NCBI RefSeq assembly: GCF_900099695.1
Contig: NZ_FNCY01000008.1
Coordinates: forward strand, 26,785 to 90,784
DNA from: Propionivibrio dicarboxylicus
GTDB taxonomy: Bacteria; Pseudomonadota; Gammaproteobacteria; Burkholderiales; Rhodocyclaceae
Direction: 5' to 3'
Length of the DNA: 64,000 bases
Of this stretch, positions 1 to 64,000 are shown one piece after another. Within the stretch, counting starts at the first letter, position 1, and each line of letters starts with the position of its first letter. The position numbers and the translations under genes were made by a program. Below the pieces are notes generated by a model. That model was not told the origin of the DNA and made no database searches. It was given only the letters and a program-made list of their open reading frames with translations.

Positions 1-897
1 GGAGGGCAGCAAGAAATTTAGACTTGGGGGGCGGGTAAGCTCACCTTCCCACCCATCCTTCTCACCATCCCCCAATCGAACCACCAGAGGTCAGCGATAA
101 TTTGAGATTTGGGACCGGCGACTTCAACACAAACCAGATCCTCGAAAACAAGCAACACGAAGTGCTCAGAACGCACCTTTGGCGTCGTTCGACTTTACAA
201 AAACTGGCCGACAGTCAATTTCGTTCGCAAAGCTGCCAATGCGGGGGGTAGAATCGGTTTGCGAGTGGTAATATTTTATTAGCTTTTAACGCACCACCTT
301 AAATTTTTATAACTAATTGTTTTATATTGTTAATTACATAATTTATCAAACCAAAAAAGAGACCATAAAGGCCAACTTTTATCGTACCTAGTTACGTTGC
401 TTACTATCGTATGTATATTACGATATAGGGTACGATATATTGCAACGATTGTTTACACGATATAGCGCCCAACGGAGAGATTTTTTGGCCGAACATCAGC
501 TAAAAATTTCATCGCGTTTTCCCGGGAAGCTGAGGTGAATCATGACCTGCTTCCCACGGCTCGTCCGGTCGCGGACGAGCATCGAGCGGCTACCATATCG
601 CTTGACGCGATGGAGTTCGCAGCAATGTGGGTAGAGGCGAAAAATGGCCGCAGGCTCCGCGTTGACGTGGTATTCGCAAGCACCATTATGCCTAGTTCTC
701 GGAGGACGGGGAGGTTAAGAATGCCAGCCATGAGCAAATTTCAGATGTAAAAAAACCAAGCCCCGTCAGCAAAACTGCGCGGATTTGGTTAACACTACTG
801 AATAGACAAACGAACGTGCTTACGTGTTTGGATGCACATCTAAAAGCATATCTGCGCTTGCTTGGACGAAACTCTGCGGGCAAAGGGGTGATGTTCG
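1..897. other. No supported gene; AT-rich segment with motif cluster
   Basis: No reading frame here has protein-like composition, a convincing start or a recognisable family. The short frames between about 535 and 900 run on both strands over the same DNA and look like chance. The stretch at about 250-470 is clearly richer in A+T than its surroundings and carries several ATCGTA-type motifs (separate entry). The left edge may cut a larger accessory element. Confidence 0.5.
381..463. promoter_or_regulatory. ATCGTA motif cluster, left
   Basis: ATCGTA or its complement TACGAT occurs at 381-386, 406-411, 419-424 and 431-436, with shorter ACGAT copies near 445 and 457. TATCGTA (405-411) and TACGATA (419-425) form an inverted repeat with a 7-base spacer. 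The 12-mer at 381-392 is the exact reverse complement of 2552-2563, on the far side of the two genes between them. Such clustered, partly palindromic hexamers suit binding sites for a regulator or replication/transfer protein. The function is inferred. Confidence 0.4.
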
Positions 898-1704
898 TCA
901 ACGTTTGGGTATCTTAAAGGCCGCCGCCAGGGCAGCAGCGGTCGCTTCCTTGACCTGCTGCGCCTCTGCTCTTGCCTCTGCTTCTATCCTTGCCGCCGCT
1001 TCTGTGGCGGCTCTAGCTGCATCTTGGGCCTTTCGGGTAGCTTCCACCCGTGCCGCGGCCTCTGCGGCTTCACTGGCAGCTTCTTGTTCTCTCCGAGTGG
1101 CCTCTGCCTTGGCACGCTCCTGTTCGGCTCTCTTGCGAACTGCCTTAGCCTGTCTTTCAGCCTCCTCCAGCGCTCGCTTATCGGCTGTGTCCTGTCGCTG
1201 AAGTTGCCATCTTCTCCTCACCACAACGATAATCAAAACGCTAGAGACCGCGAGCACTGCTGTCGCTAAAAACCGCCATGTATCGCGCCAACGGTAGCAC
1301 CATTCGGACCACATCTCGTCTCGGTAATTTAACAACGGCCCAACGGTATCGAGCAACTCGTTGCCAATCCGCCAATAGAACGGATGGTTGGGTAGTGGCA
1401 TAGCCCTGCCACCCTTAAACTGCCGTAGTTGTTCAGTGTTGGTCACTGTTTGGCACAGCGTCGAGTCGTTGCCGACGCACGAGGCGACAGCATCGGCGAC
1501 GGCCTGTGCTCTGTCTTTGACTTTGGTGCAGTCGCTGCTCTGGCTTGACCCACACAGTTTGAGCGTCTGGGCCAGATCCTCCGCGTTGAAGCTTTTTTCC
1601 CAGTCAGAATGCGCGGTGACGTGAATAAGCTCCTGTGCCGGATCCTTCCGGTTGCAGTAGGTAAGTCCACACACAATTAGAGCCACAATTATGATTACTT
1701 GCAT
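898..1704 (-). CDS. Membrane-anchored coiled-coil protein of unknown function
   Basis: The 268-residue protein is not recognised as a named family. It has an N-terminal hydrophobic helix (about residues 2-16), a roughly 125-residue soluble part with several cysteines, and a second membrane helix near residues 145-162 followed by Arg-rich residues. After that comes a long Ala/Glu/Arg/Lys-rich segment to the C-terminus that should form a coiled coil. Two membrane passes would put the middle domain outside the cytoplasm and the coiled coil inside. It starts 3 bases after the stop of the upstream DNA-binding protein gene (1708-2514), so the two are almost certainly one operon. An envelope-anchoring role for a mobile-element protein is possible but not shown. 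Confidence 0.6.
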   Translation of the reverse strand: MQVIIIVALIVCGLTYCNRKDPAQELIHVTAHSDWEKSFNAEDLAQTLKLCGSSQSSDCTKVKDRAQAVADAVASCVGNDSTLCQTVTNTEQLRQFKGGRAMPLPNHPFYWRIGNELLDTVGPLLNYRDEMWSEWCYRWRDTWRFLATAVLAVSSVLIIVVVRRRWQLQRQDTADKRALEEAERQAKAVRKRAEQERAKAEATRREQEAASEAAEAAARVEATRKAQDAARAATEAAARIEAEARAEAQQVKEATAAALAAAFKIPKR

Positions 1705-1707
1705 GGT

Positions 1708-2514
1708 TCAGTGATCCAGCAGCACAAAGGTAACCTTGTCGTCCAACCAATTGGGGACTTTGTCACATCCGGCTTTTTCCCAATGCTGCCGGTCGTTTTT
1801 TTTAAAGATTTGCAGGTCGGCGCCTGGCTGCATGTCCCTCTTGTATCTGCTATAAATCGCAGAGGATTCGGTCACAATGGCAAAGCTCTGGTACTTTGCT
1901 GGTTGACCGGTGCTGGTTGGGGACAGGGCGCGAACGATGCCTAGAACGAATAGATAAAAGTTGTGATCCCACTTCGGGCTCAGTTCGATTTCGACGCCCA
2001 TTTTCTTCCCGTCGGGTAGCAGCCAGATTACGTCGGGGCGTTTTTCGCCGGCCTTGTCGCCCTCCTCATCGATCATTCGTTCTGTCTCGTAGCCGATGAT
2101 CGTGTCGGCGACCAGCGCATTGATGGTGGCCCGCTGTGCCAGGAGGTAATGATGGATTTGCTGCTGTTTGACCTTTGACGAATCAGCTTCCGGGTACCGA
2201 AGCAGCTTCTCGGCCCGACGCTCGGCATCTTGTTGTCCGATCTGACTGAGCGTGTAGATACAACGGGGTAGGCGGCTCTCGGTCTTTTTCTCAACGAGCC
2301 AGCCCTTTTCGGAAAGGCCCTTGGCGTAGCCCTTGGCCTGTTGTCCTGCGACTTCGCGAAGAATTTCCGCCGATGAATAGCCCCAGCGGTACACCCACTC
2401 AAGCACTTTCCGGCGCTTTTTCTCGCCCCTGGCGCGCGGACTTTCGCCGCCTAGATAGTCGGCGGCTGTTGGGGTTCTCTTTACGTTTCTAGTTTCGTTA
2501 TTTTGCATCGTCAC
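1708..2514 (-). CDS. Replication-relaxation (MobC-like) family protein
   Basis: The N-terminal half of this 268-residue protein reads as a winged-helix DNA-binding domain: a basic stretch (ARGEKKRRKVLEWVYRWGYS), helices, then a wing ending in IYTLSQIGQ. The C-terminal half has a restriction-endonuclease-like core, RPDVIWLLPDGKK followed by EIELSPK. That pattern is seen in the Replic_Relax family associated with plasmids and integrative elements. If the PD...ExE residues are catalytic the protein could nick or cut DNA; in many relatives the fold only binds DNA. It is the first gene of a two-gene operon. ATCGTA-type motifs at 2533-2563 lie immediately upstream, which suggests autoregulation or an origin-like role. 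Confidence 0.55.
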   Translation of the reverse strand: MTMQNNETRNVKRTPTAADYLGGESPRARGEKKRRKVLEWVYRWGYSSAEILREVAGQQAKGYAKGLSEKGWLVEKKTESRLPRCIYTLSQIGQQDAERRAEKLLRYPEADSSKVKQQQIHHYLLAQRATINALVADTIIGYETERMIDEEGDKAGEKRPDVIWLLPDGKKMGVEIELSPKWDHNFYLFVLGIVRALSPTSTGQPAKYQSFAIVTESSAIYSRYKRDMQPGADLQIFKKNDRQHWEKAGCDKVPNWLDDKVTFVLLDH

Positions 2515-2532
2515 ATATCATCAGTTTATAGG

Positions 2533-2563
2533 TATGATAGTATATGACGATACTAGGTACGAT
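2533..2563. promoter_or_regulatory. ATCGTA motif cluster upstream of replication-relaxation gene
   Basis: This contains TATGAT (2533-2538), ACGAT (2547-2551) and ACTAGGTACGAT (2552-2563). The last is the exact reverse complement of 381-392. It sits 19-50 bases upstream of the minus-strand start at 2514, where a promoter or operator would be expected. Recurrence of the same motif on both sides of the two-gene module is seen directly; binding by the encoded winged-helix protein is inference. Confidence 0.4.
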
Positions 2564-2665
2564 GCAAACCGACTTAACAAGTCTCTTGTTTGCGTTGTAT
2601 CGACACCGATAGGAGGTTCCACGCGCAAAGCACGATTTTTGCGATCGGAATCCCACCAAGCACCA

Positions 2666-4018
2666 TCAGGTGGCCGCTTTTTTTTCGGTAAGCTTAGGCA
2701 GCATGCGCATCATCCCCTCTGTGATGCTGGTATACACGTCCGCGGGGAAACCAGCTGGGAGCCTTGCACCAACAGCATCAATTGCCCCCGGAACTGCTTG
2801 CGCAAGGTGAGCCAGGGTCGCCTCGATGCGGTCGCCGTACCCACACCGTCGAGCTGTTCCTACAAAGTGCCGATACTCGATTTCTCTAAATTTGTAATGG
2901 GTCGACTTCCCTTTCCATGCCATGGCCAATTCAGCTTTTTGGAACGCCAACTGCCTTGCGCCCGAGCCAATGATTGGCCATGCGGATAGTACGTCGTATA
3001 TCGGGGTGAGCTGATAGTCACCGCCAGCGCGCAGGAAGATACTGAAGTTCTTCGCGTGGCCATCGGTAGCGGCCATCAGGGTGAAAACGATTTGCGCGCG
3101 GAAGAACGTAGTCAGGTCGTCAGCAGGGGTAAGGGAATTCTGGAGTATCTGGGCAATCTCCAACATACCCGGTCCTCCGTCCTTTTGGTACTTCATCTCA
3201 CTGTGCCGGCCAAATACTTGGCAAAAATCCTCTTGAGGCAGCCGCAACCAATAGCCTTCATCGGCGAGCCGTCGGTCAAATCGCTCAACCACAAGAGCCT
3301 TTTGGTTCCCGAAAACACCAATTTCGCTGGCGGCGACAGGAATATCCAACTCGTCAAGTAGTTGCATACACAACCATTCGTTTTCAACCGATGTGCGCAA
3401 GTCCGCACCCATATTGCCAACTAAGCCAAGCGGCAATTTGAAAATGTGCGTGGTCGGGGTCGTCCCATGTGGAAGGCACCATTGGCCGTTGTGACGCAGG
3501 AATGCTGTCTTTTCCTGCGCGCCTGCAATCGAAATCCGGAACTCGTCATCCGCGTCGGCAATGCGGGCAAACGTGGCCGCCGGTGTAACCGTGCCGATGA
3601 GATGGCCTTCGACCTGCTCATCGGTTAGCGGGGTCGCATGTATCTCGGTAATCCCGGTCGGTACTTCTCCTACCGGCAGCAACTGCAAAGCCCCAACGCA
3701 ATCACGCCCAATGGCTGTCAGCAGGTCGAACGCGCCCTGCGTGTTGGTATTAAAGCGTGACTGCAGCCGCTGTCGAATTGCGCCATTGTCCGGTAGCAAG
3801 TTGTCAAAGTAATGCTCTACAGCCGCACCACGCAATGGAGTATTTTCGAGCGGGAGCGGGAGAGACAAAGACAACGGCCGGCGAACTTCAACGTTGCCCA
3901 ACCAGGACTGGTCGTAGCAAAATTCCGGCGCAGCGCCTCGCGGTAGGCGCCACTCGCCAACCAGGGCACCATTCATCCATGCAGCAAGCGCGCGCGATTT
4001 CGACGGCCGCCCTACCAT
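2666..4018 (-). CDS. hipA: HipA-type serine/threonine kinase toxin
   Basis: This 450-residue protein matches the HipA family in length and order. An N-terminal HipA N1-like domain (about 1-115) is followed by a kinase-like C-terminal domain. Visible motifs are the loop SIAGAQEKTAF at about 163-173, the catalytic region ATDGHAKNFSIF with D319 as likely catalytic aspartate, and PIYDVL with D342 as the metal-binding aspartate. HipA toxins phosphorylate translation factors such as glutamyl-tRNA synthetase and cause growth arrest; the target here is unknown. The start overlaps the 3' end of the HipB-like antitoxin gene by 7 bases, giving translational coupling. All key residues look intact, so the toxin is probably functional. 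Confidence 0.88.
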   Translation of the reverse strand: MVGRPSKSRALAAWMNGALVGEWRLPRGAAPEFCYDQSWLGNVEVRRPLSLSLPLPLENTPLRGAAVEHYFDNLLPDNGAIRQRLQSRFNTNTQGAFDLLTAIGRDCVGALQLLPVGEVPTGITEIHATPLTDEQVEGHLIGTVTPAATFARIADADDEFRISIAGAQEKTAFLRHNGQWCLPHGTTPTTHIFKLPLGLVGNMGADLRTSVENEWLCMQLLDELDIPVAASEIGVFGNQKALVVERFDRRLADEGYWLRLPQEDFCQVFGRHSEMKYQKDGGPGMLEIAQILQNSLTPADDLTTFFRAQIVFTLMAATDGHAKNFSIFLRAGGDYQLTPIYDVLSAWPIIGSGARQLAFQKAELAMAWKGKSTHYKFREIEYRHFVGTARRCGYGDRIEATLAHLAQAVPGAIDAVGARLPAGFPADVYTSITEGMMRMLPKLTEKKAAT

Positions 4019-4275
4019 TTCGCCCTCCTAGGACCCATTGCCGCAGGCGCTTGCGGTTGCTCATCTTTAATCCCGATGTGCAGCTCCAGTCCGAGGCTTG
4101 CGGTAAGCAGCAACAGGCGGTCAAACGCTAACAGCGCGGGGTCAGCCTCGACCTGGGAGTATCGAGACTGGCTTAGGCCAAGCTTAAGGGCCACCTCGGC
4201 CTGCGACAGCCTTAGTTTTTTGCGCCTGGCCACGATAGCCTGCTGCAACTGCGATGCACTGATGAGTTTTTGCAT
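4012..4275 (-). CDS. hipB: HipB-type HTH antitoxin
   Basis: This small XRE-family helix-turn-helix protein carries RKKLRLSQAEVALKLGLSQS and RYSQVEAD, the classic HTH. It should bind HipA and repress the operon. The frame is open to a TTG at 4296, but the ATG at 4275 gives the usual family start (MQKLISASQ...) and an 87-residue product. The TATTGG motif at 4283-4288 would fall inside the longer version. It overlaps hipA by 7 bases and lies directly below a cluster of CCAATA/TATTGG half-sites. Confidence 0.85.
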   Translation of the reverse strand: MQKLISASQLQQAIVARRKKLRLSQAEVALKLGLSQSRYSQVEADPALLAFDRLLLLTASLGLELHIGIKDEQPQAPAAMGPRRAKW

Positions 4276-4278
4276 GGC

Positions 4279-4380
4279 ATTTATTGGGTATTTCAATAAT
4301 CACATAATATTTGCTTTCCCAATAAAACGCAAGTATTGGCAATACAAATAATTCTAATATATTGATTTTTCCAATATTTT
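4279..4380. promoter_or_regulatory. hipBA promoter with CCAATA/TATTGG operator half-sites
   Basis: Half-sites visible are TATTGG at 4283-4288, CCAATA at 4319-4324, TATTGGCAATA at 4334-4344 (with partial dyad symmetry) and CCAATA at 4371-4376. The DNA is very A+T-rich. Two or more spaced half-site pairs upstream of hipB are the normal arrangement for HipB-type autorepression. Binding is inferred from position and repetition. Confidence 0.5.
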
Positions 4381-4461
4381 GTTGTTGATACGAAGCGGTT
4401 TTGTTGCGTAAATCGAAATTGAGTTGTACTTCACCTTTCCCCAGACGGATTTATGCCAGGG

Positions 4462-4550
4462 CTACCGTGACGGGTGTTCCGAGATGGGTATCGTCACGAC
4501 TACATTGTCTCCTTTCGCGGCAGACTCCATGGCCGTACTCGATGCTGCGA
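4462..4550 (-). pseudogene. Possible 3' remnant of a gene cut by the IS21 element
   Basis: Reading on the minus strand from the IS end, an open frame gives AASSTAMESAAKGDNVVV and then TIPISEHPSR before a TAG at 4462-4464. The composition is protein-like but no family is recognised. It stops exactly at the left inverted repeat of the IS, as expected for the tail of a gene lost through insertion or an IS-mediated deletion. With fewer than 30 codons, chance cannot be excluded. Confidence 0.25.
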
Positions 4551-4622
4551 TGTTGAATTGCGTCGAAATCTGACCCGGGATTTGCACTGAAATATGACCC
4601 ACCCGATGAGTCGCAGTATGGC

Positions 4623-5399
4623 TCAAGTTACAGATGAATTTCTAGTTTTCACCTCCTTGTTAGCTTTGGTCGAACTGTTCTTGAAACGGTAACTTTCGTT
4701 GCCGGTTTCGACGATATGACAGTGATGGGTTAATCGGTCGAGTAGTGCTGTTGTCATTTTTGGATCCCCAAAGATACTGGCCCACTCCGAGAAACTCAAG
4801 TTGGTCGTGATGATTAAACTGGTCTTCTCATAGAGCTTGCTCATGAGGTGAAACAGCAAGGCACCACCGTTCTGACTGAACGGCAAATAGCCCAGTTCAT
4901 CAAGGATCACCAGGTCAGTATGTACTAGACGATTGGCAATCTGCCCTTGCTTGCCAGCCTGTTTTTCTTGTTCCAGCGCATTCACCAAATCGACCGTTGA
5001 GAAGAAACGGACACGCTGATGCGCATGCATGATGGCTTGTACGCTGATGGCGGTAGCCAGATGAGTTTTGCCAGTACCAGGCCCACCGATGAGCACGACA
5101 TTGTGAGCTGAATCCATGAAGTCTCCACGATGGAGATGTCTGACTAAGGCTTCGTTAGCAACGCTTTGCGTGAAGTCAAAGCCGGACAGATCGCGGTAAG
5201 CCGGGAAGCGGGCGATCTTCATTTGATAATTTACGGAACGGACTTCCCGCTCTGCCAATTCGGCCTTAAGCAGGCTGTCCAGAATCGACTGCGCATTGAG
5301 ATAGGCAGGCGAGTTCTGAGCCGCCAATTCATCAATGGCTTGTGCCATTCCGAAGAGTTTGAGGGATTTCAGGGCTGAGACCATCGCATCAGGCAGCAT
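4623..5399 (-). CDS. istB: IS21-family helper ATPase IstB
   Basis: This 258-residue AAA+ protein has Walker [10 protein letters not shown] (about residues 104-112), Walker [13 protein letters not shown] and the IstB segments [18 protein letters not shown] and [12 protein letters not shown]. IstB forms an ATP-dependent oligomer on target DNA and stimulates the IstA transposase. Its start overlaps the end of istA by 11 bases, the usual coupling in this family. Length and motifs are complete, so it should be functional. Confidence 0.93.
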
Positions 5400-6909
5400 T
5401 TCGGGCCTCCCGCAGGCTGTCGTAACGTGTCACGTTGGCTAAGGGTTCTATCTTCAACAGCAATGCCTGAGGTGCATCGATTGGTGCTGGCGGTGGCAAT
5501 TCCACCAGTCGCCCGAGCAAATTGAGGACATGCTGCTTTGAGGGAACCCCTGCATCGAGTGCCATCTCGACAGCTGTCAGCACTGCTTGCTCATCGTGAT
5601 GCAGAACCAGGGCAAGGATCTCAACCATTTCCCGGTCACCGCCGGGTCGTTTCATGAGCGACGATTGGAGGCGCTTGAAGCCATCAGGGAATTCGGCAAA
5701 GGGAGCTCCATTTCTCAACGCGCCGGGTTTGCGCTGCAATACCGAGAGATAGTGCCGCCAATCGTAGATGGTCTGGCTGCAGTCATGACGGCGATCAATG
5801 ATCCGTACGTGCTCCGCGATCACATTGCCTTCGGCAGCCACGACAAGATGGTCAGCATAGACACGCAAACTGACGGGCCGATTGGCAAACGAAGCGGGAA
5901 CGCTATAGCGGTTGCGCTCGAAGTTAATCAGGCATGTCGGTGAGACGCGCTTGGTGTGCTCAACGAAACCATCAAAGGGCGCTGGCATAGCCATCAACTG
6001 GGCTCGTTCATCAGCCCACGCCTCGGCAATCGTGCCTGGCAACTCAGGATGACGCAGTTCTTGCCAGAGCGCCAGACAACGCTGTTCTAACCAGGCATTG
6101 AGTGCCTCAAGATTCTCGAAGGACGGCGCACCTTGCCAGATGCGATGTCGGGAGTCCTGAACATTCTTCTCAATTTGCCCCTTCTCCCAACCAGAGGCCG
6201 GATTGCAGAACTCGGCTTCGAACAGGAAGTGGCTGACCATGGCCTTGAATCGGGTGTTGATATCCCTGGCTTTGCCTCTCCTGATCCGATCAACGGCGGT
6301 CTTCATGTTGTCGTAGATCCCGCGCCGAGGAACACCTCCCACCATACGAAAGGCATGGTTGTGAGCATCGAACAGCATTTCGTGCGTCTGTAGCGGATAG
6401 GCCTTCAGAACAAAGGCCCGACTGTACGAGAGTTTGAGCTGGGCAACCTGAAGTTTGGTCTTCACGCCGGCAATCACTGCCCAATCTTCGCTCCAGTCGA
6501 ACTGGAAGGCTTCGCCGGGGGCAAAGGTCAGTGGAATGAAGGTGCCACGTCCGGTCGTCCCTGCAGCCTCCCGCTGCGCTTGCCGCCAATTTCTGGCAAA
6601 AGCAGCCACACGGTCATAGGAGCCTTCGTAACCCAGTGAAGCCAGGTCAGCATAAATCTGTCGGAGGTTTCGCCGCTGCTTACGGTTCTTCTTTGCTTCT
6701 GTCTTGAGCCAAGCAGCCAGCTTCGGCGCAAACAGATCAAGTTTGCTCGGACTATGCCGGTCCGGATATTTCGGTTCGACAATCCCTGTGCTCAGATACT
6801 TGCGGATTGTGTTCCGGGACAAGCCCGTTCGCCTGGCAATTTCCCGAATGGCCATGCCATCCCTCAGGTGCCAGCGCCTGATTACGCTTAATAACGCCAC
6901 GTCGATCAC
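5389..6909 (-). CDS. istA: IS21-family transposase IstA
   Basis: The N-terminus of this 506-residue protein has an HTH ([18 protein letters not shown]). An RNase-H-like integrase core follows with candidate DDE residues in [17 protein letters not shown] and [11 protein letters not shown], then a C-terminal domain with RYSVPASF. It catalyses IS21-type transposition with IstB. The frame is uninterrupted. The start lies about 100 bases inside the right inverted repeat, the usual layout. Confidence 0.93.
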
Positions 6910-7015
6910 TCCTAATCCCCCACTCGTTCCCGAGTAGGTCAGTGTCTATACGTGGGTCAAAATTCGATGCAAATCTCTGCGACTAATGGGTCAGTTTTGC
7001 GTGCAAATCAACAAT

Positions 7016-8092
7016 TTAAGGAAAGACCGCCTTTAAGCCATTTAGCGGCAAAAGTTCATTTAATACGTAGTTACGATGAACTTCGGCGGCTCGAATAAAT
7101 GTAAACAGAGGACTGGAGTGGACTTCGGTGCTGCTCAACGTATGCATGTGATCTATTTCCGAGTCGTAGCCTACTGGGTCATATGTCGGAATAGCAGCCT
7201 TGCCTGGGTTGGCAAATACAAGGCCTTCCCGTGCAGCCGTCTGCCAGGCGTCAATTCTTTCTTCCATAGTCCCTTCACAAGAGAGAATTTCGCGAACGGC
7301 CTCCTTGATTGCCGAAAACACAATCGGATCTCCATTAGAAAACTCTGGCCTGCGCTTACCAAACTCAAGAAACATCGTATGCAATTTTTCGCAAGCAGCA
7401 AGGAACGTGTCTTGGTTATTGCGAAGATCTGAATCTCGCCCATCGCTATAGCGGAAGCGCCAAGTCAAATAAGGTCGATCGGGAAATGTTGCAGCACCGC
7501 CGTGCCCAAGTTTTGTGAGTAATTCCGCACCTTGTCCTTTGCATGCATCCCAGAAATCGGAAGCCTTTTCCCATACGTAATTCCGGAGACTGGATGATTT
7601 GATGCTCAAATCGAAAGATCTACCATCCACTTCATTCATTACGTTCGATATCCCGGAAAAACCAAAATGTGCAAACGTATCGGCATAGACATGTGCGGTA
7701 ATGCCGATAAGAACCAGTCCAAAGTCTTCGTTCGACAGATCCAGATGATGTGCCACCATCGTTTGTGCGACCTTACTGTCCTTCCTGCAGATCATTCTCT
7801 CGGCGATCGTTGTTCCTTCACAACCGGGCAAGAAATGAAAAGGAGACCAAACATGCCGCTGATCTTCGTGGTCAACATTTTGAGCTGTATCCTTTACGGT
7901 TTCGACAGTGAGCGTAATCCCATGCGCAGTGGCACGGCAACCAACATAAGCGTTGTCCGCTAATTCCTTTGAAACACCTTTGAAATCGTCCACATATTGA
8001 GCTGCCGTGGCAATAATCATTGCAGCCTCTGGTTTTATTCCCGCTGCACGAGCCAATGCGTAGGTTCCGTAATAATGCATATCTGTCTGCAT
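7016..8092 (-). CDS. DUF6765-like protein
   Basis: The opening MQTDMHYYGTYALARAAG followed by AAQYVDDF matches my recollection of the DUF6765 family; the function is unknown. The protein is rich in His and Asp (DHEDQRHVW, GITAHVYADTFAHFGFSG), reminiscent of zinc-dependent phospholipase C-type all-helical enzymes. I chose the ATG at 8092 because GGAGG lies 6 bases before it; the frame continues 13 codons further up without a ribosome site. It follows the ubiquitin-like operon in the same orientation after a 133-base gap and could be its last member. Its stop codon is only 2 bases from the IS21 right end, so a truncated C-terminus is possible. Confidence 0.6.
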   Translation of the reverse strand: MQTDMHYYGTYALARAAGIKPEAAMIIATAAQYVDDFKGVSKELADNAYVGCRATAHGITLTVETVKDTAQNVDHEDQRHVWSPFHFLPGCEGTTIAERMICRKDSKVAQTMVAHHLDLSNEDFGLVLIGITAHVYADTFAHFGFSGISNVMNEVDGRSFDLSIKSSSLRNYVWEKASDFWDACKGQGAELLTKLGHGGAATFPDRPYLTWRFRYSDGRDSDLRNNQDTFLAACEKLHTMFLEFGKRRPEFSNGDPIVFSAIKEAVREILSCEGTMEERIDAWQTAAREGLVFANPGKAAIPTYDPVGYDSEIDHMHTLSSTEVHSSPLFTFIRAAEVHRNYVLNELLPLNGLKAVFP

Positions 8093-8225
8093 GGTTAACC
8101 TCCAAGAGTTGAGATTGATTGCTGCTAACAATCATCGATGGGGAAGCATTTACCAATTCAAATCACACAGCACATCGAGCACTTGACTTTGCCATTTTTC
8201 AATGGTGACGAAGTCATAATTATAG

Positions 8226-9017
8226 TCACGCAACAGGGGGCTCCTTTGAACTTTTACTGCGCTTTGTCGGAAGTGACTGCAGTGATTCGAATAGTCGCTC
8301 AGCATATACATAACCCATAAGCTTTACGGATCTATCATTAAAATAGATCCATGACAGAAGAAGTGTGGTGGCAACCGCTAAGGTCATCCCGCCGGCCAAA
8401 TCGGGGGTTGCCAACTTCGTCATGTCAACAGCCAGTGGATTGAGTTGCAATGCACCACTCAGCACCAAACCAACAAGGAAACTAATGAAGCAGGACAGAA
8501 CACCGATTGGTCTTACGGCAAGCATATTTCGATGGAATCCGTAAGCAATGTTTTCCTTCAGCAAGAGAGCATGATTTTTTCCCCGGGTCATTTCTCTCAA
8601 CAGGCGAGTAGCGCCGATGTACGCGTCATCTGCCGCGACCGGATTTGCCAGTTCCTCTTCTGCCGTTGGCAATATGATGCCCAACTTAAGGCGAATATCT
8701 TTGTGGTATCTTGATTTGCTGAGGCTATCCAAAAAGCTGTCGCGGTGACGCAGTATCAGCGTCGTCGGCATTCCGCCCCAACGCTCTACAAGTTTTTCTT
8801 CAAGGCGCTTACCCATACCACGCGCGATACTGGCCAATGCATGGACAGCTCCGCAACTGACAACAAGACCAAGCAATGTCGTCATGACCGGATTTTTAGG
8901 CCCGAAAATCCATAGCAAAGGTACTAACAGCGGAAGCACCACCAATAATCCCGGGAAAACCCGAGCCTTCCGTTCGTATGGATCTTTAAATTGATTTAGG
9001 AATGTAGAGATATTCAT
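8226..9017 (-). CDS. Four-helix integral membrane protein, candidate effector
   Basis: No family is recognised in this 263-residue protein. Two adjacent membrane helices lie at about residues 20-38 and 42-62. A charged cytoplasmic domain of about 110 residues follows, then two more helices at about 165-190 and 208-228 and a basic tail ending in KRSKSSKEPPVA. It lies 24 bases downstream of the E2-E1-JAB gene on the same strand, so it is probably co-transcribed. In bacterial defence operons a small multi-helix membrane protein next to a signalling or modification enzyme is often the membrane-damaging effector. That role is inference here. Confidence 0.6.
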   Translation of the reverse strand: MNISTFLNQFKDPYERKARVFPGLLVVLPLLVPLLWIFGPKNPVMTTLLGLVVSCGAVHALASIARGMGKRLEEKLVERWGGMPTTLILRHRDSFLDSLSKSRYHKDIRLKLGIILPTAEEELANPVAADDAYIGATRLLREMTRGKNHALLLKENIAYGFHRNMLAVRPIGVLSCFISFLVGLVLSGALQLNPLAVDMTKLATPDLAGGMTLAVATTLLLSWIYFNDRSVKLMGYVYAERLFESLQSLPTKRSKSSKEPPVA

Positions 9018-9041
9018 ACAATCACAGTCATGTAATGGCAG

Positions 9042-11285
9042 TCACTCGATTCGCCCCTCCTTAACAAGCGCTGCATACCCATTGGGGTGCCTTATCAGCA
9101 TGACAACGGCACCTCTCAGCAATCCTTCGATTGATTTAGCTGTCGCTTGATCGACTGAGGACGGCCCGCTCGGTTGCAAATGACTATGCCATGTTCCCAA
9201 GCACCCTAAAACATTCGCCCCCTGGCTGTCATAGGATGAGATCTGACTTTTCAGACCGTCCACCCCTAAGATGAATTGGGTTGGCGATCGTGAGCTATCC
9301 GGCGGCGGTGGGAGAACATCCACGATGGTCACTTCTCGTTGAATTTGAGAGCAGCGTCCAACGATGAGACCGCCTGTTTCACTCCCAGAATGACGGACTA
9401 CATCTTCTAAAATTTTTTTATGCGCCGTATCCAGAACCCTCACGCTCCAACCAGACAAGCCTGAAGTCTCGGCAATATGTGTCTTCCCAACCACCCAATG
9501 CCGCCATCTCACCGAAACTCGATCGGCATCAAGGAACCCGATGCGAACCATTCCTTCGTCAGGCAAGGACCCGACTTGAGCATCCAAGATGAGTTGTGAC
9601 ATGCCAGCTGCGAAAAGTGAAACACGCGCATCAGACATAGGTAGAGTCACCGAATTGCAACCGACCCCAACGTGCAATAAGGCTTCAGAAGGATCCAAAG
9701 GTTTCTTGAGGCAATTGGACTTGCGTAATTCTTCATACACAAGGCACATGAGATCGCCGCAGTTCGCGCTCCGCTGATTGCCTTCCACAAGAAAAATTCC
9801 AATTTCGCCCTGATTAGTCAGGCACCCCTCGATAACACGTGCCTTAAATGCGCTCTTGATCAAATAGTGCCGTACCGCATGTGATCCGGTGGTATTGATC
9901 AGCAAATTTCCGGCTCCGGACAACACTTCCTTCAGCGGACTCTTTTCCGGATCGGCCGTGATTATGTCGCCATTGAATACCTTGGGCTTTTTCAGGTTGA
10001 AGGTTCCGATCTCGTCGGCAAGGGCTTCACTCTTTGTGCGCAGAATGCAGTGGCGAGGAAAGAGAGCATGGCGTGCAACATTGTGTGGAGCAAGTTCTTC
10101 TGAATCGATCAGTAGGGAGGGTGGAAATCCGGCTCTTGTCGCATGAAGCACCAGCTTAGAGCCAAGGCTACCGCAACCAAGAAAACTTACAAAAGACTCA
10201 TCAACCGTTGTTGGCATACCCGAGGTACGTCGCAGAAGGTCTTTACTGGTCGGTATCAGGAATGCAACCGACGATACCTGACACGATTTGTCCGATAGCC
10301 CTACTGACATAGGAACGTCCGCGCGATAACAAAGGAATTCGTACTCTGTTGTGAAACCGATGACCGTTGCTGGACGGCGAACAGGAAAGACGATGAATAT
10401 GGGATGTTGATACTTAATTTTGAATTGTTTGACGGCGTAGTTCAGATTGGACGCGAATTCGTCGAACGATTTTTGGCACCCAAGTTCATTGGCACGGGTG
10501 GCGAGATCCCCTGCGCAGTTAACGGTATCCGGCAGGTACTGATCGATTACCTTAGGTTGTCCGGACTCGGTTGATGACGGCCAACACACCGCCATCAGCG
10601 ACTGACCTTCGATAATGTCATTCGAAGTACGCTGATCATGAATAATAGATCGCAATTGATCTGCCAGAATTGTTGCCCCGGGCCATCGACGGTGTTCGGA
10701 TGTCAGGGATGCATTGCCACTCTTTTCCCGCCAGCAATTGATAGAAAATAACTGATGTTTTCCAAGGATATGCGAGGAGAGTAGTTCTTCCGGATCAACA
10801 TACATCATGTTCCGAAGATTATTTCGTCGCATGGGCTCCCACCCCTGCACGAGATTCATCAAACTCTGGCGGCCGGCATTTTTTAGCCATTCAGCCATCT
10901 GGTTAATGAGGCTGAACAATCCTTCTGCATGTAGCAGTTCAGAGATATCGCCTGCCAAAATACAAGGGGGGATCGGATCCCCTGGGCGATGGGGATTGAT
11001 ATGCGGCAACCTGGAATTGAAGTCAGCTCGCAAGAAAAAGCGAGGCGCTCGATCAGGATAATTTTCAGGAAAATGGATTGTTACAACTTCGCTGGCACGA
11101 ACTCCATCCGGACTTTCCCCTATTTTTGCCCAACGCGATGGCAAGCGAGTATCGAACGTCGCCTCGATGACATAAGTGCCGTCATCCAAATGCCTAGGAC
11201 CAGTAACATTGAAGACCGCCTCATGAGCCTCGACGACTCTGAGTGCGTCCTCAATCTGCTGTGGAAGGGCCACCATCAGCGCCAT
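9042..11285 (-). CDS. Single-chain E2-E1-JAB ubiquitin-like conjugation/deconjugation protein
   Basis: Three domains are visible in 747 residues. First is an E2-like fold (about 1-150), with the UBC signature FPENYPDRAPRFFL and a likely catalytic C108 in PPCIL. After a linker domain comes a ThiF/E1 adenylyltransferase (about 360-600) with nucleotide loop GCGSLG at 370-375, D394 in LIDSEEL and the N402/R405 pattern. Last is a C-terminal JAB/MPN+ metalloprotease with E636, H700, H702 and S709/D712 (WHSHLQPSGPSSVD). E1 and E2 would adenylate and transfer a protein C-terminus; JAB would trim or reverse the bond. CBASS Cap2 (E2-E1) plus Cap3 (JAB) is a comparable split system. It is coupled to the metallo-beta-lactamase gene upstream (3-base gap). 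No ubiquitin-like gene is seen nearby. Confidence 0.85.
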   Translation of the reverse strand: MALMVALPQQIEDALRVVEAHEAVFNVTGPRHLDDGTYVIEATFDTRLPSRWAKIGESPDGVRASEVVTIHFPENYPDRAPRFFLRADFNSRLPHINPHRPGDPIPPCILAGDISELLHAEGLFSLINQMAEWLKNAGRQSLMNLVQGWEPMRRNNLRNMMYVDPEELLSSHILGKHQLFSINCWREKSGNASLTSEHRRWPGATILADQLRSIIHDQRTSNDIIEGQSLMAVCWPSSTESGQPKVIDQYLPDTVNCAGDLATRANELGCQKSFDEFASNLNYAVKQFKIKYQHPIFIVFPVRRPATVIGFTTEYEFLCYRADVPMSVGLSDKSCQVSSVAFLIPTSKDLLRRTSGMPTTVDESFVSFLGCGSLGSKLVLHATRAGFPPSLLIDSEELAPHNVARHALFPRHCILRTKSEALADEIGTFNLKKPKVFNGDIITADPEKSPLKEVLSGAGNLLINTTGSHAVRHYLIKSAFKARVIEGCLTNQGEIGIFLVEGNQRSANCGDLMCLVYEELRKSNCLKKPLDPSEALLHVGVGCNSVTLPMSDARVSLFAAGMSQLILDAQVGSLPDEGMVRIGFLDADRVSVRWRHWVVGKTHIAETSGLSGWSVRVLDTAHKKILEDVVRHSGSETGGLIVGRCSQIQREVTIVDVLPPPPDSSRSPTQFILGVDGLKSQISSYDSQGANVLGCLGTWHSHLQPSGPSSVDQATAKSIEGLLRGAVVMLIRHPNGYAALVKEGRIE

Positions 11286-11288
11286 CTG

Positions 11289-12449
11289 TCATCCGTGAAC
11301 TCGCGGTTGCGAAGCAAAAGCGGAGATCGCACTGGCCGCAGTGGCAGATTTCGATGGCTTATTGCTGGGCTTGCCCAGACCACCTGCGGTCACCTCAAAC
11401 ATCAGAGGTGCAGGATCTTCAGATGTCGGATAGCGAGCCGTGTTGTAAAACTCGCCAGCGACATCATCGAGGATGGATTGATACTCCTCTTTGGCGCGGA
11501 TACACGGCGGATCAACATCGTCGTCCTTGATCTCGTTAGAACTGGCAACAATGACAGCCCCTCCGTACGCCTGGGACAAAGCATTACGTGCGTCTTCTGA
11601 TACCTCGGCCTTACGGCGTTTATCACCCCAACTATCATTGGAGAGACTGTGCCAAGAACAATGGTGCGGGGTGCTCAATAGATCATACTTGAGGGTATCG
11701 GGACTTGATTCATACTTCTGCCACAGACGCTCCCAGATCAGTACTTCGGCAGCGCCCCCCGAGAGAAAGCGTACGGCATCAGAAACTTTGCCAACGCCGA
11801 TGGTGTACTTGAAAATGACACTAGATTCATTTTTCGAGAGTTCCTGATCATCGTCCTCATTTTCTGCAAGAAGCGGCCCCAAAAGAAGCGCACCAAAATT
11901 CGACTGAGCTTTGCCGGCGACCTCTGAAATGGTCTTTTCCGGGCAAACCAAAATGTCTTCAAGTCCGTCAGTCTTGCCGTTCTGGTCTTCTCCGAGAACA
12001 AGGATAAGATCACCGTTCTCGCCAATTCCATGTTCCCTGAATAAATTAACGCGACGGCGTGCTTCCTTGTTCCAAGCTTTGGCATCGTCACACAAAGTAT
12101 GCTTACTGCTAGCCCGACGGAAAATCAGGGGGGATGACCACATTTCCCGGATAACTATTTTTTTCGGCTCGGCGTTGTTGTCATAGTCCGCAAGCGCCCC
12201 CAGGTGAAAATGCTTTTCCAGTCCCCGGCAATGATCTTCATCCGGGTGGCTAAGTACCATCGCATCAATATATGGCCTGCCTTTTTCGTCTGTCGTCAGG
12301 CGATCGCGCAGATCTTTTGCAACATCGCGCACATCATCGCTCGGTTCGCGAATATTGATATCGACCAGGATGCGCGTACCACTCTCGAGCTCAAGGAGCG
12401 TCATGTCGCCGTTACCAACGGGAAAGAAGGTGATATTGGGTACAGCCAT
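11289..12449 (-). CDS. ComEC-type metallo-beta-lactamase-fold hydrolase, Gly-ended tail
   Basis: This 386-residue MBL-fold protein begins FFPVGNGDMTLLELESG, as in the ComEC/Rec2 C-terminal domain group. The metal motif is HPDEDH at residues 68-73, and a second cluster STPHHCSWHS follows near residue 250. MBL proteins of this group act on nucleic acids or other phosphoesters; the substrate here is unknown. The last 30 residues are a low-complexity Ser/Ala/Lys tail that ends in Arg-Val-His-Gly. A flexible C-terminus ending in Gly next to an E1/E2 enzyme suggests it could itself be the conjugated protein. It is the first gene of the operon, with AAGGAG 7 bases before the ATG. Confidence 0.75.
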   Translation of the reverse strand: MAVPNITFFPVGNGDMTLLELESGTRILVDINIREPSDDVRDVAKDLRDRLTTDEKGRPYIDAMVLSHPDEDHCRGLEKHFHLGALADYDNNAEPKKIVIREMWSSPLIFRRASSKHTLCDDAKAWNKEARRRVNLFREHGIGENGDLILVLGEDQNGKTDGLEDILVCPEKTISEVAGKAQSNFGALLLGPLLAENEDDDQELSKNESSVIFKYTIGVGKVSDAVRFLSGGAAEVLIWERLWQKYESSPDTLKYDLLSTPHHCSWHSLSNDSWGDKRRKAEVSEDARNALSQAYGGAVIVASSNEIKDDDVDPPCIRAKEEYQSILDDVAGEFYNTARYPTSEDPAPLMFEVTAGGLGKPSNKPSKSATAASAISAFASQPRVHG

Positions 12450-12645
12450 TACTTTCTCCTTGTAGAACTGAATTCATCTTGAATCAGAAGGCAAAAGCAG
12501 CTATAAAAACCGTATGTCGCTTCCGTAATCAAAAGTTCGGGATAACGAACACGGGCAAATGATGGGCGCAATGTTCACTAAAGTCAACCATAAAGTTCGG
12601 AGTAGTGGTAAATTCCGCCCCGGCTTGAAATTGGAGAAGACTGAT
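12450..12645. promoter_or_regulatory. Divergent promoter region with GTTCG dyad
   Basis: This separates the minus-strand MBL/E2-E1-JAB operon from the plus-strand HTH-ImmA pair. GTTCG at 12535-12539 and CGAAC at 12546-12550 form an inverted repeat with a 6-base gap. AAAGTTCGG recurs at 12532-12540 and 12592-12600. These are candidate operators for the HTH protein encoded just downstream. Promoter hexamers were not assigned. Confidence 0.45.
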
Positions 12646-12969
12646 ATGGCGACTAGGCTTGGAGATAAGCTCCGTGAATTACGCAAGACACATGGTTTCA
12701 CACTCGAAAAGCTCGCCGACGCGGCAGGGCTCTCAAAAAGTTACTTGTGGGAACTTGAAAACAGGGACTCGCAACGACCGTCAGCAGAGAAATTGAAAGC
12801 ATTGGCCGATGTGCTAGGTGTTAGCGCAGCATTTTTTCTTGAAGATGATGTGCGGGAACCCGAAGAACGTCATAGAGACGAGGCGTTCTACCGTAACTAT
12901 CAGCAACTTGATGCGCCAGCAAAAGAGCATCTGCGCCTTATTTTGGAGACTTTCAAGAAGAAATCGTGA
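12646..12969 (+). CDS. XRE-family HTH regulator
   Basis: The N-terminal HTH of this 107-residue protein is clear: LGDKLRELRKTHGFTLEKLA, then AAGLSKSYLWELEN. A short helical tail follows. The ATG at 12646 is preceded by GGAGAAG with good spacing; the frame stays open for 29 codons upstream without a ribosome site. The stop overlaps the GTG start of the ImmA/IrrE gene (GTGA). HTH plus ImmA pairs, as in ICEBs1 ImmR/ImmA, keep a neighbouring operon silent until the peptidase cleaves the repressor. Here the controlled operon would be the divergent ubiquitin-like system. Confidence 0.85.
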   Translation: MATRLGDKLRELRKTHGFTLEKLADAAGLSKSYLWELENRDSQRPSAEKLKALADVLGVSAAFFLEDDVREPEERHRDEAFYRNYQQLDAPAKEHLRLILETFKKKS

Positions 12970-13823
12970 GCACTGAAATCCGTACGGCCACTAAAGAGGC
13001 CACGCGTCTAACAAAAATTCTGGATGTCTTTCATCAGACTCACGGTGGTGATCGTTACCCCGTGAATGTCGAAAAACTGGCACTGGACTGTGCGTCCCTG
13101 TTCCAATGGAAGGATCCGATTGCGGAAGTCAGAGGGGCCAATATTGCTGGATTTGATGGCGGATTATTTAAAGACTCAGATTCTGACCGCTGGCTCCTCT
13201 TGTATAACCCGGCAGTTGACCCAGCTGGACGTATCAGGTTTACCCAAGCACATGAACTCGGGCACTACATCCTTCATAGACAGATAAAGAATGTCTTCGA
13301 ATGCAGTGAAGAAGACATGCTCAACTGGGACCCCAAAAAAATTGATATCGAATCCCAGGCAGACAAATTTGCATCGCACCTACTGATGCCACTGCACGAT
13401 TTCAGGTCACAAACGACAAATACCGTAGATTTGGGGTTTCTGGGGCATTGCGCAGATCGTTATGGGGTATCACTAACGGCAGCAATTCTTAAATGGCTGG
13501 AACACACCGATCAGAAAGCGGTTGTCATTCATTCACGTGATGGCTACATGAATTGGAGTTGGTCAAGCCAGCCCGCACGAAAAGCCGGCGCGTTTTTCAA
13601 GACCAGTGGTCCTCCTGTTCCGGTGCCAGACGGTTCTCTGGCTTCAAATACGTCAGTAAGACATGAAAAGGTTGGACTGCCGATAGCTGCTCAGGTGTGG
13701 TTCGAACATGCAGATAAATCCATGCCCCTTCGCGAGATGAAACTGTCTTCTGAACGTTATAACAATGTACTGAGCTTATTGATCCTGCCACGATATGCGG
13801 AAGTCTGGAGACCTAGGAAATAA
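12966..13823 (+). CDS. ImmA/IrrE-family metallopeptidase
   Basis: The zinc motif HELGH lies at residues 96-100 (FTQAHELGHYILH), and a downstream E/D-rich helix has ESQADKFASHLLMP, the standard third-ligand region of the family. The 285-residue protein carries an extra 100-residue C-terminal part of unknown function, which may sense a signal. The GTG start overlaps the HTH gene's stop, so the pair is translationally coupled. The most likely job is cleavage of the HTH partner to induce the divergent operon; the signal is unknown. Confidence 0.85.
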   Translation: MSTEIRTATKEATRLTKILDVFHQTHGGDRYPVNVEKLALDCASLFQWKDPIAEVRGANIAGFDGGLFKDSDSDRWLLLYNPAVDPAGRIRFTQAHELGHYILHRQIKNVFECSEEDMLNWDPKKIDIESQADKFASHLLMPLHDFRSQTTNTVDLGFLGHCADRYGVSLTAAILKWLEHTDQKAVVIHSRDGYMNWSWSSQPARKAGAFFKTSGPPVPVPDGSLASNTSVRHEKVGLPIAAQVWFEHADKSMPLREMKLSSERYNNVLSLLILPRYAEVWRPRK

Positions 13824-14302
13824 GTCGTCGTATATGATGCACACGACCAACAAGTAACTTCCCTATGAAAGAGCAAATCCGAGAATTACCCGCAGGCTAA
13901 CCGGCCTTCATTCGGAGTCTGTTCATGTGGCCGGTAGCGAACGCTCAACGCGACTGCTCACAGGAAAGTGCTCGGCCATTGCCGACATTCGGTTTGCTGA
14001 CAGACTGGTCCGCAATAGTCCGCCAAGCAGTCTTTCTGACCATACCTAACAACTGTGTATGGCCAACCCACTTGGTAGCAGAGGCACCAATCGCTTCCAA
14101 TATCCAATCAGCGTTTATACGACAAAGACAATAGTCCGCAGCGATCGAGCAAAGGCAACGCTAAGCACTCAAACCATCAAGCTCTGATTGAAGGCGAACG
14201 TTTCTTACCGCTTTGGCGAATTCAGGTAAACTTGAGGGCTACTTGGTCAGAGAGACGGTCAAGCCGACCTCCCACAACGAGTCGTAGCACTCAGGCGATT
14301 TC
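13824..14302. other. Intergenic region without a supported gene
   Basis: An open plus-strand frame at 13925-14134 has no ribosome site, no protein family and composition typical of non-coding DNA. I looked for the cobalamin riboswitch elements seen elsewhere in this window (GGGAA, CCCCGCAAC, GAGCC...CCGGCC) and did not find them, although btuF follows. The segment marks the border between the accessory region and the metabolic region and may contain decayed sequence. Confidence 0.4.
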
Positions 14303-15196
14303 ATGCTCAAATTTTTTGCCGTGATTTTTTTCGGATTATTGCCATGTTTGGCAAGCGCCGATGTTTCCGTGCGCGATGACTCTGGCTCCGTAGTTCGTCT
14401 TGCACGCCCTGCTCAACGAATTATTACGTTGGCCCCCCACCTCGTTGAGACTGTCTTTGCAGCGGGTGCCGGCTCACAACTGGTGGGGACGGTCGAATAC
14501 AGCTCGTTCCCAGAAGAAGTCAAAAAGGTTCCCCGCGTAGGAGGCTATTCAAGACTAGATCTTGAGGCTGTGGTTGCACTGAAACCTGATTTGGTAATTG
14601 CTTGGCAGAGTGGTAACTCGCCGGCTCATGTTGAAAAGTTGCGTCAACTTGGGTTGCCAATATATATCTCACAACCCAATCGGATCGAAGATATTGCAAG
14701 CGAAATCGAGCGCATCGGGGTGCTGGCAGGAACCACCAAGATAGCGTCTAGCGCCGCAAAGTCGTTCCTTACACGACTAACGGGACTACAGACCCGTTAT
14801 GGCGGCCGTCCAACGGTACGAACGTTTTACCAAGTCTGGCACCAGCCCTTGAAAACGATTGGTCGAACGCAAATTATTTCTAACGTTATTCGTATGTGTG
14901 GTGGCGAAAACGTATTTGGCAACCTGGACGTTATGGCGCCAGAGGTGACCGTGGAGGCCGTGCTGGCTGCCAATCCCGAGGTAATCATCGCAAGTGGTAT
15001 GGGAGAGGCTCGCCCAGAATGGTTGGATGAATGGAAGTTACGTACAGGTCTAATAGCTGCACAGCGACAGAACCTCTTCTTTATTCCACCAGATCTTATA
15101 CAGCGACATACTCCACGGCTATTGGATGGCGCTGAGCAATTGTGTCGACACCTTGAGACAGCTCGGACGAAACGCCCGTCCGGCGCCGCGCGCTGA
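14303..15196 (+). CDS. btuF: Cobalamin ABC transporter substrate-binding protein (BtuF-like)
   Basis: A signal peptide (LKFFAVIFFGLLPCLASA) precedes a class III binding protein with the family starts RIITLAPHLVETVFAAGAG, VGGYSRLDLEAVVALKPDLV and VFGNLDVMAPEVTVEAVLA. It delivers the ligand in the periplasm to the BtuC permease. Heme and siderophore binding proteins share this fold. Cobalamin is preferred because btuC and btuD follow directly and the next 20 kb is full of B12 genes. It begins a three-gene operon; the gap to btuC is 21 bases. Confidence 0.8.
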   Translation: MLKFFAVIFFGLLPCLASADVSVRDDSGSVVRLARPAQRIITLAPHLVETVFAAGAGSQLVGTVEYSSFPEEVKKVPRVGGYSRLDLEAVVALKPDLVIAWQSGNSPAHVEKLRQLGLPIYISQPNRIEDIASEIERIGVLAGTTKIASSAAKSFLTRLTGLQTRYGGRPTVRTFYQVWHQPLKTIGRTQIISNVIRMCGGENVFGNLDVMAPEVTVEAVLAANPEVIIASGMGEARPEWLDEWKLRTGLIAAQRQNLFFIPPDLIQRHTPRLLDGAEQLCRHLETARTKRPSGAAR

Positions 15197-15217
15197 CACA
15201 CAACTGAAATTGTATCC

Positions 15218-16210
15218 ATGCAGACACGTAGCCGAGCGTTGTTGATCCTTGCCACCTTAACGATTATGGCAATTGGTAGCCTGACTCTGGCATTGATGCT
15301 CGGAAATATTCATGTATCACCAAAAGAACTTGTGTCGGTGCTGTTCGGGAACGGCAACGATCTGGCAAGAGAGGTTGTGCTCAAGCTGAGACTACCGCGT
15401 GCGCTAGCAGGCTTGGGATGCGGTGGTTTGTTAGCGGTTTCGGGAGCATTACTTCAAGTGTTGCTGCGAAACCCGTTAGCAGACCCATACGTGCTTGGGA
15501 TTTCAGGCGGCGCAAGCGTTGGGGCTCTGCTTGTCATGCTCTTCGGAGTCGCCGGTGGTATCGGCGTAAGTTCTGCGGCGTTTCTTGGCGCGTTTTGTAC
15601 GATGTTTATCGTTTTCGGTCTTGCCCATGGCGACGGTAGTTGGACACAGGCTCGACTATTGCTCACGGGTGTCATCGTGGCTGCCGGATGCGGTGCAGCG
15701 GTGGCGCTGATGCTTTCTATTGCGCCCGACCACAAGCTACATGGGATGCTGTTCTGGCTGATGGGTGATCTCTCGCAGTCCGGGAATCCAACATTGATTC
15801 TCGGCGCATTGGTTTTAGTCGTCCTGATTGCATTGCCCTTTGCTCGCGAACTCAATCTCTTGGCGCGTGGTTCGGATATTGCACAATCGCTCGGTGTTGC
15901 GATCAAGCGATTACGTTTTGCCATTTATGTTCTCGCCTCCCTCGCCACTGCGTCAGCTGTCACGCAGGCTGGATCAATCGGCTTTGTCGGTCTAATCGTG
16001 CCCCATTTGGTTCGACTCGCCATAGGCAACGATCAGCGAGTGCTCTTGCCTGCCTCCGCTCTGGCCGGAGGGAGTTTGTTGGTCGTTGCAGACACACTGG
16101 CACGTACCGTCATCGCGCCGCAGCAACTGCCTGTCGGCGTTCTGACCGCACTGATCGGTGTTCCGGTCTTTCTCTTTCTGCTCGCACGCGACTCGCAGAC
16201 AGGGAAGTGA
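15218..16210 (+). CDS. btuC: Cobalamin ABC transporter permease (BtuC-like, FecCD family)
   Basis: The 330-residue hydrophobic protein has the FecCD signatures KLRLPRALAGLGCGGLLAVS, LQVLLRNPLADPYVLGIS, AGSIGFVGLIVPHLVRLA and LPVGVLTALIGVPVFLFLL. About ten membrane helices are expected. It forms the inner-membrane channel with the BtuD ATPase. The stop lies one base before the btuD start. Confidence 0.85.
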   Translation: MQTRSRALLILATLTIMAIGSLTLALMLGNIHVSPKELVSVLFGNGNDLAREVVLKLRLPRALAGLGCGGLLAVSGALLQVLLRNPLADPYVLGISGGASVGALLVMLFGVAGGIGVSSAAFLGAFCTMFIVFGLAHGDGSWTQARLLLTGVIVAAGCGAAVALMLSIAPDHKLHGMLFWLMGDLSQSGNPTLILGALVLVVLIALPFARELNLLARGSDIAQSLGVAIKRLRFAIYVLASLATASAVTQAGSIGFVGLIVPHLVRLAIGNDQRVLLPASALAGGSLLVVADTLARTVIAPQQLPVGVLTALIGVPVFLFLLARDSQTGK

Positions 16211-16211
16211 T

Positions 16212-16991
16212 ATGAACACGAATGCACCGCTGTTAGAACTTAGCCATCTCGACGTAGGCATAGGCGATCGCTGTTTTTGTCGTAACCTCAATCTTGTCCT
16301 GAGGCCAGGCGAGTGTTTGGCTATTCTTGGGCGCAATGGCGCGGGGAAGTCGACGTTATTGTCGGTACTGGCTGGTCTGCGTACGCAAAATTCCGGCGAT
16401 GTGCGAATTGCTGGTAAGACCTACGTTGAGCAAGGGCACCGTCAGGCAGCTCTCGTTCGCGGATGGTTGCCACAAGCTCGCCAAGATGCTTTTGCTGCCA
16501 CTGTATTGGAAACAGCCATGGTAGGGCGCCATCCGCACCTTGATCGATGGGACTGGGAATCCGAGACGGATGTCAGCATCGTCCGGTCGGCGCTAGTAGC
16601 TGTCGACATGGGACACATGGAGCAACGCAACATTCTCACACTGTCGGGAGGGGAGCGACAACGTGTGGCCATTGCCGCACTGCTGGCGCAGCAGCCCCAA
16701 TTGATGTTGCTTGACGAGCCCATTGCCCACCTCGACTTGAAACATCAAGTGGCCATGCTGAAACTAATTGCGAACGAATCACGCGAGCGCAATGCAGCAG
16801 TTGTAATGGTTCTGCACGAACCTGCGCTAGCCCGGCGCTTCTGTGATCGCGCATTGCTGGTCCACGGTGACGGACAGGTTGAAGAAGGCGATATAGCGAG
16901 TATGCTGACTGCGGAGAAACTCTCGGCCTTGTTTCAGTATCCGCTGGCAACCACGGAATGTGGCGGGTATGTCGGGTTTATTCCGCAGTAA
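16212..16991 (+). CDS. btuD: Cobalamin ABC transporter ATPase (BtuD-like)
   Basis: The 259-residue ATPase has Walker A GRNGAGKST, a Q-loop in WLPQARQDAF, signature LSGGERQRVAIA, Walker B LMLLDEPIAHLD and the H-loop VMVLHEPAL. The ATG at 16212 is preceded by GGGAAGTGA and fits the family; the frame is open 18 codons further inside btuC, but that start would be unusual. Last gene of btuFCD. Confidence 0.85.
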   Translation: MNTNAPLLELSHLDVGIGDRCFCRNLNLVLRPGECLAILGRNGAGKSTLLSVLAGLRTQNSGDVRIAGKTYVEQGHRQAALVRGWLPQARQDAFAATVLETAMVGRHPHLDRWDWESETDVSIVRSALVAVDMGHMEQRNILTLSGGERQRVAIAALLAQQPQLMLLDEPIAHLDLKHQVAMLKLIANESRERNAAVVMVLHEPALARRFCDRALLVHGDGQVEEGDIASMLTAEKLSALFQYPLATTECGGYVGFIPQ

Positions 16992-17105
16992 GGGTTGAAG
17001 GACATCGAATCGGTCGGCTGCGCACCAAACCGTGCAGTAATCGGGTTCAGACCAGCACGAAGCCGACGTGATTCGATCTCAAGATAGCATAGTGAATTAG
17101 CCTGA

Positions 17106-17873
17106 TTAGACTGCCGGACTTCGCGTTGGGCTCAAGACATTTGCCACTATGCCCATGGCGGCCAAGGACCACACAACGAGTGGCCCTGAAGGCAGGTCGA
17201 CTTTGGCTGAAATGATCAACCCCAGTGTGTAGGCAATCATCCCGACCCCATACGCCACACAGAGTCGGATACGTGGCAGATAGTTGCGACTGGCCAGCGC
17301 GGGGATGATGAGACTCGCAAAAACCAGATAGACGCCGACCAACTGAACCGATGCTGTTACGGCGAAAGCGAAGAGGCCATAGAATCCCAGGCGCCCGAGT
17401 TTCTGGCCGCGCCATCGATGGATAGTCAGAATCGCTGCGCTCAAAAGTCCGACTGGGATGAGTTGCTGATAGTTCACCCAGAGAATCTGCCCCGAAAGCA
17501 GTTCCTGAAGGTGTTCTCCGCCATGCGGATTATTGGCCACCAGAAGCATGCCGGCACTGGCGGCCAACACAAATAACACGCCGATTAATGCTTCCAGAAC
17601 CTCCGGCCAACGTTTCTCCGTCCACGTGAGCAGCACAGCGCCGAGCAGCGCTGCCGAAACAGCCGCTGCTTGCGCAATCCAGCCTTCGGGTTCGAAGCCC
17701 GCACTATCGGCGGCAATCACACCCAATGTCGCGATCTGTGCAATGGCAAGGTCGATGAACACTATCCCGCGCGACAATACTTGAATGCCCAGCGGCACGT
17801 GCGTAGAAAGGACGAGAAGGCCGGCGAGGAAGGCCGGAATCAGAATGGTGAAATCCATCGTATTTACGCTCAT
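17106..17873 (-). CDS. Zinc/manganese-type ABC transporter permease (ZnuB-like)
   Basis: The 255-residue polytopic protein has ABC-3 family features: HVPLGIQVLSRGIVFIDLAIAQIATLG near the N-terminus, QILWVNYQQLIPVG, and LVGVYLVFASLIIPAL. It should transport a divalent metal, probably zinc, with the binding protein encoded 15 bases upstream. No ATPase gene is in the operon or nearby other than the convergent btuD. The ATPase is therefore encoded elsewhere or shared. Confidence 0.8.
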   Translation of the reverse strand: MSVNTMDFTILIPAFLAGLLVLSTHVPLGIQVLSRGIVFIDLAIAQIATLGVIAADSAGFEPEGWIAQAAAVSAALLGAVLLTWTEKRWPEVLEALIGVLFVLAASAGMLLVANNPHGGEHLQELLSGQILWVNYQQLIPVGLLSAAILTIHRWRGQKLGRLGFYGLFAFAVTASVQLVGVYLVFASLIIPALASRNYLPRIRLCVAYGVGMIAYTLGLIISAKVDLPSGPLVVWSLAAMGIVANVLSPTRSPAV

Positions 17874-17888
17874 TTCGCCAACTCGTGC

Positions 17889-18794
17889 CTATTTCGTAGC
17901 CATCAGCAAACGCTGGATCACATCATCGAAGAAGCCGAACAGATCCTTGGCCTGATCCGAACCGCCTACGGTGAATGGCAGCAATACTGCGGGAATCTTG
18001 GCTCGCTCGGCTAGCCATTCCGACCCACGGCTATCGTTATAGGTCGAACGGATGACGGCCCGGGCCGGCTGCCGCTGCAACTGCGCCAGCACCTCGGAAA
18101 GATGTCCGCTGGTGGGCTCGACGCCGGGCTTGGGTTCCAGCGTCGCAACTTCCTTCAACCCCAGCCAGTTCTCAAGATAGATGAACGCCTTGTGGTGGAC
18201 AACGATGTTCAGTCCCCTCAGGGGTGCGGCCTGCCTCTCCCATTCCGCAATAGCTTTCTTCCAGCGGTCGGCGAACGACGCGTATCTGGCCTGATAGACC
18301 GTGCTGTTGGCGGCATCTATCTCCGCGAGACGCTTGGCTAGCCCTTCAGCGATCAGGGCGATATTGCGCGGGTCCATCTGAATGTGCGGATTGCCGCCAG
18401 GATGAACATCGCCGAGCGAGCGATCGATGCTGGTCGGAACTTCCAGCATGCGCACGAATTTGGCGGCTTCAAAGTAGCCGGGCTGTCCTTCCTGAATTTT
18501 CGGGTTGCCTGCCTGCTTGAGGAGAATCGGTAACCAGCCAACTTCCAGTTGCACACCGGTGCAAATCACGAGGTCAGCGTTTCTGGCCCGCGCCAGAAGA
18601 CTGGGTTTGGCCTGGATATGGTGCGGGTCCTGGAAAGCGTTGGTTGCACTGAACACGGTCACCTTGTCGCCGCCAAGTTCCTGCGCCAGTGCGCCCCATT
18701 CCGGTTCACAGGCGAGAATATTAAGGGCCGCGAAGCTTGGAAGGGCAAAGACGGCAAGCAGCAGCGCGGCGGTATTACGAGCGTATCGAATCAT
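17889..18794 (-). CDS. Zinc-type ABC transporter binding protein (ZnuA-like)
   Basis: A signal peptide ending in LPSFA precedes a cluster-9 metal-binding protein of 301 residues in total. Likely metal ligands are the His residues in FQDPHHIQ, GNPHIQMDPRN and VVHHKAF, plus an acidic residue in STYNDSRGSEW. It lacks the long His/Asp-rich loop of many ZnuA proteins. It sits between an outer-membrane barrel gene and the permease gene. Zinc is the likely substrate; manganese or iron is possible. Confidence 0.8.
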   Translation of the reverse strand: MIRYARNTAALLLAVFALPSFAALNILACEPEWGALAQELGGDKVTVFSATNAFQDPHHIQAKPSLLARARNADLVICTGVQLEVGWLPILLKQAGNPKIQEGQPGYFEAAKFVRMLEVPTSIDRSLGDVHPGGNPHIQMDPRNIALIAEGLAKRLAEIDAANSTVYQARYASFADRWKKAIAEWERQAAPLRGLNIVVHHKAFIYLENWLGLKEVATLEPKPGVEPTSGHLSEVLAQLQRQPARAVIRSTYNDSRGSEWLAERAKIPAVLLPFTVGGSDQAKDLFGFFDDVIQRLLMATK

Positions 18795-18803
18795 GATGAA
18801 CTC

Positions 18804-20177
18804 CTAGAATTTGTGAGCGCCGTGCGCGCCAAGACTCATTTGGTATTGCAGGAAGATCTGGTTGTCGGTGATGCCTTCCCGGGATTTGTCCTGCGCGAAT
18901 TGCAGGCGAATACGCGAGAACTCGCTGGGGTTGTAGTCGAACATCAGCGCATGTGCCGAGGGAGCGTAGTGGGAAGCAAGCAGCGAACTGCTGTTAACGC
19001 CGTAGTCGATCGCCCCGGTGCTCAGGCGCTCGGCCCGTAATCCGACACGCCATTTGGGGGCAAATTGATAGACCCCTTGGAGATACCAGCCGGATTGGAT
19101 GCCCGAATAGTGCCCTGTTGCCGTTCCCAACGATGCGGCATTCGTGTCGTAGGTCAGATCGCCACTTTCCGTGCGGCGGAGGTATTCTCCTTGCAGCTTG
19201 AAGTTAGTGACGCTGGCGTTGCCATTCGGTGCCCACTTCCAGACGCCGTCGGCAATCAACAAGCGACTATTGCCGGCAAAACTGTTGGTAACCGACGTAC
19301 TGGTTGCGTCGAGCTCATCAAATTTCCGATCGCGCGCGGATGTGCCGAGATAAGACAGGCCGGCCCGCCAGCTATGGCTAATTCCGACGTCGCCGCCCAG
19401 ATGCGCGAATACGGCCGCCGATCCGGCGCCATTTTTGTTACGGTCGGTGCCCGGATAGTTCGCACCGCGCCCGAGTTCGGCGCCGATTTCTATGAAGGTG
19501 TCGGTCGGCGCGAGCCAGCGCATCTGCACGCCATCGCTCCCAAACTGCCCGCCGAGGAAGGCGCGATAGGCGAGCGGAGAATCGACGAAATCCCAGGTGT
19601 GTGCATGCTGCTCGTTGAGATAGCCGATCCCCGAGTAGTGCCGGCCCGCCTTGAGCGTTAGGCCATAGGGCAATGCCGTCGTCTGGATGAAGGCCTCTTC
19701 GGTAGAAACGCTGTTGTCCGGATGGATCGAAAAGAGCATTGCGCCATAGAACAGATGATCGATGTTGGCCGATATGCCCAACTCGCTTTCCGTAAGACTC
19801 AAGCCTCGGTTGGCCTTCAGACCATCCAGCGTATCATTCGGCAGATGGAATCCGGTGATGCGATAGGAAGCCGAGTCTTTCGACAGATTGCTGTACTGAC
19901 CGGACAAGATGAGCGACACATCCGGATTGAAGGCATTGGTGCCAGCGACCGGCGCTGCAACGGGTGCCTGTGGGACAGACTCGGCTACCTTGGCTTCCGT
20001 GGTTGATACCTTGGTTTCGGCCTGGGCAAGCCGGTTCTCCAGATCCTGGATTCGTTTTTCGTAGGATTCGCGCATCCGCGCGACTTCCTCGCGCAAGGTT
20101 TGCAAATCGTTGTCGGCAGCAATAGCAATCGTCGGCGCAAGCGCCAACGCCGCTAAGAGCGGTTTAGGTAAACGCAT
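18804..20177 (-). CDS. Outer-membrane beta-barrel protein associated with metal uptake
   Basis: A signal peptide (MRLPKPLLAALALAPTIAIA) is followed by a predicted periplasmic coiled coil (about 24-65: LREEVARMRESYEKRIQDLE and on). The rest, to residue 457, has alternating beta-strand character and a terminal aromatic, F, as in barrel proteins. No TonB plug is present, so it is a passive porin-type channel rather than a receptor. Position upstream of the ZnuA-like and ZnuB-like genes suggests it lets zinc or a zinc chelate across the outer membrane. Confidence 0.65.
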   Translation of the reverse strand: MRLPKPLLAALALAPTIAIAADNDLQTLREEVARMRESYEKRIQDLENRLAQAETKVSTTEAKVAESVPQAPVAAPVAGTNAFNPDVSLILSGQYSNLSKDSASYRITGFHLPNDTLDGLKANRGLSLTESELGISANIDHLFYGAMLFSIHPDNSVSTEEAFIQTTALPYGLTLKAGRHYSGIGYLNEQHAHTWDFVDSPLAYRAFLGGQFGSDGVQMRWLAPTDTFIEIGAELGRGANYPGTDRNKNGAGSAAVFAHLGGDVGISHSWRAGLSYLGTSARDRKFDELDATSTSVTNSFAGNSRLLIADGVWKWAPNGNASVTNFKLQGEYLRRTESGDLTYDTNAASLGTATGHYSGIQSGWYLQGVYQFAPKWRVGLRAERLSTGAIDYGVNSSSLLASHYAPSAHALMFDYNPSEFSRIRLQFAQDKSREGITDNQIFLQYQMSLGAHGAHKF

Positions 20178-20243
20178 GAATCATCTCCAAAGCAATAGAC
20201 GACCTTCCGGCGTCGCCGAAAGGGAATATCAGTGAGTTAGGCT

Positions 20244-20600
20244 TTAGAGATTGACGGGGGGAGCACGGGCGCCATAGGGAAGGATCGAGCGAGAAATTAC
20301 CTGCGTTACCGCCACCTCGCTGTGCGGTCCCGGCATGGCAACCTGACTTGGCGAGGGGGCAATATCCAGAGGCGGCGCCGCAACTATGCCAGCATAGGCT
20401 AGACACGACAGGCACTGTTCGTCCGCCCTTTCGTGCTGCCCGGCAGGTTTGCTGTCCGCGTTTTCCTGGACCGAAGCGCTTAAGGCACGTTGCGCATCGG
20501 TGCCAATGTGTTCGATCCAGTGTGCGAACGCTGCTCCCTGCGCAAACAGCAGGAAGAACGTGCAAACAAATACGAACAATGGAATCGAACGGCGGCGCAT
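20244..20600 (-). CDS. Small exported His/Cys protein (DUF2946-like)
   Basis: This 118-residue protein has an N-terminal signal or membrane segment (IPLFVFVCTFFLLFAQGAAFAH), followed by His residues and the motif DEQCLSCLAYAG. That pairing is typical of DUF2946-type small proteins found next to metal transport genes. The C-terminal half is Pro/Ala-rich. It is the first gene of the metal operon and probably binds or senses metal in the periplasm; the function is unproven. Confidence 0.5.
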   Translation of the reverse strand: MRRRSIPLFVFVCTFFLLFAQGAAFAHWIEHIGTDAQRALSASVQENADSKPAGQHERADEQCLSCLAYAGIVAAPPLDIAPSPSQVAMPGPHSEVAVTQVISRSILPYGARAPPVNL

Positions 20601-20603
20601 GGA

Positions 20604-20613
20604 GTGATATTAC
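20604..20613. promoter_or_regulatory. Zur-like imperfect palindrome
   Basis: GTGATATTAC is palindromic except for one pair and resembles the GTnATAnnATAnC-type core of zinc-uptake regulator sites. It lies 4 bases upstream of the first gene of the zinc-type operon. The site is short, so chance is a real possibility. Confidence 0.25.
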
Positions 20614-20844
20614 CCGAACGTGGGGAAACGTGACGGAGCGATCCGTCGCGCTACGACCGCCAAAACGCGGATGTGTTCAATGAAAGACCCCAGCGGATGG
20701 ATGTCCGTTTTTAAACCGCGACGAGCGATCAACGCCTCGCCTCTTACTGCGGAACCCTCGACGCAAAACGATTCATTCCCATGATTCAACTGGCCTCAGT
20801 GTAGAATTTGACAGCCTTCCACATGAGTCTCGCTGCGTTAGCCC

Positions 20845-21681
20845 ATGGATTCTCTTTCTGCTGCTGTTTGCGCCATTCCAAAGCAATATCGTGATCAAGA
20901 CATCTCGATCCCCAACTGTCTTCAAGCGAATGCCTTTTTGGTCAAAAGCGAGCGCGGAAAATATTGGGAAAAGTCGCTGGTTGTGACGTTTCCAGGACGC
21001 CGCCAGACGCTTTCGACCTATGATGGCTTGGTCGATGCGTTAGCAGTCGTCAACCATTCGGCACATCCATGTCTATGGAAAATAGTCGGCCAGGAATTCA
21101 TGAATAAGGATGGGTGTGGTGGAAAGTCATACGTCGAGCACATTCGCAGAAAGCTGGCCGATGACCTTGGCCTCGAACACACATCCATTACAAAAGTTGC
21201 TACCGCAGTCGACGCCGAAAATCTGGCGGTCGTAACCAAAGTTTTTGATCCGATTACTGTCACCGTATTGGTCACCGCGGGTGTCGAGACGAACGCCATC
21301 AGAGCCGGCACCGATATGGGCACCTACATCGAAGGGCAAGAACCTCCTGGCACAATCAACATCATCTTGCTGACCAATGCGGTTTTGAGCATCGGCGCGA
21401 TGGCACGCGCAATGGTCACTGCGACCGAAGCAAAAGCTGCTGCATTACAAGACCTGATGGTTCCAAGTTGCTACACACCCGACGTCCAGGCAACGGGAAC
21501 GGGTACCGACAGCGTGATTGTCGTATCAGGCAACCACGGCCCTTCTATCGCCTATACCGGAGGGCATAGCCGGATCGGAGGAATGATCGGTCAAGCAGTG
21601 CACGAAGGAGTAATAGCAGCACTCGCCAAACACGAGGCATCCGAGAGGGCAAGAACGCTCAGCATTCCAGAAATTGCGTGA
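20845..21681 (+). CDS. cbiZ: Adenosylcobinamide amidohydrolase, cytoplasmic
   Basis: This 278-residue CbiZ-family protein has KYWEKSLVVTFPGRRQTLST, AVVNHSAHP, TVTVLVTAGVETNA, GTINIILLTNAVLS, ATGTGTDSVIVVSG and YTGGHSRIGGMIG. CbiZ cuts the amide bond between cobyric acid and the aminopropanol arm, so imported incomplete or foreign corrinoids can be rebuilt. No signal peptide is present, unlike its paralogue in the fusion at 30661-32544. It converges on exbD with a 30-base gap. No riboswitch was seen upstream. Confidence 0.88.
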   Translation: MDSLSAAVCAIPKQYRDQDISIPNCLQANAFLVKSERGKYWEKSLVVTFPGRRQTLSTYDGLVDALAVVNHSAHPCLWKIVGQEFMNKDGCGGKSYVEHIRRKLADDLGLEHTSITKVATAVDAENLAVVTKVFDPITVTVLVTAGVETNAIRAGTDMGTYIEGQEPPGTINIILLTNAVLSIGAMARAMVTATEAKAAALQDLMVPSCYTPDVQATGTGTDSVIVVSGNHGPSIAYTGGHSRIGGMIGQAVHEGVIAALAKHEASERARTLSIPEIA

Positions 21682-21711
21682 TTCTGGATTGCAATCGCCT
21701 CTCAGACATCC

Positions 21712-22131
21712 TTATTTAGCAGTCGGCTGCGTCACAAACCCGATCCGCGTCAATCCGGCACGTCGTGCGGCGCTCATCGTTTCGGCAACAGCCTCATAGC
21801 GCGTATTCCGGTCGGCCTGCAAGTGCATTTCAACCTTGGCATCCTGAGCTACTGCCATCCGAAATCGCCCTTCCAACTGATCACCAGCAACTCGCTCCAC
21901 ACCCACATAGACCTGGCCTTTGGCATCAATCGCCACTTGCAGGTTGACGGGCTTTTCTGGCGTTGGCGTACTCGCGGCTCTCGGCAGCTCCACCGGCACG
22001 GAATGCGTCATCAGCGGTGCCGTAATAATGAAAATAATCAGCAACACGAGCATTACGTCCACCAACGGCGTCATGTTAATTTCTGCCGTTGGCATTTGAG
22101 TGCCCGCTGTATTGAATGAGCCGAATGCCAT
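21712..22131 (-). CDS. exbD: Biopolymer transport protein ExbD
   Basis: The 139-residue protein has one N-terminal membrane helix containing the essential aspartate (NMTPLVDVMLVLLIIFIIT) and a periplasmic domain ending GLTRIGFVTQP. It works with ExbB to energise TonB from the proton gradient. The start abuts the exbB stop. Last gene of the long cobalamin operon. Confidence 0.92.
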   Translation of the reverse strand: MAFGSFNTAGTQMPTAEINMTPLVDVMLVLLIIFIITAPLMTHSVPVELPRAASTPTPEKPVNLQVAIDAKGQVYVGVERVAGDQLEGRFRMAVAQDAKVEMHLQADRNTRYEAVAETMSAARRAGLTRIGFVTQPTAK

Positions 22132-22878
22132 TTATGCCGCCTCCGAGTGTTTTTCATCCCGCAGCGGATGTACCCGCGCAGTATTGGCAACGAACGGCTT
22201 GCCCATCGTAAAGAACGCGTGCAAGTCATGAGCAAACGCATCGAGATCGGTCAAGATGACGCGATTGACGCGAGTGAAGGCGTTGTAGGCAAAAACAGCG
22301 GGAAGCGCCACGGCAAGGCCGGCAGCGGTCATGATTAGCGCTTCGCCGACAGGCCCTGCAACGCGTTCCAACGCAGCTTGTCCGGAGATGCCGATTGCGA
22401 CAAGCGCGTGGTAGATTCCCCAGACAGTGCCAAAGAGACCGACAAACGGCGCCGTTGCACCCGTGGTGGCTAACAGCGTCAGTCCACTCTCCATTCCCGC
22501 TTGAGCACACGAAAGCTGCTGTCGGAGTGTCCGTTCCATCTGCTCGGCCGGATTGAAGCGAGAAGCGAGATGTCCGCGAGCGGCTTCGCAGTCACTGTTG
22601 CAGCTCCCGGCTTGTGTAGCCAATTGGACGTAAGGGCTGTCGCCACTGACATCACGCAACTTCTGTATGCCTTCGGCCAAAGTCGTCGCCGACCAGAACA
22701 GTCCCACGGCACGAGACGCCTTACGTAGTTTCCAGTTGTCCAGCACTTTCGCCAAGACCAGATACCAGCTCGCGACCGACATAAGCGCCAGCAGCACGGC
22801 CACAGAATGGGAAATCAAATCACCGTTTTCCCAAAGATGCGCGAATCCAAATACATTTTGCATCGCAGTTTCTTGCAT
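22132..22878 (-). CDS. exbB: Biopolymer transport protein ExbB
   Basis: MotA/TolQ/ExbB family, 248 residues from the ATG at 22878. A first membrane helix (SVAVLLALMSVASWYLVLAKVLDNW), a cytoplasmic loop, and the paired helices GLTLLATTGATAPFVGLFGTVWGIYHAL and VAGPVGEALIMTAAGLAVALPAV are visible. The start is one base after the TonB stop; the frame extends upstream inside tonB without merit. It forms the TonB motor with ExbD. Confidence 0.92.
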   Translation of the reverse strand: MQETAMQNVFGFAHLWENGDLISHSVAVLLALMSVASWYLVLAKVLDNWKLRKASRAVGLFWSATTLAEGIQKLRDVSGDSPYVQLATQAGSCNSDCEAARGHLASRFNPAEQMERTLRQQLSCAQAGMESGLTLLATTGATAPFVGLFGTVWGIYHALVAIGISGQAALERVAGPVGEALIMTAAGLAVALPAVFAYNAFTRVNRVILTDLDAFAHDLHAFFTMGKPFVANTARVHPLRDEKHSEAA

Positions 22879-22879
22879 G

Positions 22880-23545
22880 TCATTGCTCCAATCGGAAAGT
22901 AATAGGAACCAGCACCCAACTTTCAACCGGGGTGCCACCCCGCTTCGCGGGGACGAATTTCCAGGTGCGCACGGTACGCTGCGCAGATTCATCGAGTCGG
23001 AGACTTCCCGACGAGGTCTTGATATCAACCTGATCAGCGGACCCGTCTAATAAGACATGGACTCGGAGAATAGTCTTGCCTTCTTCTCCCAATCGCCGCG
23101 ACATCGACGGATAGACAGGCGCCGGATTCTTTAAATAGTCAGCATCAAAGCGCGCCTGAACCAACGGTAAGTCACCTGTCATGCTGTTGCCACCGGCGCT
23201 GCTTGGCACCGATGGCTTCGCCTCTGCCGCAACCACGGGGGCATGACTTGCTGCCGGCTCGGCACTGGCTGTTGTCTCAAGCACCGGTTGAGGCGCCTTT
23301 TGAGGCGGTGTCGATTCCTTCTTCTGCGGAACCGGCGGGGTGACAACCGGCGACGGTTTTACCCGCGATGCCTGGGGCAGCGGCATCGCCTCAATCAAGT
23401 CAACGATGAGCGGCGCCTCGACAATTTGCGGCAATGCCGTCTTGGTGAGTATTAACAAGGCAAACAGGCCAATGTGCAACCCAACCACGATGCCGATCAA
23501 CCCGGTCCGGCGCGTAGCAGACGGACTCGACAGAACGTAGCTCAT
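22880..23545 (-). CDS. tonB: TonB energy-transducing protein
   Basis: The 221-residue protein has an N-terminal membrane anchor (GLIGIVVGLHIGLFALLILT), a Pro/Lys-rich periplasmic spacer, and a C-terminal TonB domain from about residue 150 (YPSMSRRLGEEGKTILRVHV, then RTWKFVPA). As a dedicated TonB in an operon with a BtuB-like receptor it should power corrinoid import. It precedes exbB and exbD. Confidence 0.92.
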   Translation of the reverse strand: MSYVLSSPSATRRTGLIGIVVGLHIGLFALLILTKTALPQIVEAPLIVDLIEAMPLPQASRVKPSPVVTPPVPQKKESTPPQKAPQPVLETTASAEPAASHAPVVAAEAKPSVPSSAGGNSMTGDLPLVQARFDADYLKNPAPVYPSMSRRLGEEGKTILRVHVLLDGSADQVDIKTSSGSLRLDESAQRTVRTWKFVPAKRGGTPVESWVLVPITFRLEQ

Positions 23546-23606
23546 GGGGACCTCTCAATTACTCTGGCGAACATCATGTTGGTCATCATTCCAATTTCCT
23601 AAACAC

Positions 23607-26600
23607 TCAACTGGCACTTCTCAACCGCAGTCTTCTGCGCCGAGCATTGAATCCAAACCCGCATAAGACCAGAGCCGCGAAGCCCGCCAGTGCCCAGTTA
23701 CGTACTTCTGGCGTCATGTTGCCGAGTAGCCGGGTTTTTTCCTCGACTTCATACCCTTCAACCTTCGACGCGGTTTTCCCCATCGCCTTTGCAGGCTGCT
23801 CGCTCGCTGGGGATGTCTCCGGAGTTGCAGGCTTCGTCGAGCTGTCCATTGCTCCCGACACCAATGCGGAATTAGCAGCCGAAAGCGCAGATTGACGTCC
23901 AAGGTTGGGGGCCGGCATCGATTCAGCATCCGCCATGGCCCTCCGATCCTGCGCCTCCGCGAGTGCCGTGATTTCTGGGCTACTGCATGTGTTGGCATTG
24001 CAGGCAACCCCTGCCTCTGCGATCACTTCACGATTGACTTTGTCCAAGTGGGCTTTGACCTCGGGATCGGCCTTCCAGTAACCCTTGTTGATCGCAACCA
24101 GCATTTTGTCGACCAATGCCTGATACGCCAGCAGATTCTTGGCCTCACGGAATTTTTCCTTGATGTTCAGGTTGTTCCGGTCTGTCACGTAGGTTTCGTA
24201 CATTTCCTGCCACTTCGCACCATCGACAGCCTCCGGTACGGTGACCTGCCACCCCCACAGGTTGTCGGCCACCGTCTTGATATAGCGAGCACCGCCATAG
24301 CCTTCCTTCAGCATCGATTTGACCCACTCGGGGTTGGTGTAACGAGTCCGCATCTCGCGGCCCATGTACTTGTCCAGAGTTTCGTGCTTGCCGGCGGAAG
24401 GATTCGCCAGGTTCAAGACATAGGTTTCCGGCGTCTGTCCATTGACCTGTCGAATCGCCATTGCCGAACCGCCCATGTAGTCATGGAGATCATCGTTATC
24501 GAGCGTTGCAAAGAGGTTGCTGGAACGGGCGATAACGGTTGCTTTGGCGCCTTTGAGTGCCATTTTGAAGATGTTCACCGCCAGGTCCTTGCCTCCGGGG
24601 CGGTCTCCCCAATATCCCTGACCAAAAAGATGGCCCAGCCGATTGAAATACACGTCAGCAATTTCACCTTCGTTCTTCCAGGTATTGCTGGCGTCAACCG
24701 CACGGGAGACACCGACGCCATAGGCCCCTGGTGGCTCCGTAAAGATGCGAACCGCTGCCATTCTTGCTGCGTCGGCAGAATCCACGCCCTTCGCTTCGAG
24801 CGCCTTTTGTGTCGTCCTCACATTTTCCCGGATCGGGTTGTCTTCTTCCTCCAGGTCCTTGACCTTACTTACCGCGTCGTCCAGCAGCAGCATGATGTTC
24901 GGCAAGGTGTCGCGATACAGTCCCGACGGTGTAATCGTGATGTCGACACGCGGCCTTCCGAGTTCCTTGCGAGGAATCACTTCAAGCCCCGACACGCGAC
25001 CGCGCTCGTTCCAAACGGGCTTGACGCCCATAAGCGCAAGGATTTCCGCTTCGGTGACCCCCTCGTGGTTCATCGTCTCGGTGCTCCACAAGGTAAATGC
25101 CAGACGATCCGGGTATTGGCCGTGGCGCTTGCGATAATCGGCGACAAATTGCTCTGCGAGCTTTTTCCCTTGCAGCCAGATGCCCGGCGAGGGTAGCCGG
25201 GTCGGGTCGAAACCGTAGAGGTTGCGTCCGGTCGGCAACGAATCCGGATTACGAATCGGATCGCCCCCCGGCCCCGCCGCAATATATCGACCGCCCAAAC
25301 CGGCGGCCAGTGCATTGAGTTCGTCAGCCGCACTGTTCTCCATGAGCACCGACAATTCTTCCTTGCGACGTGCGAGCTCGTCAGGCGTCAATTTTCCGGC
25401 CATCGACAACATTGCCTCGGCCGTGGTTAGCCGGAGTGCCTTTTCCGGCGCAACGCCGAATGTGTGCAGACCATAAGGGGCTTGGCTGTTGCTGACCTCC
25501 TCGAAATACTCGTCGAGCTTCTCGACATCTTCCTCGTCTTTCACCGCCTTGATCCCGATATCCTTGAGCACGCCGGTCTTGCGAGCTTGCAGGTCGATTT
25601 CGACAAGTTTGGCTGCGGCCGTCGATTTGCTCTTTTGCGCTGCCACCTCGTAATCACCGATCAATGCCTTAAGCAGCTTGAGTTCCTGATTCAAGCTGGC
25701 CTTGTCAAAGGGCGGCGTCATATAGGAGATGGTGGCCGCCATACCGCGACGCTTGGCTTGCAATCCCTCTCCGATGTCATCGACGACATACGGATAGAAC
25801 TGCGGGACATCGCCCATCAATGCCTCGCCCGGATCGGCTGGCGTGTAGCCGATTTCCTTACCCGAGAGCCATTCATGCGTACCATGCGTTCCCACGTGCA
25901 CCATGGCATGCGCCTTGAATCCCTTCTGTAGCCAGAGATAGAACGCTAGGTATTGATGATGCGGTGGCAAGACGACATCGTGGAACATCTTGTCCGGATC
26001 GCCTTCCCAACCACGCGTTGGTTGCGGCGCGAAGACGAGATTACCAAAACGCTGCGCGGGAAAGACAAAATAAGGGATTCCCTTCGGGTTTTTCCAGACC
26101 ATCACTTTCGATTTTTCCGGCTCGCCCCATGCCTTGATCATTGCCGTACGCAGCTTCAACGGCTGATTTTCAAGCCATTGGCGGTATTCGGAGATAGGCA
26201 GCAACATCGCATTGCCGCTTCGCACCAGCTTTTCAAGGGCACCGCGTGACCAATTTCCAACATTGGTGCCATGGTTGCGCAACAATTCCAGCATGGCATC
26301 TTCGCTGGCTGGACGTCCCTGCGTGCTGTACCCATCGCGTTCCAAACGCGTGAGAATTTGCCAGAGTGAGCGTGGCATCACGTTGAGATACGCTGCCCCC
26401 ACATTCTCTTTACCCGCAGGATAGTTGTAGTAGATGATCGCGACGCGCTTGTTCGGGTTCAGTTCGTAGCGTAATGCCGTGAACTTTTTGATCCTGTCAG
26501 CGAGCCGCTCAATGCGCTCGGCAATCGGTACCTCTGCGATGTATTCCAGACCGCTGTCCCGATCCCGACGTCGCTCCTTGGCCGCCACAACCGTCGGCGC

Positions 26601-27620
26601 CACAGCCCCCGCGAACTCGGGAAGCGCTACCTGCCACGATCGCTCCGTGTGCGACAGTCCTATGGGGGAGTCTTCCCATTCTTTCTGGCTCAGACTCTGC
26701 AACGAGATCGCGTTGACCATCGGCACATCCAGTTGCTTCATCACCGGGATGCTGCGTTCCGGTGTATTCCCAAGCTTTGCGGCCAATCCAACGAGCGCTG
26801 CGACGCGCGATTTTCCGTTGTGGTCGATGAAATATTTCTGCGCCGGAATCTCCGACGGGTAGCCGAATGCCGCGATGACGTTGAACCCGCGAGCCTCCAA
26901 GGCGGCAAACATACTCGTTAGCAGTTCGGAACGTCCGGACTGTGCTACTGGCCGATGAAACAAGATGCCAACCCAGGGATGGTCGGCAGCGTCCGGCCGA
27001 CGCTTCACGTAATCGGCCGCATAGTCCTCAAATTTTGAAAATGCCTTGCCATTGACCGGATTCCATAAGCCGCTCATGGGAAATGCAACGACTTCTCCGT
27101 ACTGTACTGGCAACCCGAAATCGCGTGACAGAACCCGCTTGATCATCGAGGACAGGTTATCGACCCCACCCGCCTGAGAATAAGCCCGCAGGGCATCGTC
27201 TTGGACAAATCCGGCCTTTCTCTCGATTTCTTCGAACGAGGAACCGATGGCGTAGGCTTTGGCCCCGCGTGCACTCATTTTCTTGATTGCCGGGGTCACC
27301 GCTTCGGCAATCTCTCTGCCCATGTTGTAAATCAACGCAACGTCGGCACCGGAGAGCGTTTTCAGATCGCGCTCCTGAAGTTGCGTGAAGGGTAGGATGT
27401 GGAACTTGACCTCTTTCAACGCCAGTTCCTGGCGTAACTGCTTGATTGCCTCCAAGGCCGCTGGCGTCGAAGGATCGCCAGGAATGATCACCATCGAAAG
27501 CGGTTTTGCGCAGGCAAAACTAAACAGCGTACAGCCAAGAAAACCCAAGAGTACTCGGCAAAATACGGCGAGCAGGCTGTCTCGCAACGCCGTCTCTCGC
27601 CTACGATTATTCGGGGACAT
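23607..27620 (-). CDS. CobN-like chelatase, exported and membrane-anchored
   Basis: This 1337-residue protein belongs to the CobN/BchH/HmuS superfamily (MVHVGTHGTHEWLSGKEIGY, MGGSAMAIRQVNGQTPETYV, LYGFDPTRLPSPGIW). Unlike the cytoplasmic cobaltochelatase it has an N-terminal signal segment (RVLLGFLGCTLFSFACA) and one C-terminal membrane helix (WALAGFAALVLCGFGFNARR), preceded by a Ser/Pro/Ala-rich linker. The catalytic part should therefore lie in the periplasm. The related HmuS of heme-uptake loci is similarly exported. In a B12-riboswitch operon it could insert or remove cobalt from corrinoids, or act on another tetrapyrrole. No CobS/CobT partner is in the window. I chose the ATG at 27620 because it starts the signal segment; it overlaps the DUF2149 gene by 14 bases. 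Confidence 0.82.
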   Translation of the reverse strand: MSPNNRRRETALRDSLLAVFCRVLLGFLGCTLFSFACAKPLSMVIIPGDPSTPAALEAIKQLRQELALKEVKFHILPFTQLQERDLKTLSGADVALIYNMGREIAEAVTPAIKKMSARGAKAYAIGSSFEEIERKAGFVQDDALRAYSQAGGVDNLSSMIKRVLSRDFGLPVQYGEVVAFPMSGLWNPVNGKAFSKFEDYAADYVKRRPDAADHPWVGILFHRPVAQSGRSELLTSMFAALEARGFNVIAAFGYPSEIPAQKYFIDHNGKSRVAALVGLAAKLGNTPERSIPVMKQLDVPMVNAISLQSLSQKEWEDSPIGLSHTERSWQVALPEFAGAVAPTVVAAKERRRDRDSGLEYIAEVPIAERIERLADRIKKFTALRYELNPNKRVAIIYYNYPAGKENVGAAYLNVMPRSLWQILTRLERDGYSTQGRPASEDAMLELLRNHGTNVGNWSRGALEKLVRSGNAMLLPISEYRQWLENQPLKLRTAMIKAWGEPEKSKVMVWKNPKGIPYFVFPAQRFGNLVFAPQPTRGWEGDPDKMFHDVVLPPHHQYLAFYLWLQKGFKAHAMVHVGTHGTHEWLSGKEIGYTPADPGEALMGDVPQFYPYVVDDIGEGLQAKRRGMAATISYMTPPFDKASLNQELKLLKALIGDYEVAAQKSKSTAAAKLVEIDLQARKTGVLKDIGIKAVKDEEDVEKLDEYFEEVSNSQAPYGLHTFGVAPEKALRLTTAEAMLSMAGKLTPDELARRKEELSVLMENSAADELNALAAGLGGRYIAAGPGGDPIRNPDSLPTGRNLYGFDPTRLPSPGIWLQGKKLAEQFVADYRKRHGQYPDRLAFTLWSTETMNHEGVTEAEILALMGVKPVWNERGRVSGLEVIPRKELGRPRVDITITPSGLYRDTLPNIMLLLDDAVSKVKDLEEEDNPIRENVRTTQKALEAKGVDSADAARMAAVRIFTEPPGAYGVGVSRAVDASNTWKNEGEIADVYFNRLGHLFGQGYWGDRPGGKDLAVNIFKMALKGAKATVIARSSNLFATLDNDDLHDYMGGSAMAIRQVNGQTPETYVLNLANPSAGKHETLDKYMGREMRTRYTNPEWVKSMLKEGYGGARYIKTVADNLWGWQVTVPEAVDGAKWQEMYETYVTDRNNLNIKEKFREAKNLLAYQALVDKMLVAINKGYWKADPEVKAHLDKVNREVIAEAGVACNANTCSSPEITALAEAQDRRAMADAESMPAPNLGRQSALSAANSALVSGAMDSSTKPATPETSPASEQPAKAMGKTASKVEGYEVEEKTRLLGNMTPEVRNWALAGFAALVLCGFGFNARRRRLRLRSAS

Positions 27621-27945
27621 AGACGACTCTTCCATCCGGAAGTTTGTAGGCGGTACCCAGACGCTGACCTTTGCCGGATAGCTTCTGGTCAGTGACCTTC
27701 GAGACTTTGATTTCCTTGCCCTTCTTGGTGATGATCTCCATATCGCCATTGGCGTTTTTTTTCATCATCGTGACCTCAGACGTTGGATCAAGGAGGTCCA
27801 TCATGTTGTAGGCCATGAACAGGGCAATCATCATCGACACGATGAAAACAATGCTGGCGTCGAATAGGTTGGCCACCCCTGCTATCGGGTCTTCAAGTGG
27901 CTCCCCGCCGAACGAGGAGCGCCTACGCTGAGACAGCAAGCGCAT
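27607..27945 (-). CDS. DUF2149-family membrane protein
   Basis: The 112-residue protein has one membrane helix (DASIVFIVSMMIALFMAYNMMDLL) after a basic N-terminus with the family segment EPLEDPIAGVANLFDASIVF, and a small periplasmic domain. ExbD-like topology and its neighbourhood with a MotA/ExbB-like protein suggest the two form a motor-like pair serving the CobN-like protein. ATG 27945 has AGAGGGGG upstream. It overlaps the MotA/ExbB gene (23 bases) and cobN (14 bases). Confidence 0.78.
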   Translation of the reverse strand: MRLLSQRRRSSFGGEPLEDPIAGVANLFDASIVFIVSMMIALFMAYNMMDLLDPTSEVTMMKKNANGDMEIITKKGKEIKVSKVTDQKLSGKGQRLGTAYKLPDGRVVYVPE

Positions 27946-28537
27946 CGTCAGCCCCCTCTTGCAAATGACGCTGTTCGTGTTTCTTGGGATCAATGTGCGC
28001 AATGACTAATTCTGCCGCATGCGCCATTTCGCGTACGTCCTCGCGAGCCCATCGTTCGCGCACGAGGGCAATCAGGTAAGCGAGCACCCCAGCTCCAAGA
28101 CCCGCGACGGTTGCGGTGAAGGCGGTCACCATGCTGCCAGCCATCTTGGGGATATTCCCTTCAGCGAGTGCCGCGAGGGAAATTCCCATCGGTATGAGTG
28201 TCCCCATCAGACCGAGTGCCGGACCGACCTTGATGACAAAACGCACCCGGTCGAGACTACGGGAGAGACCCAATTCGGTTGCCTGCAACAGACGTTCGAC
28301 CTCAATTTCCAGTCGCTGTGGCGACATCTTGCACTCATAGCGAAGGCGATCAAGCGCCAAGCCAAACATCTCACGATCATCAAAACGATGCCGCCATCTT
28401 TGCCATCCCTCGAACAGTGTCATCCCGAGTTGAAGCGGGGTGTAACACACGAGGAATGCGCAGCCCGCGATAACGGGAAAGTAAAGGGCGGTTGCGACTT
28501 CGTACAACAACTGTTCGATCAGATGAACACTATCCAT
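27923..28537 (-). CDS. MotA/TolQ/ExbB-family proton channel protein
   Basis: The 204-residue protein has a first helix near residues 15-38 and the paired helices VIKVGPALGLMGTLIPMGISL and MAGSMVTAFTATVAGLGAGVLAYLIAL, as in ExbB. It is distinct from the true ExbB at 22132-22878 in the same operon. The start at 28537 has AAGAGGTAGCT before it. With the DUF2149 protein it probably forms a second proton-driven complex coupled to the CobN-like enzyme, as in HmuS-type loci. Confidence 0.82.
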   Translation of the reverse strand: MDSVHLIEQLLYEVATALYFPVIAGCAFLVCYTPLQLGMTLFEGWQRWRHRFDDREMFGLALDRLRYECKMSPQRLEIEVERLLQATELGLSRSLDRVRFVIKVGPALGLMGTLIPMGISLAALAEGNIPKMAGSMVTAFTATVAGLGAGVLAYLIALVRERWAREDVREMAHAAELVIAHIDPKKHEQRHLQEGADDALAVSA

Positions 28538-28631
28538 AGCTACCTCTTTCAAGAGAGGGAGGCACCGAGACGACTCCCGGCGCCTTCTCTGCACGTTTCC
28601 ATCGAACGGTCACCCATTCGACGACCAGACA

Positions 28632-30605
28632 TCACTTGTAGTCGTAACGAATACCGGCGTAGAAATTCCGACCTTGTCCTGGATAGTTCCAGTACATCTC
28701 GTTCTTGCCATCGAACAAGTTGTTGATCTCGGCGCGCAAGGTCAGCGTTCCGTTGCTATTGCTGAGTTCGACCAATTCTTTTTCGAGACTCAGGTTAGCC
28801 ACAGTACCGGAGGGCCGCTGGATGTACGGACTGCCTGTCTTGCTGTAGTCCTTTGTCAGGACCGTGCCATAGGTGTTGGCACTCAGGCGGCTCTTCAGTT
28901 TGTATCCCGGATTGGCATAATCCACCCCGTAGCTGAACATCCATTCCGGCGTGTTGGCCAAAATATCGGTCGTGCTGCCGTTGTACTGGTAGAACTGGCT
29001 TGAATCAGTCGTCTTGCGCGTGCCCAGCCAGGTAAAGCTACCGAACGGTGTCAGACTCCAACTCTTCCCAAGAGCTTTCCCTAGGTCATAGCGCAAACTG
29101 CCTTCCATACCCGCCAATGTCGCTGCCTTGATGTTCTGCCATTGGTAGGACAGGGGCATTCCCGTCACTGCCATGCCAACGATTTTGTTTTCATAACTGG
29201 AGTGGAAATACGTCAAACTGGCCGCCATGGATTTCCAATCAAAATCGGCGCCTATTTCCCAGGTCTTGCCCTTTTCCGGTTGCAGATTCGGATTCGCGTT
29301 GTAATAGGGAGAACTGCCGCCGACCTGACGCGGGGAAGGCATCTTGAAGCCTTCGGCGTAGTTGGTACGCAGCTTCAATCCTTCGACCGGCAACCAGGCC
29401 ACTCCGTAAGATCCGCCGAAGTGGCTATCCGTGTAGTCAGTCCCGCTTACCGACGTATTCGTGTATTTGTCATAACGGCCACCAACGGAGAAGATCAACC
29501 GCTCATCAAGCAAGCGGAGTTTGCTGGAGAAATACGCGCCGTGATCCGCCATCGTCGGCTTCGCCGGCGCATTGCTCGCATAGTTGTGATACTCCAGCGA
29601 ATCGATACCGACCGAGAGCGACCACAAGGAGCCGTTGTAACCGGCCTGGCCGTTCAACATCTGCGTTTCGATAAAATTCGTATACGGCGGGGTGGAGGTC
29701 TTGTATTGATTGTCTTCACGTCCGGTGGTGTAGCTCGCTGACCAGTCATAGACTTTGTCATCGGTGCTTCCGGTGTAGCTCAGCGTGGTGTTTTCGGACA
29801 TCTTCCGATAGGAATTGTAGGTCGAAGAGGGGGTGTTGCTGCCGGCGGAACGGATATAGCCCGTCGGCAAATTCGACGCGACGTCTCCTTGGTAATAGTT
29901 GAGTCCGACACGGTGATTCTTTGCGATGGTATAGCCCAAATCCAGGGTTCCCATCGTGTTGTGGTCTGTGTCGGTGTGATACCACTTCCCGAATTCAGAC
30001 GTTGAAATATCGTTGCGCGTGAAGTTGGTAAGTCCGAGGGCGAAGTCGAAGTTACCAACGGCGCCACCCGCGGCCATCTTTTCCCGGACCAAGCCGTTGC
30101 TTCCGGCACCGAGTTCGATGGATGCGTAGGGCTTGTTTGCCGTGCCCTGTTTTGTGATGACGTTAATGACGCCACCCAGAGCAGACGAACCATATTGCAC
30201 AGCAGACGGTCCGCGAATGATCTCGACCCGTTCAACGTTGGCCAAGCCCATGAAGCCAAGGTTGGCGCTGCCAACGCGGCGTCCGTTGATGAGCATGAGC
30301 ACCGTATTCTCTGGCTCATTCATCATCGTTAGGGAGCCATAACCGCGCATTTGCACACCGCTGGAATCGCCTGTCGTCACAACCATCAACCCTTGCTGAG
30401 TCATGAGATCGGCAAGCGTCGATGCGGTAGATGCCTTGATGTCCGCCTCGTTGATGATCGTGACGTTGCTGCTCAGTTCTCGCTTCGCTTCTTGCGTACG
30501 ATTTGCGGTGACGACCATTTCACGCATGCCGGCATCCTCGGCAACAACGGCTCCGGAAAACGTCAATGCAGCGGGAATGGCCGCAAAAATAATTCTCTTG
30601 CTCAT
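28632..30605 (-). CDS. btuB: TonB-dependent outer-membrane receptor, BtuB-like
   Basis: The 657-residue protein has a signal peptide, a TonB box region REMVVTANR, a plug domain (VTIINEADIKASTASTLADL, VERVEIIRGPSAVQYGSSALGG) and a 22-strand-type barrel ending with an aromatic segment (NFYAGIRYDYK). The TonB box resembles that of E. coli BtuB. It should take cobalamin or related corrinoids across the outer membrane. It lies 55 bases after the riboswitch-controlled CbiZ-nitrilase gene, with CAGGAG before its ATG, and leads into the motor and CobN-like genes. Confidence 0.85.
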   Translation of the reverse strand: MSKRIIFAAIPAALTFSGAVVAEDAGMREMVVTANRTQEAKRELSSNVTIINEADIKASTASTLADLMTQQGLMVVTTGDSSGVQMRGYGSLTMMNEPENTVLMLINGRRVGSANLGFMGLANVERVEIIRGPSAVQYGSSALGGVINVITKQGTANKPYASIELGAGSNGLVREKMAAGGAVGNFDFALGLTNFTRNDISTSEFGKWYHTDTDHNTMGTLDLGYTIAKNHRVGLNYYQGDVASNLPTGYIRSAGSNTPSSTYNSYRKMSENTTLSYTGSTDDKVYDWSASYTTGREDNQYKTSTPPYTNFIETQMLNGQAGYNGSLWSLSVGIDSLEYHNYASNAPAKPTMADHGAYFSSKLRLLDERLIFSVGGRYDKYTNTSVSGTDYTDSHFGGSYGVAWLPVEGLKLRTNYAEGFKMPSPRQVGGSSPYYNANPNLQPEKGKTWEIGADFDWKSMAASLTYFHSSYENKIVGMAVTGMPLSYQWQNIKAATLAGMEGSLRYDLGKALGKSWSLTPFGSFTWLGTRKTTDSSQFYQYNGSTTDILANTPEWMFSYGVDYANPGYKLKSRLSANTYGTVLTKDYSKTGSPYIQRPSGTVANLSLEKELVELSNSNGTLTLRAEINNLFDGKNEMYWNYPGQGRNFYAGIRYDYK

Positions 30606-30660
30606 GTTTTTGTTGGCTCCTGTGTTGAATTCGAAAAAATGCTTTGCAGATACGTGACCT

Positions 30661-32544
30661 TTAGTCCGTTATCTCTGAGAAACCTTGTTTGCCGTCCCAA
30701 TCGACATAGAACAAACGTGATCGGGCGGAGCTGAAGGAGAAAAGGCGTTTGCCCTCAACAGAGACAGCACTCTGTCCCTGAGAAAAATCGAGTTCAGGTT
30801 CTTTCCCGGTACGATTGACGGCAATCAATGGCAGGCCGGTTTCACGCGAGCGCGTTTCCCAATAATTCTTGGGGCCAAGTTCTCCCGCCGGAGGCCAGTT
30901 CGCCGGCGACAACAGAATGGCAGCGCCTTGCTCGCGATATTGCGCAGCAAGACCCGGTTTGTACGCATCAGCGCAGATCAACACGCCCACAGGGATGCCA
31001 TCGACGGACATAGGCTTGCTCTGGGCGCCCGGGGTAGACCAGGCTTCCGCCGACCCATGGACGGCCTGTTTGCGATACGTCCCCTGAATCGTGCCTTGGC
31101 GATCAATGACGACGACGCTGTTGTACAACTTGGCGGTTTTTGGATCTCTCTCGGCGAAACCGACAAATAATGCGATTCGATTGTCGCGGGCAATTGCTGC
31201 CAACGTGGAAACCCAAGTACCGGGAAATGGTTCGATCCAGTCGGTACCAATTCGTTTGAAAAAGTAATACCCCGTCTCTGCCAGTTCCGGGGTGATGACC
31301 CAGTCCGCTCCGTGGGCTACGGCTTCCTGAACCCCCTCTTCAATTCGCCTGCGATTCCCGGCGACATCTCCAGGAACGGCCTCCATATGCAACAACCCAA
31401 GGCGAATCGTATTCGGCGTTTTCGTAATCGCCGCTTTATCCCCCGCAAACCGCTTTGTGCCGGGCAGGAAAAATCCATTTTGCTTTCCCAGGGACTCAAC
31501 CACAGCCTCGTAGGTTGCTTTGCCGATAAGTTCGCCAAGTCGACTGTGCCCGCCTGCGTAGGTGGCTTTCGGCCCCGTCGAACCGGAAACGATGATCACG
31601 CTGTCGGTGCCTGTTCCGGTGGCTTGCACTGCTGGGCTATAAGTGCTCGGTATCTTGAGATCTTCGAGCGCCGCCGTCTTGCCTTCAGTCACGGTCACGA
31701 TCGCACGGGCCATCGCACCGTCGGTCAAGCGTGCGTTCGTCAGCACCATGATGTTGATCGTGCCATGCGGCTTTGAATCGGCCTCCTGCCCTTCGATGTA
31801 AGAACTCTCGTCGATACCCGTCCGTATGGCATTACTTTTCGCTCCGGCCGTAGCCAGGACGGTGACCGTCAACGGGCCGAACTCCTTGGTCACCACCGCA
31901 AGGTTGTCCATGTCGGCGGCCGTCGCCATCTTGGCGATCTCTGATTTGTCGAGCTTCAACGAATCAGCCAGTTTCTGGTGAATGTGTTCGAGATAAACCT
32001 TGCCGCCGCTTCCGTTCTGGTTCAAGAACTCTTTGCTCACCTTGATCCAGAGCAACGGATGCGCCGAGTGATTGACGGCTGCGCGTGCTTCAACGATCCC
32101 GTCGAATGTCGATAACGAACGGCGGCGTTCGGGAAACGAAACGACGAGCGACTTTTCCCAATATCCGTCTCGCTCTGCGCGAATCACTTGCGCTTGAGCC
32201 TGAAGATTGGCCGGCATTGTGATATCCGAAGCTGATGCCGTTGTCGACATCGCTAACGACAACGGGACTAGCAAAAAACCGAGCAGCGAAACTGCCTTCC
32301 TCGCAAAAGGGAAAAGGGTGTCGCCTCGACCACGTTGGCTGTCATGTCGAGTGAAAGGGCTCCGCTGGTTCCGGCGACATTGATCGGCGGTACAGAAAGG
32401 ACGGCTTTCCAGGTCCTGTCCCATACCAAAAGAAACTGAATCGTCTGTGGTGTGGCGCAAGCAGCCAGCGAGCAACTCCACGAATCGTGAAATTGCCGAA
32501 GAACGTAGCCACCTATCGATACCAACCTGTCGATGATGCATGAT
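30661..32544 (-). CDS. Exported CbiZ-nitrilase fusion protein
   Basis: The 627 residues contain a CbiZ domain (about 120-345: GYWEKSLVVSFPERRRSLST, AAVNHSAHPLLW, ATGTGTDSVIIVSG, YAGGHSRLGELIG). A carbon-nitrogen hydrolase domain follows (about 365-620), whose triad is visible as E in ITPELAETGYYF, K in TYRKQAVHG and C in GVLICADAYKP. Before CbiZ is a signal-like helix (AVSLLGFLLVPLSLAMSTTASAS) preceded by about 75 non-conserved residues. The ATG at 32544 has AGGAG nine bases upstream. Two amidases in one exported chain, downstream of a cobalamin riboswitch, suggest corrinoid side-chain removal in the periplasm. The odd N-terminus could also reflect a start I cannot identify. Confidence 0.78.
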   Translation of the reverse strand: MMHHRQVGIDRWLRSSAISRFVELLAGCLRHTTDDSVSFGMGQDLESRPFCTADQCRRNQRSPFTRHDSQRGRGDTLFPFARKAVSLLGFLLVPLSLAMSTTASASDITMPANLQAQAQVIRAERDGYWEKSLVVSFPERRRSLSTFDGIVEARAAVNHSAHPLLWIKVSKEFLNQNGSGGKVYLEHIHQKLADSLKLDKSEIAKMATAADMDNLAVVTKEFGPLTVTVLATAGAKSNAIRTGIDESSYIEGQEADSKPHGTINIMVLTNARLTDGAMARAIVTVTEGKTAALEDLKIPSTYSPAVQATGTGTDSVIIVSGSTGPKATYAGGHSRLGELIGKATYEAVVESLGKQNGFFLPGTKRFAGDKAAITKTPNTIRLGLLHMEAVPGDVAGNRRRIEEGVQEAVAHGADWVITPELAETGYYFFKRIGTDWIEPFPGTWVSTLAAIARDNRIALFVGFAERDPKTAKLYNSVVVIDRQGTIQGTYRKQAVHGSAEAWSTPGAQSKPMSVDGIPVGVLICADAYKPGLAAQYREQGAAILLSPANWPPAGELGPKNYWETRSRETGLPLIAVNRTGKEPELDFSQGQSAVSVEGKRLFSFSSARSRLFYVDWDGKQGFSEITD

Positions 32545-32683
32545 CAAACACTCCTGTTTGACCTGCTGAGAGGCTGGCGGAAAGGAGAGTGGGAAGGCGC
32601 GAAACCTCTGTTCCCGAATTCTCCGACCGCCCTCCGCACCCCACAGAAGGTCAATCAATCTGTCACCCTGGGCGAGTGACACA

Positions 32684-32928
32684 AACAACAGGCCGGTTTA
32701 CGGGCTCGCAAGTTGTTCTCTCGAACGGATGTTTCGCCTTCCCAGGAGGCCCGCAGCGACGTTTCCGACACCACGTAACGTTCCCAGTGACTGATTGCCC
32801 ATCGAGCAATCCTGAAACACCTACACTCACTTACCGTTGCGGGGGCAGCCGAGGCTTGGCGGTCAACAACCACGTACCTCGTTCCCGTTTAACGCTCCAC
32901 CTTCACAGCAGAGACGCACCTGTTGCAA
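32684..32928 (-). ncRNA. Cobalamin riboswitch upstream of CbiZ-nitrilase operon
   Basis: Read on the minus strand, the element has CAACAGGTG at its 5' side, TTAAACGGGAACGAGGT, GCCCCCGCAACGGTAA, CAGTCACTGGG, CTGGGAAGGC and GCGAGCCCGTAAACCGGCC in the standard order. The 5' GCAACAGG pairs with the 3' CCTGTTGT to close stem P1. It should turn the downstream operon off when adenosylcobalamin or another cobalamin is plentiful. It ends about 140 bases before the ATG. Confidence 0.93.
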
Positions 32929-32993
32929 CGACTTAACTCTATAACCGGGACTGACCGAACAGGAGCAGCCCCGTAAAACTCGAAACCCTGTTA

Positions 32994-33335
32994 CTACAAC
33001 TTTCTCGTTGGACTTCCCAGCTTTTCCTTAAGCATTCTTTCGCGCGTCACACCCACGCCGATGAAATAGCCGATAAAGCCAGCGCCTATTGCAGCTTGCA
33101 GGGCAAACAACAATGAAGCGATCTCTTCGCTGGCGGGTTCGAGTAACGGCTCAAACCACGGTTTATAGTCGGGGGCAATCTCGCCGATCATGTCCTTGGC
33201 CTTGTCGTCGGACCCGCCAAACAGCTTGATTTCCGGCGCCCCATCGATAGCTTCCGGCTTTTGCACCATCCAGAAAGGGATGATCGCCAACACGACCACC
33301 ATCAACAACATCATCAGATTCTTGCTCTTGCTCAT
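32994..33335 (-). CDS. cbiN: Cobalt transport protein CbiN
   Basis: The 113-residue protein has two membrane helices ([16 protein letters not shown] and [23 protein letters not shown]) flanking an extracytoplasmic loop with [19 protein letters not shown], the CbiN hallmark. CbiN is needed with CbiM for cobalt entry in energy-coupling-factor transporters. Its start overlaps the cbiM stop by 4 bases. The cobalamin riboswitch of the next operon follows it. Confidence 0.92.
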
Positions 33336-34009
33336 GACTGCGCTTCCAATTCACGTGCAAAGCCCATCTCCCTGAGTTCCTTTGGATTAAATCTTGCCAA
33401 GGCATTGAAGATCAGCACTGTCAGCAATCCTTCGCTAATGGCCAGCGGGATTTGGGTAATCGCGAAAATTCCAGCAAACTTGGCCAGCGATGCGGCAAAG
33501 CCACCGACGGGATCGGGGAAGGCGAGCGCTAATTGCACCGATGTCGTGACATAAGTCATCAAATCACCGAGACAAGCCGCGAAAAACACGCCCACAGCCA
33601 GCGAGGCGCCAAGCATCCGAGCGATCTTGTAAATTCCCCAGGCCACAAACGGCCCGACTATAGCCATGGAAAAGACATTGGCACCCAGCGTCGTCAAACC
33701 ACCATGTGCCAGCAGCAATGCTTGAAATAGGAGGACAACGAGTCCAACAGGTGCCATCGCGGCTGGACCGAACAGAAGCGCGCCGAGACCTGTCCCAGTG
33801 GGATGAGAGCAGCTACCGGTCACAGAAGGTAGCTTGAGGGCTGAGAGTACGAAAGCGAAAGCAGTGCCGACACCCAACAACATGCGTTGCTCAGGGTTGT
33901 GAGCAATCTGTTTTTTGATCGACGAAATGCCCCAGGCAACAAACGGCAAGGAGGCGACACTCCAGCCAATGGCATGCTCAACGGGCAGAAAACCTTCCAT
34001 GATATGCAC
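33332..34009 (-). CDS. cbiM: Cobalt ECF transporter S component CbiM
   Basis: The N-terminus [16 protein letters not shown] carries the conserved His2 that coordinates Co(II). The 225-residue polytopic protein also has [21 protein letters not shown] and [19 protein letters not shown]. It imports cobalt for corrinoid synthesis. It is followed by cbiN, but no cbiQ or cbiO is present. A cobalamin riboswitch lies upstream, so cobalt uptake is shut off when cobalamin is present. Confidence 0.93.
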
Positions 34010-34154
34010 GATTCACCTCATTTCTCGAATACTGCTCGGGAAAATGGGAATCAGATCGGAAGATGGGCTATCAATAGCGTCGACAACAAAAACACTACCG
34101 GCAGCGAATCGTCAGAACCTCACCCCTCACCCCGAGGATTGGCACTACATTCGT

Positions 34155-34350
34155 TCCAGGCCGGTCTTCTGGCTCACCTTCATCCTCCTCCAGCGCCTTC
34201 CCATGCGAAAACGTCGCACAGTGGCATATTGCTGGACTCGTCAGGCTTACAGCAGCGGGGGGCTGCACCGGAATTATCATCAAGGCAATTGATGACGCCA
34301 CCGGTTTCCCGTTTAACCCTGCTCCACGGTTGCAAAGCAGGACACCTAAA
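34155..34350 (-). ncRNA. Cobalamin riboswitch upstream of cbiMN
   Basis: On the minus strand the elements are GGTGTCCTGC, GTTAAACGGGAAACCGGTG, GCAGCCCCCCGCTGCTGTAA, ATGCCACTGTG, ATGGGAAGGC and GAGCCAGAAGACCGGCC. These are the core segments of the cobalamin riboswitch in the right order. The CCCCGCTGCTG segment differs slightly from the usual CCCCGCAACTG. It ends about 145 bases before the cbiM start. Confidence 0.92.
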
Positions 34351-34521
34351 ACTAAGGGAAAGTCTACCTTTTCAAACCCATCGAGGCAATGCGGCTTTCC
34401 ACAATCATGATTCGTTCCGTGCAGATCCAACTCTTGCGTAATCAGTTGAGCAGATCCCAGTGTCTGTTTTCTGAAACGTTGCTGCCGTTACTTAACGACA
34501 AGTCAATGGCTGCTTCGGCCG

Positions 34522-34680
34522 GATTCTGTTGAAAAACTCCTTCGATGCACGTTTCGGTGGTTTTTTAGGGGTGCTGAAACCCTTCCCCAAGCGACTATCA
34601 TCGATCGTAGAGCGATTCTGAAGGTCGAAAAATTCTTTATTGCGCTGGCGCGATTGCAAACGGAGTTTTTCAACAGAATC
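34522..34680. mobile_element. 159-bp MITE with perfect 19-bp inverted repeats
   Basis: The ends are GATTCTGTTGAAAAACTCC (34522-34540) and its exact reverse complement (34662-34680). The element is flanked on both sides by GCCG (34518-34521 and 34681-34684), a 4-bp target duplication. The interior has no transposase gene; an open minus-strand frame across it is Lys/Arg-rich and looks like chance. It is probably mobilised in trans by a full-length IS with the same ends, not present in this window. Confidence 0.75.
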
Positions 34681-34986
34681 GCCGAGGACTTGCCTGTGAG
34701 CATTTGCTTTTAGTGTCCGCACTACTTCATGAAACGCGACATGGACCGACTCCCGAGCAAGGACAAATCAGGAGTCGAGGCATTCAGCTAGCAAACGGGT
34801 TATCTCGATGATCGGAGGCTTTGTTGTAGCCCTACTAGCATAGGGACATACAACCACTTTTCGCGAGCATATGCTAATAACCCACCAGGCTTATCCATCG
34901 ACGGTCGACAAGCCTGGGCGGCTGGTAAGGCTCTGCAGCGCTTTTTCAATACACGGCTTGGTATTGCACCTAGAGTCTACGCGGAC

Positions 34987-35262
34987 ATGGTTGAGCGCTT
35001 GTGCGAATCGGCGGTTGAGGTCGGCGCAGAAGTGATCGAAGCGGCCAGGAACGAATCACGCTGGCGTTCGGTTGCCAAGCAGATGGTGCATGCCTGGAAT
35101 GAAGGCATGGTATCGCTGCGTGACCCTAAGAGGTCCGTGGAGCTTCGGGGCTTGGATACTGCAATTGCCGCAGCTTGTTTTTCCGAACCAGAGCCCCCGG
35201 AACAAACCCATGTGACGATCGGTCGCTCTGAACTACTGGCTCCACAGCAGCGCAAACGATAA
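34987..35262 (+). CDS. Hypothetical protein, possibly 5'-truncated
   Basis: The 91-residue frame from the first ATG is not assigned to a family. The same frame is open back to 34792 and stays protein-like (GTYNHFSRAYANN, AWAAGKALQRFFNTRLG) but has no start codon there, so the gene may have lost its 5' end. Helical segments such as VERLCESAVEVGAEVIEAAR loosely recall phasin-type proteins; this is weak. It sits between a MITE and an EAL-domain relic, a region of decayed genes. Confidence 0.35.
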   Translation: MVERLCESAVEVGAEVIEAARNESRWRSVAKQMVHAWNEGMVSLRDPKRSVELRGLDTAIAAACFSEPEPPEQTHVTIGRSELLAPQQRKR

Positions 35263-35375
35263 TTTTTGAGATACTTTCATTATCTTGGGATTGGCTTTTT
35301 AGCCGATATGACAGATAAAAGTATCGAGGCTTTCCAAAACCTGAATTTGAAAAGCCGAACATCGGCAAGCTCGTC

Positions 35376-35460
35376 TTAGACTCGTTCGATAAACGAGTCG
35401 AATGCTTCGATGGGTAGCGGCCGACTGATGAGGAAACCCTGGTAGGCACTGATGCAAGAC
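35376..35460 (-). pseudogene. C-terminal relic of an EAL-domain phosphodiesterase
   Basis: On the minus strand, before a TAA at 35376-35378, the frame reads CISAYQGFLISRPLPIEAF and then DSFIERV. This matches the conserved end of EAL domains (AQGYLFSRPLP). Nothing recognisable as the rest of the domain lies upstream, so only the last 25-30 codons remain. The rest of 35263-35793 holds no gene I can support. Confidence 0.6.
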
Positions 35461-35793
35461 GTCACATTGCGCTTCGGTCCCTTCCTACGACCTCGTCGGC
35501 AGATAGCGGTATAAGATTCGACATCAAGTCCCCTCTCAGTCTTGTAGCTGATTCTCCAAGCACGGTTCCGGAGCTGGAATATCCCACCCGCAAATGAATA
35601 AAGAATAGCAACGATAGTTCCATACGAACTTTCGGTGAAACCATATCGTCATAAATAGTAGTTAATATTCTCCGGCTCATATCTCAATGGGATTTGATTC
35701 ACGTGCTCTAGGACATCCATCGTTGTCGCATACACATTACGACGTACTGCACGTCGCCTTTGGTGTTTTGATTTCGTCGCATACTAAGTCTTC

Positions 35794-37434
35794 ATGAAAC
35801 CACTCTCCATCGCTCAACGACTCATTGTTCTGATCTTGATCGCTTTTGTCGCGCTACTGGCGGTCGGCGCCGTCGGCTTCTATGCCACGTTGAATACGAC
35901 CCGGAGCATTCAACACATTCAGGATAAGAATATTGCCGCCATTGAGAAACTGGGTGATGCACGGCAAGCGTCCATGCTGGTCCGCGTATATTTCTATCGG
36001 CTTGTACTGGCGAAGGACCCGACCGCTAGAAAGCAGGCCAGCGACAACATCCTCGAATTCCAGGCCGCTGTCCGCCAGGCCTTCGCGGACTACGAACAAG
36101 TCGTCGTCGGAGACCAGGACAAACAACTTTTCGAGCGCGACAAAGCGCTCGTCGGCGCGTATTTCGGCATCGTTGGTCGCGCCATCGACAAGGTACTCAA
36201 GGGCGAATTCGACGAAGAGTACGAAAGCATCCTGGCCGAGGGCGCCGCGGCCAGCACCGCAGCCAGAAAAGCCATGGACGAACATGTTACGTTCAACAAA
36301 ACGGATTCGATGGTGTCAGTGACCGAAGCCATCGAAAACGGACGGCAGGCCGGGCATATTGCGTTGATGACCTTCCTGTGCGGCTCGGCAGTGCTGGTCG
36401 GCTTTGGTTACTGGCTGTTCAGAGACATACAGGGGGCGCTTCGGCGGATACAAGCCGTCATGGCCCATATCGCCGGTCATCTCGATTTCACCGTTCGCGC
36501 GGACTCAACCCGGAATGACGAGATCGGACAGGTCAGCCAAGCACTAAACGATTTTCTGACCAAGCTCGAGCGCAGTCTGATATCGATTTCGCGTCGCGCA
36601 ACTTCCGTATCGAATTCGGCCGGCCAGATGGCGACTACGGCTAACCAGGTGGCTACCGCGTCTCATCACCAGAGCGAGGCGGCGTCGGCGATGGCCGCAA
36701 CAGTCGAGGAAATGACGGTAAGTATTAATCATGTCGCCGACCGGGCACAACAAACGAGTGTGTTCGCTAGCGAAGCGAATCGCCTCGGCGCGGACGGCGA
36801 ACGCCTGATCGACCAGACGACACAGGAAATCCGGGAGATTGCGACAAAGGTGGATGACGCGGCGGAACTCATCCATGGGCTGGAACAGCACAGCCAAAAA
36901 ATTGAAAGCGTCATTCAGGTCATCAAGGACATCGCCGACCAGACCAACCTTCTGGCGTTGAATGCAGCGATCGAGGCCGCCCGCGCCGGAGAGCAAGGAC
37001 GCGGATTCGCGGTCGTCGCCGACGAAGTCAGAAAGCTCGCGGAGCGGACCTCCTCCTCGACGCAGGAAATCGCCGAGACGATCGGCGCCATGCGATCGAG
37101 CACACTGGACGCCGTTGCCAGCATGGAGCGGGTCGTCAGCAAGGTTGGAAATGGCGTCAACTCGTCGCAACAAGCAAATGGTCTGATGAGGGAGATCAGC
37201 GAGGGCGGCCAAGGTGGCGCGACGATGATGCGGGAAATTGCCAACGCGATCCACGAGCAGGGTGCGGCTACCAACAGCATCGCCGTTCAGGTCGAACGCA
37301 TCGCCCAGATGTCGGAAGAAAGCAGCGCGGCGGCGCAAAACAGCGCCCAAGCCGCCAAGGATCTCGATGATCTTGCTGCCGAAATGCAAAGAATCGTCAA
37401 CGCCTATCGTCTTTCCGAGGAAAGTGCCGAATGA
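35794..37434 (+). CDS. Methyl-accepting chemotaxis protein
   Basis: The 546-residue receptor has TM1 ([25 protein letters not shown]), a four-helix-bundle type periplasmic ligand domain (about 35-185), and TM2 ([21 protein letters not shown]). HAMP follows (about 210-265), then a long cytoplasmic hairpin with the conserved tip [20 protein letters not shown] and [15 protein letters not shown]. It senses small molecules in the periplasm and controls a CheA kinase. No chemotaxis gene is immediately adjacent, so it may feed a pathway elsewhere. No C-terminal CheR/CheB pentapeptide is evident. Confidence 0.93.
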
Positions 37435-37993
37435 CGACAGTTTGTGCCCGGCGTTGCGGCGCATATTGCGCCTGCTGAGTGCCCCCCGAACCTGTCAGTC
37501 TCCAATATCTCGGCCCAGACCTTCGTCGGTGTGACGACTCTGGCATGCGGCGGATACATCAAGGCACCCGAGGCCGGCGCGCTAATCTACGTCAGCGGCT
37601 GGCGCCAAGTTCGTCGGCGGTTCTCGACTCCCCTGTACAGCGACGGGCATCTTCCCGACATAGAACAACCCGCTGTCGATGACGGTAATCGGAAAGCACC
37701 TGGCATGGAGCGGATTCTCGAGACGCTGGAGCGATTCAGGCATCTCACCAACAAGAACATCATCCGGCATTCCGGATCCGGGAATTACGGCCCTGTTGTT
37801 CAAGCTGGCGACTATCTCTTGACAAGGTCATTGATGCACAAACCCCACTGAACTCATCAATCAAGTGTTCAGGAGTCTCGCCACTACCGAACAAGCGCTT
37901 TTCTCGGGCAAGACGCCACGATAACAAGAACGTAATATTTTGTTGCTATTGTCACTCGTCCGCTATTTTCTCTCGTATGCTTGTTGATTCGTG
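37435..37993. other. Intergenic region without a supported gene
   Basis: Open frames occur on both strands (plus 37444-37851; minus 37582-37803) but they overlap each other, lack ribosome sites and match no family I know. Decayed coding sequence is possible. Immediately before the next gene the DNA is A+T-rich (37930-37970), a plausible promoter position for the GGDEF-EAL gene. Confidence 0.35.
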
Positions 37994-40357
37994 ATGGTCG
38001 AGCCATTCGATTCTATTTTTCGCTGGCGCTCCCGCGAGAAATTCCGCTGTTCAATCGCGTTGGACGGATGGACCGGCATGCTCATCCTCTCGATAGGCAT
38101 CGCCGTAGTGTTTTTTGCCTTCGTTTGGGGGTTAGTGAAAAATACCACCCAACGCGAGGAAGATATCGCCCTGCAAGCAGCAATCCGTCGCAATATCAAC
38201 ATCTCGACCATTGCAAAAGCAGACCTTGAGCAGGTGATCAGCAAGACTAAGGCATTTTCCAATCTCGCCATTGCCTTGCTTAACGGCAATCGATCCGTCG
38301 CTGGCCATCTCAATCCGACAGCGAACGGTGATCAGGAATACCTGCGAATCGTCGTGCTGGACCAGTCGGGCAAACTGATCCATTCATCCGCGCGTCAGGT
38401 GACCGAAGTGATGGCTGAGGCGCTCACCAAAGAAATTGTCCCGGCGTTCCATAAGGATCCGGAATCCCGGGATGTCCTCGTTGGCCGACCAGACCGTAAC
38501 GATTCGTGGCGCGTCCCGCTTCTCCTCAAATTACCCGGACAAGGCGAAGAGCTGGGATATCTCGTCGCAGTTTTGGACTTAGGATACTTTCTCCGGCTAT
38601 TTAAGGACATCGATATTGGCCATGACGGCCGTATCGAAATCATCGGGACAGATGGATTTCAGTTCGCCGAATTACGCAGGGGAACGCTGTCATCGGGACG
38701 GAATTACCGTGATAGCGATTATCAAGAGCGGATTCTGCGACACCCGACCAGCTTTGGTACTGTCAAGCGTCCAGGCGATGATGGCGAAAGTATCTACGCA
38801 GCATATCGGCTTGAAAATTTTCCTTTGATCATAGCGACCACAGTTAGTGTTAGCGAAGTGCTCGTCGCTACTAAGGAACGACAAAAATATGTCGAGAGGA
38901 TTGCCGTTCTCGCCTCGATCGCTGTCTTGTTGGGTACTGTGGTGCTCATTAGAACAACGTACGGAAGGCGGAAGATCCAGATGGCGCTGGAACGTTCCCA
39001 GGCGGAAAATAGCGAGTTAATACGACAGTTGGAAGAAAAATCGCAGCATGCCTACAAGTTGGCTTCACATGATCATTTAACTGGTCTTCCAAATCGCATG
39101 CTGTTTACCGAATTCGCTGCCGCACACTTGACTCGAGCACGGCGAAGCCAGCGATATCATGCAGTATTTTTCGTCGATCTCGATCATTTCAAAGCGATTA
39201 ACGATACGTTGGGCCATCGGATTGGCGATATCCTGCTGCAAGAAGTTGCCAAGCGTTATCGCGCCAGCTTGCGGGAATCAGACCTCGTCGCCCGTTTTGG
39301 CGGAGATGAATTTGTCATGTTGATCAATGATATTGAATCGATTGACAGCATCGGGAAGATTGCGGAGAAAATCTTATCCACCGTCAAGGATCCATTTCTC
39401 GACCTGGACGGGCACAATCTCGAGACGAGCCCGAGCATAGGCATTGCCATTTGTCCCCAGGATGGCGAAAACATCGACGTGCTGCTAAAGCATGCGGATG
39501 CCGCAATGTACGTCGCGAAAGCCGCCGGGCGCGGAACCTATCGCTTCTTTGACGAAGGGCTGAATAGAAAATCCGGTTACGAGTTGGAACTGCTCCGGGA
39601 CATGCGCCATGCCATCCGGGTGGGAGAATTCTTTTTGCATTTCCAACCCCGGGTGGAGGCTTACGGCTATACACTCAGCGCCCTGGAAGCATTGGTGCGG
39701 TGGCAGCATCCTCGATTCGGGTTGATTTATCCGAACGATTTCATTTCCATTGCAGAGAAAAACGAATTGATCATACCCTTGGGGCAACTCGTCATCGAAC
39801 TGGCATGCGATCAGATCGTTGATTGGCGGCGAAGGGGGATCCCCGCGGTGCCGATTGCGGTGAACATCTCGGCCAAACAGCTGAAGAGCGGGGAATTTGT
39901 CGGCAAGTTCATCAGTACGCTGGTTGCCCGTGATGTTCCTCCACAGCTCATTGAAATCGAGTTAACGGAAAGTTGCTTCGTCGAAGATATCGACGACATT
40001 TCCGGGAAACTGAAAGAAATTGCCGCCTTGGGCATCCGTATCTCGATCGACGATTACGGAACAGGCTTCGCGAATATCGGACATTTGAAAGAGTTCGCTG
40101 TGCATTCCATCAAGATCGACCGGTCATTTGTCCGCGAAATAAACAATACTACGAACGACGCCATCATTGTTGACTCAATCATTACGCTGGCACACAAACT
40201 TGGTTTGTTCGTCGTCGCCGAAGGCGTTGAAACGAAAGACCAGTTGACCCATCTGAAATCCGTCGGATGCGATCAATTCCAAGGTTATTATTTCCATCGC
40301 GCAGTGCCTGCAAAAGACATTGAAAGCGTCTTGAAAAACGGAAAATTTTTGCCATGA
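37994..40357 (+). CDS. Membrane GGDEF-EAL c-di-GMP enzyme with periplasmic sensor
   Basis: TM1 (about 30-50) is followed by a Cache-like periplasmic domain, TM2 (about 300-318), a short coiled coil, a GGDEF domain with RFGGDEFV near residue 435, and an EAL domain with LEALVRWQHP near 564 and DDYGTGF near 685. An I-site RESD lies five residues before GGDEF, so product inhibition is expected. Both domains keep their key residues, so it could make and degrade c-di-GMP. The 3' end overlaps the start of a PhnD-like binding-protein gene (ATGA), which suggests the binding protein supplies the periplasmic signal. The start is ATG 37994 or the preceding GTG; no ribosome site is clear. Confidence 0.9.
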   Translation: MVEPFDSIFRWRSREKFRCSIALDGWTGMLILSIGIAVVFFAFVWGLVKNTTQREEDIALQAAIRRNINISTIAKADLEQVISKTKAFSNLAIALLNGNRSVAGHLNPTANGDQEYLRIVVLDQSGKLIHSSARQVTEVMAEALTKEIVPAFHKDPESRDVLVGRPDRNDSWRVPLLLKLPGQGEELGYLVAVLDLGYFLRLFKDIDIGHDGRIEIIGTDGFQFAELRRGTLSSGRNYRDSDYQERILRHPTSFGTVKRPGDDGESIYAAYRLENFPLIIATTVSVSEVLVATKERQKYVERIAVLASIAVLLGTVVLIRTTYGRRKIQMALERSQAENSELIRQLEEKSQHAYKLASHDHLTGLPNRMLFTEFAAAHLTRARRSQRYHAVFFVDLDHFKAINDTLGHRIGDILLQEVAKRYRASLRESDLVARFGGDEFVMLINDIESIDSIGKIAEKILSTVKDPFLDLDGHNLETSPSIGIAICPQDGENIDVLLKHADAAMYVAKAAGRGTYRFFDEGLNRKSGYELELLRDMRHAIRVGEFFLHFQPRVEAYGYTLSALEALVRWQHPRFGLIYPNDFISIAEKNELIIPLGQLVIELACDQIVDWRRRGIPAVPIAVNISAKQLKSGEFVGKFISTLVARDVPPQLIEIELTESCFVEDIDDISGKLKEIAALGIRISIDDYGTGFANIGHLKEFAVHSIKIDRSFVREINNTTNDAIIVDSIITLAHKLGLFVVAEGVETKDQLTHLKSVGCDQFQGYYFHRAVPAKDIESVLKNGKFLP

Positions 40358-41235
40358 TTCTTGCCATTTCTCGTTTCGTAGCCGTCAGTGTCGCCGTGTT
40401 CGCAGGTCACGCCATGAGCGCGGAATGCGACAATCCGACGACGCTTAACTTTCTCCTGATTCCCCAAAGCAACGCTGACAAGGGCGTTTCAGCGATGCAA
40501 CCGTTGTTGGCAGAACTGGAAAAGGAAACGGGGAAAAAAGTCAAAACCAATATACCGCCTTCATATGGCGCAGTGGTCGAGAGTCTGCTGGCAGAAAGTA
40601 CGGACATCGCCATGCTTGGTCCTGCTAGTTTCGCCAGTGCCATGTCCAACGGAGCCGCCATCCAAGTTTTCGCCAGCTATTCTGCGAAAGCGGGGCCATT
40701 CCAAGACGAAGGGCCGTATTACCACTCCCTGTTGGTGGTGCGCAACCGCTCGCAATTCACCAGCATAGAGAAACTGAAAGGATCCACGTTGAGTCTGGTG
40801 GATCCTCTAAGTACGTCCGGATCGGTTATCCCGAGGCACTTATTTTCTCCAATGATCGGCGGCTCTCTCGAGAAATACTTCGGCCGCATCGTCTATACCG
40901 GTGGGCATGACAAATCAGCCGCGGCTGTTCTCGACGGACGGGCTGACGCGGCCTTTGTATCGACGCTTCTCCTCTCGGAGTTTATTCGCGAAGGTAAAGG
41001 CATTGAAAATGACTATAGAATATTGTGGAAATCCGAGCCCATTCCGCTCGACCCATTCGTCTATAGAACGCGTTTGTGCGCACCGATCAAAGAAAAGATA
41101 CGTAAAGTGTTTCTCACCGCAACGGAGAACTCCCACAAGGCGACGCTACAGTGGTTGAACGCCAGCCGTATTGTCGCCTTCAGCGGGGAAAATTACAGGA
41201 CCATAAGCCAGATCATGCAGAGTCTGCCCAAATAG
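40354..41235 (+). CDS. PhnD-like phosphate/phosphonate-type periplasmic binding protein
   Basis: The 293-residue exported protein (signal peptide ending in HAMSA) has the PhnD/TauA-like features LNFLLIPQSNADKGVSAMQPLLAELEKETG, STDIAMLGPASFASA, STLSLVDPLSTSGSVIPRHLF and GRADAAFVSTLLLSEF. Such proteins normally serve an ABC importer, but no permease or ATPase is here. It is translationally coupled to the GGDEF-EAL gene, pointing to a sensory role in which the loaded protein controls the membrane c-di-GMP enzyme. The ligand is unknown. Confidence 0.82.
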   Translation: MILAISRFVAVSVAVFAGHAMSAECDNPTTLNFLLIPQSNADKGVSAMQPLLAELEKETGKKVKTNIPPSYGAVVESLLAESTDIAMLGPASFASAMSNGAAIQVFASYSAKAGPFQDEGPYYHSLLVVRNRSQFTSIEKLKGSTLSLVDPLSTSGSVIPRHLFSPMIGGSLEKYFGRIVYTGGHDKSAAAVLDGRADAAFVSTLLLSEFIREGKGIENDYRILWKSEPIPLDPFVYRTRLCAPIKEKIRKVFLTATENSHKATLQWLNASRIVAFSGENYRTISQIMQSLPK

Positions 41236-41528
41236 GAATCAACTCGCCGCAGCATGTAATTTAGGTCGAGTATTTCAATGGCACAACTCTGAAAGGATAG
41301 ATCCCTTCCGGTCACCCGTTCGGCGTTTTCAATCTTGGCGAAGTGCATCCATGAGTGCTTATTGCGCAATAAAAGCGATTATACGTAGTTGAGTCTATCG
41401 ACTTCAGCAGATGTTAAAGTGCTGGTTTATTAAACTCGAAGAGGGATACTGAGTGTGCTGTTTGAATGAGCACGACGACAAATGCCTTCGTTGTTATATA
41501 GCAAATCGTAGGACAATCGACATTTTAT

Positions 41529-41945
41529 ATGGAAACAGCCAAGCTAGCAGACCTGAGAGAAAAACTGGATATTGCTCAAGCGATCATGGATGCCGATCAT
41601 CAGCGTTGCAATCGCTTGGTCGCGCAAATGATAGAGCTGAGCAGTTTCCCAAACATGCGATTTGAAATATTCGGAGAACTGGTTCAGGAATTAAAGCAAT
41701 ACGCACTCTCTCATTACGCTCGGGAAGAATCATTCATGGAGATTTGCGAATTCCCGGGCGCGGCAGAACACAAACGCGAACATGCACAGCAGTTGAACGA
41801 AATATCCAAAATTTCAGTTGCAGTCATGCGAAATGACCAGCCCGCTGCCCATCAACTGATGCTGTGTATTTTCGCGACTTGGCAAAAGCACAGGGATAAT
41901 CAGGATATCAAACTCAGTGATTTTATTTGTGTGCTTGAGCATTAG
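41529..41945 (+). CDS. Bacteriohemerythrin
   Basis: The 138-residue single-domain hemerythrin shows the di-iron ligand pattern: DADHQRCN, HYAREESFM, EHKREHAQ and a final HRDNQDIKLSDFI. It binds O2 reversibly and may deliver or sense oxygen. It lies about 290 bases after the PhnD-like gene with no gene between (41236-41528 shows nothing else), and upstream of a second, degenerate hemerythrin and the chemosensory cluster. A link to oxygen-responsive signalling is plausible. Confidence 0.87.
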   Translation: METAKLADLREKLDIAQAIMDADHQRCNRLVAQMIELSSFPNMRFEIFGELVQELKQYALSHYAREESFMEICEFPGAAEHKREHAQQLNEISKISVAVMRNDQPAAHQLMLCIFATWQKHRDNQDIKLSDFICVLEH

Positions 41946-42314
41946 TCGGAAAAGGTCATCAGACTACGAAGCTAACAGCAGATGCGGAGCCTTTTTTCCA
42001 TCTGACAGTCCGTGGTGTGACCAACGGCTAACCGGCGTTCAGGTTATTTCAAATAAACACAACATCAGCCAGACCAACCTCAATCCGGAGGTTTGCACCA
42101 TAGCAGACAAGTTTGCGCATCTTGCTTTTCACGGCGGCGACAACAAACAAATTCTCTATCGCGTCACGTGACGATTTCTGCTGAGTGATGCCTCTAAACA
42201 AATGATCTCTTAGGCTGACAACCCGCCCGACTACAATAAGTTTGTTTCCCATAATCCTGTGACAATAAACTGTTTAGCGCGCTTGCGTTGTGTTCAATGT
42301 TGAAGATACCAACA
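41946..42314. other. Intergenic region between convergent hemerythrin-type genes
   Basis: This lies between the convergent genes at 41529-41945 and 42315-42728. Short frames on both strands have no ribosome site or family. I see no clear terminator hairpin and no RNA gene. Confidence 0.4.
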
Positions 42315-42728
42315 TCAATGACGAAAAGATTGCATATGGCTTTTAAGATCGGTGCTGAGCTCCGAAAGATGTCTTTCCATTTCAGCACCAATTTGGTCAT
42401 ATATTTCAATAGCTGTCTGGTTTCTTCCCTTGAGAGAGTCGATATGAATGTTGTAGAAAATATCTCGAATTTTTCGGTGGCTAGCCAAATAGCGCTGTTT
42501 CACCGAGTTCGGTAATGTAGTGACTCCGAGCATTTCCTCTTCACGTAGGAAATAAGTATCTGCGGCATTGACCAGCAGCCGAAATCTTTCGATAAAAGTC
42601 TGACTGGTGATCGTGTGTAATGGGCTCAGTTCGAGCAATTTGACCAGTCGGATCAACTCGTCACAGTTCTCGTACAAGTTGAGATGTTTGCCGGTGACGA
42701 TATGCGCGTGGCGTTCCTGTGTTCTCAT
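42315..42728 (-). CDS. Degenerate hemerythrin-like protein
   Basis: The 137 residues follow the hemerythrin helix pattern but key ligands are altered. The second-helix motif reads YFLREEEML (Tyr in place of the usual His), and the third has only one of two His (LASHRKIRD). The last reads ERHLSELSTD, where the HxxxxD aspartate is replaced by Ser. It may bind one metal or none and act as a regulatory partner of the intact bacteriohemerythrin. The ATG at 42728 is preferred; the frame extends five codons further. Confidence 0.6.
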   Translation of the reverse strand: MRTQERHAHIVTGKHLNLYENCDELIRLVKLLELSPLHTITSQTFIERFRLLVNAADTYFLREEEMLGVTTLPNSVKQRYLASHRKIRDIFYNIHIDSLKGRNQTAIEIYDQIGAEMERHLSELSTDLKSHMQSFRH

Positions 42729-42944
42729 CAGAGAATCTCCCATTTATAGGATGCCCGACTAGTCTTGCATTCGATGATGTAAAAACGATGACAAACATAT
42801 TTCACGCGCTCGATTCGGCCGTGTCGAGCGCATCGTTTCGGTCTGTTCTTAACCAATTTGCAACATGGCATCGCTATGCTCATTCGATCGAATAAAGATT
42901 GATAGCGATTTGTGATCGCGTTCGCTGCGATCGGTGAGTTACAT

Positions 42945-43568
42945 ATGGACACCACTCATAACACACAGCAGGACCGGGCAGCGTCCGTGGCGTTGCCAAT
43001 CAAAGAAAAGCTGAGCGAACTGGTTCGCTACGCCTCGATTACGCGAGCGAAAACGCAAGCGAATGCGGAGTCAGTCGTGATCGGGGAGATGGAGTCTTCA
43101 TTTCAGTCGGGACGGATTTTGGCGCCTCACATGGCGTTCATCCTGATATCCGGCGAAACGATCCGAATTACATTCAAGGCGCACTTTAGTATCAGGTCGG
43201 CAAAGAGACTGGCTTTCCGGATTTATGGAGGAGCTTCTGCAGAGCAGATTCGCGAGCGCCAAGCAATCGATTTCGTTAAAGAATACACCAATCTGGTTGC
43301 GGGCAATCTGGTAACCAGGCTCAGTAATGTAGGTGTTGAGGTCGGAATTAGCCTGCCTCTCGCGACAAGCGGTTTCTACGAGGTTTTCGCAGACTATATC
43401 GATAAGCAGATCCCGACCGTTGCGTGCAGCGATTTTTGGGAGTTGGATGTCGATGGGTACAAACTGTACTGCAGCGCCCAGTATGAATTTCTCAGCATCG
43501 AACGGCTCGCGAAACTTGCCGATGTTGTTGTTGAAGAGGAAGACGATGAAGAGATGGATTTCTTATGA
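42945..43568 (+). CDS. CheX-like chemotaxis phosphatase-domain protein (first copy)
   Basis: The 207-residue protein has a CheX/CheC-type fold. The helix IDFVKEYTNLVAGNLVTRL carries the ExxN phosphatase motif (E-Y-T-N), and the strand segments MAFILISGETIRITFKAHFS and FWELDVDGYKLYCSAQYEF flank it. CheX proteins dephosphorylate CheY-P. The C-terminus is acidic and ends DEEMDFL, like two later proteins in this cluster. The start at ATG 42945 fits; the frame continues 11 codons upstream. The 3' end overlaps the PAS-GGDEF gene (ATGA). Confidence 0.65.
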   Translation: MDTTHNTQQDRAASVALPIKEKLSELVRYASITRAKTQANAESVVIGEMESSFQSGRILAPHMAFILISGETIRITFKAHFSIRSAKRLAFRIYGGASAEQIRERQAIDFVKEYTNLVAGNLVTRLSNVGVEVGISLPLATSGFYEVFADYIDKQIPTVACSDFWELDVDGYKLYCSAQYEFLSIERLAKLADVVVEEEDDEEMDFL

Positions 43569-44989
43569 GCCGCATTAACCTTGATCTGCAAGCGTCGCAC
43601 AAAATGCTGATGCTACTGGACGAAGCAAACGCGAACACCGAGTCGGTCATCGATCTCATGCCAGGGATTTTTCTCGTGTTGAACGAGAATCACGAAGTCT
43701 TGCGAGCTAATCAGGGATTCCTCGAATTGTTTGGGTTCGATGCAGAAGATATATTTAGAGCGCCACTTGCCCGGTTCTTCCGCAAGGAAAACTGGAGTGT
43801 CTTTGCCCATAATATCAGGCAAGTTGTTGAAGCCAGCGAGCCCTACCCGATGTTGCGATTCGAAATGGGGCTTTCGACAAAAGCTGGGGAGACAGAGAGC
43901 CCATTTCACTGGACGCTAACTCGGCGAATTGTTAAGAATCAGGGCGAAGGTCGGTTGGTCATGGTTTTTGGTGATGACATTTCTGGTCTGCGTGAAGCTG
44001 AACGGCGATTGTCGAGGGTGTTTACGAGTATTCCGTTGGGGATTTTTACAATAGACGGAAATGCGCAGATCAGCGATACCTATTCAAGTTATCTCGAGTC
44101 GATGCTTGGCCAAGGCGCGCTTGCCGGCGAATGCATCGAGGACGTCTTGTTTGGTCCTGCAATGGCCACGATGTCACCAGAAGCTGTCGCCGGTGTATTG
44201 GCTATACGCGAATGTTTGGGACGGTCTGAGCTGACATATGGAAATTATCTGCGCGTCTTCCCGAAGGAAATCTATCACGATCCCGATCCCAGTGTTCGCG
44301 AAGGGCGCTGGCTTCGGATCACTTATCAGCCCATCGTGTTCGACGGCTTTGTCGACCAAATGTTAGTCATACTTGAGGATCGAACAGCAATCGTCAATGC
44401 CGAGCGGGAGATGCTCGACGCTGCGCGTGAGCGAGAAAAATCGCAGGCTCTGGAGCGACAGAGCATGGAATTCTACGAGCGCGCAATTCGCGACCCGCTA
44501 ACCGGTTTGTACACCCGTTTGTACATGAAGGATGCTGTCGCAGCTTTGCTCTGGAGCCACGACCGCGAACAAATTCATGAAGCGTCAATGGTGATTTTCG
44601 ATATTGACCATTTTAAGAGAGTTAACGATACGTACGGTCATAAGAGTGGTGACGTGATTCTGGCTTCGGTCGGTCAGAAGATCCTTGAGTTATGCCCAGA
44701 ACAAGCTATTCCCATTCGCCTTGGTGGGGAGGAATTGGCTGTCTTTACTCCACATGGGCTCGTGGAGACGCTGGCGCTGGCTGAAAGTATCCGCCGTTCG
44801 ATCGAGTCGATGGTCTGCGCTTTGGGGGGTGAATCGATTTGCGTCACCGTCAGCGGCGGTGTTGCCGAGCATATTCGGGGAGAATCTGTCGATGATTTGA
44901 TGCAGCGTGCCGATGGGCTCCTTTACGCTGCGAAGGCCGATGGGCGCAACCGGATTAGTGCGGATGTCGAGATGGCCGGATTGATTTGA
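43565..44989 (+). CDS. PAS-GGDEF diguanylate cyclase
   Basis: The 474-residue soluble protein has two PAS-like domains (about 30-145: IDLMPGIFLVLNENHEVLRA; and about 150-275), a linking helix, and a GGDEF domain with DPLTGLYTRLYMKD, FDIDHFKRVNDTYGH and RLGGEELAVF near residue 386. GGEEL is an active form. No RxxD I-site precedes it. It is coupled to the first CheX-like gene and followed 11 bases on by a CheY gene. It should synthesise c-di-GMP as an output of this chemosensory cluster; the PAS ligand is unknown. Confidence 0.9.
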   Translation: MSRINLDLQASHKMLMLLDEANANTESVIDLMPGIFLVLNENHEVLRANQGFLELFGFDAEDIFRAPLARFFRKENWSVFAHNIRQVVEASEPYPMLRFEMGLSTKAGETESPFHWTLTRRIVKNQGEGRLVMVFGDDISGLREAERRLSRVFTSIPLGIFTIDGNAQISDTYSSYLESMLGQGALAGECIEDVLFGPAMATMSPEAVAGVLAIRECLGRSELTYGNYLRVFPKEIYHDPDPSVREGRWLRITYQPIVFDGFVDQMLVILEDRTAIVNAEREMLDAAREREKSQALERQSMEFYERAIRDPLTGLYTRLYMKDAVAALLWSHDREQIHEASMVIFDIDHFKRVNDTYGHKSGDVILASVGQKILELCPEQAIPIRLGGEELAVFTPHGLVETLALAESIRRSIESMVCALGGESICVTVSGGVAEHIRGESVDDLMQRADGLLYAAKADGRNRISADVEMAGLI

Positions 44990-45000
44990 AAGGGAGAGTA

Positions 45001-45375
45001 ATGCCAAACGTATTGGTCGTGGACGATTCCGAAACGGTTCGCACGCAACTCAGAAACGATCTCACTGAACAGGGATATCAGATTTTTGAGGCGGGTAACG
45101 GGGTCGATGCGTTGAAATTTCTAATTCAATGGGAACAACCGATTGACCTGATCTTCTGTGACATCAACATGCCTGAAATGGACGGGCTGTCATTGTGCAG
45201 GGAGTTGCACAAAGATCAGTCGCTTGCGCGTATCCCGATATTCATGCTGACAACCCAGACAAATTCCGAAATGAAGCAATTGGGAAAGGAAAACGGCGTC
45301 ATCGCATGGATTGTCAAACCCTATGAGAAGAAAAAAGTTATGAACGGCGTCGCCAAAGTGCTAGGCATCGCGTAG
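45001..45375 (+). CDS. CheY-like response regulator (first copy)
   Basis: This 124-residue single receiver domain has VLVVDDSETVR, phospho-acceptor Asp in LIFCDINMPEMDG, T/S in FMLTTQ and conserved Lys in WIVKPYEKKK. GGGAGAG precedes the ATG at 45001. No output domain is present, so it acts by protein-protein contact like CheY. Probable phosphodonor is the HPt-containing kinase at 46237-49056; probable phosphatases are the CheX-like proteins. Confidence 0.9.
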   Translation: MPNVLVVDDSETVRTQLRNDLTEQGYQIFEAGNGVDALKFLIQWEQPIDLIFCDINMPEMDGLSLCRELHKDQSLARIPIFMLTTQTNSEMKQLGKENGVIAWIVKPYEKKKVMNGVAKVLGIA

Positions 45376-45468
45376 GTGCGGCAAGACCCCGCCGGGATGA
45401 TGAAACGGTTTCCGGCAGTTATGGCTTGATCGAAATGATCGTTGAGGTGGCGTCTTGCCGCCGGCATC

Positions 45469-45975
45469 TCATTTTTTGGGTCGCCCAGTCTTGATGCGCT
45501 CTATGGCTGCAACGGCTCTGGCGAAATCGCCATTGTCCAAAGTATTCAACATCACGATACCGGCTCGCAGCAATTCGCTTTTCTTTATCTCTATTCCCAG
45601 GGTCAGGGCACGTTGCTTCAATGCTGCGAACAGCGCGTAATCATCCTGAGGAATCGTGAAGCTATCACGTACGAGCTTGGGCTTCTTGGCTTTTTCGGCT
45701 TTTGGCGGTTTCGGCGATGCAACTGCTTTCACCGTACGTTCCCGGCTGGGATTCTTGGTAGTCTTGGTCTCGGACTTCTTGGCTGCACCTAAGGTAGGCG
45801 GGCTGTCGGTCATTGCATCTTGAGAGGTCGTCGGTTTCTTGGCCGAGGCTGCGCGTCTTGGCGTTCCCTTTTTTACAACTGCGGCAGCCTTCGTTCGCTT
45901 GGTGTTTGTTGCACTGGTCGCTGCTGGGGGAGCTGCATCTTCCTGCAACGATTGAGAGGCGATTTCCTGATTCAT
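45469..45975 (-). CDS. Lys/Ala-rich histone-like protein with conserved C-terminal domain
   Basis: Residues 1-95 of this 168-residue protein are low-complexity Ala/Lys/Pro/Thr, like the basic tails of bacterial H1-like or AlgP proteins, and should bind DNA non-specifically. A compact C-terminal part follows (KLVRDSFTIPQDDYALFAAL, then KKSELLRAGIVML). The same type of C-terminal part occurs in the protein at 59330-59704. The gene points against its neighbours and interrupts the chemosensory cluster. Confidence 0.6.
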   Translation of the reverse strand: MNQEIASQSLQEDAAPPAATSATNTKRTKAAAVVKKGTPRRAASAKKPTTSQDAMTDSPPTLGAAKKSETKTTKNPSRERTVKAVASPKPPKAEKAKKPKLVRDSFTIPQDDYALFAALKQRALTLGIEIKKSELLRAGIVMLNTLDNGDFARAVAAIERIKTGRPKK

Positions 45976-46236
45976 TTCATTTCCTGATGATGAAAGGTAT
46001 AAACGGTATAAACAATATATGCGAAGTTGGCGATGAGTGCAAACGGAGGAGTGCAGAATCCGTTGCGATTATCGCCTTCGGTTCCTTCCACCGAAAAACA
46101 TGAATATCGATGACGCATATCGATTCAACGCTTAGCGCTTCCAAAAACTGTAATTCGCTCAACAAAAACCATCTTAACAATATTGAAACTTCGCGCTGGC
46201 ATCATCCATGAACTATTTAAGGCCGTTAAGGTTTGG

Positions 46237-49056
46237 ATGATGATGTCAATATTTGAACCCGCTGTCCGCCTGGTGGGCAGGCTTTCTTTCCGCAATAAGC
46301 TACGTGCGACCGCGCTGATTTTCGGTATCCCGTTGCTGGTCTCGCTCGTGATCATTCTGGTGAGCATCGGCAATCGGGTTGCCGCAGTACAGTACGAGCG
46401 CGATGCGCTTGCGGCGCAGACGCCGGCATTGGCACTACTCGCTAATATTCATCAGTACGTAGCCACGACACAGGCTGTGCACGAGGGTACGGATGGATTA
46501 AGACTTCGTGCTGGAGTTGAGTACGAGCGCTTTGCCGATTCACTGAGAGCTCTTAAGACGTTTATTGCAGAGCGAAAAAGACTGCGTGGTTTCCTCACCG
46601 ATAACGAGGCATGGCTGGCGAATCTAAGCGAATCGATTAAACAGGTTGAGTCCGATGACTTGTCCGACCTCGGCGAGGTGCATTCCCGTCTACGACAAAT
46701 TGTCCGCGACGAACTCGACAAACTCAATGAACACGCTGCGTTACTCGTCGATGAAGAAACGGCCGGCAGCCGACTGATTGATGTCGTCACTTCCCAGATT
46801 CCTGAGCTTATCGATAACACCGGGCAGGCGGCCCAGTACGGTGTCGTTGCGCTCGCAACTAAAAAACTCAAAAGTAGCCGACGGAATGATCTGACACTAG
46901 TACGCGGCAATTTCAACGCGTTTGTCCAATGGAGTATGGACAAATTGCAGAAGGTGGCTCGAGATCGGCCCGACATGGGCGCCACACTCGACCAGGTGAG
47001 TGGTGAGTTAAATACTGCTTATCTCTCGGTCCAGGAAGCGCTGACCACCAAAATGCTGGATACGTCGGATTTCGACATGTCACCGGAAGCTTTTCTGGTC
47101 CTTACCGACGCTTCTTTGCGACAGTCGGTGGTGATTGTCGGAAAACTTCAGGCCGAAGCCGATATTTTGCTGGCGGAGCGGCAAGCCAATCTGGAATTGC
47201 AAAGGAATCTGGTCTGGATCGCGATTGCGGGGATTTTGGCCCTAGTTACCGCCGCGTTCATTTCGGCATACATATCGATCATGCGTGGTTTGAATGGACT
47301 TTCCGATGCCGTTAGTACGATGGCCTCCGGAGATTTAAGCGCACGCGCCCCGATTTCGACACAAGATGAAATCGGAGTTGTTGGTCAGCAATTTAATCGG
47401 ATGGTTGAGAGCCTCGCAGAACGAACCGCGCTGTTGCATGAGAAAACCAATGACATCCAGAATATGTTGCACCACATGCCTCAGGGAATTCTCACCATCG
47501 TCGATGATTGCAGAATACATCCTGAATATTCCGTCTACCTTGAGACGATTTTCGAAACTCAGGATGTTGCCGGAAATTCTGCGACGCAGTTCATGTTTGA
47601 CGGCAGCAATGTCGGTTCAGACATTCTTGACCAGGTTGAAACGACAATTGCGGCTTGCATAGGCGAGGATCGGATGAACTTCGATTTCAATTCGCATCTG
47701 CTGATCGAGGAATTTAGCAAGACCATGCCGGATGGTCGAGTCAAATATCTGGAGATGAGTTGGTCGCCGATTTGTGATGCCGCCGGAAGTGTTCAGAAGA
47801 TCATGGTTTGCGTACGCGATGTCAGCGAGCTTCGCATACTGGAGGCAGAGGCAGAGCAGCAAAAACGCGAGCTGGAAATGGTTGGGCAGATCCTGGCGAT
47901 CAGACAGGAAAAGTTCCACGAATTCATCGACAGTTCGAAAAAATTTGTCGCCGAAAATGAGTCGCTATTGCAGTCTGCCAATGACAAGAGTCCAGAACTC
48001 GTGGCGCAGCTCTTCCGCAATATGCATACGATCAAAGGCAATGCACGAACGCACGGACTTCTGTATTTGACTAACGTCGTCCATGAAGCGGAGCAGGCTT
48101 ACGACGAATTACGCAAGAACGAAAAAGCCGTGTTCGTCAGGGAGGCTCTCCTTCTCCAACTACAGGAGGTCAGGGAAAGCATCGACGAGTATGCGTCGCT
48201 CAACGAACTCAAGCTGGGAAGGAGAGGGCCTGGGCGCAGAGGCAGTGCAGAGAAATACTTCATGGTGCCGCGCGAAAAGGTCGAGAAGATGATTTCCGAA
48301 ATTGAGAGATTCGACAAGGACGCGTTGAAATCGAGGGATTCGTTTATTGTCGCCATGCAAACCATCAAGCACAACTTGATGCTGATCGGCACTGAATCGA
48401 TAGGGGAAGTCCTTTGCGGCGTTTTCGATTCTCTACCTTCGCTTGCGGTCGAGCTTGGGAAAGAACCACCCATTTTGAAGCTGAATGATAACGGCATTCA
48501 TGTTCGTAATCAGGTCGCCGATCTGTTACGCAATGTTTTCATGCATCTGTGCCGCAACGCCATAGACCATGGCATCGAAAATGCCACGGAACGGGGCGCT
48601 TCCGGCAAACCGGCGGCGGGTACGATCGAGGTGGTGGTCGAGATGGTTAACGAAAGACTGCTCATCCTGATCAAGGACGATGGGAGAGGTCTTGCGCTTC
48701 GCCGCATCCGCGAGAAAGCCGTTGGCAAAGGTATTCTTGCCGCAGATGCCGAAATGGAAGACGACGATGTCGCCAAATTAATTCTTGCACCTGGATTCTC
48801 GACGGCAAGCGCGGTTACAGAGATTTCGGGGCGAGGCGTCGGTATGGACGCAGTGCAGGATTTCGTCAAACGCGAGGGGGGCAGTATTCAGCTGCTGCTT
48901 ACGGATGAAAATGAAGGGGCCGACTATCGCTCGTTTATGACCGCTATCACCTTGCCAGGAATATATGCGGTTGAATCGGTGTCGCGTCGGTTTGTGATGC
49001 AGGACATAAGTCTCCAGCCTCCGGAGAAAGCCGTATTGGGCGCTGCAAGGATATAG
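46237..49056 (+). CDS. Membrane CheA-like histidine kinase with HPt, no CheW domain
   Basis: The 939-residue protein has TM1 (about 24-48), a large helical periplasmic sensor domain, TM2 (about 330-352), HAMP, a PAS-like domain (about 400-540), a coiled coil, and an HPt domain with [13 protein letters not shown] (phospho-acceptor H597). A CheA-type ATPase follows with [12 protein letters not shown] (about 770), DDGRGL (about 815) and [10 protein letters not shown] (about 864). The protein ends soon after, so the CheW-like domain of CheA is absent. It should phosphorylate itself on H597 and pass phosphate to the CheY proteins. ATG 46237 is preferred over a TTG 18 codons earlier; neither has a strong ribosome site. 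Confidence 0.85.
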
Positions 49057-49060
49057 GCGG

Positions 49061-49828
49061 ATGACTGATTTGATAATTCTCGCCGGCTTCGGTCTTGCTC
49101 TCCTGGCTTGTGTGGCATTGATCCTGAAATGCAATGTTTCAAAGAGAAAACATATCGAGAGCTTGTCGCGCGACCATGCGGAAAGTGTTGCCGCATTGAA
49201 AGCGGAAAACGAGGAGGTCGTTGCAAACGCACTTCGATCGGAAAAGCTGCTTGCGGAAGCCGATATGCAAATTCGGTCGCTGGTTTGTGAAAAAGACAAT
49301 TTGCGGGAGAGCCTTGAACAGTTGCAGTTGGAATGCGACCGGGCTGCGACGGCGCATGCGGCGGAAGCAGAGGATCTGCGGAATGGCAACGCTACGCTCA
49401 AGCGTGATCTCATGGCCAGAGTCGATGACCTTTCGGTAGAAGTGGGCCATTTGAGAGATGTTGCCTACACGCTTGAGCATTGGCACGAGGACATGAATCT
49501 CCTCATTGCACAGAATCGGGAAATGCACAAACAGAACGAACAGTTCGGTTCGATCGTGCAGCACATTGTAATTCTCTCGCTCAATGCTGCCATCGAAGCC
49601 GCGCGGGCAGGCGAATCGGGACGAGGGTTCGCAGTGGTTGCCGATGAAGTCAGAAATCTCGCAGCTCGCTCGGAAGCCTTGTCAAAAGATTACAGCGCAA
49701 GTCTCTACAAGAATGATCTGACAACGACGGCGGCGTTTCAGGAAATCCAAGCTGACGGAAAGATGATCGTGGCGGCAATCAGCAGCATCGAATCGCAGAT
49801 CGGCCAGATCAAAGGATGTTTGAGTTAA
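49061..49828 (+). CDS. Mini chemoreceptor: membrane anchor, coiled coil and MCP tip
   Basis: The 255-residue protein has an N-terminal membrane helix ([21 protein letters not shown]), a long coiled coil (about 30-145), then the MCP hairpin tip [15 protein letters not shown] and [16 protein letters not shown], and a short returning helix. There is no periplasmic domain, no HAMP and hardly any room for methylation helices. It starts 4 bases after the CheA-like kinase gene, so the two are made together. It probably organises or controls that kinase. Confidence 0.82.
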
Positions 49829-49832
49829 CCGT

Positions 49833-50381
49833 ATGGCAAAAATGCTGAGTGATCAGGGTAAGAAGAGTCTGGACCTGATATTTACCCGAGCGGCAAAGAC
49901 GAATCTGGTGCGCGATCCGAATCACCAAATCAAGATTGAAATTTTGCCAGAAGCACGGCAAATGGAGGCGCTGGAGGAAAATCTAGTCGTTCTTACGATC
50001 TCGTCATATACCTTCAGGCTCATCGTCATGTTTCATGTAAATTCAAGTGGCGGGGCGGCGACCTACTACTCACGCGGAACTGAATTTGCGAGTTTGATCG
50101 AGGTCTTTGGCGAAATGGTGAATCAATGCTGTGGTGGAATGAACCGGGACCTTGGCAAGCATTTCCCACACATGGGAATGTCCACGCCTTCGCTTCTGAA
50201 CAAGCGGTGTCTGCCATTTCTGAGGGAGTTGAATCCAACCGATGTGTCTCGTTATCGGATCAGCATCAACGATTCGTTTTCGATGCATGTTTCCTTGTGT
50301 TTCTGCGCCTTTGCTCCGATCGATTTTCGCATCGATGAACATGCGGCTGAAGAGGCATTAGGGGAGTTGGAGTTGTTTTGA
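49833..50381 (+). CDS. CheX-like protein (second copy) with GELELF tail
   Basis: The 182-residue CheX/CheC-type protein has FGEMVNQCCGGMNRDLGKHF, with E-M-V-N as the ExxN phosphatase motif, and strands LVVLTISSYTFRLIVMFHV and FSMHVSLCFCAFAPIDFRI. The C-terminus is GELELF, identical to the last six residues of the next protein. It should dephosphorylate one of the CheY proteins in the cluster. It begins 4 bases after the mini chemoreceptor gene. Confidence 0.65.
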   Translation: MAKMLSDQGKKSLDLIFTRAAKTNLVRDPNHQIKIEILPEARQMEALEENLVVLTISSYTFRLIVMFHVNSSGGAATYYSRGTEFASLIEVFGEMVNQCCGGMNRDLGKHFPHMGMSTPSLLNKRCLPFLRELNPTDVSRYRISINDSFSMHVSLCFCAFAPIDFRIDEHAAEEALGELELF

Positions 50382-50449
50382 CCGTTAAGCCGGATGGCAA
50401 TAGCCGATTGGATTTGTGTTGGGATTAGATCGAATTGTATGGAGCTAAT

Positions 50450-51403
50450 GTGTCGGAAAAACTGGTGAGTAAAGTACTTGTGCTGGATAACGACGCTTCT
50501 TGTAGCGACGTGATTAAGGCTTTCTGCGACCAAAACGATCTCGTCGCGGTACGCGTGAGCGAAGATCGTTTGATGTCAGTGCTGGGATCTAACATCGACT
50601 TGGGCGCGATTTTCTATTCAGCGTCATACGGTGGCACTCGGGATGAAAATGTAGAAATTGCCAGGCGTATTCATGCCTTACGTCCAGAATTGCCAATCTT
50701 TCTGAGGCTGACATCGATGGAGGCAATGGATGACGTCGATGAGTCTATTCGACATGCCTTCTGCGCTTTCTATACAACTGGGGAAATGTCAGGGTTGAGA
50801 AAGGCAATCGACGAATACATTTTTAGCCTCGTCTATCCAAATGCTTTGGTTCGCGGAATTTCCGAGATGACCGAGATTGCGCTTGCCAGCCAGTTTGGGG
50901 CACATACCATTCATTGGGATACGCCATACGTGGTGCACGATCGCATGATCTTCGGCGAGGTATTTAGTCTGATTCCGCTCGAAAGCAGTTGGTGTCGCGG
51001 ATACATGATGTTGCAAACAGAAGAGGACGCCATTCTCGACTTTTTGCGAGACGATCTGCGAAGACCACTGCCCGGTTTCCGTGAAGTAAATAGTCTTCTT
51101 GGTGAGATGACCAACCTTATCTGGGGCATGTTCAAGAATCGCTACATCGGTGATCACGCTCCAACGCTCAACGGTCAGATTCAAGTTCCCCTGATCGTAA
51201 ATCATCAGCATAAATATGCGTCGTTCGGCACCGAGAATCCACAGCTTTGTTTTCTGTATACGCTGACGAACGAGCGTTCTGGGAAGTCCATCAGGCTATA
51301 TCAGCGATTTATTTTCAATCTCACGTGGACGCCGGAAGAATTCAAGGAAGTTGCGCACGATGTCGCATCCCTGGTTGATACCGGTGAATTGGAATTGTTC
51401 TAA
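50450..51403 (+). CDS. Pseudo-receiver fused to CheX-like domain (third copy)
   Basis: Residues 1-115 of this 317-residue protein resemble a receiver (KVLVLDNDASCSDVIKAFC), but the phospho-Asp position is lost (GAIFYSASYGG) and the switch Lys is not evident. Residues 130-317 are CheX-like with LLGEMTNLIWGMFKNRY (ExxN = E-M-T-N) and VPLIVNHQHKYASF. The tail is GELELF, as in the preceding protein. The GTG at 50450 is chosen because GGAG lies at 50441-50444; the frame is open five codons further to a TTG. The pseudo-receiver may bind the kinase or a partner without phosphorylation. Confidence 0.65.
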   Translation: MSEKLVSKVLVLDNDASCSDVIKAFCDQNDLVAVRVSEDRLMSVLGSNIDLGAIFYSASYGGTRDENVEIARRIHALRPELPIFLRLTSMEAMDDVDESIRHAFCAFYTTGEMSGLRKAIDEYIFSLVYPNALVRGISEMTEIALASQFGAHTIHWDTPYVVHDRMIFGEVFSLIPLESSWCRGYMMLQTEEDAILDFLRDDLRRPLPGFREVNSLLGEMTNLIWGMFKNRYIGDHAPTLNGQIQVPLIVNHQHKYASFGTENPQLCFLYTLTNERSGKSIRLYQRFIFNLTWTPEEFKEVAHDVASLVDTGELELF

Positions 51404-51430
51404 GCCTCTCTGTCTGAAAGGAGACGATAT

Positions 51431-51796
51431 ATGGCAAAAATTCTCGTAGTAGATGATTCGAGTACCGTTCGAGATGAGGTCGCGGGGTTTTTAAAAAATA
51501 ACGGATTGGATGTCGCCACGGCGATCGATGGAAAGGATGGGTTAGCAAAGCTGAAAGCAGACGGTGGAATCAAGCTGGTGGTAAGCGATATCAATATGCC
51601 GAATATGGATGGCCTCACTATGGCTGAGAAAATTCGAGGTGAACTAGGCAATGGCTCCGTCAATCTCATCATGTTGACGACTGAAAGTAGCCCTAGCATG
51701 AAGGAACGGGGAAAAGCCGCTGGCGTCAAGGGATGGATTGTTAAACCTTTTAACGGTGCTGCCGTTTTAGAAACTTTTAAACGGTTAGCTCAGTAA
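51431..51796 (+). CDS. CheY-like response regulator (second copy)
   Basis: The 121-residue receiver has ILVVDDSSTVRDEV, phospho-Asp in LVVSDINMPNMDG, IMLTTESSPSMK and WIVKPFNGAAV. AAAGGAG lies 7 bases before the ATG. It ends the chemosensory operon. The pathway output (motor, pili or the diguanylate cyclase) is not visible. Confidence 0.92.
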   Translation: MAKILVVDDSSTVRDEVAGFLKNNGLDVATAIDGKDGLAKLKADGGIKLVVSDINMPNMDGLTMAEKIRGELGNGSVNLIMLTTESSPSMKERGKAAGVKGWIVKPFNGAAVLETFKRLAQ

Positions 51797-51937
51797 CTGT
51801 GCCATTGCGGTCGAGTAACAACAAAATTTTGATAGCAAGCCTCGTTGTCATGGAAACGAAACACGGTAAAGATATAAATCGTTAGCTTGTGGAAATTGCA
51901 CAACAATTCTTTATCGATATTGTTTTCAGGCTAACTC

Positions 51938-52387
51938 ATGCGGAAGATAGAAAATAGAGATTCAGCTCGAGCCGGTGCTTGGGCTGTTATCTACTGCACG
52001 AAAACAGGCAAAGTTTTACTGGGGAAACGCTCTTCAAGAGTCAACAAAGGAGGTGCCTGGAATCTGTTTGGTGGTCGTGTTGATGAAGGGGAGTTGCCCA
52101 AAGAAGCGTTGCTGCGTGAGCTGGAGGAAGAAGCCGGTTTAAGTATGGCCGCGCGGCGCATTTCCAAACTCGATACGGTGACTCGGAAGTCTCGCACGGG
52201 TAAGATAGAACGGAAATTGCACTACTACATAACGAAAACAAAGGAAGAATTTTCTCCGGACCTCAACCGAGAACACTGCGATTTTGGTTGGTTCAAGGTA
52301 AATCAACTACCCTCAAGATTCAACGGCCCCACATTAATCGCTATCAAACGCGGGTTTCTTGATAGAGCCATCAAAAATTATTACTGA
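51938..52387 (+). CDS. Nudix hydrolase
   Basis: The 149-residue Nudix protein has the complete box GGRVDEGELPKEALLRELEE followed by EAGL, matching GX5EX7REUXEEXGU. It hydrolyses a nucleoside diphosphate derivative; the exact substrate (oxidised nucleotide, dinucleotide, sugar nucleotide) cannot be told. It is a single gene between the chemosensory cluster and mgtC. Confidence 0.88.
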   Translation: MRKIENRDSARAGAWAVIYCTKTGKVLLGKRSSRVNKGGAWNLFGGRVDEGELPKEALLRELEEEAGLSMAARRISKLDTVTRKSRTGKIERKLHYYITKTKEEFSPDLNREHCDFGWFKVNQLPSRFNGPTLIAIKRGFLDRAIKNYY

Positions 52388-52466
52388 GGGGATGGAAAAA
52401 GTGCTTTCCTTTGTCGGATTATTGCGGTCCGGAGAAATGGCATTTAACTAACTCGAATAATGCACG

Positions 52467-53183
52467 TCATTCACTCGTGCTAGGACTCCAGAAAATCTGA
52501 CTCACGCAGTCCAGAGGCGATAGCTCGTCAACAATCTGATCCATAACACTCCCATCCACGGACGTGGCTGTTAGCACCGCTTCTATTTCTATAGCGTCGT
52601 CGCCGAATGCATGAATAACCAGATCGTTGACAGGGAGCGCTGCGGTGGCTAACGCTTCTTCGAGTCGATGCAGCGCGTCTTTTTGACGCTCCTTCGGAGC
52701 AATGACATAAACGGTGTGAGTTACTTCCACGTCTTTTGTGTCTAGCGGCTGCCTATTGATGCGATTTACAATTGGGCGTAACAAGGTATTTGCAGCGAGA
52801 ACGAAAACCGTGGCCAATCCAGCCTCGCATATCAAATCAGCGCCGGCACATGCACCTACAGCCGCGGAACACCATAGTGTAGCTGCGGTATTTAATCCGC
52901 GTACATTGCCTTCTTCCCGCATTATCACTCCTGCACCGAGAAAGCCAATGCCGGATACTACGTAGGCGAGCACGTGTGTCGCTCCTTCGTGACCGTGTAA
53001 GCGATTGGCTACATCGACAAATATGGCTGCGCCAATTGCGACCAAGACGTTGGTGCGCAAGCCTGCTGTTCTTTGTCGATACTGCCGTTCCAAGCCAATC
53101 AAACTACCAAGAGCAAAAGCGGTAACCAGGCTGATGCTCGTGTCGGCGAGTGAAGAGAGATTTATGTTGTTTAGTACTTCCAT
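52467..53183 (-). CDS. mgtC: MgtC/SapB-family membrane protein
   Basis: The 238-residue protein has the MgtC signatures LGSLIGLERQYRQRTAGLRTN, SGIGFLGAGVIMREEGNVRG and LNTAATLWCSAAVGACAGA, about five membrane helices, and a C-terminal ACT-like soluble domain. MgtC proteins help survival at low Mg2+ and modulate the F1Fo ATP synthase. The ATG at 53183 is preferred over an in-frame GTG 12 codons upstream. No magnesium-sensing RNA element was recognised upstream. Confidence 0.87.
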   Translation of the reverse strand: MEVLNNINLSSLADTSISLVTAFALGSLIGLERQYRQRTAGLRTNVLVAIGAAIFVDVANRLHGHEGATHVLAYVVSGIGFLGAGVIMREEGNVRGLNTAATLWCSAAVGACAGADLICEAGLATVFVLAANTLLRPIVNRINRQPLDTKDVEVTHTVYVIAPKERQKDALHRLEEALATAALPVNDLVIHAFGDDAIEIEAVLTATSVDGSVMDQIVDELSPLDCVSQIFWSPSTSE

Positions 53184-53391
53184 CGTTACATCACAGTCGA
53201 AGCGACATAGTAACTGCACCTAATCCGCGGAACGCAAATAGATCATGAACAAGTATTAATGATTACGTCTTTTGTGCAATATTATGAATATACAAATATG
53301 AATCGGTTAACCATGGGTTTTGTCAATTTAGGTATTGTCATAATTGCGCGGCTATAACGACTCAACTCCAGTCTTGAGGAAGTTATTCGAG

Positions 53392-53721
53392 TTAATTATT
53401 GTGGGACCAGATGCAAAATTTTTTTGAACATTTAAGACAATAGGCTGTGTACCCATTTTCAAATGGGTCTTTCATCGTGGTCAGCTTGCTGCCACAATTG
53501 GGGCATATAAGATGATAAAGTCGATGTATGATGTTAACGCACGATAAGGAAATTATCAGCCAAAAGGCTAAGATAAGTACCCAGCCAAGTACCAACAGGT
53601 CGTAACTGTAGCTAGCGAAAATAATGCCTATTATTGCCGCGCATATGATTGATAGGGAGATTATGAATTTTCTAAGCCAAATCTTGAATCCGATGTGTGG
53701 CTGAATAGGGTTCTGTGTCAT
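53392..53721 (-). CDS. Small membrane protein with C-terminal zinc ribbon
   Basis: The 109-residue protein has two membrane helices (about 18-38 and 42-64) followed by a four-cysteine zinc ribbon, CPNCGSK and CLKCSKKF. No function is known to me. It stands alone upstream of mgtC on the same strand with A+T-rich flanks. Confidence 0.6.
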   Translation of the reverse strand: MTQNPIQPHIGFKIWLRKFIISLSIICAAIIGIIFASYSYDLLVLGWVLILAFWLIISLSCVNIIHRLYHLICPNCGSKLTTMKDPFENGYTAYCLKCSKKFCIWSHNN

Positions 53722-53893
53722 CCACTTCTTTCGACAATATGGCGGCAGCTAATTCAGGAGATATAATTAGGAGAGATGGCAATCTGAGGAGGGTGTTGCG
53801 CGGTTAGCGAACATAACAAATATTTAAAAATCGCGGCAGTAGGATATTCGTTTTTCTGAGAGGTTGATTGCTGGTCAATAAAGGCGGCTGCAT

Positions 53894-54583
53894 TCAAGTC
53901 AAATCATTAAATCGATATCCTATGCCACGAATCGTTTCAATTCTCGAGTGATTGCTCGAGGGTTCTAGCGCTTCTCGTAGGCGTTTCACGTGTACGTCGA
54001 TCGTGCGTTCCTCTATGAAAGAGCTATTCCCCCAAATGTGCTCCTGTATTTGATGGCGGGTATATACCTGCTCTGGGTGCGTCATGAAAAAAGAGAGTAA
54101 GCGGAATTCAATCGGGCTAAGCCGCAAAGGCTTTTCTTGAGCGGATATTTGATTCGTCGATAAGTCCAAAGTCAATGTACCGCGTATGACTTGGCCTTTT
54201 GCGAGGTGCGGCAACCGATCGGTGAGCACAGAGCGAATGCGAGCAATGAGTTCCTTCGGGGAAAAAGGTTTTGTAACGTAATCATCGACTCCTGCTCCAA
54301 AGCACAGGGTTTTGTCTTCCTCTAGCGCCCTGGCGGATAGCATAATGATCGGGAGGTTGCGTGTCTTATTGTCATTGCGCAATTTCTTGGCAAAGTCGAG
54401 TCCCGACTGACCGGGCAGCATCCAATCCAATAAGATCAAATCAGGCAATTCATACTCTAGTACGACTTGGGCATCTTCCGCGCTGGGGGCTCCAAACGAC
54501 AAATATCCAGTGTGCCTGAGAGTCACCGACAGCAATTCTTGAATTGCCGGATCATCCTCAACGATCAAGATTGTTGTGGACAT
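53894..54583 (-). CDS. phoB: Phosphate regulon response regulator PhoB
   Basis: The 229-residue OmpR/PhoB-type regulator has receiver motifs ILIVEDDPAIQELL, LILLDWMLPGQSG, IIMLSAR and YVTKPFSPKEL, then a winged-helix output domain with RLSPIEFRLLSFFMTHPEQV, RTIDVHVKRLREALEP and RGIGYRF. These match PhoB closely. The ATG at 54583 starts the domain; the open frame runs far upstream into phoU but only as antisense-like sequence. It is 7 bases after phoU. The usual partner phoR is not next to it. Confidence 0.93.
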   Translation of the reverse strand: MSTTILIVEDDPAIQELLSVTLRHTGYLSFGAPSAEDAQVVLEYELPDLILLDWMLPGQSGLDFAKKLRNDNKTRNLPIIMLSARALEEDKTLCFGAGVDDYVTKPFSPKELIARIRSVLTDRLPHLAKGQVIRGTLTLDLSTNQISAQEKPLRLSPIEFRLLSFFMTHPEQVYTRHQIQEHIWGNSSFIEERTIDVHVKRLREALEPSSNHSRIETIRGIGYRFNDLT

Positions 54584-54590
54584 TGCAAGC

Positions 54591-55283
54591 TTAGTCGATT
54601 TGATATGCGTTATGACGCACGTCCCGCCCATCGACAATGAAAATGACATGTTCTGCGACGTTCTTGGCGTGGTCACCGATGCGCTCGACGGCGCGAGCGA
54701 TCCAGATAATGTCCATTGCCAGGCCGATGGTCGTATTGTCATCTATCATGTCCGTGACCAATCGGTGAAGGATTTCTTTGTATTCCGCATCAACGCCGTC
54801 GTCATCGACGATGACTTTCTGCGCAAGCGCGGAATCAAGACGGGCGAAGGCGTCGAGCGACTCTCGTGTCATGATCATGACGGCCTTTGCAAGCTGTCGG
54901 ATACTAGGCGCGAACTGCGTCGGGTTGCTGCCGGCGTCGCAAATCCGGCGCACGCCCTTGGCGATTTTCTTCGCCTCGTCGCCGATGCGTTCGAGATCGG
55001 TGACGATCTTGATGATGCCAAAGACGAGGCGCAGATCGACCGCCGTCGGCTGGCGCCGTGCGATCAACTGGGCGCTCTCGTCGTCGATCTGCTTTTCCAG
55101 CGCATTGATATCCTGGTCGCGCGCAATCGTCTCTTCGATGGCGCGCGGATCGCAGGCGCCATAAGCCTCGATCGCCGTCGCCACCTGGTTTTCGACGAGC
55201 CCGCCCATACGCAGCACGTCGCTGCGCAGACGTCCAAGTTCCTCGTCGAACTGGCTCGATTGATGATGCAGAATGTCTTCCAT
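54591..55283 (-). CDS. phoU: Phosphate transport regulatory protein PhoU
   Basis: The 230-residue all-helical PhoU has the duplicated metal-binding helix motifs (RIGDEAKKIAKGVRRI and RIGDHAKNVAEHVIFI). It links Pst activity to PhoR kinase control and prevents toxic phosphate uptake. It lies 13 bases after pstB and just before phoB. Confidence 0.95.
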   Translation of the reverse strand: MEDILHHQSSQFDEELGRLRSDVLRMGGLVENQVATAIEAYGACDPRAIEETIARDQDINALEKQIDDESAQLIARRQPTAVDLRLVFGIIKIVTDLERIGDEAKKIAKGVRRICDAGSNPTQFAPSIRQLAKAVMIMTRESLDAFARLDSALAQKVIVDDDGVDAEYKEILHRLVTDMIDDNTTIGLAMDIIWIARAVERIGDHAKNVAEHVIFIVDGRDVRHNAYQID

Positions 55284-55296
55284 CGCGGTGTTCTCC

Positions 55297-56106
55297 TCAG
55301 CCCATCCGGCCGGTAATGTAGTCTTCGGTGCGCCGGTCCTTAGGCTTGATGAATATCTCGTCGGTCTTGCCGAACTCGATCATCTCGCCGAGGAACATGT
55401 AGGCGGTGTAGTCCGAGACGCGGGCCGCCTGCTGCATGTTGTGGGTCACGATCAGAATGGTGACACGCTTTTTCAGCTCGTGCACCAGTTCCTCGATCGC
55501 GCCGGTGGCGATCGGATCGAGCGCCGAGGTCGGCTCGTCGAAGAGCAGCAATTCCGGATCGGTCGCCAGCGCGCGGGCGATGCACAGGCGCTGCTGCTGT
55601 CCGCCGGAGAGGTTCGACGCGAGGTCCTGCAGGCGGTCCTTGACCTCATCCCACAGGGCCGCGCCGCGCAGTGCATGTTCGACCTTGTCGTCGAGCATGC
55701 GGCGATTGCGCTCGCCGCGCACGCGCAGGCCGTAGGCGACGTTTTCGTAGATCGACTTCGGAAACGGATTCGGCTTCTGGAAGACCATGCCGACGCGCAT
55801 GCGCACCTCGATCGGATCGACCTCCGGCGCCAGCAGGTTGGTGTCGTCCGGATAGAAACGGATCTCACCCTCGTAGCGGTTGCCCGGATAGAGGTCGTGC
55901 ATGCGGTTGAAGCTGCGCAGATACGTGGACTTGCCGCAGCCCGACGGGCCGATAAGCGCAGTCACGCGATTGTCATAGATCGGCATGTTGATGTTCTTGA
56001 GCGCCTGAATTCCGCCGTTGTAGAAGAAATTCAGGCCGCGGGCTTCCGCCTTGAGGCGTTCTTGCGTCGTGTTCGGCACAAAGGGCTCCAATGAGTTGAT
56101 TACCAC
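55297..56106 (-). CDS. pstB: Phosphate ABC transporter ATPase PstB
   Basis: The 269-residue ATPase has Walker [10 protein letters not shown], signature [16 protein letters not shown], Walker [13 protein letters not shown] and the PstB-typical tail [18 protein letters not shown]. It energises phosphate import with PstA and PstC. The frame starts with GTG at 56106 and overlaps the pstA stop; no clear ribosome site precedes it, so translation may be coupled. Confidence 0.95.
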
Positions 56107-57032
56107 TTGATGTTCTTGCGCATCCGGTAGCGCAGCCAGATCGCCAGCGCGTTCATCGCCAGCACCATCGCCATCAGCACGAAGCCGGCGGCGGCGGCAT
56201 TGATCTCGAAGGCCGGATCGGGGCGCGAGGTCCAGTTGAAGATCTGGATCGGCATCACCGTAAAGGGCGCCATGACCCAGTCGAACAGTCCCGCCGTCCC
56301 GCCGTCCGGCAAGGCCGTCAGCGGCGCCGGCGGCAGGAAGGCGATGAAGGTCAGCGCACCGATCGTGATGATCGGCGCGGTTTCGCCGATGGCGCGCGCC
56401 AGGCCGATGATGACGCCGGTCAGGATGCCGGGCATCGCATAGGGGATGATGTGATAGCGGCAGGTCTGCCAGCGCGTCGCGCCGACCGCCATCGAGCCTT
56501 CGCGGATCATCGCCGGAATCGCCCGGATCGCCTCGCGCGTCGCGACGATGATGATCGGCAGGATCAGCAGTGCCAGCGTCAGGCCGGCCGACAGAATACT
56601 CTGGCCGAAACCGAACTGATAAACGAAGATGCCGAGCGCCAGCAGGCCATAGACGATCGACGGCACGGCGGCGAGGTTGGCGATGTTGATCTCGATCACC
56701 TGCGTCATCCAGTTGCGCGGCGCGTACTCTTCAAGATAGACACCGGCCGCGACGCCCAGCGGCACGGCGGCCAGCGCGGTGACGAACATGACGAGCAGCG
56801 AGCCGACCCAGGCCGAGAGGATGCCGGCCTGCGTCGCCCGGCGCGAGGCGAAGTTGAGGAAAAAGTCGAGCGTGAAGCGGTCCGCTCCCTTGATCGCCAT
56901 GTCGAGGATCAGCGCGACGATGACGAGCAGCCCAAAGGCGAGGCACAGGATGCCAAGCGCCTTGAAGAGCGTGTCCTTGAGTTTTCCGCGCGCGATGACG
57001 GCACGGATTTCTTCGGTCGTCAGCGGTTTCAT
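56100..57032 (-). CDS. pstA: Phosphate ABC transporter permease PstA
   Basis: The 310-residue polytopic protein has the BPD-transport motif [29 protein letters not shown] and six expected membrane helices. The ATG at 57032 shares one base with the pstC stop (TGATG). The open frame continues some 240 codons upstream across pstC, but that part is Arg-rich, high-GC shadow sequence and is not coding. Confidence 0.94.
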
Positions 57033-57991
57033 CAGTAGTTTTCCTTGTATTTGGCCCGCAACCACTGGCCGACGATGTTGAACATCAAGGTGATCAGCAG
57101 CAGCGTGAGGCCGGCGGCGAAGATCGTCTGGTAACCGATCGATCCGTGCGGCAGATCGCCGAGTGCGACCTGGACGATGTATGACGTGATCGTTGCCGCC
57201 GGTTCCATCGGGTTCCAGGTCAGGTTCGGCTGCATGCCGGCGGCGACGGCGAGAATCATCGTCTCGCCGACGGCGCGCGACACCGCCAGCACATACGACG
57301 CGGCCAGCCCGGACAATGCCGCGGGTATAACCACGTGGATCGCCGTGTAAAGCCGCGACGAACCCATCGCATAGGCGCCTTCGCGCAGGCTCATCGGCAC
57401 GGCGCGCATGGCGTCCTCGGAGAGCGAGGCGATGTAGGGCACGATCATGATGCCCATGACAAAACCCGCCGAAAGCAGCGAGAAGCCGGGCAGGTTGGGC
57501 AGCGCCCATTGCAGGATTGGCGTGACGACGAGCAGGGCGAAATAGCCATACACGATCGTCGGGATGCCGCCGAGCAGTTCGAGGATCGGCTTGGCGATTT
57601 CGCGCACGCGGCTGCCGGCGAATTCGGAGAGATAGATGGCGATCGTCGTGCCAACCGGAATCGCCACGAGCAGCGCTACCAACGATGACACCAGCGTACC
57701 GGACACCAGCACCATAATGCCGAAGTGGGCGTCGTCGAAGAGCGGCGTCCATTGCGTATCGGTCAGGAAATCGACGATCGAAATGCGCGCGAAGAAATGA
57801 ATCGATTCTGAAACGAGGATATAGACGATGCCGAGCGTCGTCAGCACCGAGAGCGCTGCAGCGAGGAACAGGACTGTTTCGATCAGGCGCTCGTTCCAGT
57901 GGCGCATCGCGTTGTGCGACAGGCGCGCACTGATGTATCCGGAACCAGTGTTGGAAATTTGGACACCGGTGGTCGAGGAGACTGTTTGCAT
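57032..57991 (-). CDS. pstC: Phosphate ABC transporter permease PstC
   Basis: The 319-residue permease has the conserved AIPVGTTIAIYLSEFAGSRV, LGGIPTIVYGYFALLVVTP and VLAVSRAVGETMILAVAAG segments. It pairs with PstA. It follows pstS, from which it is separated by a strong hairpin terminator at 58023-58066. Confidence 0.94.
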   Translation of the reverse strand: MQTVSSTTGVQISNTGSGYISARLSHNAMRHWNERLIETVLFLAAALSVLTTLGIVYILVSESIHFFARISIVDFLTDTQWTPLFDDAHFGIMVLVSGTLVSSLVALLVAIPVGTTIAIYLSEFAGSRVREIAKPILELLGGIPTIVYGYFALLVVTPILQWALPNLPGFSLLSAGFVMGIMIVPYIASLSEDAMRAVPMSLREGAYAMGSSRLYTAIHVVIPAALSGLAASYVLAVSRAVGETMILAVAAGMQPNLTWNPMEPAATITSYIVQVALGDLPHGSIGYQTIFAAGLTLLLITLMFNIVGQWLRAKYKENY

Positions 57992-58022
57992 GCGTCGGAC
58001 CTTGTCAAGGGATAGCGCAAAT

Positions 58023-58066
58023 GAAAAATAGGCCTCAATTACCGTTCCCGGTAACTGAGGCCTTAT
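58023..58066 (-). terminator. Hairpin terminator between pstS and pstC
   Basis: GGCCTCAATTACCG (58031-58044) and CGGTAACTGAGGCC (58049-58062) form a 14-bp stem with one G-U-type mismatch and a 4-base loop. On the minus strand it is followed by TATTTTTC. It starts only 10 bases after the pstS stop. It probably lowers transcription into pstCAB so that the binding protein is made in excess. Confidence 0.85.
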
Positions 58067-58075
58067 AAAACGCTA

Positions 58076-59071
58076 TTACAGCGAACCCTCGCGCTTCTGC
58101 AAGGCTTCGATCGTCACGCCGACTTCGGCGTTGCCACCGAACACCGTGCCGAGTTTTTTCTTAGCGATGTGTTCAAGATTGACCGTGTAGGCCTTGGCAG
58201 GCAGCGGCACGTACTTGACTTCCTTCGACAGCTTGGCGCCTTCCTTCATGTAGTACTCGACGAATTCCTTCACTTCCGGCTTCTCGTACGACTTGGCATT
58301 GACATAGATGAAGATCGGCCGCGACAGCGGCTGGTAGGAACCGTCCAGCACCGTTTTTTCCGACGGGGCGACACCGGCCTTGCCGGCCTTCTCGATCACC
58401 GGCAGCGCCTTCAGCTTGCCGGTATTCTCGGCGTAGTAGGCGTAGCCGAAATAGCCGATCGCATTGACGTCGCGCGAGATGCCCTGGACCAGAACATTGT
58501 CATCTTCGGACGCGGTGTAGTCGCCGCGCGAGGACTTGGCCTTGCCGACGACGGCCTCGGTGAAGTAATCGAAGGTACCCGAATCGGCGCCCGGCCCGAA
58601 GAGTTTGATCGGCGCATCCGGCCAGGCCGGGTTGATCTGGTTCCACTTGCTGACCTTGCCCTGCGCCACCGGCTCCCACATCGCCTTCAACTGCTCGACG
58701 CTGATGTCCTTGAGGAAGCTCTTCGGATTGACGACGACGGTGATCGCATCGAAGGCCACCGGCAGTTCGTAGTACTGGATGCCAGCCTGCTTGCAGGCTT
58801 CCATCTCGGCCTTGAGGATCGGACGCGAGGCGTCGGACACGTCGATTTCGCCGCGGCAGAACTTCTTGAAGCCGCCGCCCGTGCCCGAAATACCGACGGT
58901 CACCTTGACCGCGTTCTTCTTGGCTTTCTGGAAGTCCTCGGCGACCGCCTCGGTGATCGGATAGACCGTCGACGAACCATCGACCTTGACGACCTGGGCC
59001 AGCACCGGTTGCGCGCCGACCATTGCAAACCCGGCCAGGGCCAGGGCGGAAAGAATTCTGTGTTTCATCAT
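58076..59071 (-). CDS. pstS: Phosphate-binding periplasmic protein PstS
   Basis: The signal peptide (LALAGFAMVGAQPVLAQ) is followed by the PstS phosphate-binding segments VDGSSTVYPITEAVAEDF, VGISGTGGGFKKFCRGEIDV and SDASRPI. The protein has 331 residues. It captures inorganic phosphate for PstCAB. A Pho-box-like site lies upstream and a terminator directly downstream. Confidence 0.94.
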   Translation of the reverse strand: MMKHRILSALALAGFAMVGAQPVLAQVVKVDGSSTVYPITEAVAEDFQKAKKNAVKVTVGISGTGGGFKKFCRGEIDVSDASRPILKAEMEACKQAGIQYYELPVAFDAITVVVNPKSFLKDISVEQLKAMWEPVAQGKVSKWNQINPAWPDAPIKLFGPGADSGTFDYFTEAVVGKAKSSRGDYTASEDDNVLVQGISRDVNAIGYFGYAYYAENTGKLKALPVIEKAGKAGVAPSEKTVLDGSYQPLSRPIFIYVNAKSYEKPEVKEFVEYYMKEGAKLSKEVKYVPLPAKAYTVNLEHIAKKKLGTVFGGNAEVGVTIEALQKREGSL

Positions 59072-59129
59072 TGCTGCGCTCCTTTTGAACGATTGTCAGT
59101 GAATTCAGAGCGCACCTTACGCGGTGATT

Positions 59130-59148
59130 GTGACAGTTAAGTGACGAT
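59130..59148 (-). promoter_or_regulatory. Pho-box-like site upstream of pstS
   Basis: On the minus strand this reads ATCGTCACTTAACTGTCAC, with two GTCAC repeats eleven bases apart, close to the CTGTCATAAAACTGTCAC Pho-box pattern bound by PhoB. It lies about 60-77 bases before the pstS ATG, a normal promoter position. PhoB is encoded at the other end of the same locus. Confidence 0.65.
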
Positions 59149-59329
59149 ATTCGTGGTACCAAAGGCGAGTAAGGAATCAAGCATTGCCATTTCTCGTCCT
59201 CTTTGAGATAGCGTATGCCCTCTTGAATAGGTTAATGTCATTAAATTGCGGTAGTATCCGTGCTTGATCACTAGCCTGTTATGGTTCTTTTGTTCCGGCG
59301 TCCTTGTCTATTTAGTACCTAATTTTGTG

Positions 59330-59704
59330 ATGAACACTCAAAAAATCGCTCAGTCTGTCAGCAAAAAGCAGCATAAAAGTGATGACAAAGGAGGCAAAGC
59401 CACGGCCATATATTCGGATTCTGCTTTCCCTGCAAAACGACGCCGGTTGGCGCGCGCATTTTCTTATCCCTTGGATGATGTAATCCGGAGAACGAATGAT
59501 CCCGTTCGGGAGCGGTTTTTGTTGCTAAAAAGTGAGCTTGACTCGCTTATCGCCCGGAAAAAACAGCTTGTTAGTCAAGGGGTAGAGGTCAAGAAGAGTG
59601 ATCTTGTTAGATTAGGATTGCAGTTACTAAAGGGTAAAACAGACGGAGAGATTCTCATTTTGTTGAGCAAACTCACCAAGATGCCGGATTGCGAGAAGAA
59701 ATAG
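59330..59704 (+). CDS. Small basic protein with KKSDLVRLGL-type C-terminal domain
   Basis: The 124-residue protein has a basic, disordered N-terminus (NTQKIAQSVSKKQHKSDDKG) and a C-terminal part with GVEVKKSDLVRLGLQLL, then DGEILILLSKLTKMP. The latter aligns by eye with GIEIKKSELLRAGIVML and AVAAIERIKTGRP in the histone-like protein at 45469-45975. A ribbon-helix-helix-like or nucleoid role is possible. ATG 59330 is preferred over a TTG 22 codons upstream, which would add a doubtful hydrophobic leader. Confidence 0.55.
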   Translation: MNTQKIAQSVSKKQHKSDDKGGKATAIYSDSAFPAKRRRLARAFSYPLDDVIRRTNDPVRERFLLLKSELDSLIARKKQLVSQGVEVKKSDLVRLGLQLLKGKTDGEILILLSKLTKMPDCEKK

Positions 59705-59751
59705 AACTCTGTTTGAATGCCCTGTGTCATTGCCGCCTTTCCGCGTGTTCT

Positions 59752-61005
59752 TTATGCTGAGAGTCCCTGTGCAATTGATCGGCGAAACGCCAACCAAGCC
59801 GGCAAAACTGCGATCAGCGCTCCCGCAAGCAACAGACCTCCCACGAGCAGGGCTTCTGGCGCCCCCAAGCTGACCGGCATCACGAATCCTGTTTGCGCTT
59901 GCAGACAGGCTGCAAGCAATGTCGAAACACCGTAACCCATAGCCATGCCAACCAGGGCACCGCAGCCGATCAACATAACGACTTCCCCCCATACCACATA
60001 AAACACGTACAAGCGACTTGCGCCAATGGCGCGCAATATGGCGAATTGGCGGCTACGTGCTAGAAACCCGACGAGCAATGCGGTGAGCACTGCCGCGACC
60101 ACCAATATCTGCGTCGCTAGCGCGAGAAAAGCCATCAGGTCGCGCACATTGCCAAGGGTTAGGTAGAGGTCATTCAATACTTCTGCCGGAAATAGGGAAA
60201 TGCTTCGTGGTGTGCGAAATTTGGCTCGAAGCGAATACGCGGCGCTGACTGAATCTGGCTTCACCGCAATTGCCGGAACACCTGGCAGACGCTCCGGTGT
60301 CCAAGGCGGTCCCAGGCGTGTGGAGAGACCCGAAACGGTCTCCGCATGGCCCGTTGGCAAGCCATGGGCGGCCCAGACATCTTCGACCGGTATCAGGATG
60401 GCCGTATCCCAAATGTTACCGCGCGGCGGCAGGCGGCCAATAACATGGTAGCTCACACCGGAATGTTCGTGCGCTGCGTGCTCAGTTTCGCCGTCATCGT
60501 CTGGCTTACGGCGTTGGCCGTGCTGCGGACTAATCCGTGCACCGAGTGCCAATTTTACGGAGGCGCCGATGACGGCCTCTCCCCGTGCGGAAAAAAGCCG
60601 CCCTTCTGCGGGTGCCAATGTGCCACCACGACTCACAAATTCTGAGATAGTCCCGATGATCGGATAACCTTGCCAGTTATCGCCGAAAGCGATTGGCGCT
60701 GCATAACGCACACCCGGTGCTGTCGCCGCGTCCTGAAGGACGTCGCCATCGAGCAGCGGAATCGCTTGGGGACGCAGATAGATGGAGGTCAATAGCAATT
60801 GTGTCGGACTGCCATGAGCGCCAAGCAACAAGTCAAAATCGTCGGCGGCTCGCGCGCTGCCTTGCCGCAAGGCGCGTTCCTGCGAGGTGACAGCAACGCC
60901 CGTTGCCACCGACACGGCGACGAGCAACACTGTTACTCCTGCTAACAACCGGTTACGGCGGAGATCGGCGCTTATAACGGGCCACGGATTAAATTGAATG
61001 CTCAC
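59752..61005 (-). CDS. ABC transporter permease (MacB/FtsX family)
   Basis: The 417-residue protein has one N-terminal membrane helix (LLAGVTVLLVAVSVATGVAV), a large extracytoplasmic MacB-type domain, and three C-terminal helices including LALATQILVVAAVLTALLVGFL and LLVGGLLLAGALIAVLPAWLAF. Such proteins move substrates within the periplasm or out of the cell rather than import. A His-rich patch near residue 180 (ETEHAAHEHSG) suggests metal binding. The start overlaps the ATPase stop by 4 bases. Confidence 0.82.
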   Translation of the reverse strand: MSIQFNPWPVISADLRRNRLLAGVTVLLVAVSVATGVAVTSQERALRQGSARAADDFDLLLGAHGSPTQLLLTSIYLRPQAIPLLDGDVLQDAATAPGVRYAAPIAFGDNWQGYPIIGTISEFVSRGGTLAPAEGRLFSARGEAVIGASVKLALGARISPQHGQRRKPDDDGETEHAAHEHSGVSYHVIGRLPPRGNIWDTAILIPVEDVWAAHGLPTGHAETVSGLSTRLGPPWTPERLPGVPAIAVKPDSVSAAYSLRAKFRTPRSISLFPAEVLNDLYLTLGNVRDLMAFLALATQILVVAAVLTALLVGFLARSRQFAILRAIGASRLYVFYVVWGEVVMLIGCGALVGMAMGYGVSTLLAACLQAQTGFVMPVSLGAPEALLVGGLLLAGALIAVLPAWLAFRRSIAQGLSA

Positions 61006-61730
61006 AAAGCACGCTCCAATACTGCGGAAGCCATATTGGCGGATTGCAACAGAACGCCGTCACGCAGCGTCAGGCAACGATCCATGCGCACCAACAATTC
61101 CTGTTCGTGAGAGATGACCAACACTGTCGTGCCATGCGAACGAGCAAGATCGAGCAGCAAATCGCCAACCTGTCCACGATGATCGGGGTCCAGGCTGGCG
61201 GTCGGTTCATCCGCCATGATGATCTTGGGTTGGCACAGCAAAGCACGCGCAAAAGCTACTCGTTGTCGTTCGCCACGCGAGAGCAGCGAAACATCCCGGT
61301 CAGTGACCGACGAGTCGAGTCCAGCAGCTTCGAGCAAAGCGTGGGCACGTCGTCTGAGGTCGGTTGCCGGTCGCCAGGAAGCGAAGTACGCCGGTAGCAA
61401 AACATTGTTGAGTGCGGATAGCCCATCAATCAGATGGAAATCCTGAAAAATCAGCCCAAGGTTCTGGCGACGCCACCGATCACGCATGTCGCCCGGCAAC
61501 CGGCTGATGTCCACGCCATCCCAGGATACCGTTCCTTGATTGGCCAGGGTGATGCCGGCCAAGCAATGGAACAGCGTTGTTTTCCCAGCCCCGGATGGGC
61601 CGCTGATACCGACGCTGCTGCCAGGTGGAATGTCGAGTTCTTCAATGTGGAATAACGGGGTTGTTTGTCCGGCAAAAAGCATCGATAAGTCGCGCAATTG
61701 CAGGTAGGCTCCTTGGACTTCCAAACGCAT
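61002..61730 (-). CDS. ABC transporter ATPase (LolD/MacB type)
   Basis: The 242-residue ATPase has Walker A GPSGAGKTT, Q-loop LIFQDFHLIDGLSALNNVLL, signature LSRGERQRVAFARALL, Walker B IIMADEPTASLD and H-loop VLVISHE. The QDFHLIDGLSALNNV segment is typical of the LolD/MacB/FtsE group. It partners the permease downstream and is overlapped by one base with the upstream DUF3299-like gene. Confidence 0.87.
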   Translation of the reverse strand: MRLEVQGAYLQLRDLSMLFAGQTTPLFHIEELDIPPGSSVGISGPSGAGKTTLFHCLAGITLANQGTVSWDGVDISRLPGDMRDRWRRQNLGLIFQDFHLIDGLSALNNVLLPAYFASWRPATDLRRRAHALLEAAGLDSSVTDRDVSLLSRGERQRVAFARALLCQPKIIMADEPTASLDPDHRGQVGDLLLDLARSHGTTVLVISHEQELLVRMDRCLTLRDGVLLQSANMASAVLERAL

Positions 61731-62212
61731 TAGCCCCGGACCTCGGCGTCGACGATACGGACCTGACTGACAAAACCTGTGGATGGATCAACCCATGAGC
61801 CAATTTCCAATCGTCCTTCGACTTCGATGCGATGTGAAAAATTGACAGGTGCCAGTGTCCCGTTGAGATAGATAACAATAATGTCGGCAGGCCACTCGGC
61901 ATCCGACGCACAAAACGGACACACCGACACAGGTTCCCGTGTGAGTACAAAGAACTTACTCTCCGGCTTCAAGGGCGGCGCCATGTAACCTCGCATGCGC
62001 ACCGCTTTCCCCCTAAGCGCGAGTGCCTTGTCAGAATATTGAATACCAAGCACGCCGATCGATTTGTACAGCACATCGAAGCTTAGTACTTCAGTGGCGC
62101 GCGCAAGTAGTGGCCAGAATGTTCCGAATGTCAGCAAGGGGAGCATCAGGAAGCGCCGCCGTGAGAACGTCGGCCTTTCGCGCTCGGAGATGGAACAAGA
62201 TTCCAACATCAC
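61730..62212 (-). CDS. Tat-signal DUF3299-like protein
   Basis: The 160-residue protein opens with a twin-arginine-type signal (SRRRFLMLPLLTFG). A small domain follows with VRMRGYMAPP, SKFFVLTREPVSVCPFCASD and FSHRIEVEGRLEIGS. GYM...CPFC resembles DUF3299 proteins, which sit next to LolD/FtsX-type ABC genes. The CxxC could bind a metal. It overlaps the alkaline phosphatase gene by 4 bases and the ATPase gene by one. Confidence 0.6.
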   Translation of the reverse strand: MMLESCSISERERPTFSRRRFLMLPLLTFGTFWPLLARATEVLSFDVLYKSIGVLGIQYSDKALALRGKAVRMRGYMAPPLKPESKFFVLTREPVSVCPFCASDAEWPADIIVIYLNGTLAPVNFSHRIEVEGRLEIGSWVDPSTGFVSQVRIVDAEVRG

Positions 62213-64000
62213 TGCCGACTGCGCTTGACCATTTTGCTGCGCGTAATATTGGATTCAGGGCGGTCCGGGTTCCCTAGCGACAACGCCTCGGCGATGATAC
62301 GGAAAAGATCCGTGTTTTCCATCTGCCCATGCACTTTCTCGGCGCCCGGACCCATTGCGGTCAAGATTACGTCGTCGCCAGAATGTACGCCTTGATTGGC
62401 AGCGCGCGCGCCCTTATTCGGCAGATTGCCTTCACGTAGTACGGCACCGGCTAGGTCTTTGTATTTGTCGTTGGCGACCATGACACCGCTGGCGTTCTTT
62501 ATCGCCGGAACGAACTCGCCGTCCATGAATGGCTGGAATGTATCGTAGTAATCGGGGGTTGCGCCAAACACGAGGCGGATGCGGCGTGATACATCGACTT
62601 TGGATGGATATCCGTCAGTGTCCGGGCGTGGGTAATTCGGATATCCGGCATCCTCGTAAATACTAACTTTGTTGCGCATCTCGTTGCCCGCTAACTCATC
62701 GTTGACCGTGCCGATCACGCTTACCGGGTGAGAATGGTCTGCCGTAACCAGAATCAGCGTGTTGCTGCCGTTCTCTTTGGCCCATTCTTTGGCACGGGCG
62801 ACAGCATTGTCGAGCATGATGGTGTCGTATATCGCGCGCTCGGGGTCCATCGAATGAGAGTATTTGTCAATACGTGCCGATTCGACCAGCAACACAAATC
62901 CTTCTTTGTTGCGTGACAGCACCTTCAGTGCGGCCTGCATTTCTTCTACGATATCCGGTTGATCGGGGAATTTGGCGACTGAGCCTTTCTTTAGGAATTT
63001 CAGATCCAGCGCGCCGTCAACGTTGCCAGTGTTGTACAGGCCGAGCAATTTGGTTGTGCTGGCATCATTTGCTGCTGCCTGCATTTCGGTCTTTGAGGTC
63101 GCCAGGCTGTAATTGGCCAGTTTGAAAAGTTCAATGAAATCGACATCGTCACTTCGTTTCGATCCTGGCGTAGATTTTGGTAGGAAATTCGGAGATCCGC
63201 CCCCCATCATCACGTCAATTTTGCTGTCGTAGAACATTTTGACGATATCGTTATAGTCGGATCGACGACGCGTGTGCGCCACCATTGCCGCGGGTGTTGC
63301 ATCTTCGATTTCGGAATTGGTGACGGCTCCTACAGCCATGCCCTTGCGTTTTGCGAGGGCGGTCAAGGTATCGACCTTGGGATGTTCCAATGTGTTTGCA
63401 GCGCGTGAACAATAGACGCCGAGTGCATTAACACAGGACTTGTGACCGGTAGTGTAGGCGTGTGCTGCGTTCGCTGAATCGGTAATGATTGAATCGGTAC
63501 CTTCGGTTGTCAGAAGCGCCATATACGGCATGTCGTCCATGGCAAGTTTTCCTTTGTACTTGCCATCCTCGATCCCTTTGGAAAGAATGCGCGCCGCGGT
63601 GCGATGACCAATTGAAAAACCGTCTCCAATGAACAGAATTACGTTTTTTGCAATCCGTTTTTTTGGAGTGGCATAAACGTTCCATGTTGCTGATCGGGTA
63701 TGTGTCCCATCCGTCGCTGTTATCGTGTATTGCCCTGGCCTACCGATGGAAACATTGCGTAGCAGCAAGCTGGAGACGTCCTTTCCGTCTTCACGAGAAA
63801 TCAACTCGGCCGCTTTACCGAGCGTTTTGACATAGTCCTCGCCGTTGATTTCCACTGATACCAGTTTCGGATCAACGACACCAGCGAATTCGACCTTGAA
63901 GTCGAAGTGTGCTCCAGCGACAATGTCAGCCCGGTTTATAGGAAAAATGGTCTGTGCATGCACAGGCAGGGTCACTGCCGCAAAAAAAGCCAAGGCAGGG
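62209..64000 (-). CDS. Alkaline phosphatase (PhoA family), 5' end outside window
   Basis: About 597 residues are in the window, beginning inside a signal peptide (AFFAAVTLPVHAQ), so the true start lies beyond position 64000. Metal and active-site motifs are present: LFIGDGFSIGHRTAARI, nucleophile Ser in DSANAAHAYTTGHKS, EDATPAAMVAHTRRR, ESARIDKYSHSMDPERA, TADHSHPVSVIG and GVHSGDDVI. It hydrolyses phosphomonoesters in the periplasm. An Ig-like N-terminal domain (about residues 15-105) precedes the catalytic part. It leads an operon with a DUF3299-like protein and an ABC pair. Confidence 0.9.
   Translation of the reverse strand, partial: PALAFFAAVTLPVHAQTIFPINRADIVAGAHFDFKVEFAGVVDPKLVSVEINGEDYVKTLGKAAELISREDGKDVSSLLLRNVSIGRPGQYTITATDGTHTRSATWNVYATPKKRIAKNVILFIGDGFSIGHRTAARILSKGIEDGKYKGKLAMDDMPYMALLTTEGTDSIITDSANAAHAYTTGHKSCVNALGVYCSRAANTLEHPKVDTLTALAKRKGMAVGAVTNSEIEDATPAAMVAHTRRRSDYNDIVKMFYDSKIDVMMGGGSPNFLPKSTPGSKRSDDVDFIELFKLANYSLATSKTEMQAAANDASTTKLLGLYNTGNVDGALDLKFLKKGSVAKFPDQPDIVEEMQAALKVLSRNKEGFVLLVESARIDKYSHSMDPERAIYDTIMLDNAVARAKEWAKENGSNTLILVTADHSHPVSVIGTVNDELAGNEMRNKVSIYEDAGYPNYPRPDTDGYPSKVDVSRRIRLVFGATPDYYDTFQPFMDGEFVPAIKNASGVMVANDKYKDLAGAVLREGNLPNKGARAANQGVHSGDDVILTAMGPGAEKVHGQMENTDLFRIIAEALSLGNPDRPESNITRSKMVKRSRQ

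Follow-up and report, generated by a model that had tools for sequence, protein, structure and literature searches.

In our study, a minus-strand operon of Propionivibrio dicarboxylicus is proposed to be a B12-repressed operon for periplasmic corrinoid handling, in which a CobN-like enzyme would be powered by a MotA-DUF2149 pair; we put the probability of this reading at about 0.5. The whole stretch of DNA analysed, 64,000 nucleotides, is called the window. We propose that the anchored CobN-like enzyme is driven by MotA-DUF2149 in place of ChlID/CobST. Judged from gene content, MotA-DUF2149 is a unit distinct from TonB-ExbBD which follows the membrane-anchored CobN into archaea, a point that was not raised in the initial annotation.

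Organization of the operon and its neighbours

The genes and riboswitches, as read from the sequence, are as follows.

34142..34364, minus strand: second cobalamin riboswitch, before cbiM/cbiN (RF00174, 121 bits)
33332..34009, minus strand: CbiM, cobalt ECF importer subunit (Pfam CbiM, 188 bits)
32994..33335, minus strand: CbiN (Pfam CbiN, 94 bits)
32674..32938, minus strand: cobalamin riboswitch of the operon (RF00174, 79.8 bits)
30661..32688, minus strand: CbiZ-nitrilase fusion, predicted to be probably exported (Pfam CbiZ 183 bits, CN_hydrolase 95 bits; true start inside the ORF, perhaps near 32424)
28632..30605, minus strand: TonB-dependent receptor (Pfam Plug and barrel)
27923..28594, minus strand: MotA/ExbB-like stator subunit (Pfam, 47 bits; solved ExbB and MotA match a profile built from 26 relatives)
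27607..28002, minus strand: DUF2149, proposed ExbD/MotB-like stator subunit (Pfam, 115 bits; likely start near 27927)
23607..27749, minus strand: CobN-family enzyme, predicted membrane-anchored and periplasmic, on the BtuS/HmuS side of the family (Pfam CobN, 1013 bits; likely start near 27635)
23610..23762, minus strand: C-terminus of CobN with VEGYEV motif (23762-23745), hydrophobic helix and arginine-rich tail
22880..23545, minus strand: TonB (Pfam TonB_C, 78 bits)
22132..23028, minus strand: ExbB (Pfam, 108 bits; start probably near 22875)
21712..22131, minus strand: ExbD (Pfam, 110 bits)
20845..21681, plus strand: second CbiZ, without signal peptide (Pfam CbiZ, 168 bits)
14303..16991, plus strand: BtuF-BtuC-BtuD-like ABC importer (Pfam Peripla_BP_2, FecCD, ABC_tran)

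The initial annotation described one minus-strand operon behind a cobalamin riboswitch, holding an exported-type CobN set accompanied by TonB-ExbBD. All of its elements were recovered by Pfam (TonB_C, MotA_ExbB and ExbD included) and RF00174, in the order riboswitch, CbiZ-nitrilase, receptor, MotA/ExbB-like protein, DUF2149, CobN-like protein, TonB, ExbB and ExbD, with gaps of at most 61 bases between the listed ORFs. Three ORFs, those of CbiZ-nitrilase, CobN and ExbB, probably extend too far at the listed start, the likely starts being internal. The second riboswitch and cbiMN are located just upstream of the operon, whereas the second CbiZ (61% identity with the operon CbiZ over 249 aa) and the BtuFCD-like genes sit beyond the region treated earlier. 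The FecCD permease of the latter set is the only FecCD found in the own-genome search, and CbiX is present in the genome inside a B12 cluster. The presence of BtuFCD-like genes led us to reject MotA-DUF2149-CobN as the sole inner-membrane corrinoid route.

The CbiZ domain of the fusion scored 183 bits against a Pfam cut-off of 27, and the Glu/Lys/Cys positions are retained in the fusion. Of the 53 comparator stretches, 8 have CbiZ, and by eye every one of these CbiZ genes begins with a signal-peptide-like segment; one is a BtuF-CbiZ fusion. In L058 a separate nitrilase also has such a start. The start of the window CbiZ is uncertain, and its export is predicted from these comparator genes. Riboswitches were found in 18/53 comparator stretches, the other 35 having none in the stretch available. 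The riboswitch and CbiZ had been taken to indicate corrinoids, and this is supported since in several lineages both are again found next to the module. The search for Zur boxes gave no convincing site in 44 stretches (in the window, positions 20001 to 36000), and the few 3-mismatch hits came at about the shuffled-sequence rate.

The receptor had been called BtuB-like. The Pfam matches confirm a TonB-dependent receptor; the BtuB identity did not hold, as the score with the B12-receptor model TIGR01779 was 122 bits against a cut-off of 599.7. With the hemin-receptor model it was 172 bits against 316.85. 'BtuB-like' is therefore a loose label, the receptor being below both cut-offs.

The CobN-like enzyme

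The genome search revealed no CobN-family gene other than the operon CobN. The operon CobN does not reach the canonical CobN equivalog (best score 871.6 against a cut-off of 1248; TIGR02257, 606 against 822), and its best-scoring solved match is HmuS (9d26). In a tree built by a quick method, with warnings for uneven composition and for the long branches of L116 and L138, a branch with support 100 has the ten ChlID-linked and five unlabelled CobNs together on one side. The tree and the solved-structure match place the window CobN with HmuS and not with canonical CobN, in agreement with the HmuS kinship suggested earlier.

The HVGTHG of the window CobN corresponds to the catalytic His of the class I chelatase HxGTHG motif, and the equivalents of chelatase His538 and Glu577 are retained. 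Met-Gly is kept at Met79 of the HmuS head/neck heme site. There is no His at the column of HmuS His254 (HGR motif), and at HmuS His1209 (LSLDHxxEFMGG) the window protein has LDNDDLHDYMGG, with Asp at the column. The methionine-rich insertion of HmuS (at least 22 residues) is absent; the window protein has 26 residues, with three Met and no Met-rich run, between aligned blocks at 777 and 804, a part that spans 693 to 928 in HmuS. A C-terminal Cys pair is common to both proteins. The printed HmuS alignments end at residue 1388, ahead of the C-terminal tail. Among the CobN ORFs of at least 1200 aa aligned for active-site residues, the HmuS-like DHxxE type was found in four rows besides HmuS (L072, L073, L114, L119), the three scanned (L072, L073, L114) having no riboswitch.

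End hydropathies of 2.3 and 2.17 predict two anchors in the window CobN, which differs in this from a canonical cytoplasmic, anchor-free CobN. It fits the BtuS family (CobN family, exported, neither biosynthetic CobN nor ChlH) as that family is described, second-hand, in the available part of PMC6460266. Hydrophobic segments at both ends were found in 57/67 stator-linked CobNs (ORFs of at least 1150 aa) against 0/10 beside ChlID, where one of the ten has an N-terminal hydrophobic end. The strict VEGYEM-type motif was present in 48/67 stator-linked CobNs against 0/10 beside ChlID and 65/3350 shuffled tails. A VEGYEM-like motif precedes the second anchor in most stator-linked CobNs and is missing in a marine clade (9 rows), the one closest to the canonical side in the tree. 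Where a short locus was also covered by a longer one, it was omitted from the anchor, tree, motif and DUF2149 invariance counts; for the invariance count this applied only to class and own-genome short duplicates, and identical sequences were merged. The hydrophobic ends, the Cys pair shared with HmuS and the signal-peptide-like starts of CbiZ/nitrilase are predictions which agree with the extracytoplasmic set proposed initially.

The MotA-DUF2149 pair and its linkage to CobN

The MotA member is homologous to the ExbBD/MotAB-type channel subunit (hhalign 96%). In DUF2149, Asn45 and Asp48 are invariant (90/90 sequences); Asp48 is placed early in the helix, in register with ExbD Asp25 in a weak match (hhalign probability 16.7 over 20 columns). 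The DUF2149 profile gave no match in PDB (best E 0.21), and its AlphaFold model is poor (mean pLDDT 68).

MotA adjoins DUF2149 in 27/27 contig-scan loci, 17/17 long class loci, 5/5 long third-phylum loci and 19/19 long high-scoring archaeal loci, with CobN within 6 kb of DUF2149 in 24/27, 17/17, 5/5 and 17/19, respectively. The long archaeal loci (n=19, E 5e-36 to 4.3e-33) and the weaker archaeal stretches (n=20, E 7e-29 to 3e-10) were hand-picked, not random, and the short archaeal loci (n=30) are those with the highest scores among 92 positive genomes. Near the weaker archaeal DUF2149 genes, CobN was found within 6 kb in only 1/24 (22 genes in the 20 stretches and 2 in L132, which has two weaker pairs and no CobN and is counted with this set); 13 of the 20 stretches have a non-CobN ORF above 1,000 aa, or a BtuF gene. 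This weaker sample contradicts a tie of MotA-DUF2149 to CobN alone. On the Nitrospirota side, L145 carries on one strand a riboswitch, receptor, CbiM, receptor, TonB, DUF2162, MotA, DUF2149 and CobN, with three other ORFs interspersed. Among cultured relatives, Azospira oryzae DSM 21223 (locus L022) carries a riboswitch immediately ahead of the receptor gene, and Azonexus sp. R2A61 (locus L021) has a CbiZ-nitrilase.

The own genome (G000) has no ChlID-type partner (best TIGR02442 match E 2.3e-4, a model which does not cover CobS/CobT). The best TIGR02442 match in 23 bacterial carriers was 48 bits against a cut-off of 779, and the archaea G295, G373 and G440 gave only matches of E 1e-6 to 4e-5. 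The archaeon G274 has both types, a CobN beside ChlID (L133) and an anchored CobN beside MotA-DUF2149 (L046). The hydrophobic ends, motif, gene linkage and missing ChlID-type match are features of the sequences themselves. A late cobalt-inserting biosynthetic subunit was rejected as the role of the window CobN in view of the missing ChlID-type match, the presence of CbiX and the predicted anchors.

Proposed mechanism and alternative explanations

From these features we infer the substrate, the topology and that ion flow powers the enzyme. At low B12 the riboswitch would open, and the receptor, driven through the TonB-ExbB-ExbD encoded in the operon, would carry corrinoids over the outer membrane. 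Exported CbiZ would hydrolyse the amide that attaches the nucleotide loop, and a further C-N bond would be cut by the nitrilase domain. The corrin ring may then enter the cleft of the CobN-like enzyme, which terminal helices on either side would anchor in the inner membrane. MotA-DUF2149, as an ExbBD/MotAB-type ion channel pair, would act on the C-terminal helix and VEGYEM-like linker of this protein to push or pull it, in the part that the AAA+ ChlID/CobST play for canonical CobN and ChlH. The metal would most likely be released, the cobalt being taken up by CbiMN (under the second B12 riboswitch) and usable rings by BtuFCD. Metal removal as the direction of the chemistry is the weakest part and is proposed tentatively, at clearly less than even odds; cobalt removal would fit the analogy with HmuS. 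We know of no precedent for biological removal of cobalt from an intact corrin. As a counter-point to ring stripping, re-use of the ring would be cheaper.

Rather unlikely is a role of the CobN-like protein as a corrinoid carrier without metal chemistry, which together with MotA-DUF2149 would load BtuFCD or move corrinoids across or along the inner membrane. The CbiZ products are reusable rings and B12 repression suits acquisition; moreover, a BtuF-type gene is present in 8/20 weaker archaeal MotA-DUF2149 stretches, and two archaeal CobN paralogues (L046:13404, L122:2559) have lost the active-site His. However, the window protein retains the chelatase His/Glu, and BtuFCD-like genes are already in the genome.

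It is unlikely that MotA-DUF2149 is another ExbB-ExbD pair energising TonB and the receptor, leaving the CobN-like enzyme without a motor. This agrees with the published view of HmuU/HmuV in the available text of PMC10100974, and the 1-2 turnovers of purified HmuS also count for a motorless enzyme. The match of the MotA profile to solved ExbB fits such a pair, but the window has a separate full TonB-ExbB-ExbD. Moreover, MotA-DUF2149 travels with CobN in archaea, which lack an outer membrane to energise.

A heme or other metalloporphyrin substrate, with an HmuS-type dechelatase recruited under a B12 riboswitch, is quite improbable. HmuS is the top-scoring solved relative, the receptor scores somewhat higher as a hemin than as a B12 receptor, and Fur-like boxes lie directly before module genes in two relatives (L047 and L074); against this, the residues and insertion of HmuS noted above are missing, and the operon carries a riboswitch and CbiZ. 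Cobalt insertion by the periplasmic enzyme into metal-free or wrongly metallated corrinoids from outside would fit the chelatase residues, the CobN-like Asp at the HmuS His1209 position and the adjoining cbiMN, but it is very improbable since CbiMN carries cobalt into the cytoplasm and we are aware of neither a cobalt pool in the periplasm nor a diet rich in metal-free corrinoids.

The proposed drive of the CobN-like enzyme by MotA-DUF2149, if true, could explain the low turnover of purified HmuS, would give a function to DUF2149 (HmuV, PA1925) and would show that stators can power an enzyme. It would also join three metal-starvation operons (iron/Fur hmu, zinc/Zur P. aeruginosa and B12/riboswitch) and the unexplained methanogen CobN copies. 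A broader and doubtful extension is that MotA-DUF2149 may be an ancient bacterial/archaeal stator driving extracytoplasmic proteins through a C-terminal helix and linker motif. The anchored CobNs would be one client family, ion-gradient-powered (de)chelatases under Fur/Zur/B12 control which harvest tetrapyrrole metal, here cobalt from corrinoids; this would be the first enzyme known to us to take cobalt from a corrin.

Comparison with known systems

The closest system is HmuS/hmuYRSTUV, the Bacteroidota heme dechelatase (PMC12583661, PMC10100974), which shares with the window the CobN family, N- and C-terminal membrane helices, a TonB receptor, MotA-DUF2149 and the C-terminal Cys pair; MotA/TolQ/ExbB-family and DUF2149 genes close the hmu operon (PMC10434189). 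The window differs in having a B12 riboswitch, a CbiZ-nitrilase and a TonB-ExbBD of its own; Pfam gave no HmuY or DUF2162 match for any of the eight operon ORFs, and the window CobN is without His254, His1209 and the Met-rich insertion. Purified HmuS showed only 1-2 turnovers, its activity being supported by membrane fraction and NADH (PMC12583661, PMC13227078), whereas dechelation of heme by recombinant purified HmuS counts against the need for a motor (PMC12583661).

Earlier publications describe CobN relatives that are exported (PMC6460266) and hmu-like operons that follow a riboswitch and lack HmuY (PMC10100974). The BtuS family, for which PMC6460266 credits Rodionov et al. 2003, is like the window CobN a third, exported type of CobN-related protein (PMC6460266). 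In the available portions of PMC6460266 and PMC10100974, MotA-DUF2149 is given no role on CobN and an exported CbiZ-nitrilase is not mentioned. The Methanosarcina barkeri BtuS is described as being without an operon (PMC10846266, available text). In Pseudomonas aeruginosa, the operon PA1922-PA1925 of the Zur regulon encodes a TonB receptor, a CobN-like protein, DUF2149 and a protein assigned to the 'ExbD' family (PMC4542158, PMC9431628), and the raised cellular cobalt of a znuA mutant was tentatively attributed to it (PMC4542158); unlike the window operon, it is zinc-controlled.

Canonical CobN with CobS/CobT or ChlID, and ChlH/BchH with ChlID, share the family and active-site motif of the window CobN, but they have an ATP-driven AAA+ partner, and hydrophobic segments at both ends are present in 0/10 of the CobNs beside ChlID. 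The ExbBD, TolQR and MotAB stators resemble MotA-DUF2149 in the homologous MotA subunit and, weakly, in the register of Asp with ExbD Asp25, whereas MotA-DUF2149 is proposed to drive an enzyme that itself carries a C-terminal helix, and not TonB, TolA or a flagellar rotor.

Operon organization and B12 genes of the genome

The coupling of a stator (the MotA-DUF2149 pair) to a chelatase is the strongest new idea arising here, and it is testable: the stator would act as the motor of an anchored CobN-type chelatase, in place of the ChlID-type AAA+ partner of canonical CobN. Two riboswitches introduce the genes concerned:

32938-32674, minus strand: cobalamin riboswitch of the operon, preceding the whole gene series
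34364-34142, minus strand: second cobalamin riboswitch, just upstream of the operon, serving cbiM and cbiN

The gene order after the operon riboswitch is CbiZ-nitrilase, TonB-dependent receptor, MotA/ExbB-like protein, DUF2149 protein, CobN-family protein, TonB, ExbB and ExbD, and the riboswitch-led minus-strand operon of this content described in the initial annotation holds as an observation. The genome contains six cobalamin riboswitch matches, and a cbiM/cbiN pair lies directly 3' of such a riboswitch three times (the window, on contig 17; contig 10; contig 29), which suggests that cobalt supply is important to the organism. The contig 29 cluster encodes CbiX, a CbiA-type amidotransferase, BtuR/CobO, four tetrapyrrole methylases, CbiC, CbiQ and an ABC ATPase; by this gene set the organism has genes of the anaerobic B12 route, with cobalt probably inserted early, by CbiX. 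The window CobN is the sole CobN found in the genome search, and the sole FecCD permease found belongs to the BtuFCD-like genes of the window.

Between BtuFCD and the operon, 17106-20600 encodes ZnuA, an ABC-3 permease, a small ORF and an outer-membrane-like protein that had no match in Pfam, together a metal-uptake cluster. At 9042-13823, a prokaryotic E2-E1-JAB fusion (747 aa), an unnamed 386-aa gene and a capP-like M78 peptidase (246 bits) lie close together and suggest a defence locus of CBASS type or of a related ubiquitin-like kind.

The proposed stator and its candidate client CobN

Genomes with DUF2149 number 18 of 274 in the bacterial class of the organism, 92 of 294 in an archaeal phylum and 8 of 198 in a third phylum. 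MotA stands beside DUF2149, on its strand and at most 700 bases away, in all 27 contig-scan loci, all 17 long class loci, all 5 long third-phylum loci and all 19 long, high-scoring archaeal loci, and CobN is no more than 6 kb away in 24, 17, 5 and 17 of these, respectively. The three contig-scan loci lacking CobN are short archaeal contigs, and the two long archaeal ones are L127, interrupted by a contig end, and L131. DUF2149 Asn45 and Asp48 are invariant in 90/90 sequences, as are MotA Thr132, Pro135 and Gly137 in all 90 rows (of 91) having a letter there. Homology links the MotA member to ExbB (hhalign 96%) as well as to the solved structures of ExbB and MotA, and in an alignment of weak score Asp48 of the DUF2149 helix matches Asp25 of the ExbD helix.

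Eighty-four long CobN ORFs were compared, 67 with DUF2149 within 6 kb (stator-linked), 10 with ChlID within 8 kb and 7 with neither.

Features of CobN ORFs by neighbour (stator-linked; ChlID-linked; neither)
Hydrophobic segments at both ends: 57/67; 0/10; 1/7
N-terminal segment: 61/67; 1/10; 2/7
C-terminal segment: 63/67; 0/10; 2/7
Strict VEGYEM-type linker motif before the C-terminal helix (65/3350 shuffled tails): 48/67; 0/10; 2/7
Cys pair of HmuS spacing near the C-terminus: 45/67; 2/10; 2/7

Both unlabelled CobNs with a C-terminal segment come from L142 and adjoin a stator cluster. By eye, 9 of the 19 stator-linked tails lacking the strict motif carry looser variants, and no such variant was seen in a nine-row marine clade or the truncated L152 row. 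A quick tree places the 10 ChlID-linked and 5 unlabelled CobNs together on one side of a branch (SH-aLRT 100), with every stator-linked CobN on the opposite side and the nine marine rows nearest that branch. ChlID was searched with TIGR02442 (cut-off 779 bits) in 40 genomes: the best match was at most 48 bits in all 23 bacterial genomes, whereas 14 of the 17 archaea gave matches of at least 490 bits. Archaea G295, G373 and G440 gave no TIGR02442 match better than E 1e-6 and have the stator-CobN module. CobN is present in 18 of 143 class genomes, nine with DUF2149 and nine without.

The possibility that the stator serves CobN alone was weighed using 20 hand-picked archaeal stretches with weaker DUF2149 matches. 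Their 22 DUF2149 genes have MotA adjacent in 18 cases (two of the four misses sit at contig ends) and CobN in one; L132 adds two further weaker MotA-DUF2149 pairs and no CobN. A non-CobN ORF above 1,000 aa occurs in 10 of the 20, a BtuF-type gene in 8 and either in 13. Domain scans of three giants gave CARDB, PQQ and NosD or beta-helix domains, and in several giants, by eye, the C-terminal membrane helix follows another shared motif, G[FY]PFGN or GHPFGE. To judge from these stretches and giants, the stator seems to be of general use and CobN to be one of its clients, which weakens its dedication to CobN and widens the idea. The MotA-DUF2149 pairs beside such giants in L162-L181, for example L170:2263-9762 and L173:7166-14784, often with BtuF/BtuC nearby, are possibly stator-driven surface machines of archaea.

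Predicted location of CobN and CbiZ-nitrilase

The window CobN has, by hydropathy, one hydrophobic segment per end and an arginine-rich tail beyond the second, owing to which its body of about 1,250 residues would be periplasmic. The export proposed earlier for the CbiZ-nitrilase is supported at the level of prediction by a hydrophobic segment resembling a signal peptide before the window CbiZ, its start codon being uncertain, and by signal-peptide-like starts, judged by eye, in 8/8 comparator CbiZ genes (L021, L023, L025, L026, L030, L040, L058 and L144). CbiZ and nitrilase are two genes in L058, each with its own such segment, while L040 has a BtuF-type binding domain N-terminal to CbiZ in one fusion; the window, L021, L026 and L058 all conserve the Glu, Lys and Cys positions of the nitrilase. 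A second CbiZ (20845-21681) is 61% identical to the exported one and has no signal peptide; as its stretch MATAADMDNLAVV reads VATAVDAENLAVV, this copy may be cytoplasmic or in decay.

Apparent metal and B12 control of the module

An Rfam scan covered 53 comparator stretches (27 genome-scan, 4 of them archaeal; 17 class; 4 second copies; 5 of the phylum of the L035 genome, Nitrospirae). It detected cobalamin riboswitches in 18 (L021, L022, L024, L025, L026, L030, L040, L060-L066, L116, L144-L146), in 17 of them ahead of a module gene or the module's receptor (gap of 0.6 kb in L116); the gene headed by that of L021 codes for ribonucleotide reductase and sits 3 kb upstream of the module. None was found within the other 35 stretches, and therefore a B12 link is not a fixed property of the module. 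L145 and L146 have a CbiM gene in the module's array, L146 additionally CbiQ and an ATPase. With riboswitches in the window and these 18, and CbiZ in eight comparators, the initial corrinoid reading of the operon is likely; cobalt removal from corrinoids is a guess by analogy.

Fur-like boxes lie directly before module genes in two relatives, L047 and L074, and the P. aeruginosa PA1922-PA1925 operon belongs to the Zur regulon according to PMC4542158 and PMC9431628. From the riboswitches, Fur-like boxes and Zur control, one core of MotA-DUF2149 and CobN appears to be regulated by iron, zinc or B12. Metal harvest as its shared role fits, short of proof.

Upstream of the module, a further cobalamin riboswitch heads a large ORF in L021:3977-7109, L022:2086-5312 and L024:1948-6471, a ribonucleotide reductase in the first two. 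A TPP riboswitch (L059:10346-10476) directly precedes a TonB receptor adjoining a CobN-MotA-DUF2149 module. The genome of Azonexus sp. R2A61 contains three stator-linked CobN modules that differ from one another (L021, L041, L116), with a riboswitch within the L021 and L116 stretches and none in L041.

Comparison with known systems

PMC6460266 cites Rodionov 2003 as the source of BtuS, a third type of CobN, and PMC10100974 already notes riboswitch-led hmu-like operons and assigns HmuU/HmuV to TonB. According to PMC13227078, HmuV is not homologous to any known family, and the activity of the heme dechelatase HmuS is possibly affected by HmuT, HmuU or HmuV; PMC12583661 gives HmuS 1-2 turnovers. 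In the literature covered, no publication was recognised that proposes a CobN-type enzyme driven by MotA-DUF2149 or describes an exported CbiZ-nitrilase, absence being unproven for both.

The gene upstream of MotA in archaea and the third phylum usually encodes a DUF2162 membrane protein, in the position that HmuT has before HmuU/HmuV in hmu. The C-terminal Cys pair of the window CobN matches HmuS, and by alignment His538, Glu577, Ser1014, Ser1067, Ser1199 and Asp1208 (HmuS numbering) are retained. The archaeal anchored CobN paralogues L046:13404-17963 and L122:2559-7322 have lost the catalytic His and DD motif; that of L046 adjoins two copies retaining both. In the window CobN, however, Asp replaces both His1209 and Glu1212 of HmuS and His254 is absent. 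Canonical CobN likewise has Asp-Asp at the place of HmuS Asp1208-His1209. By these residues, the predicted site of the window CobN is of the chelatase type and not of the HmuS type.
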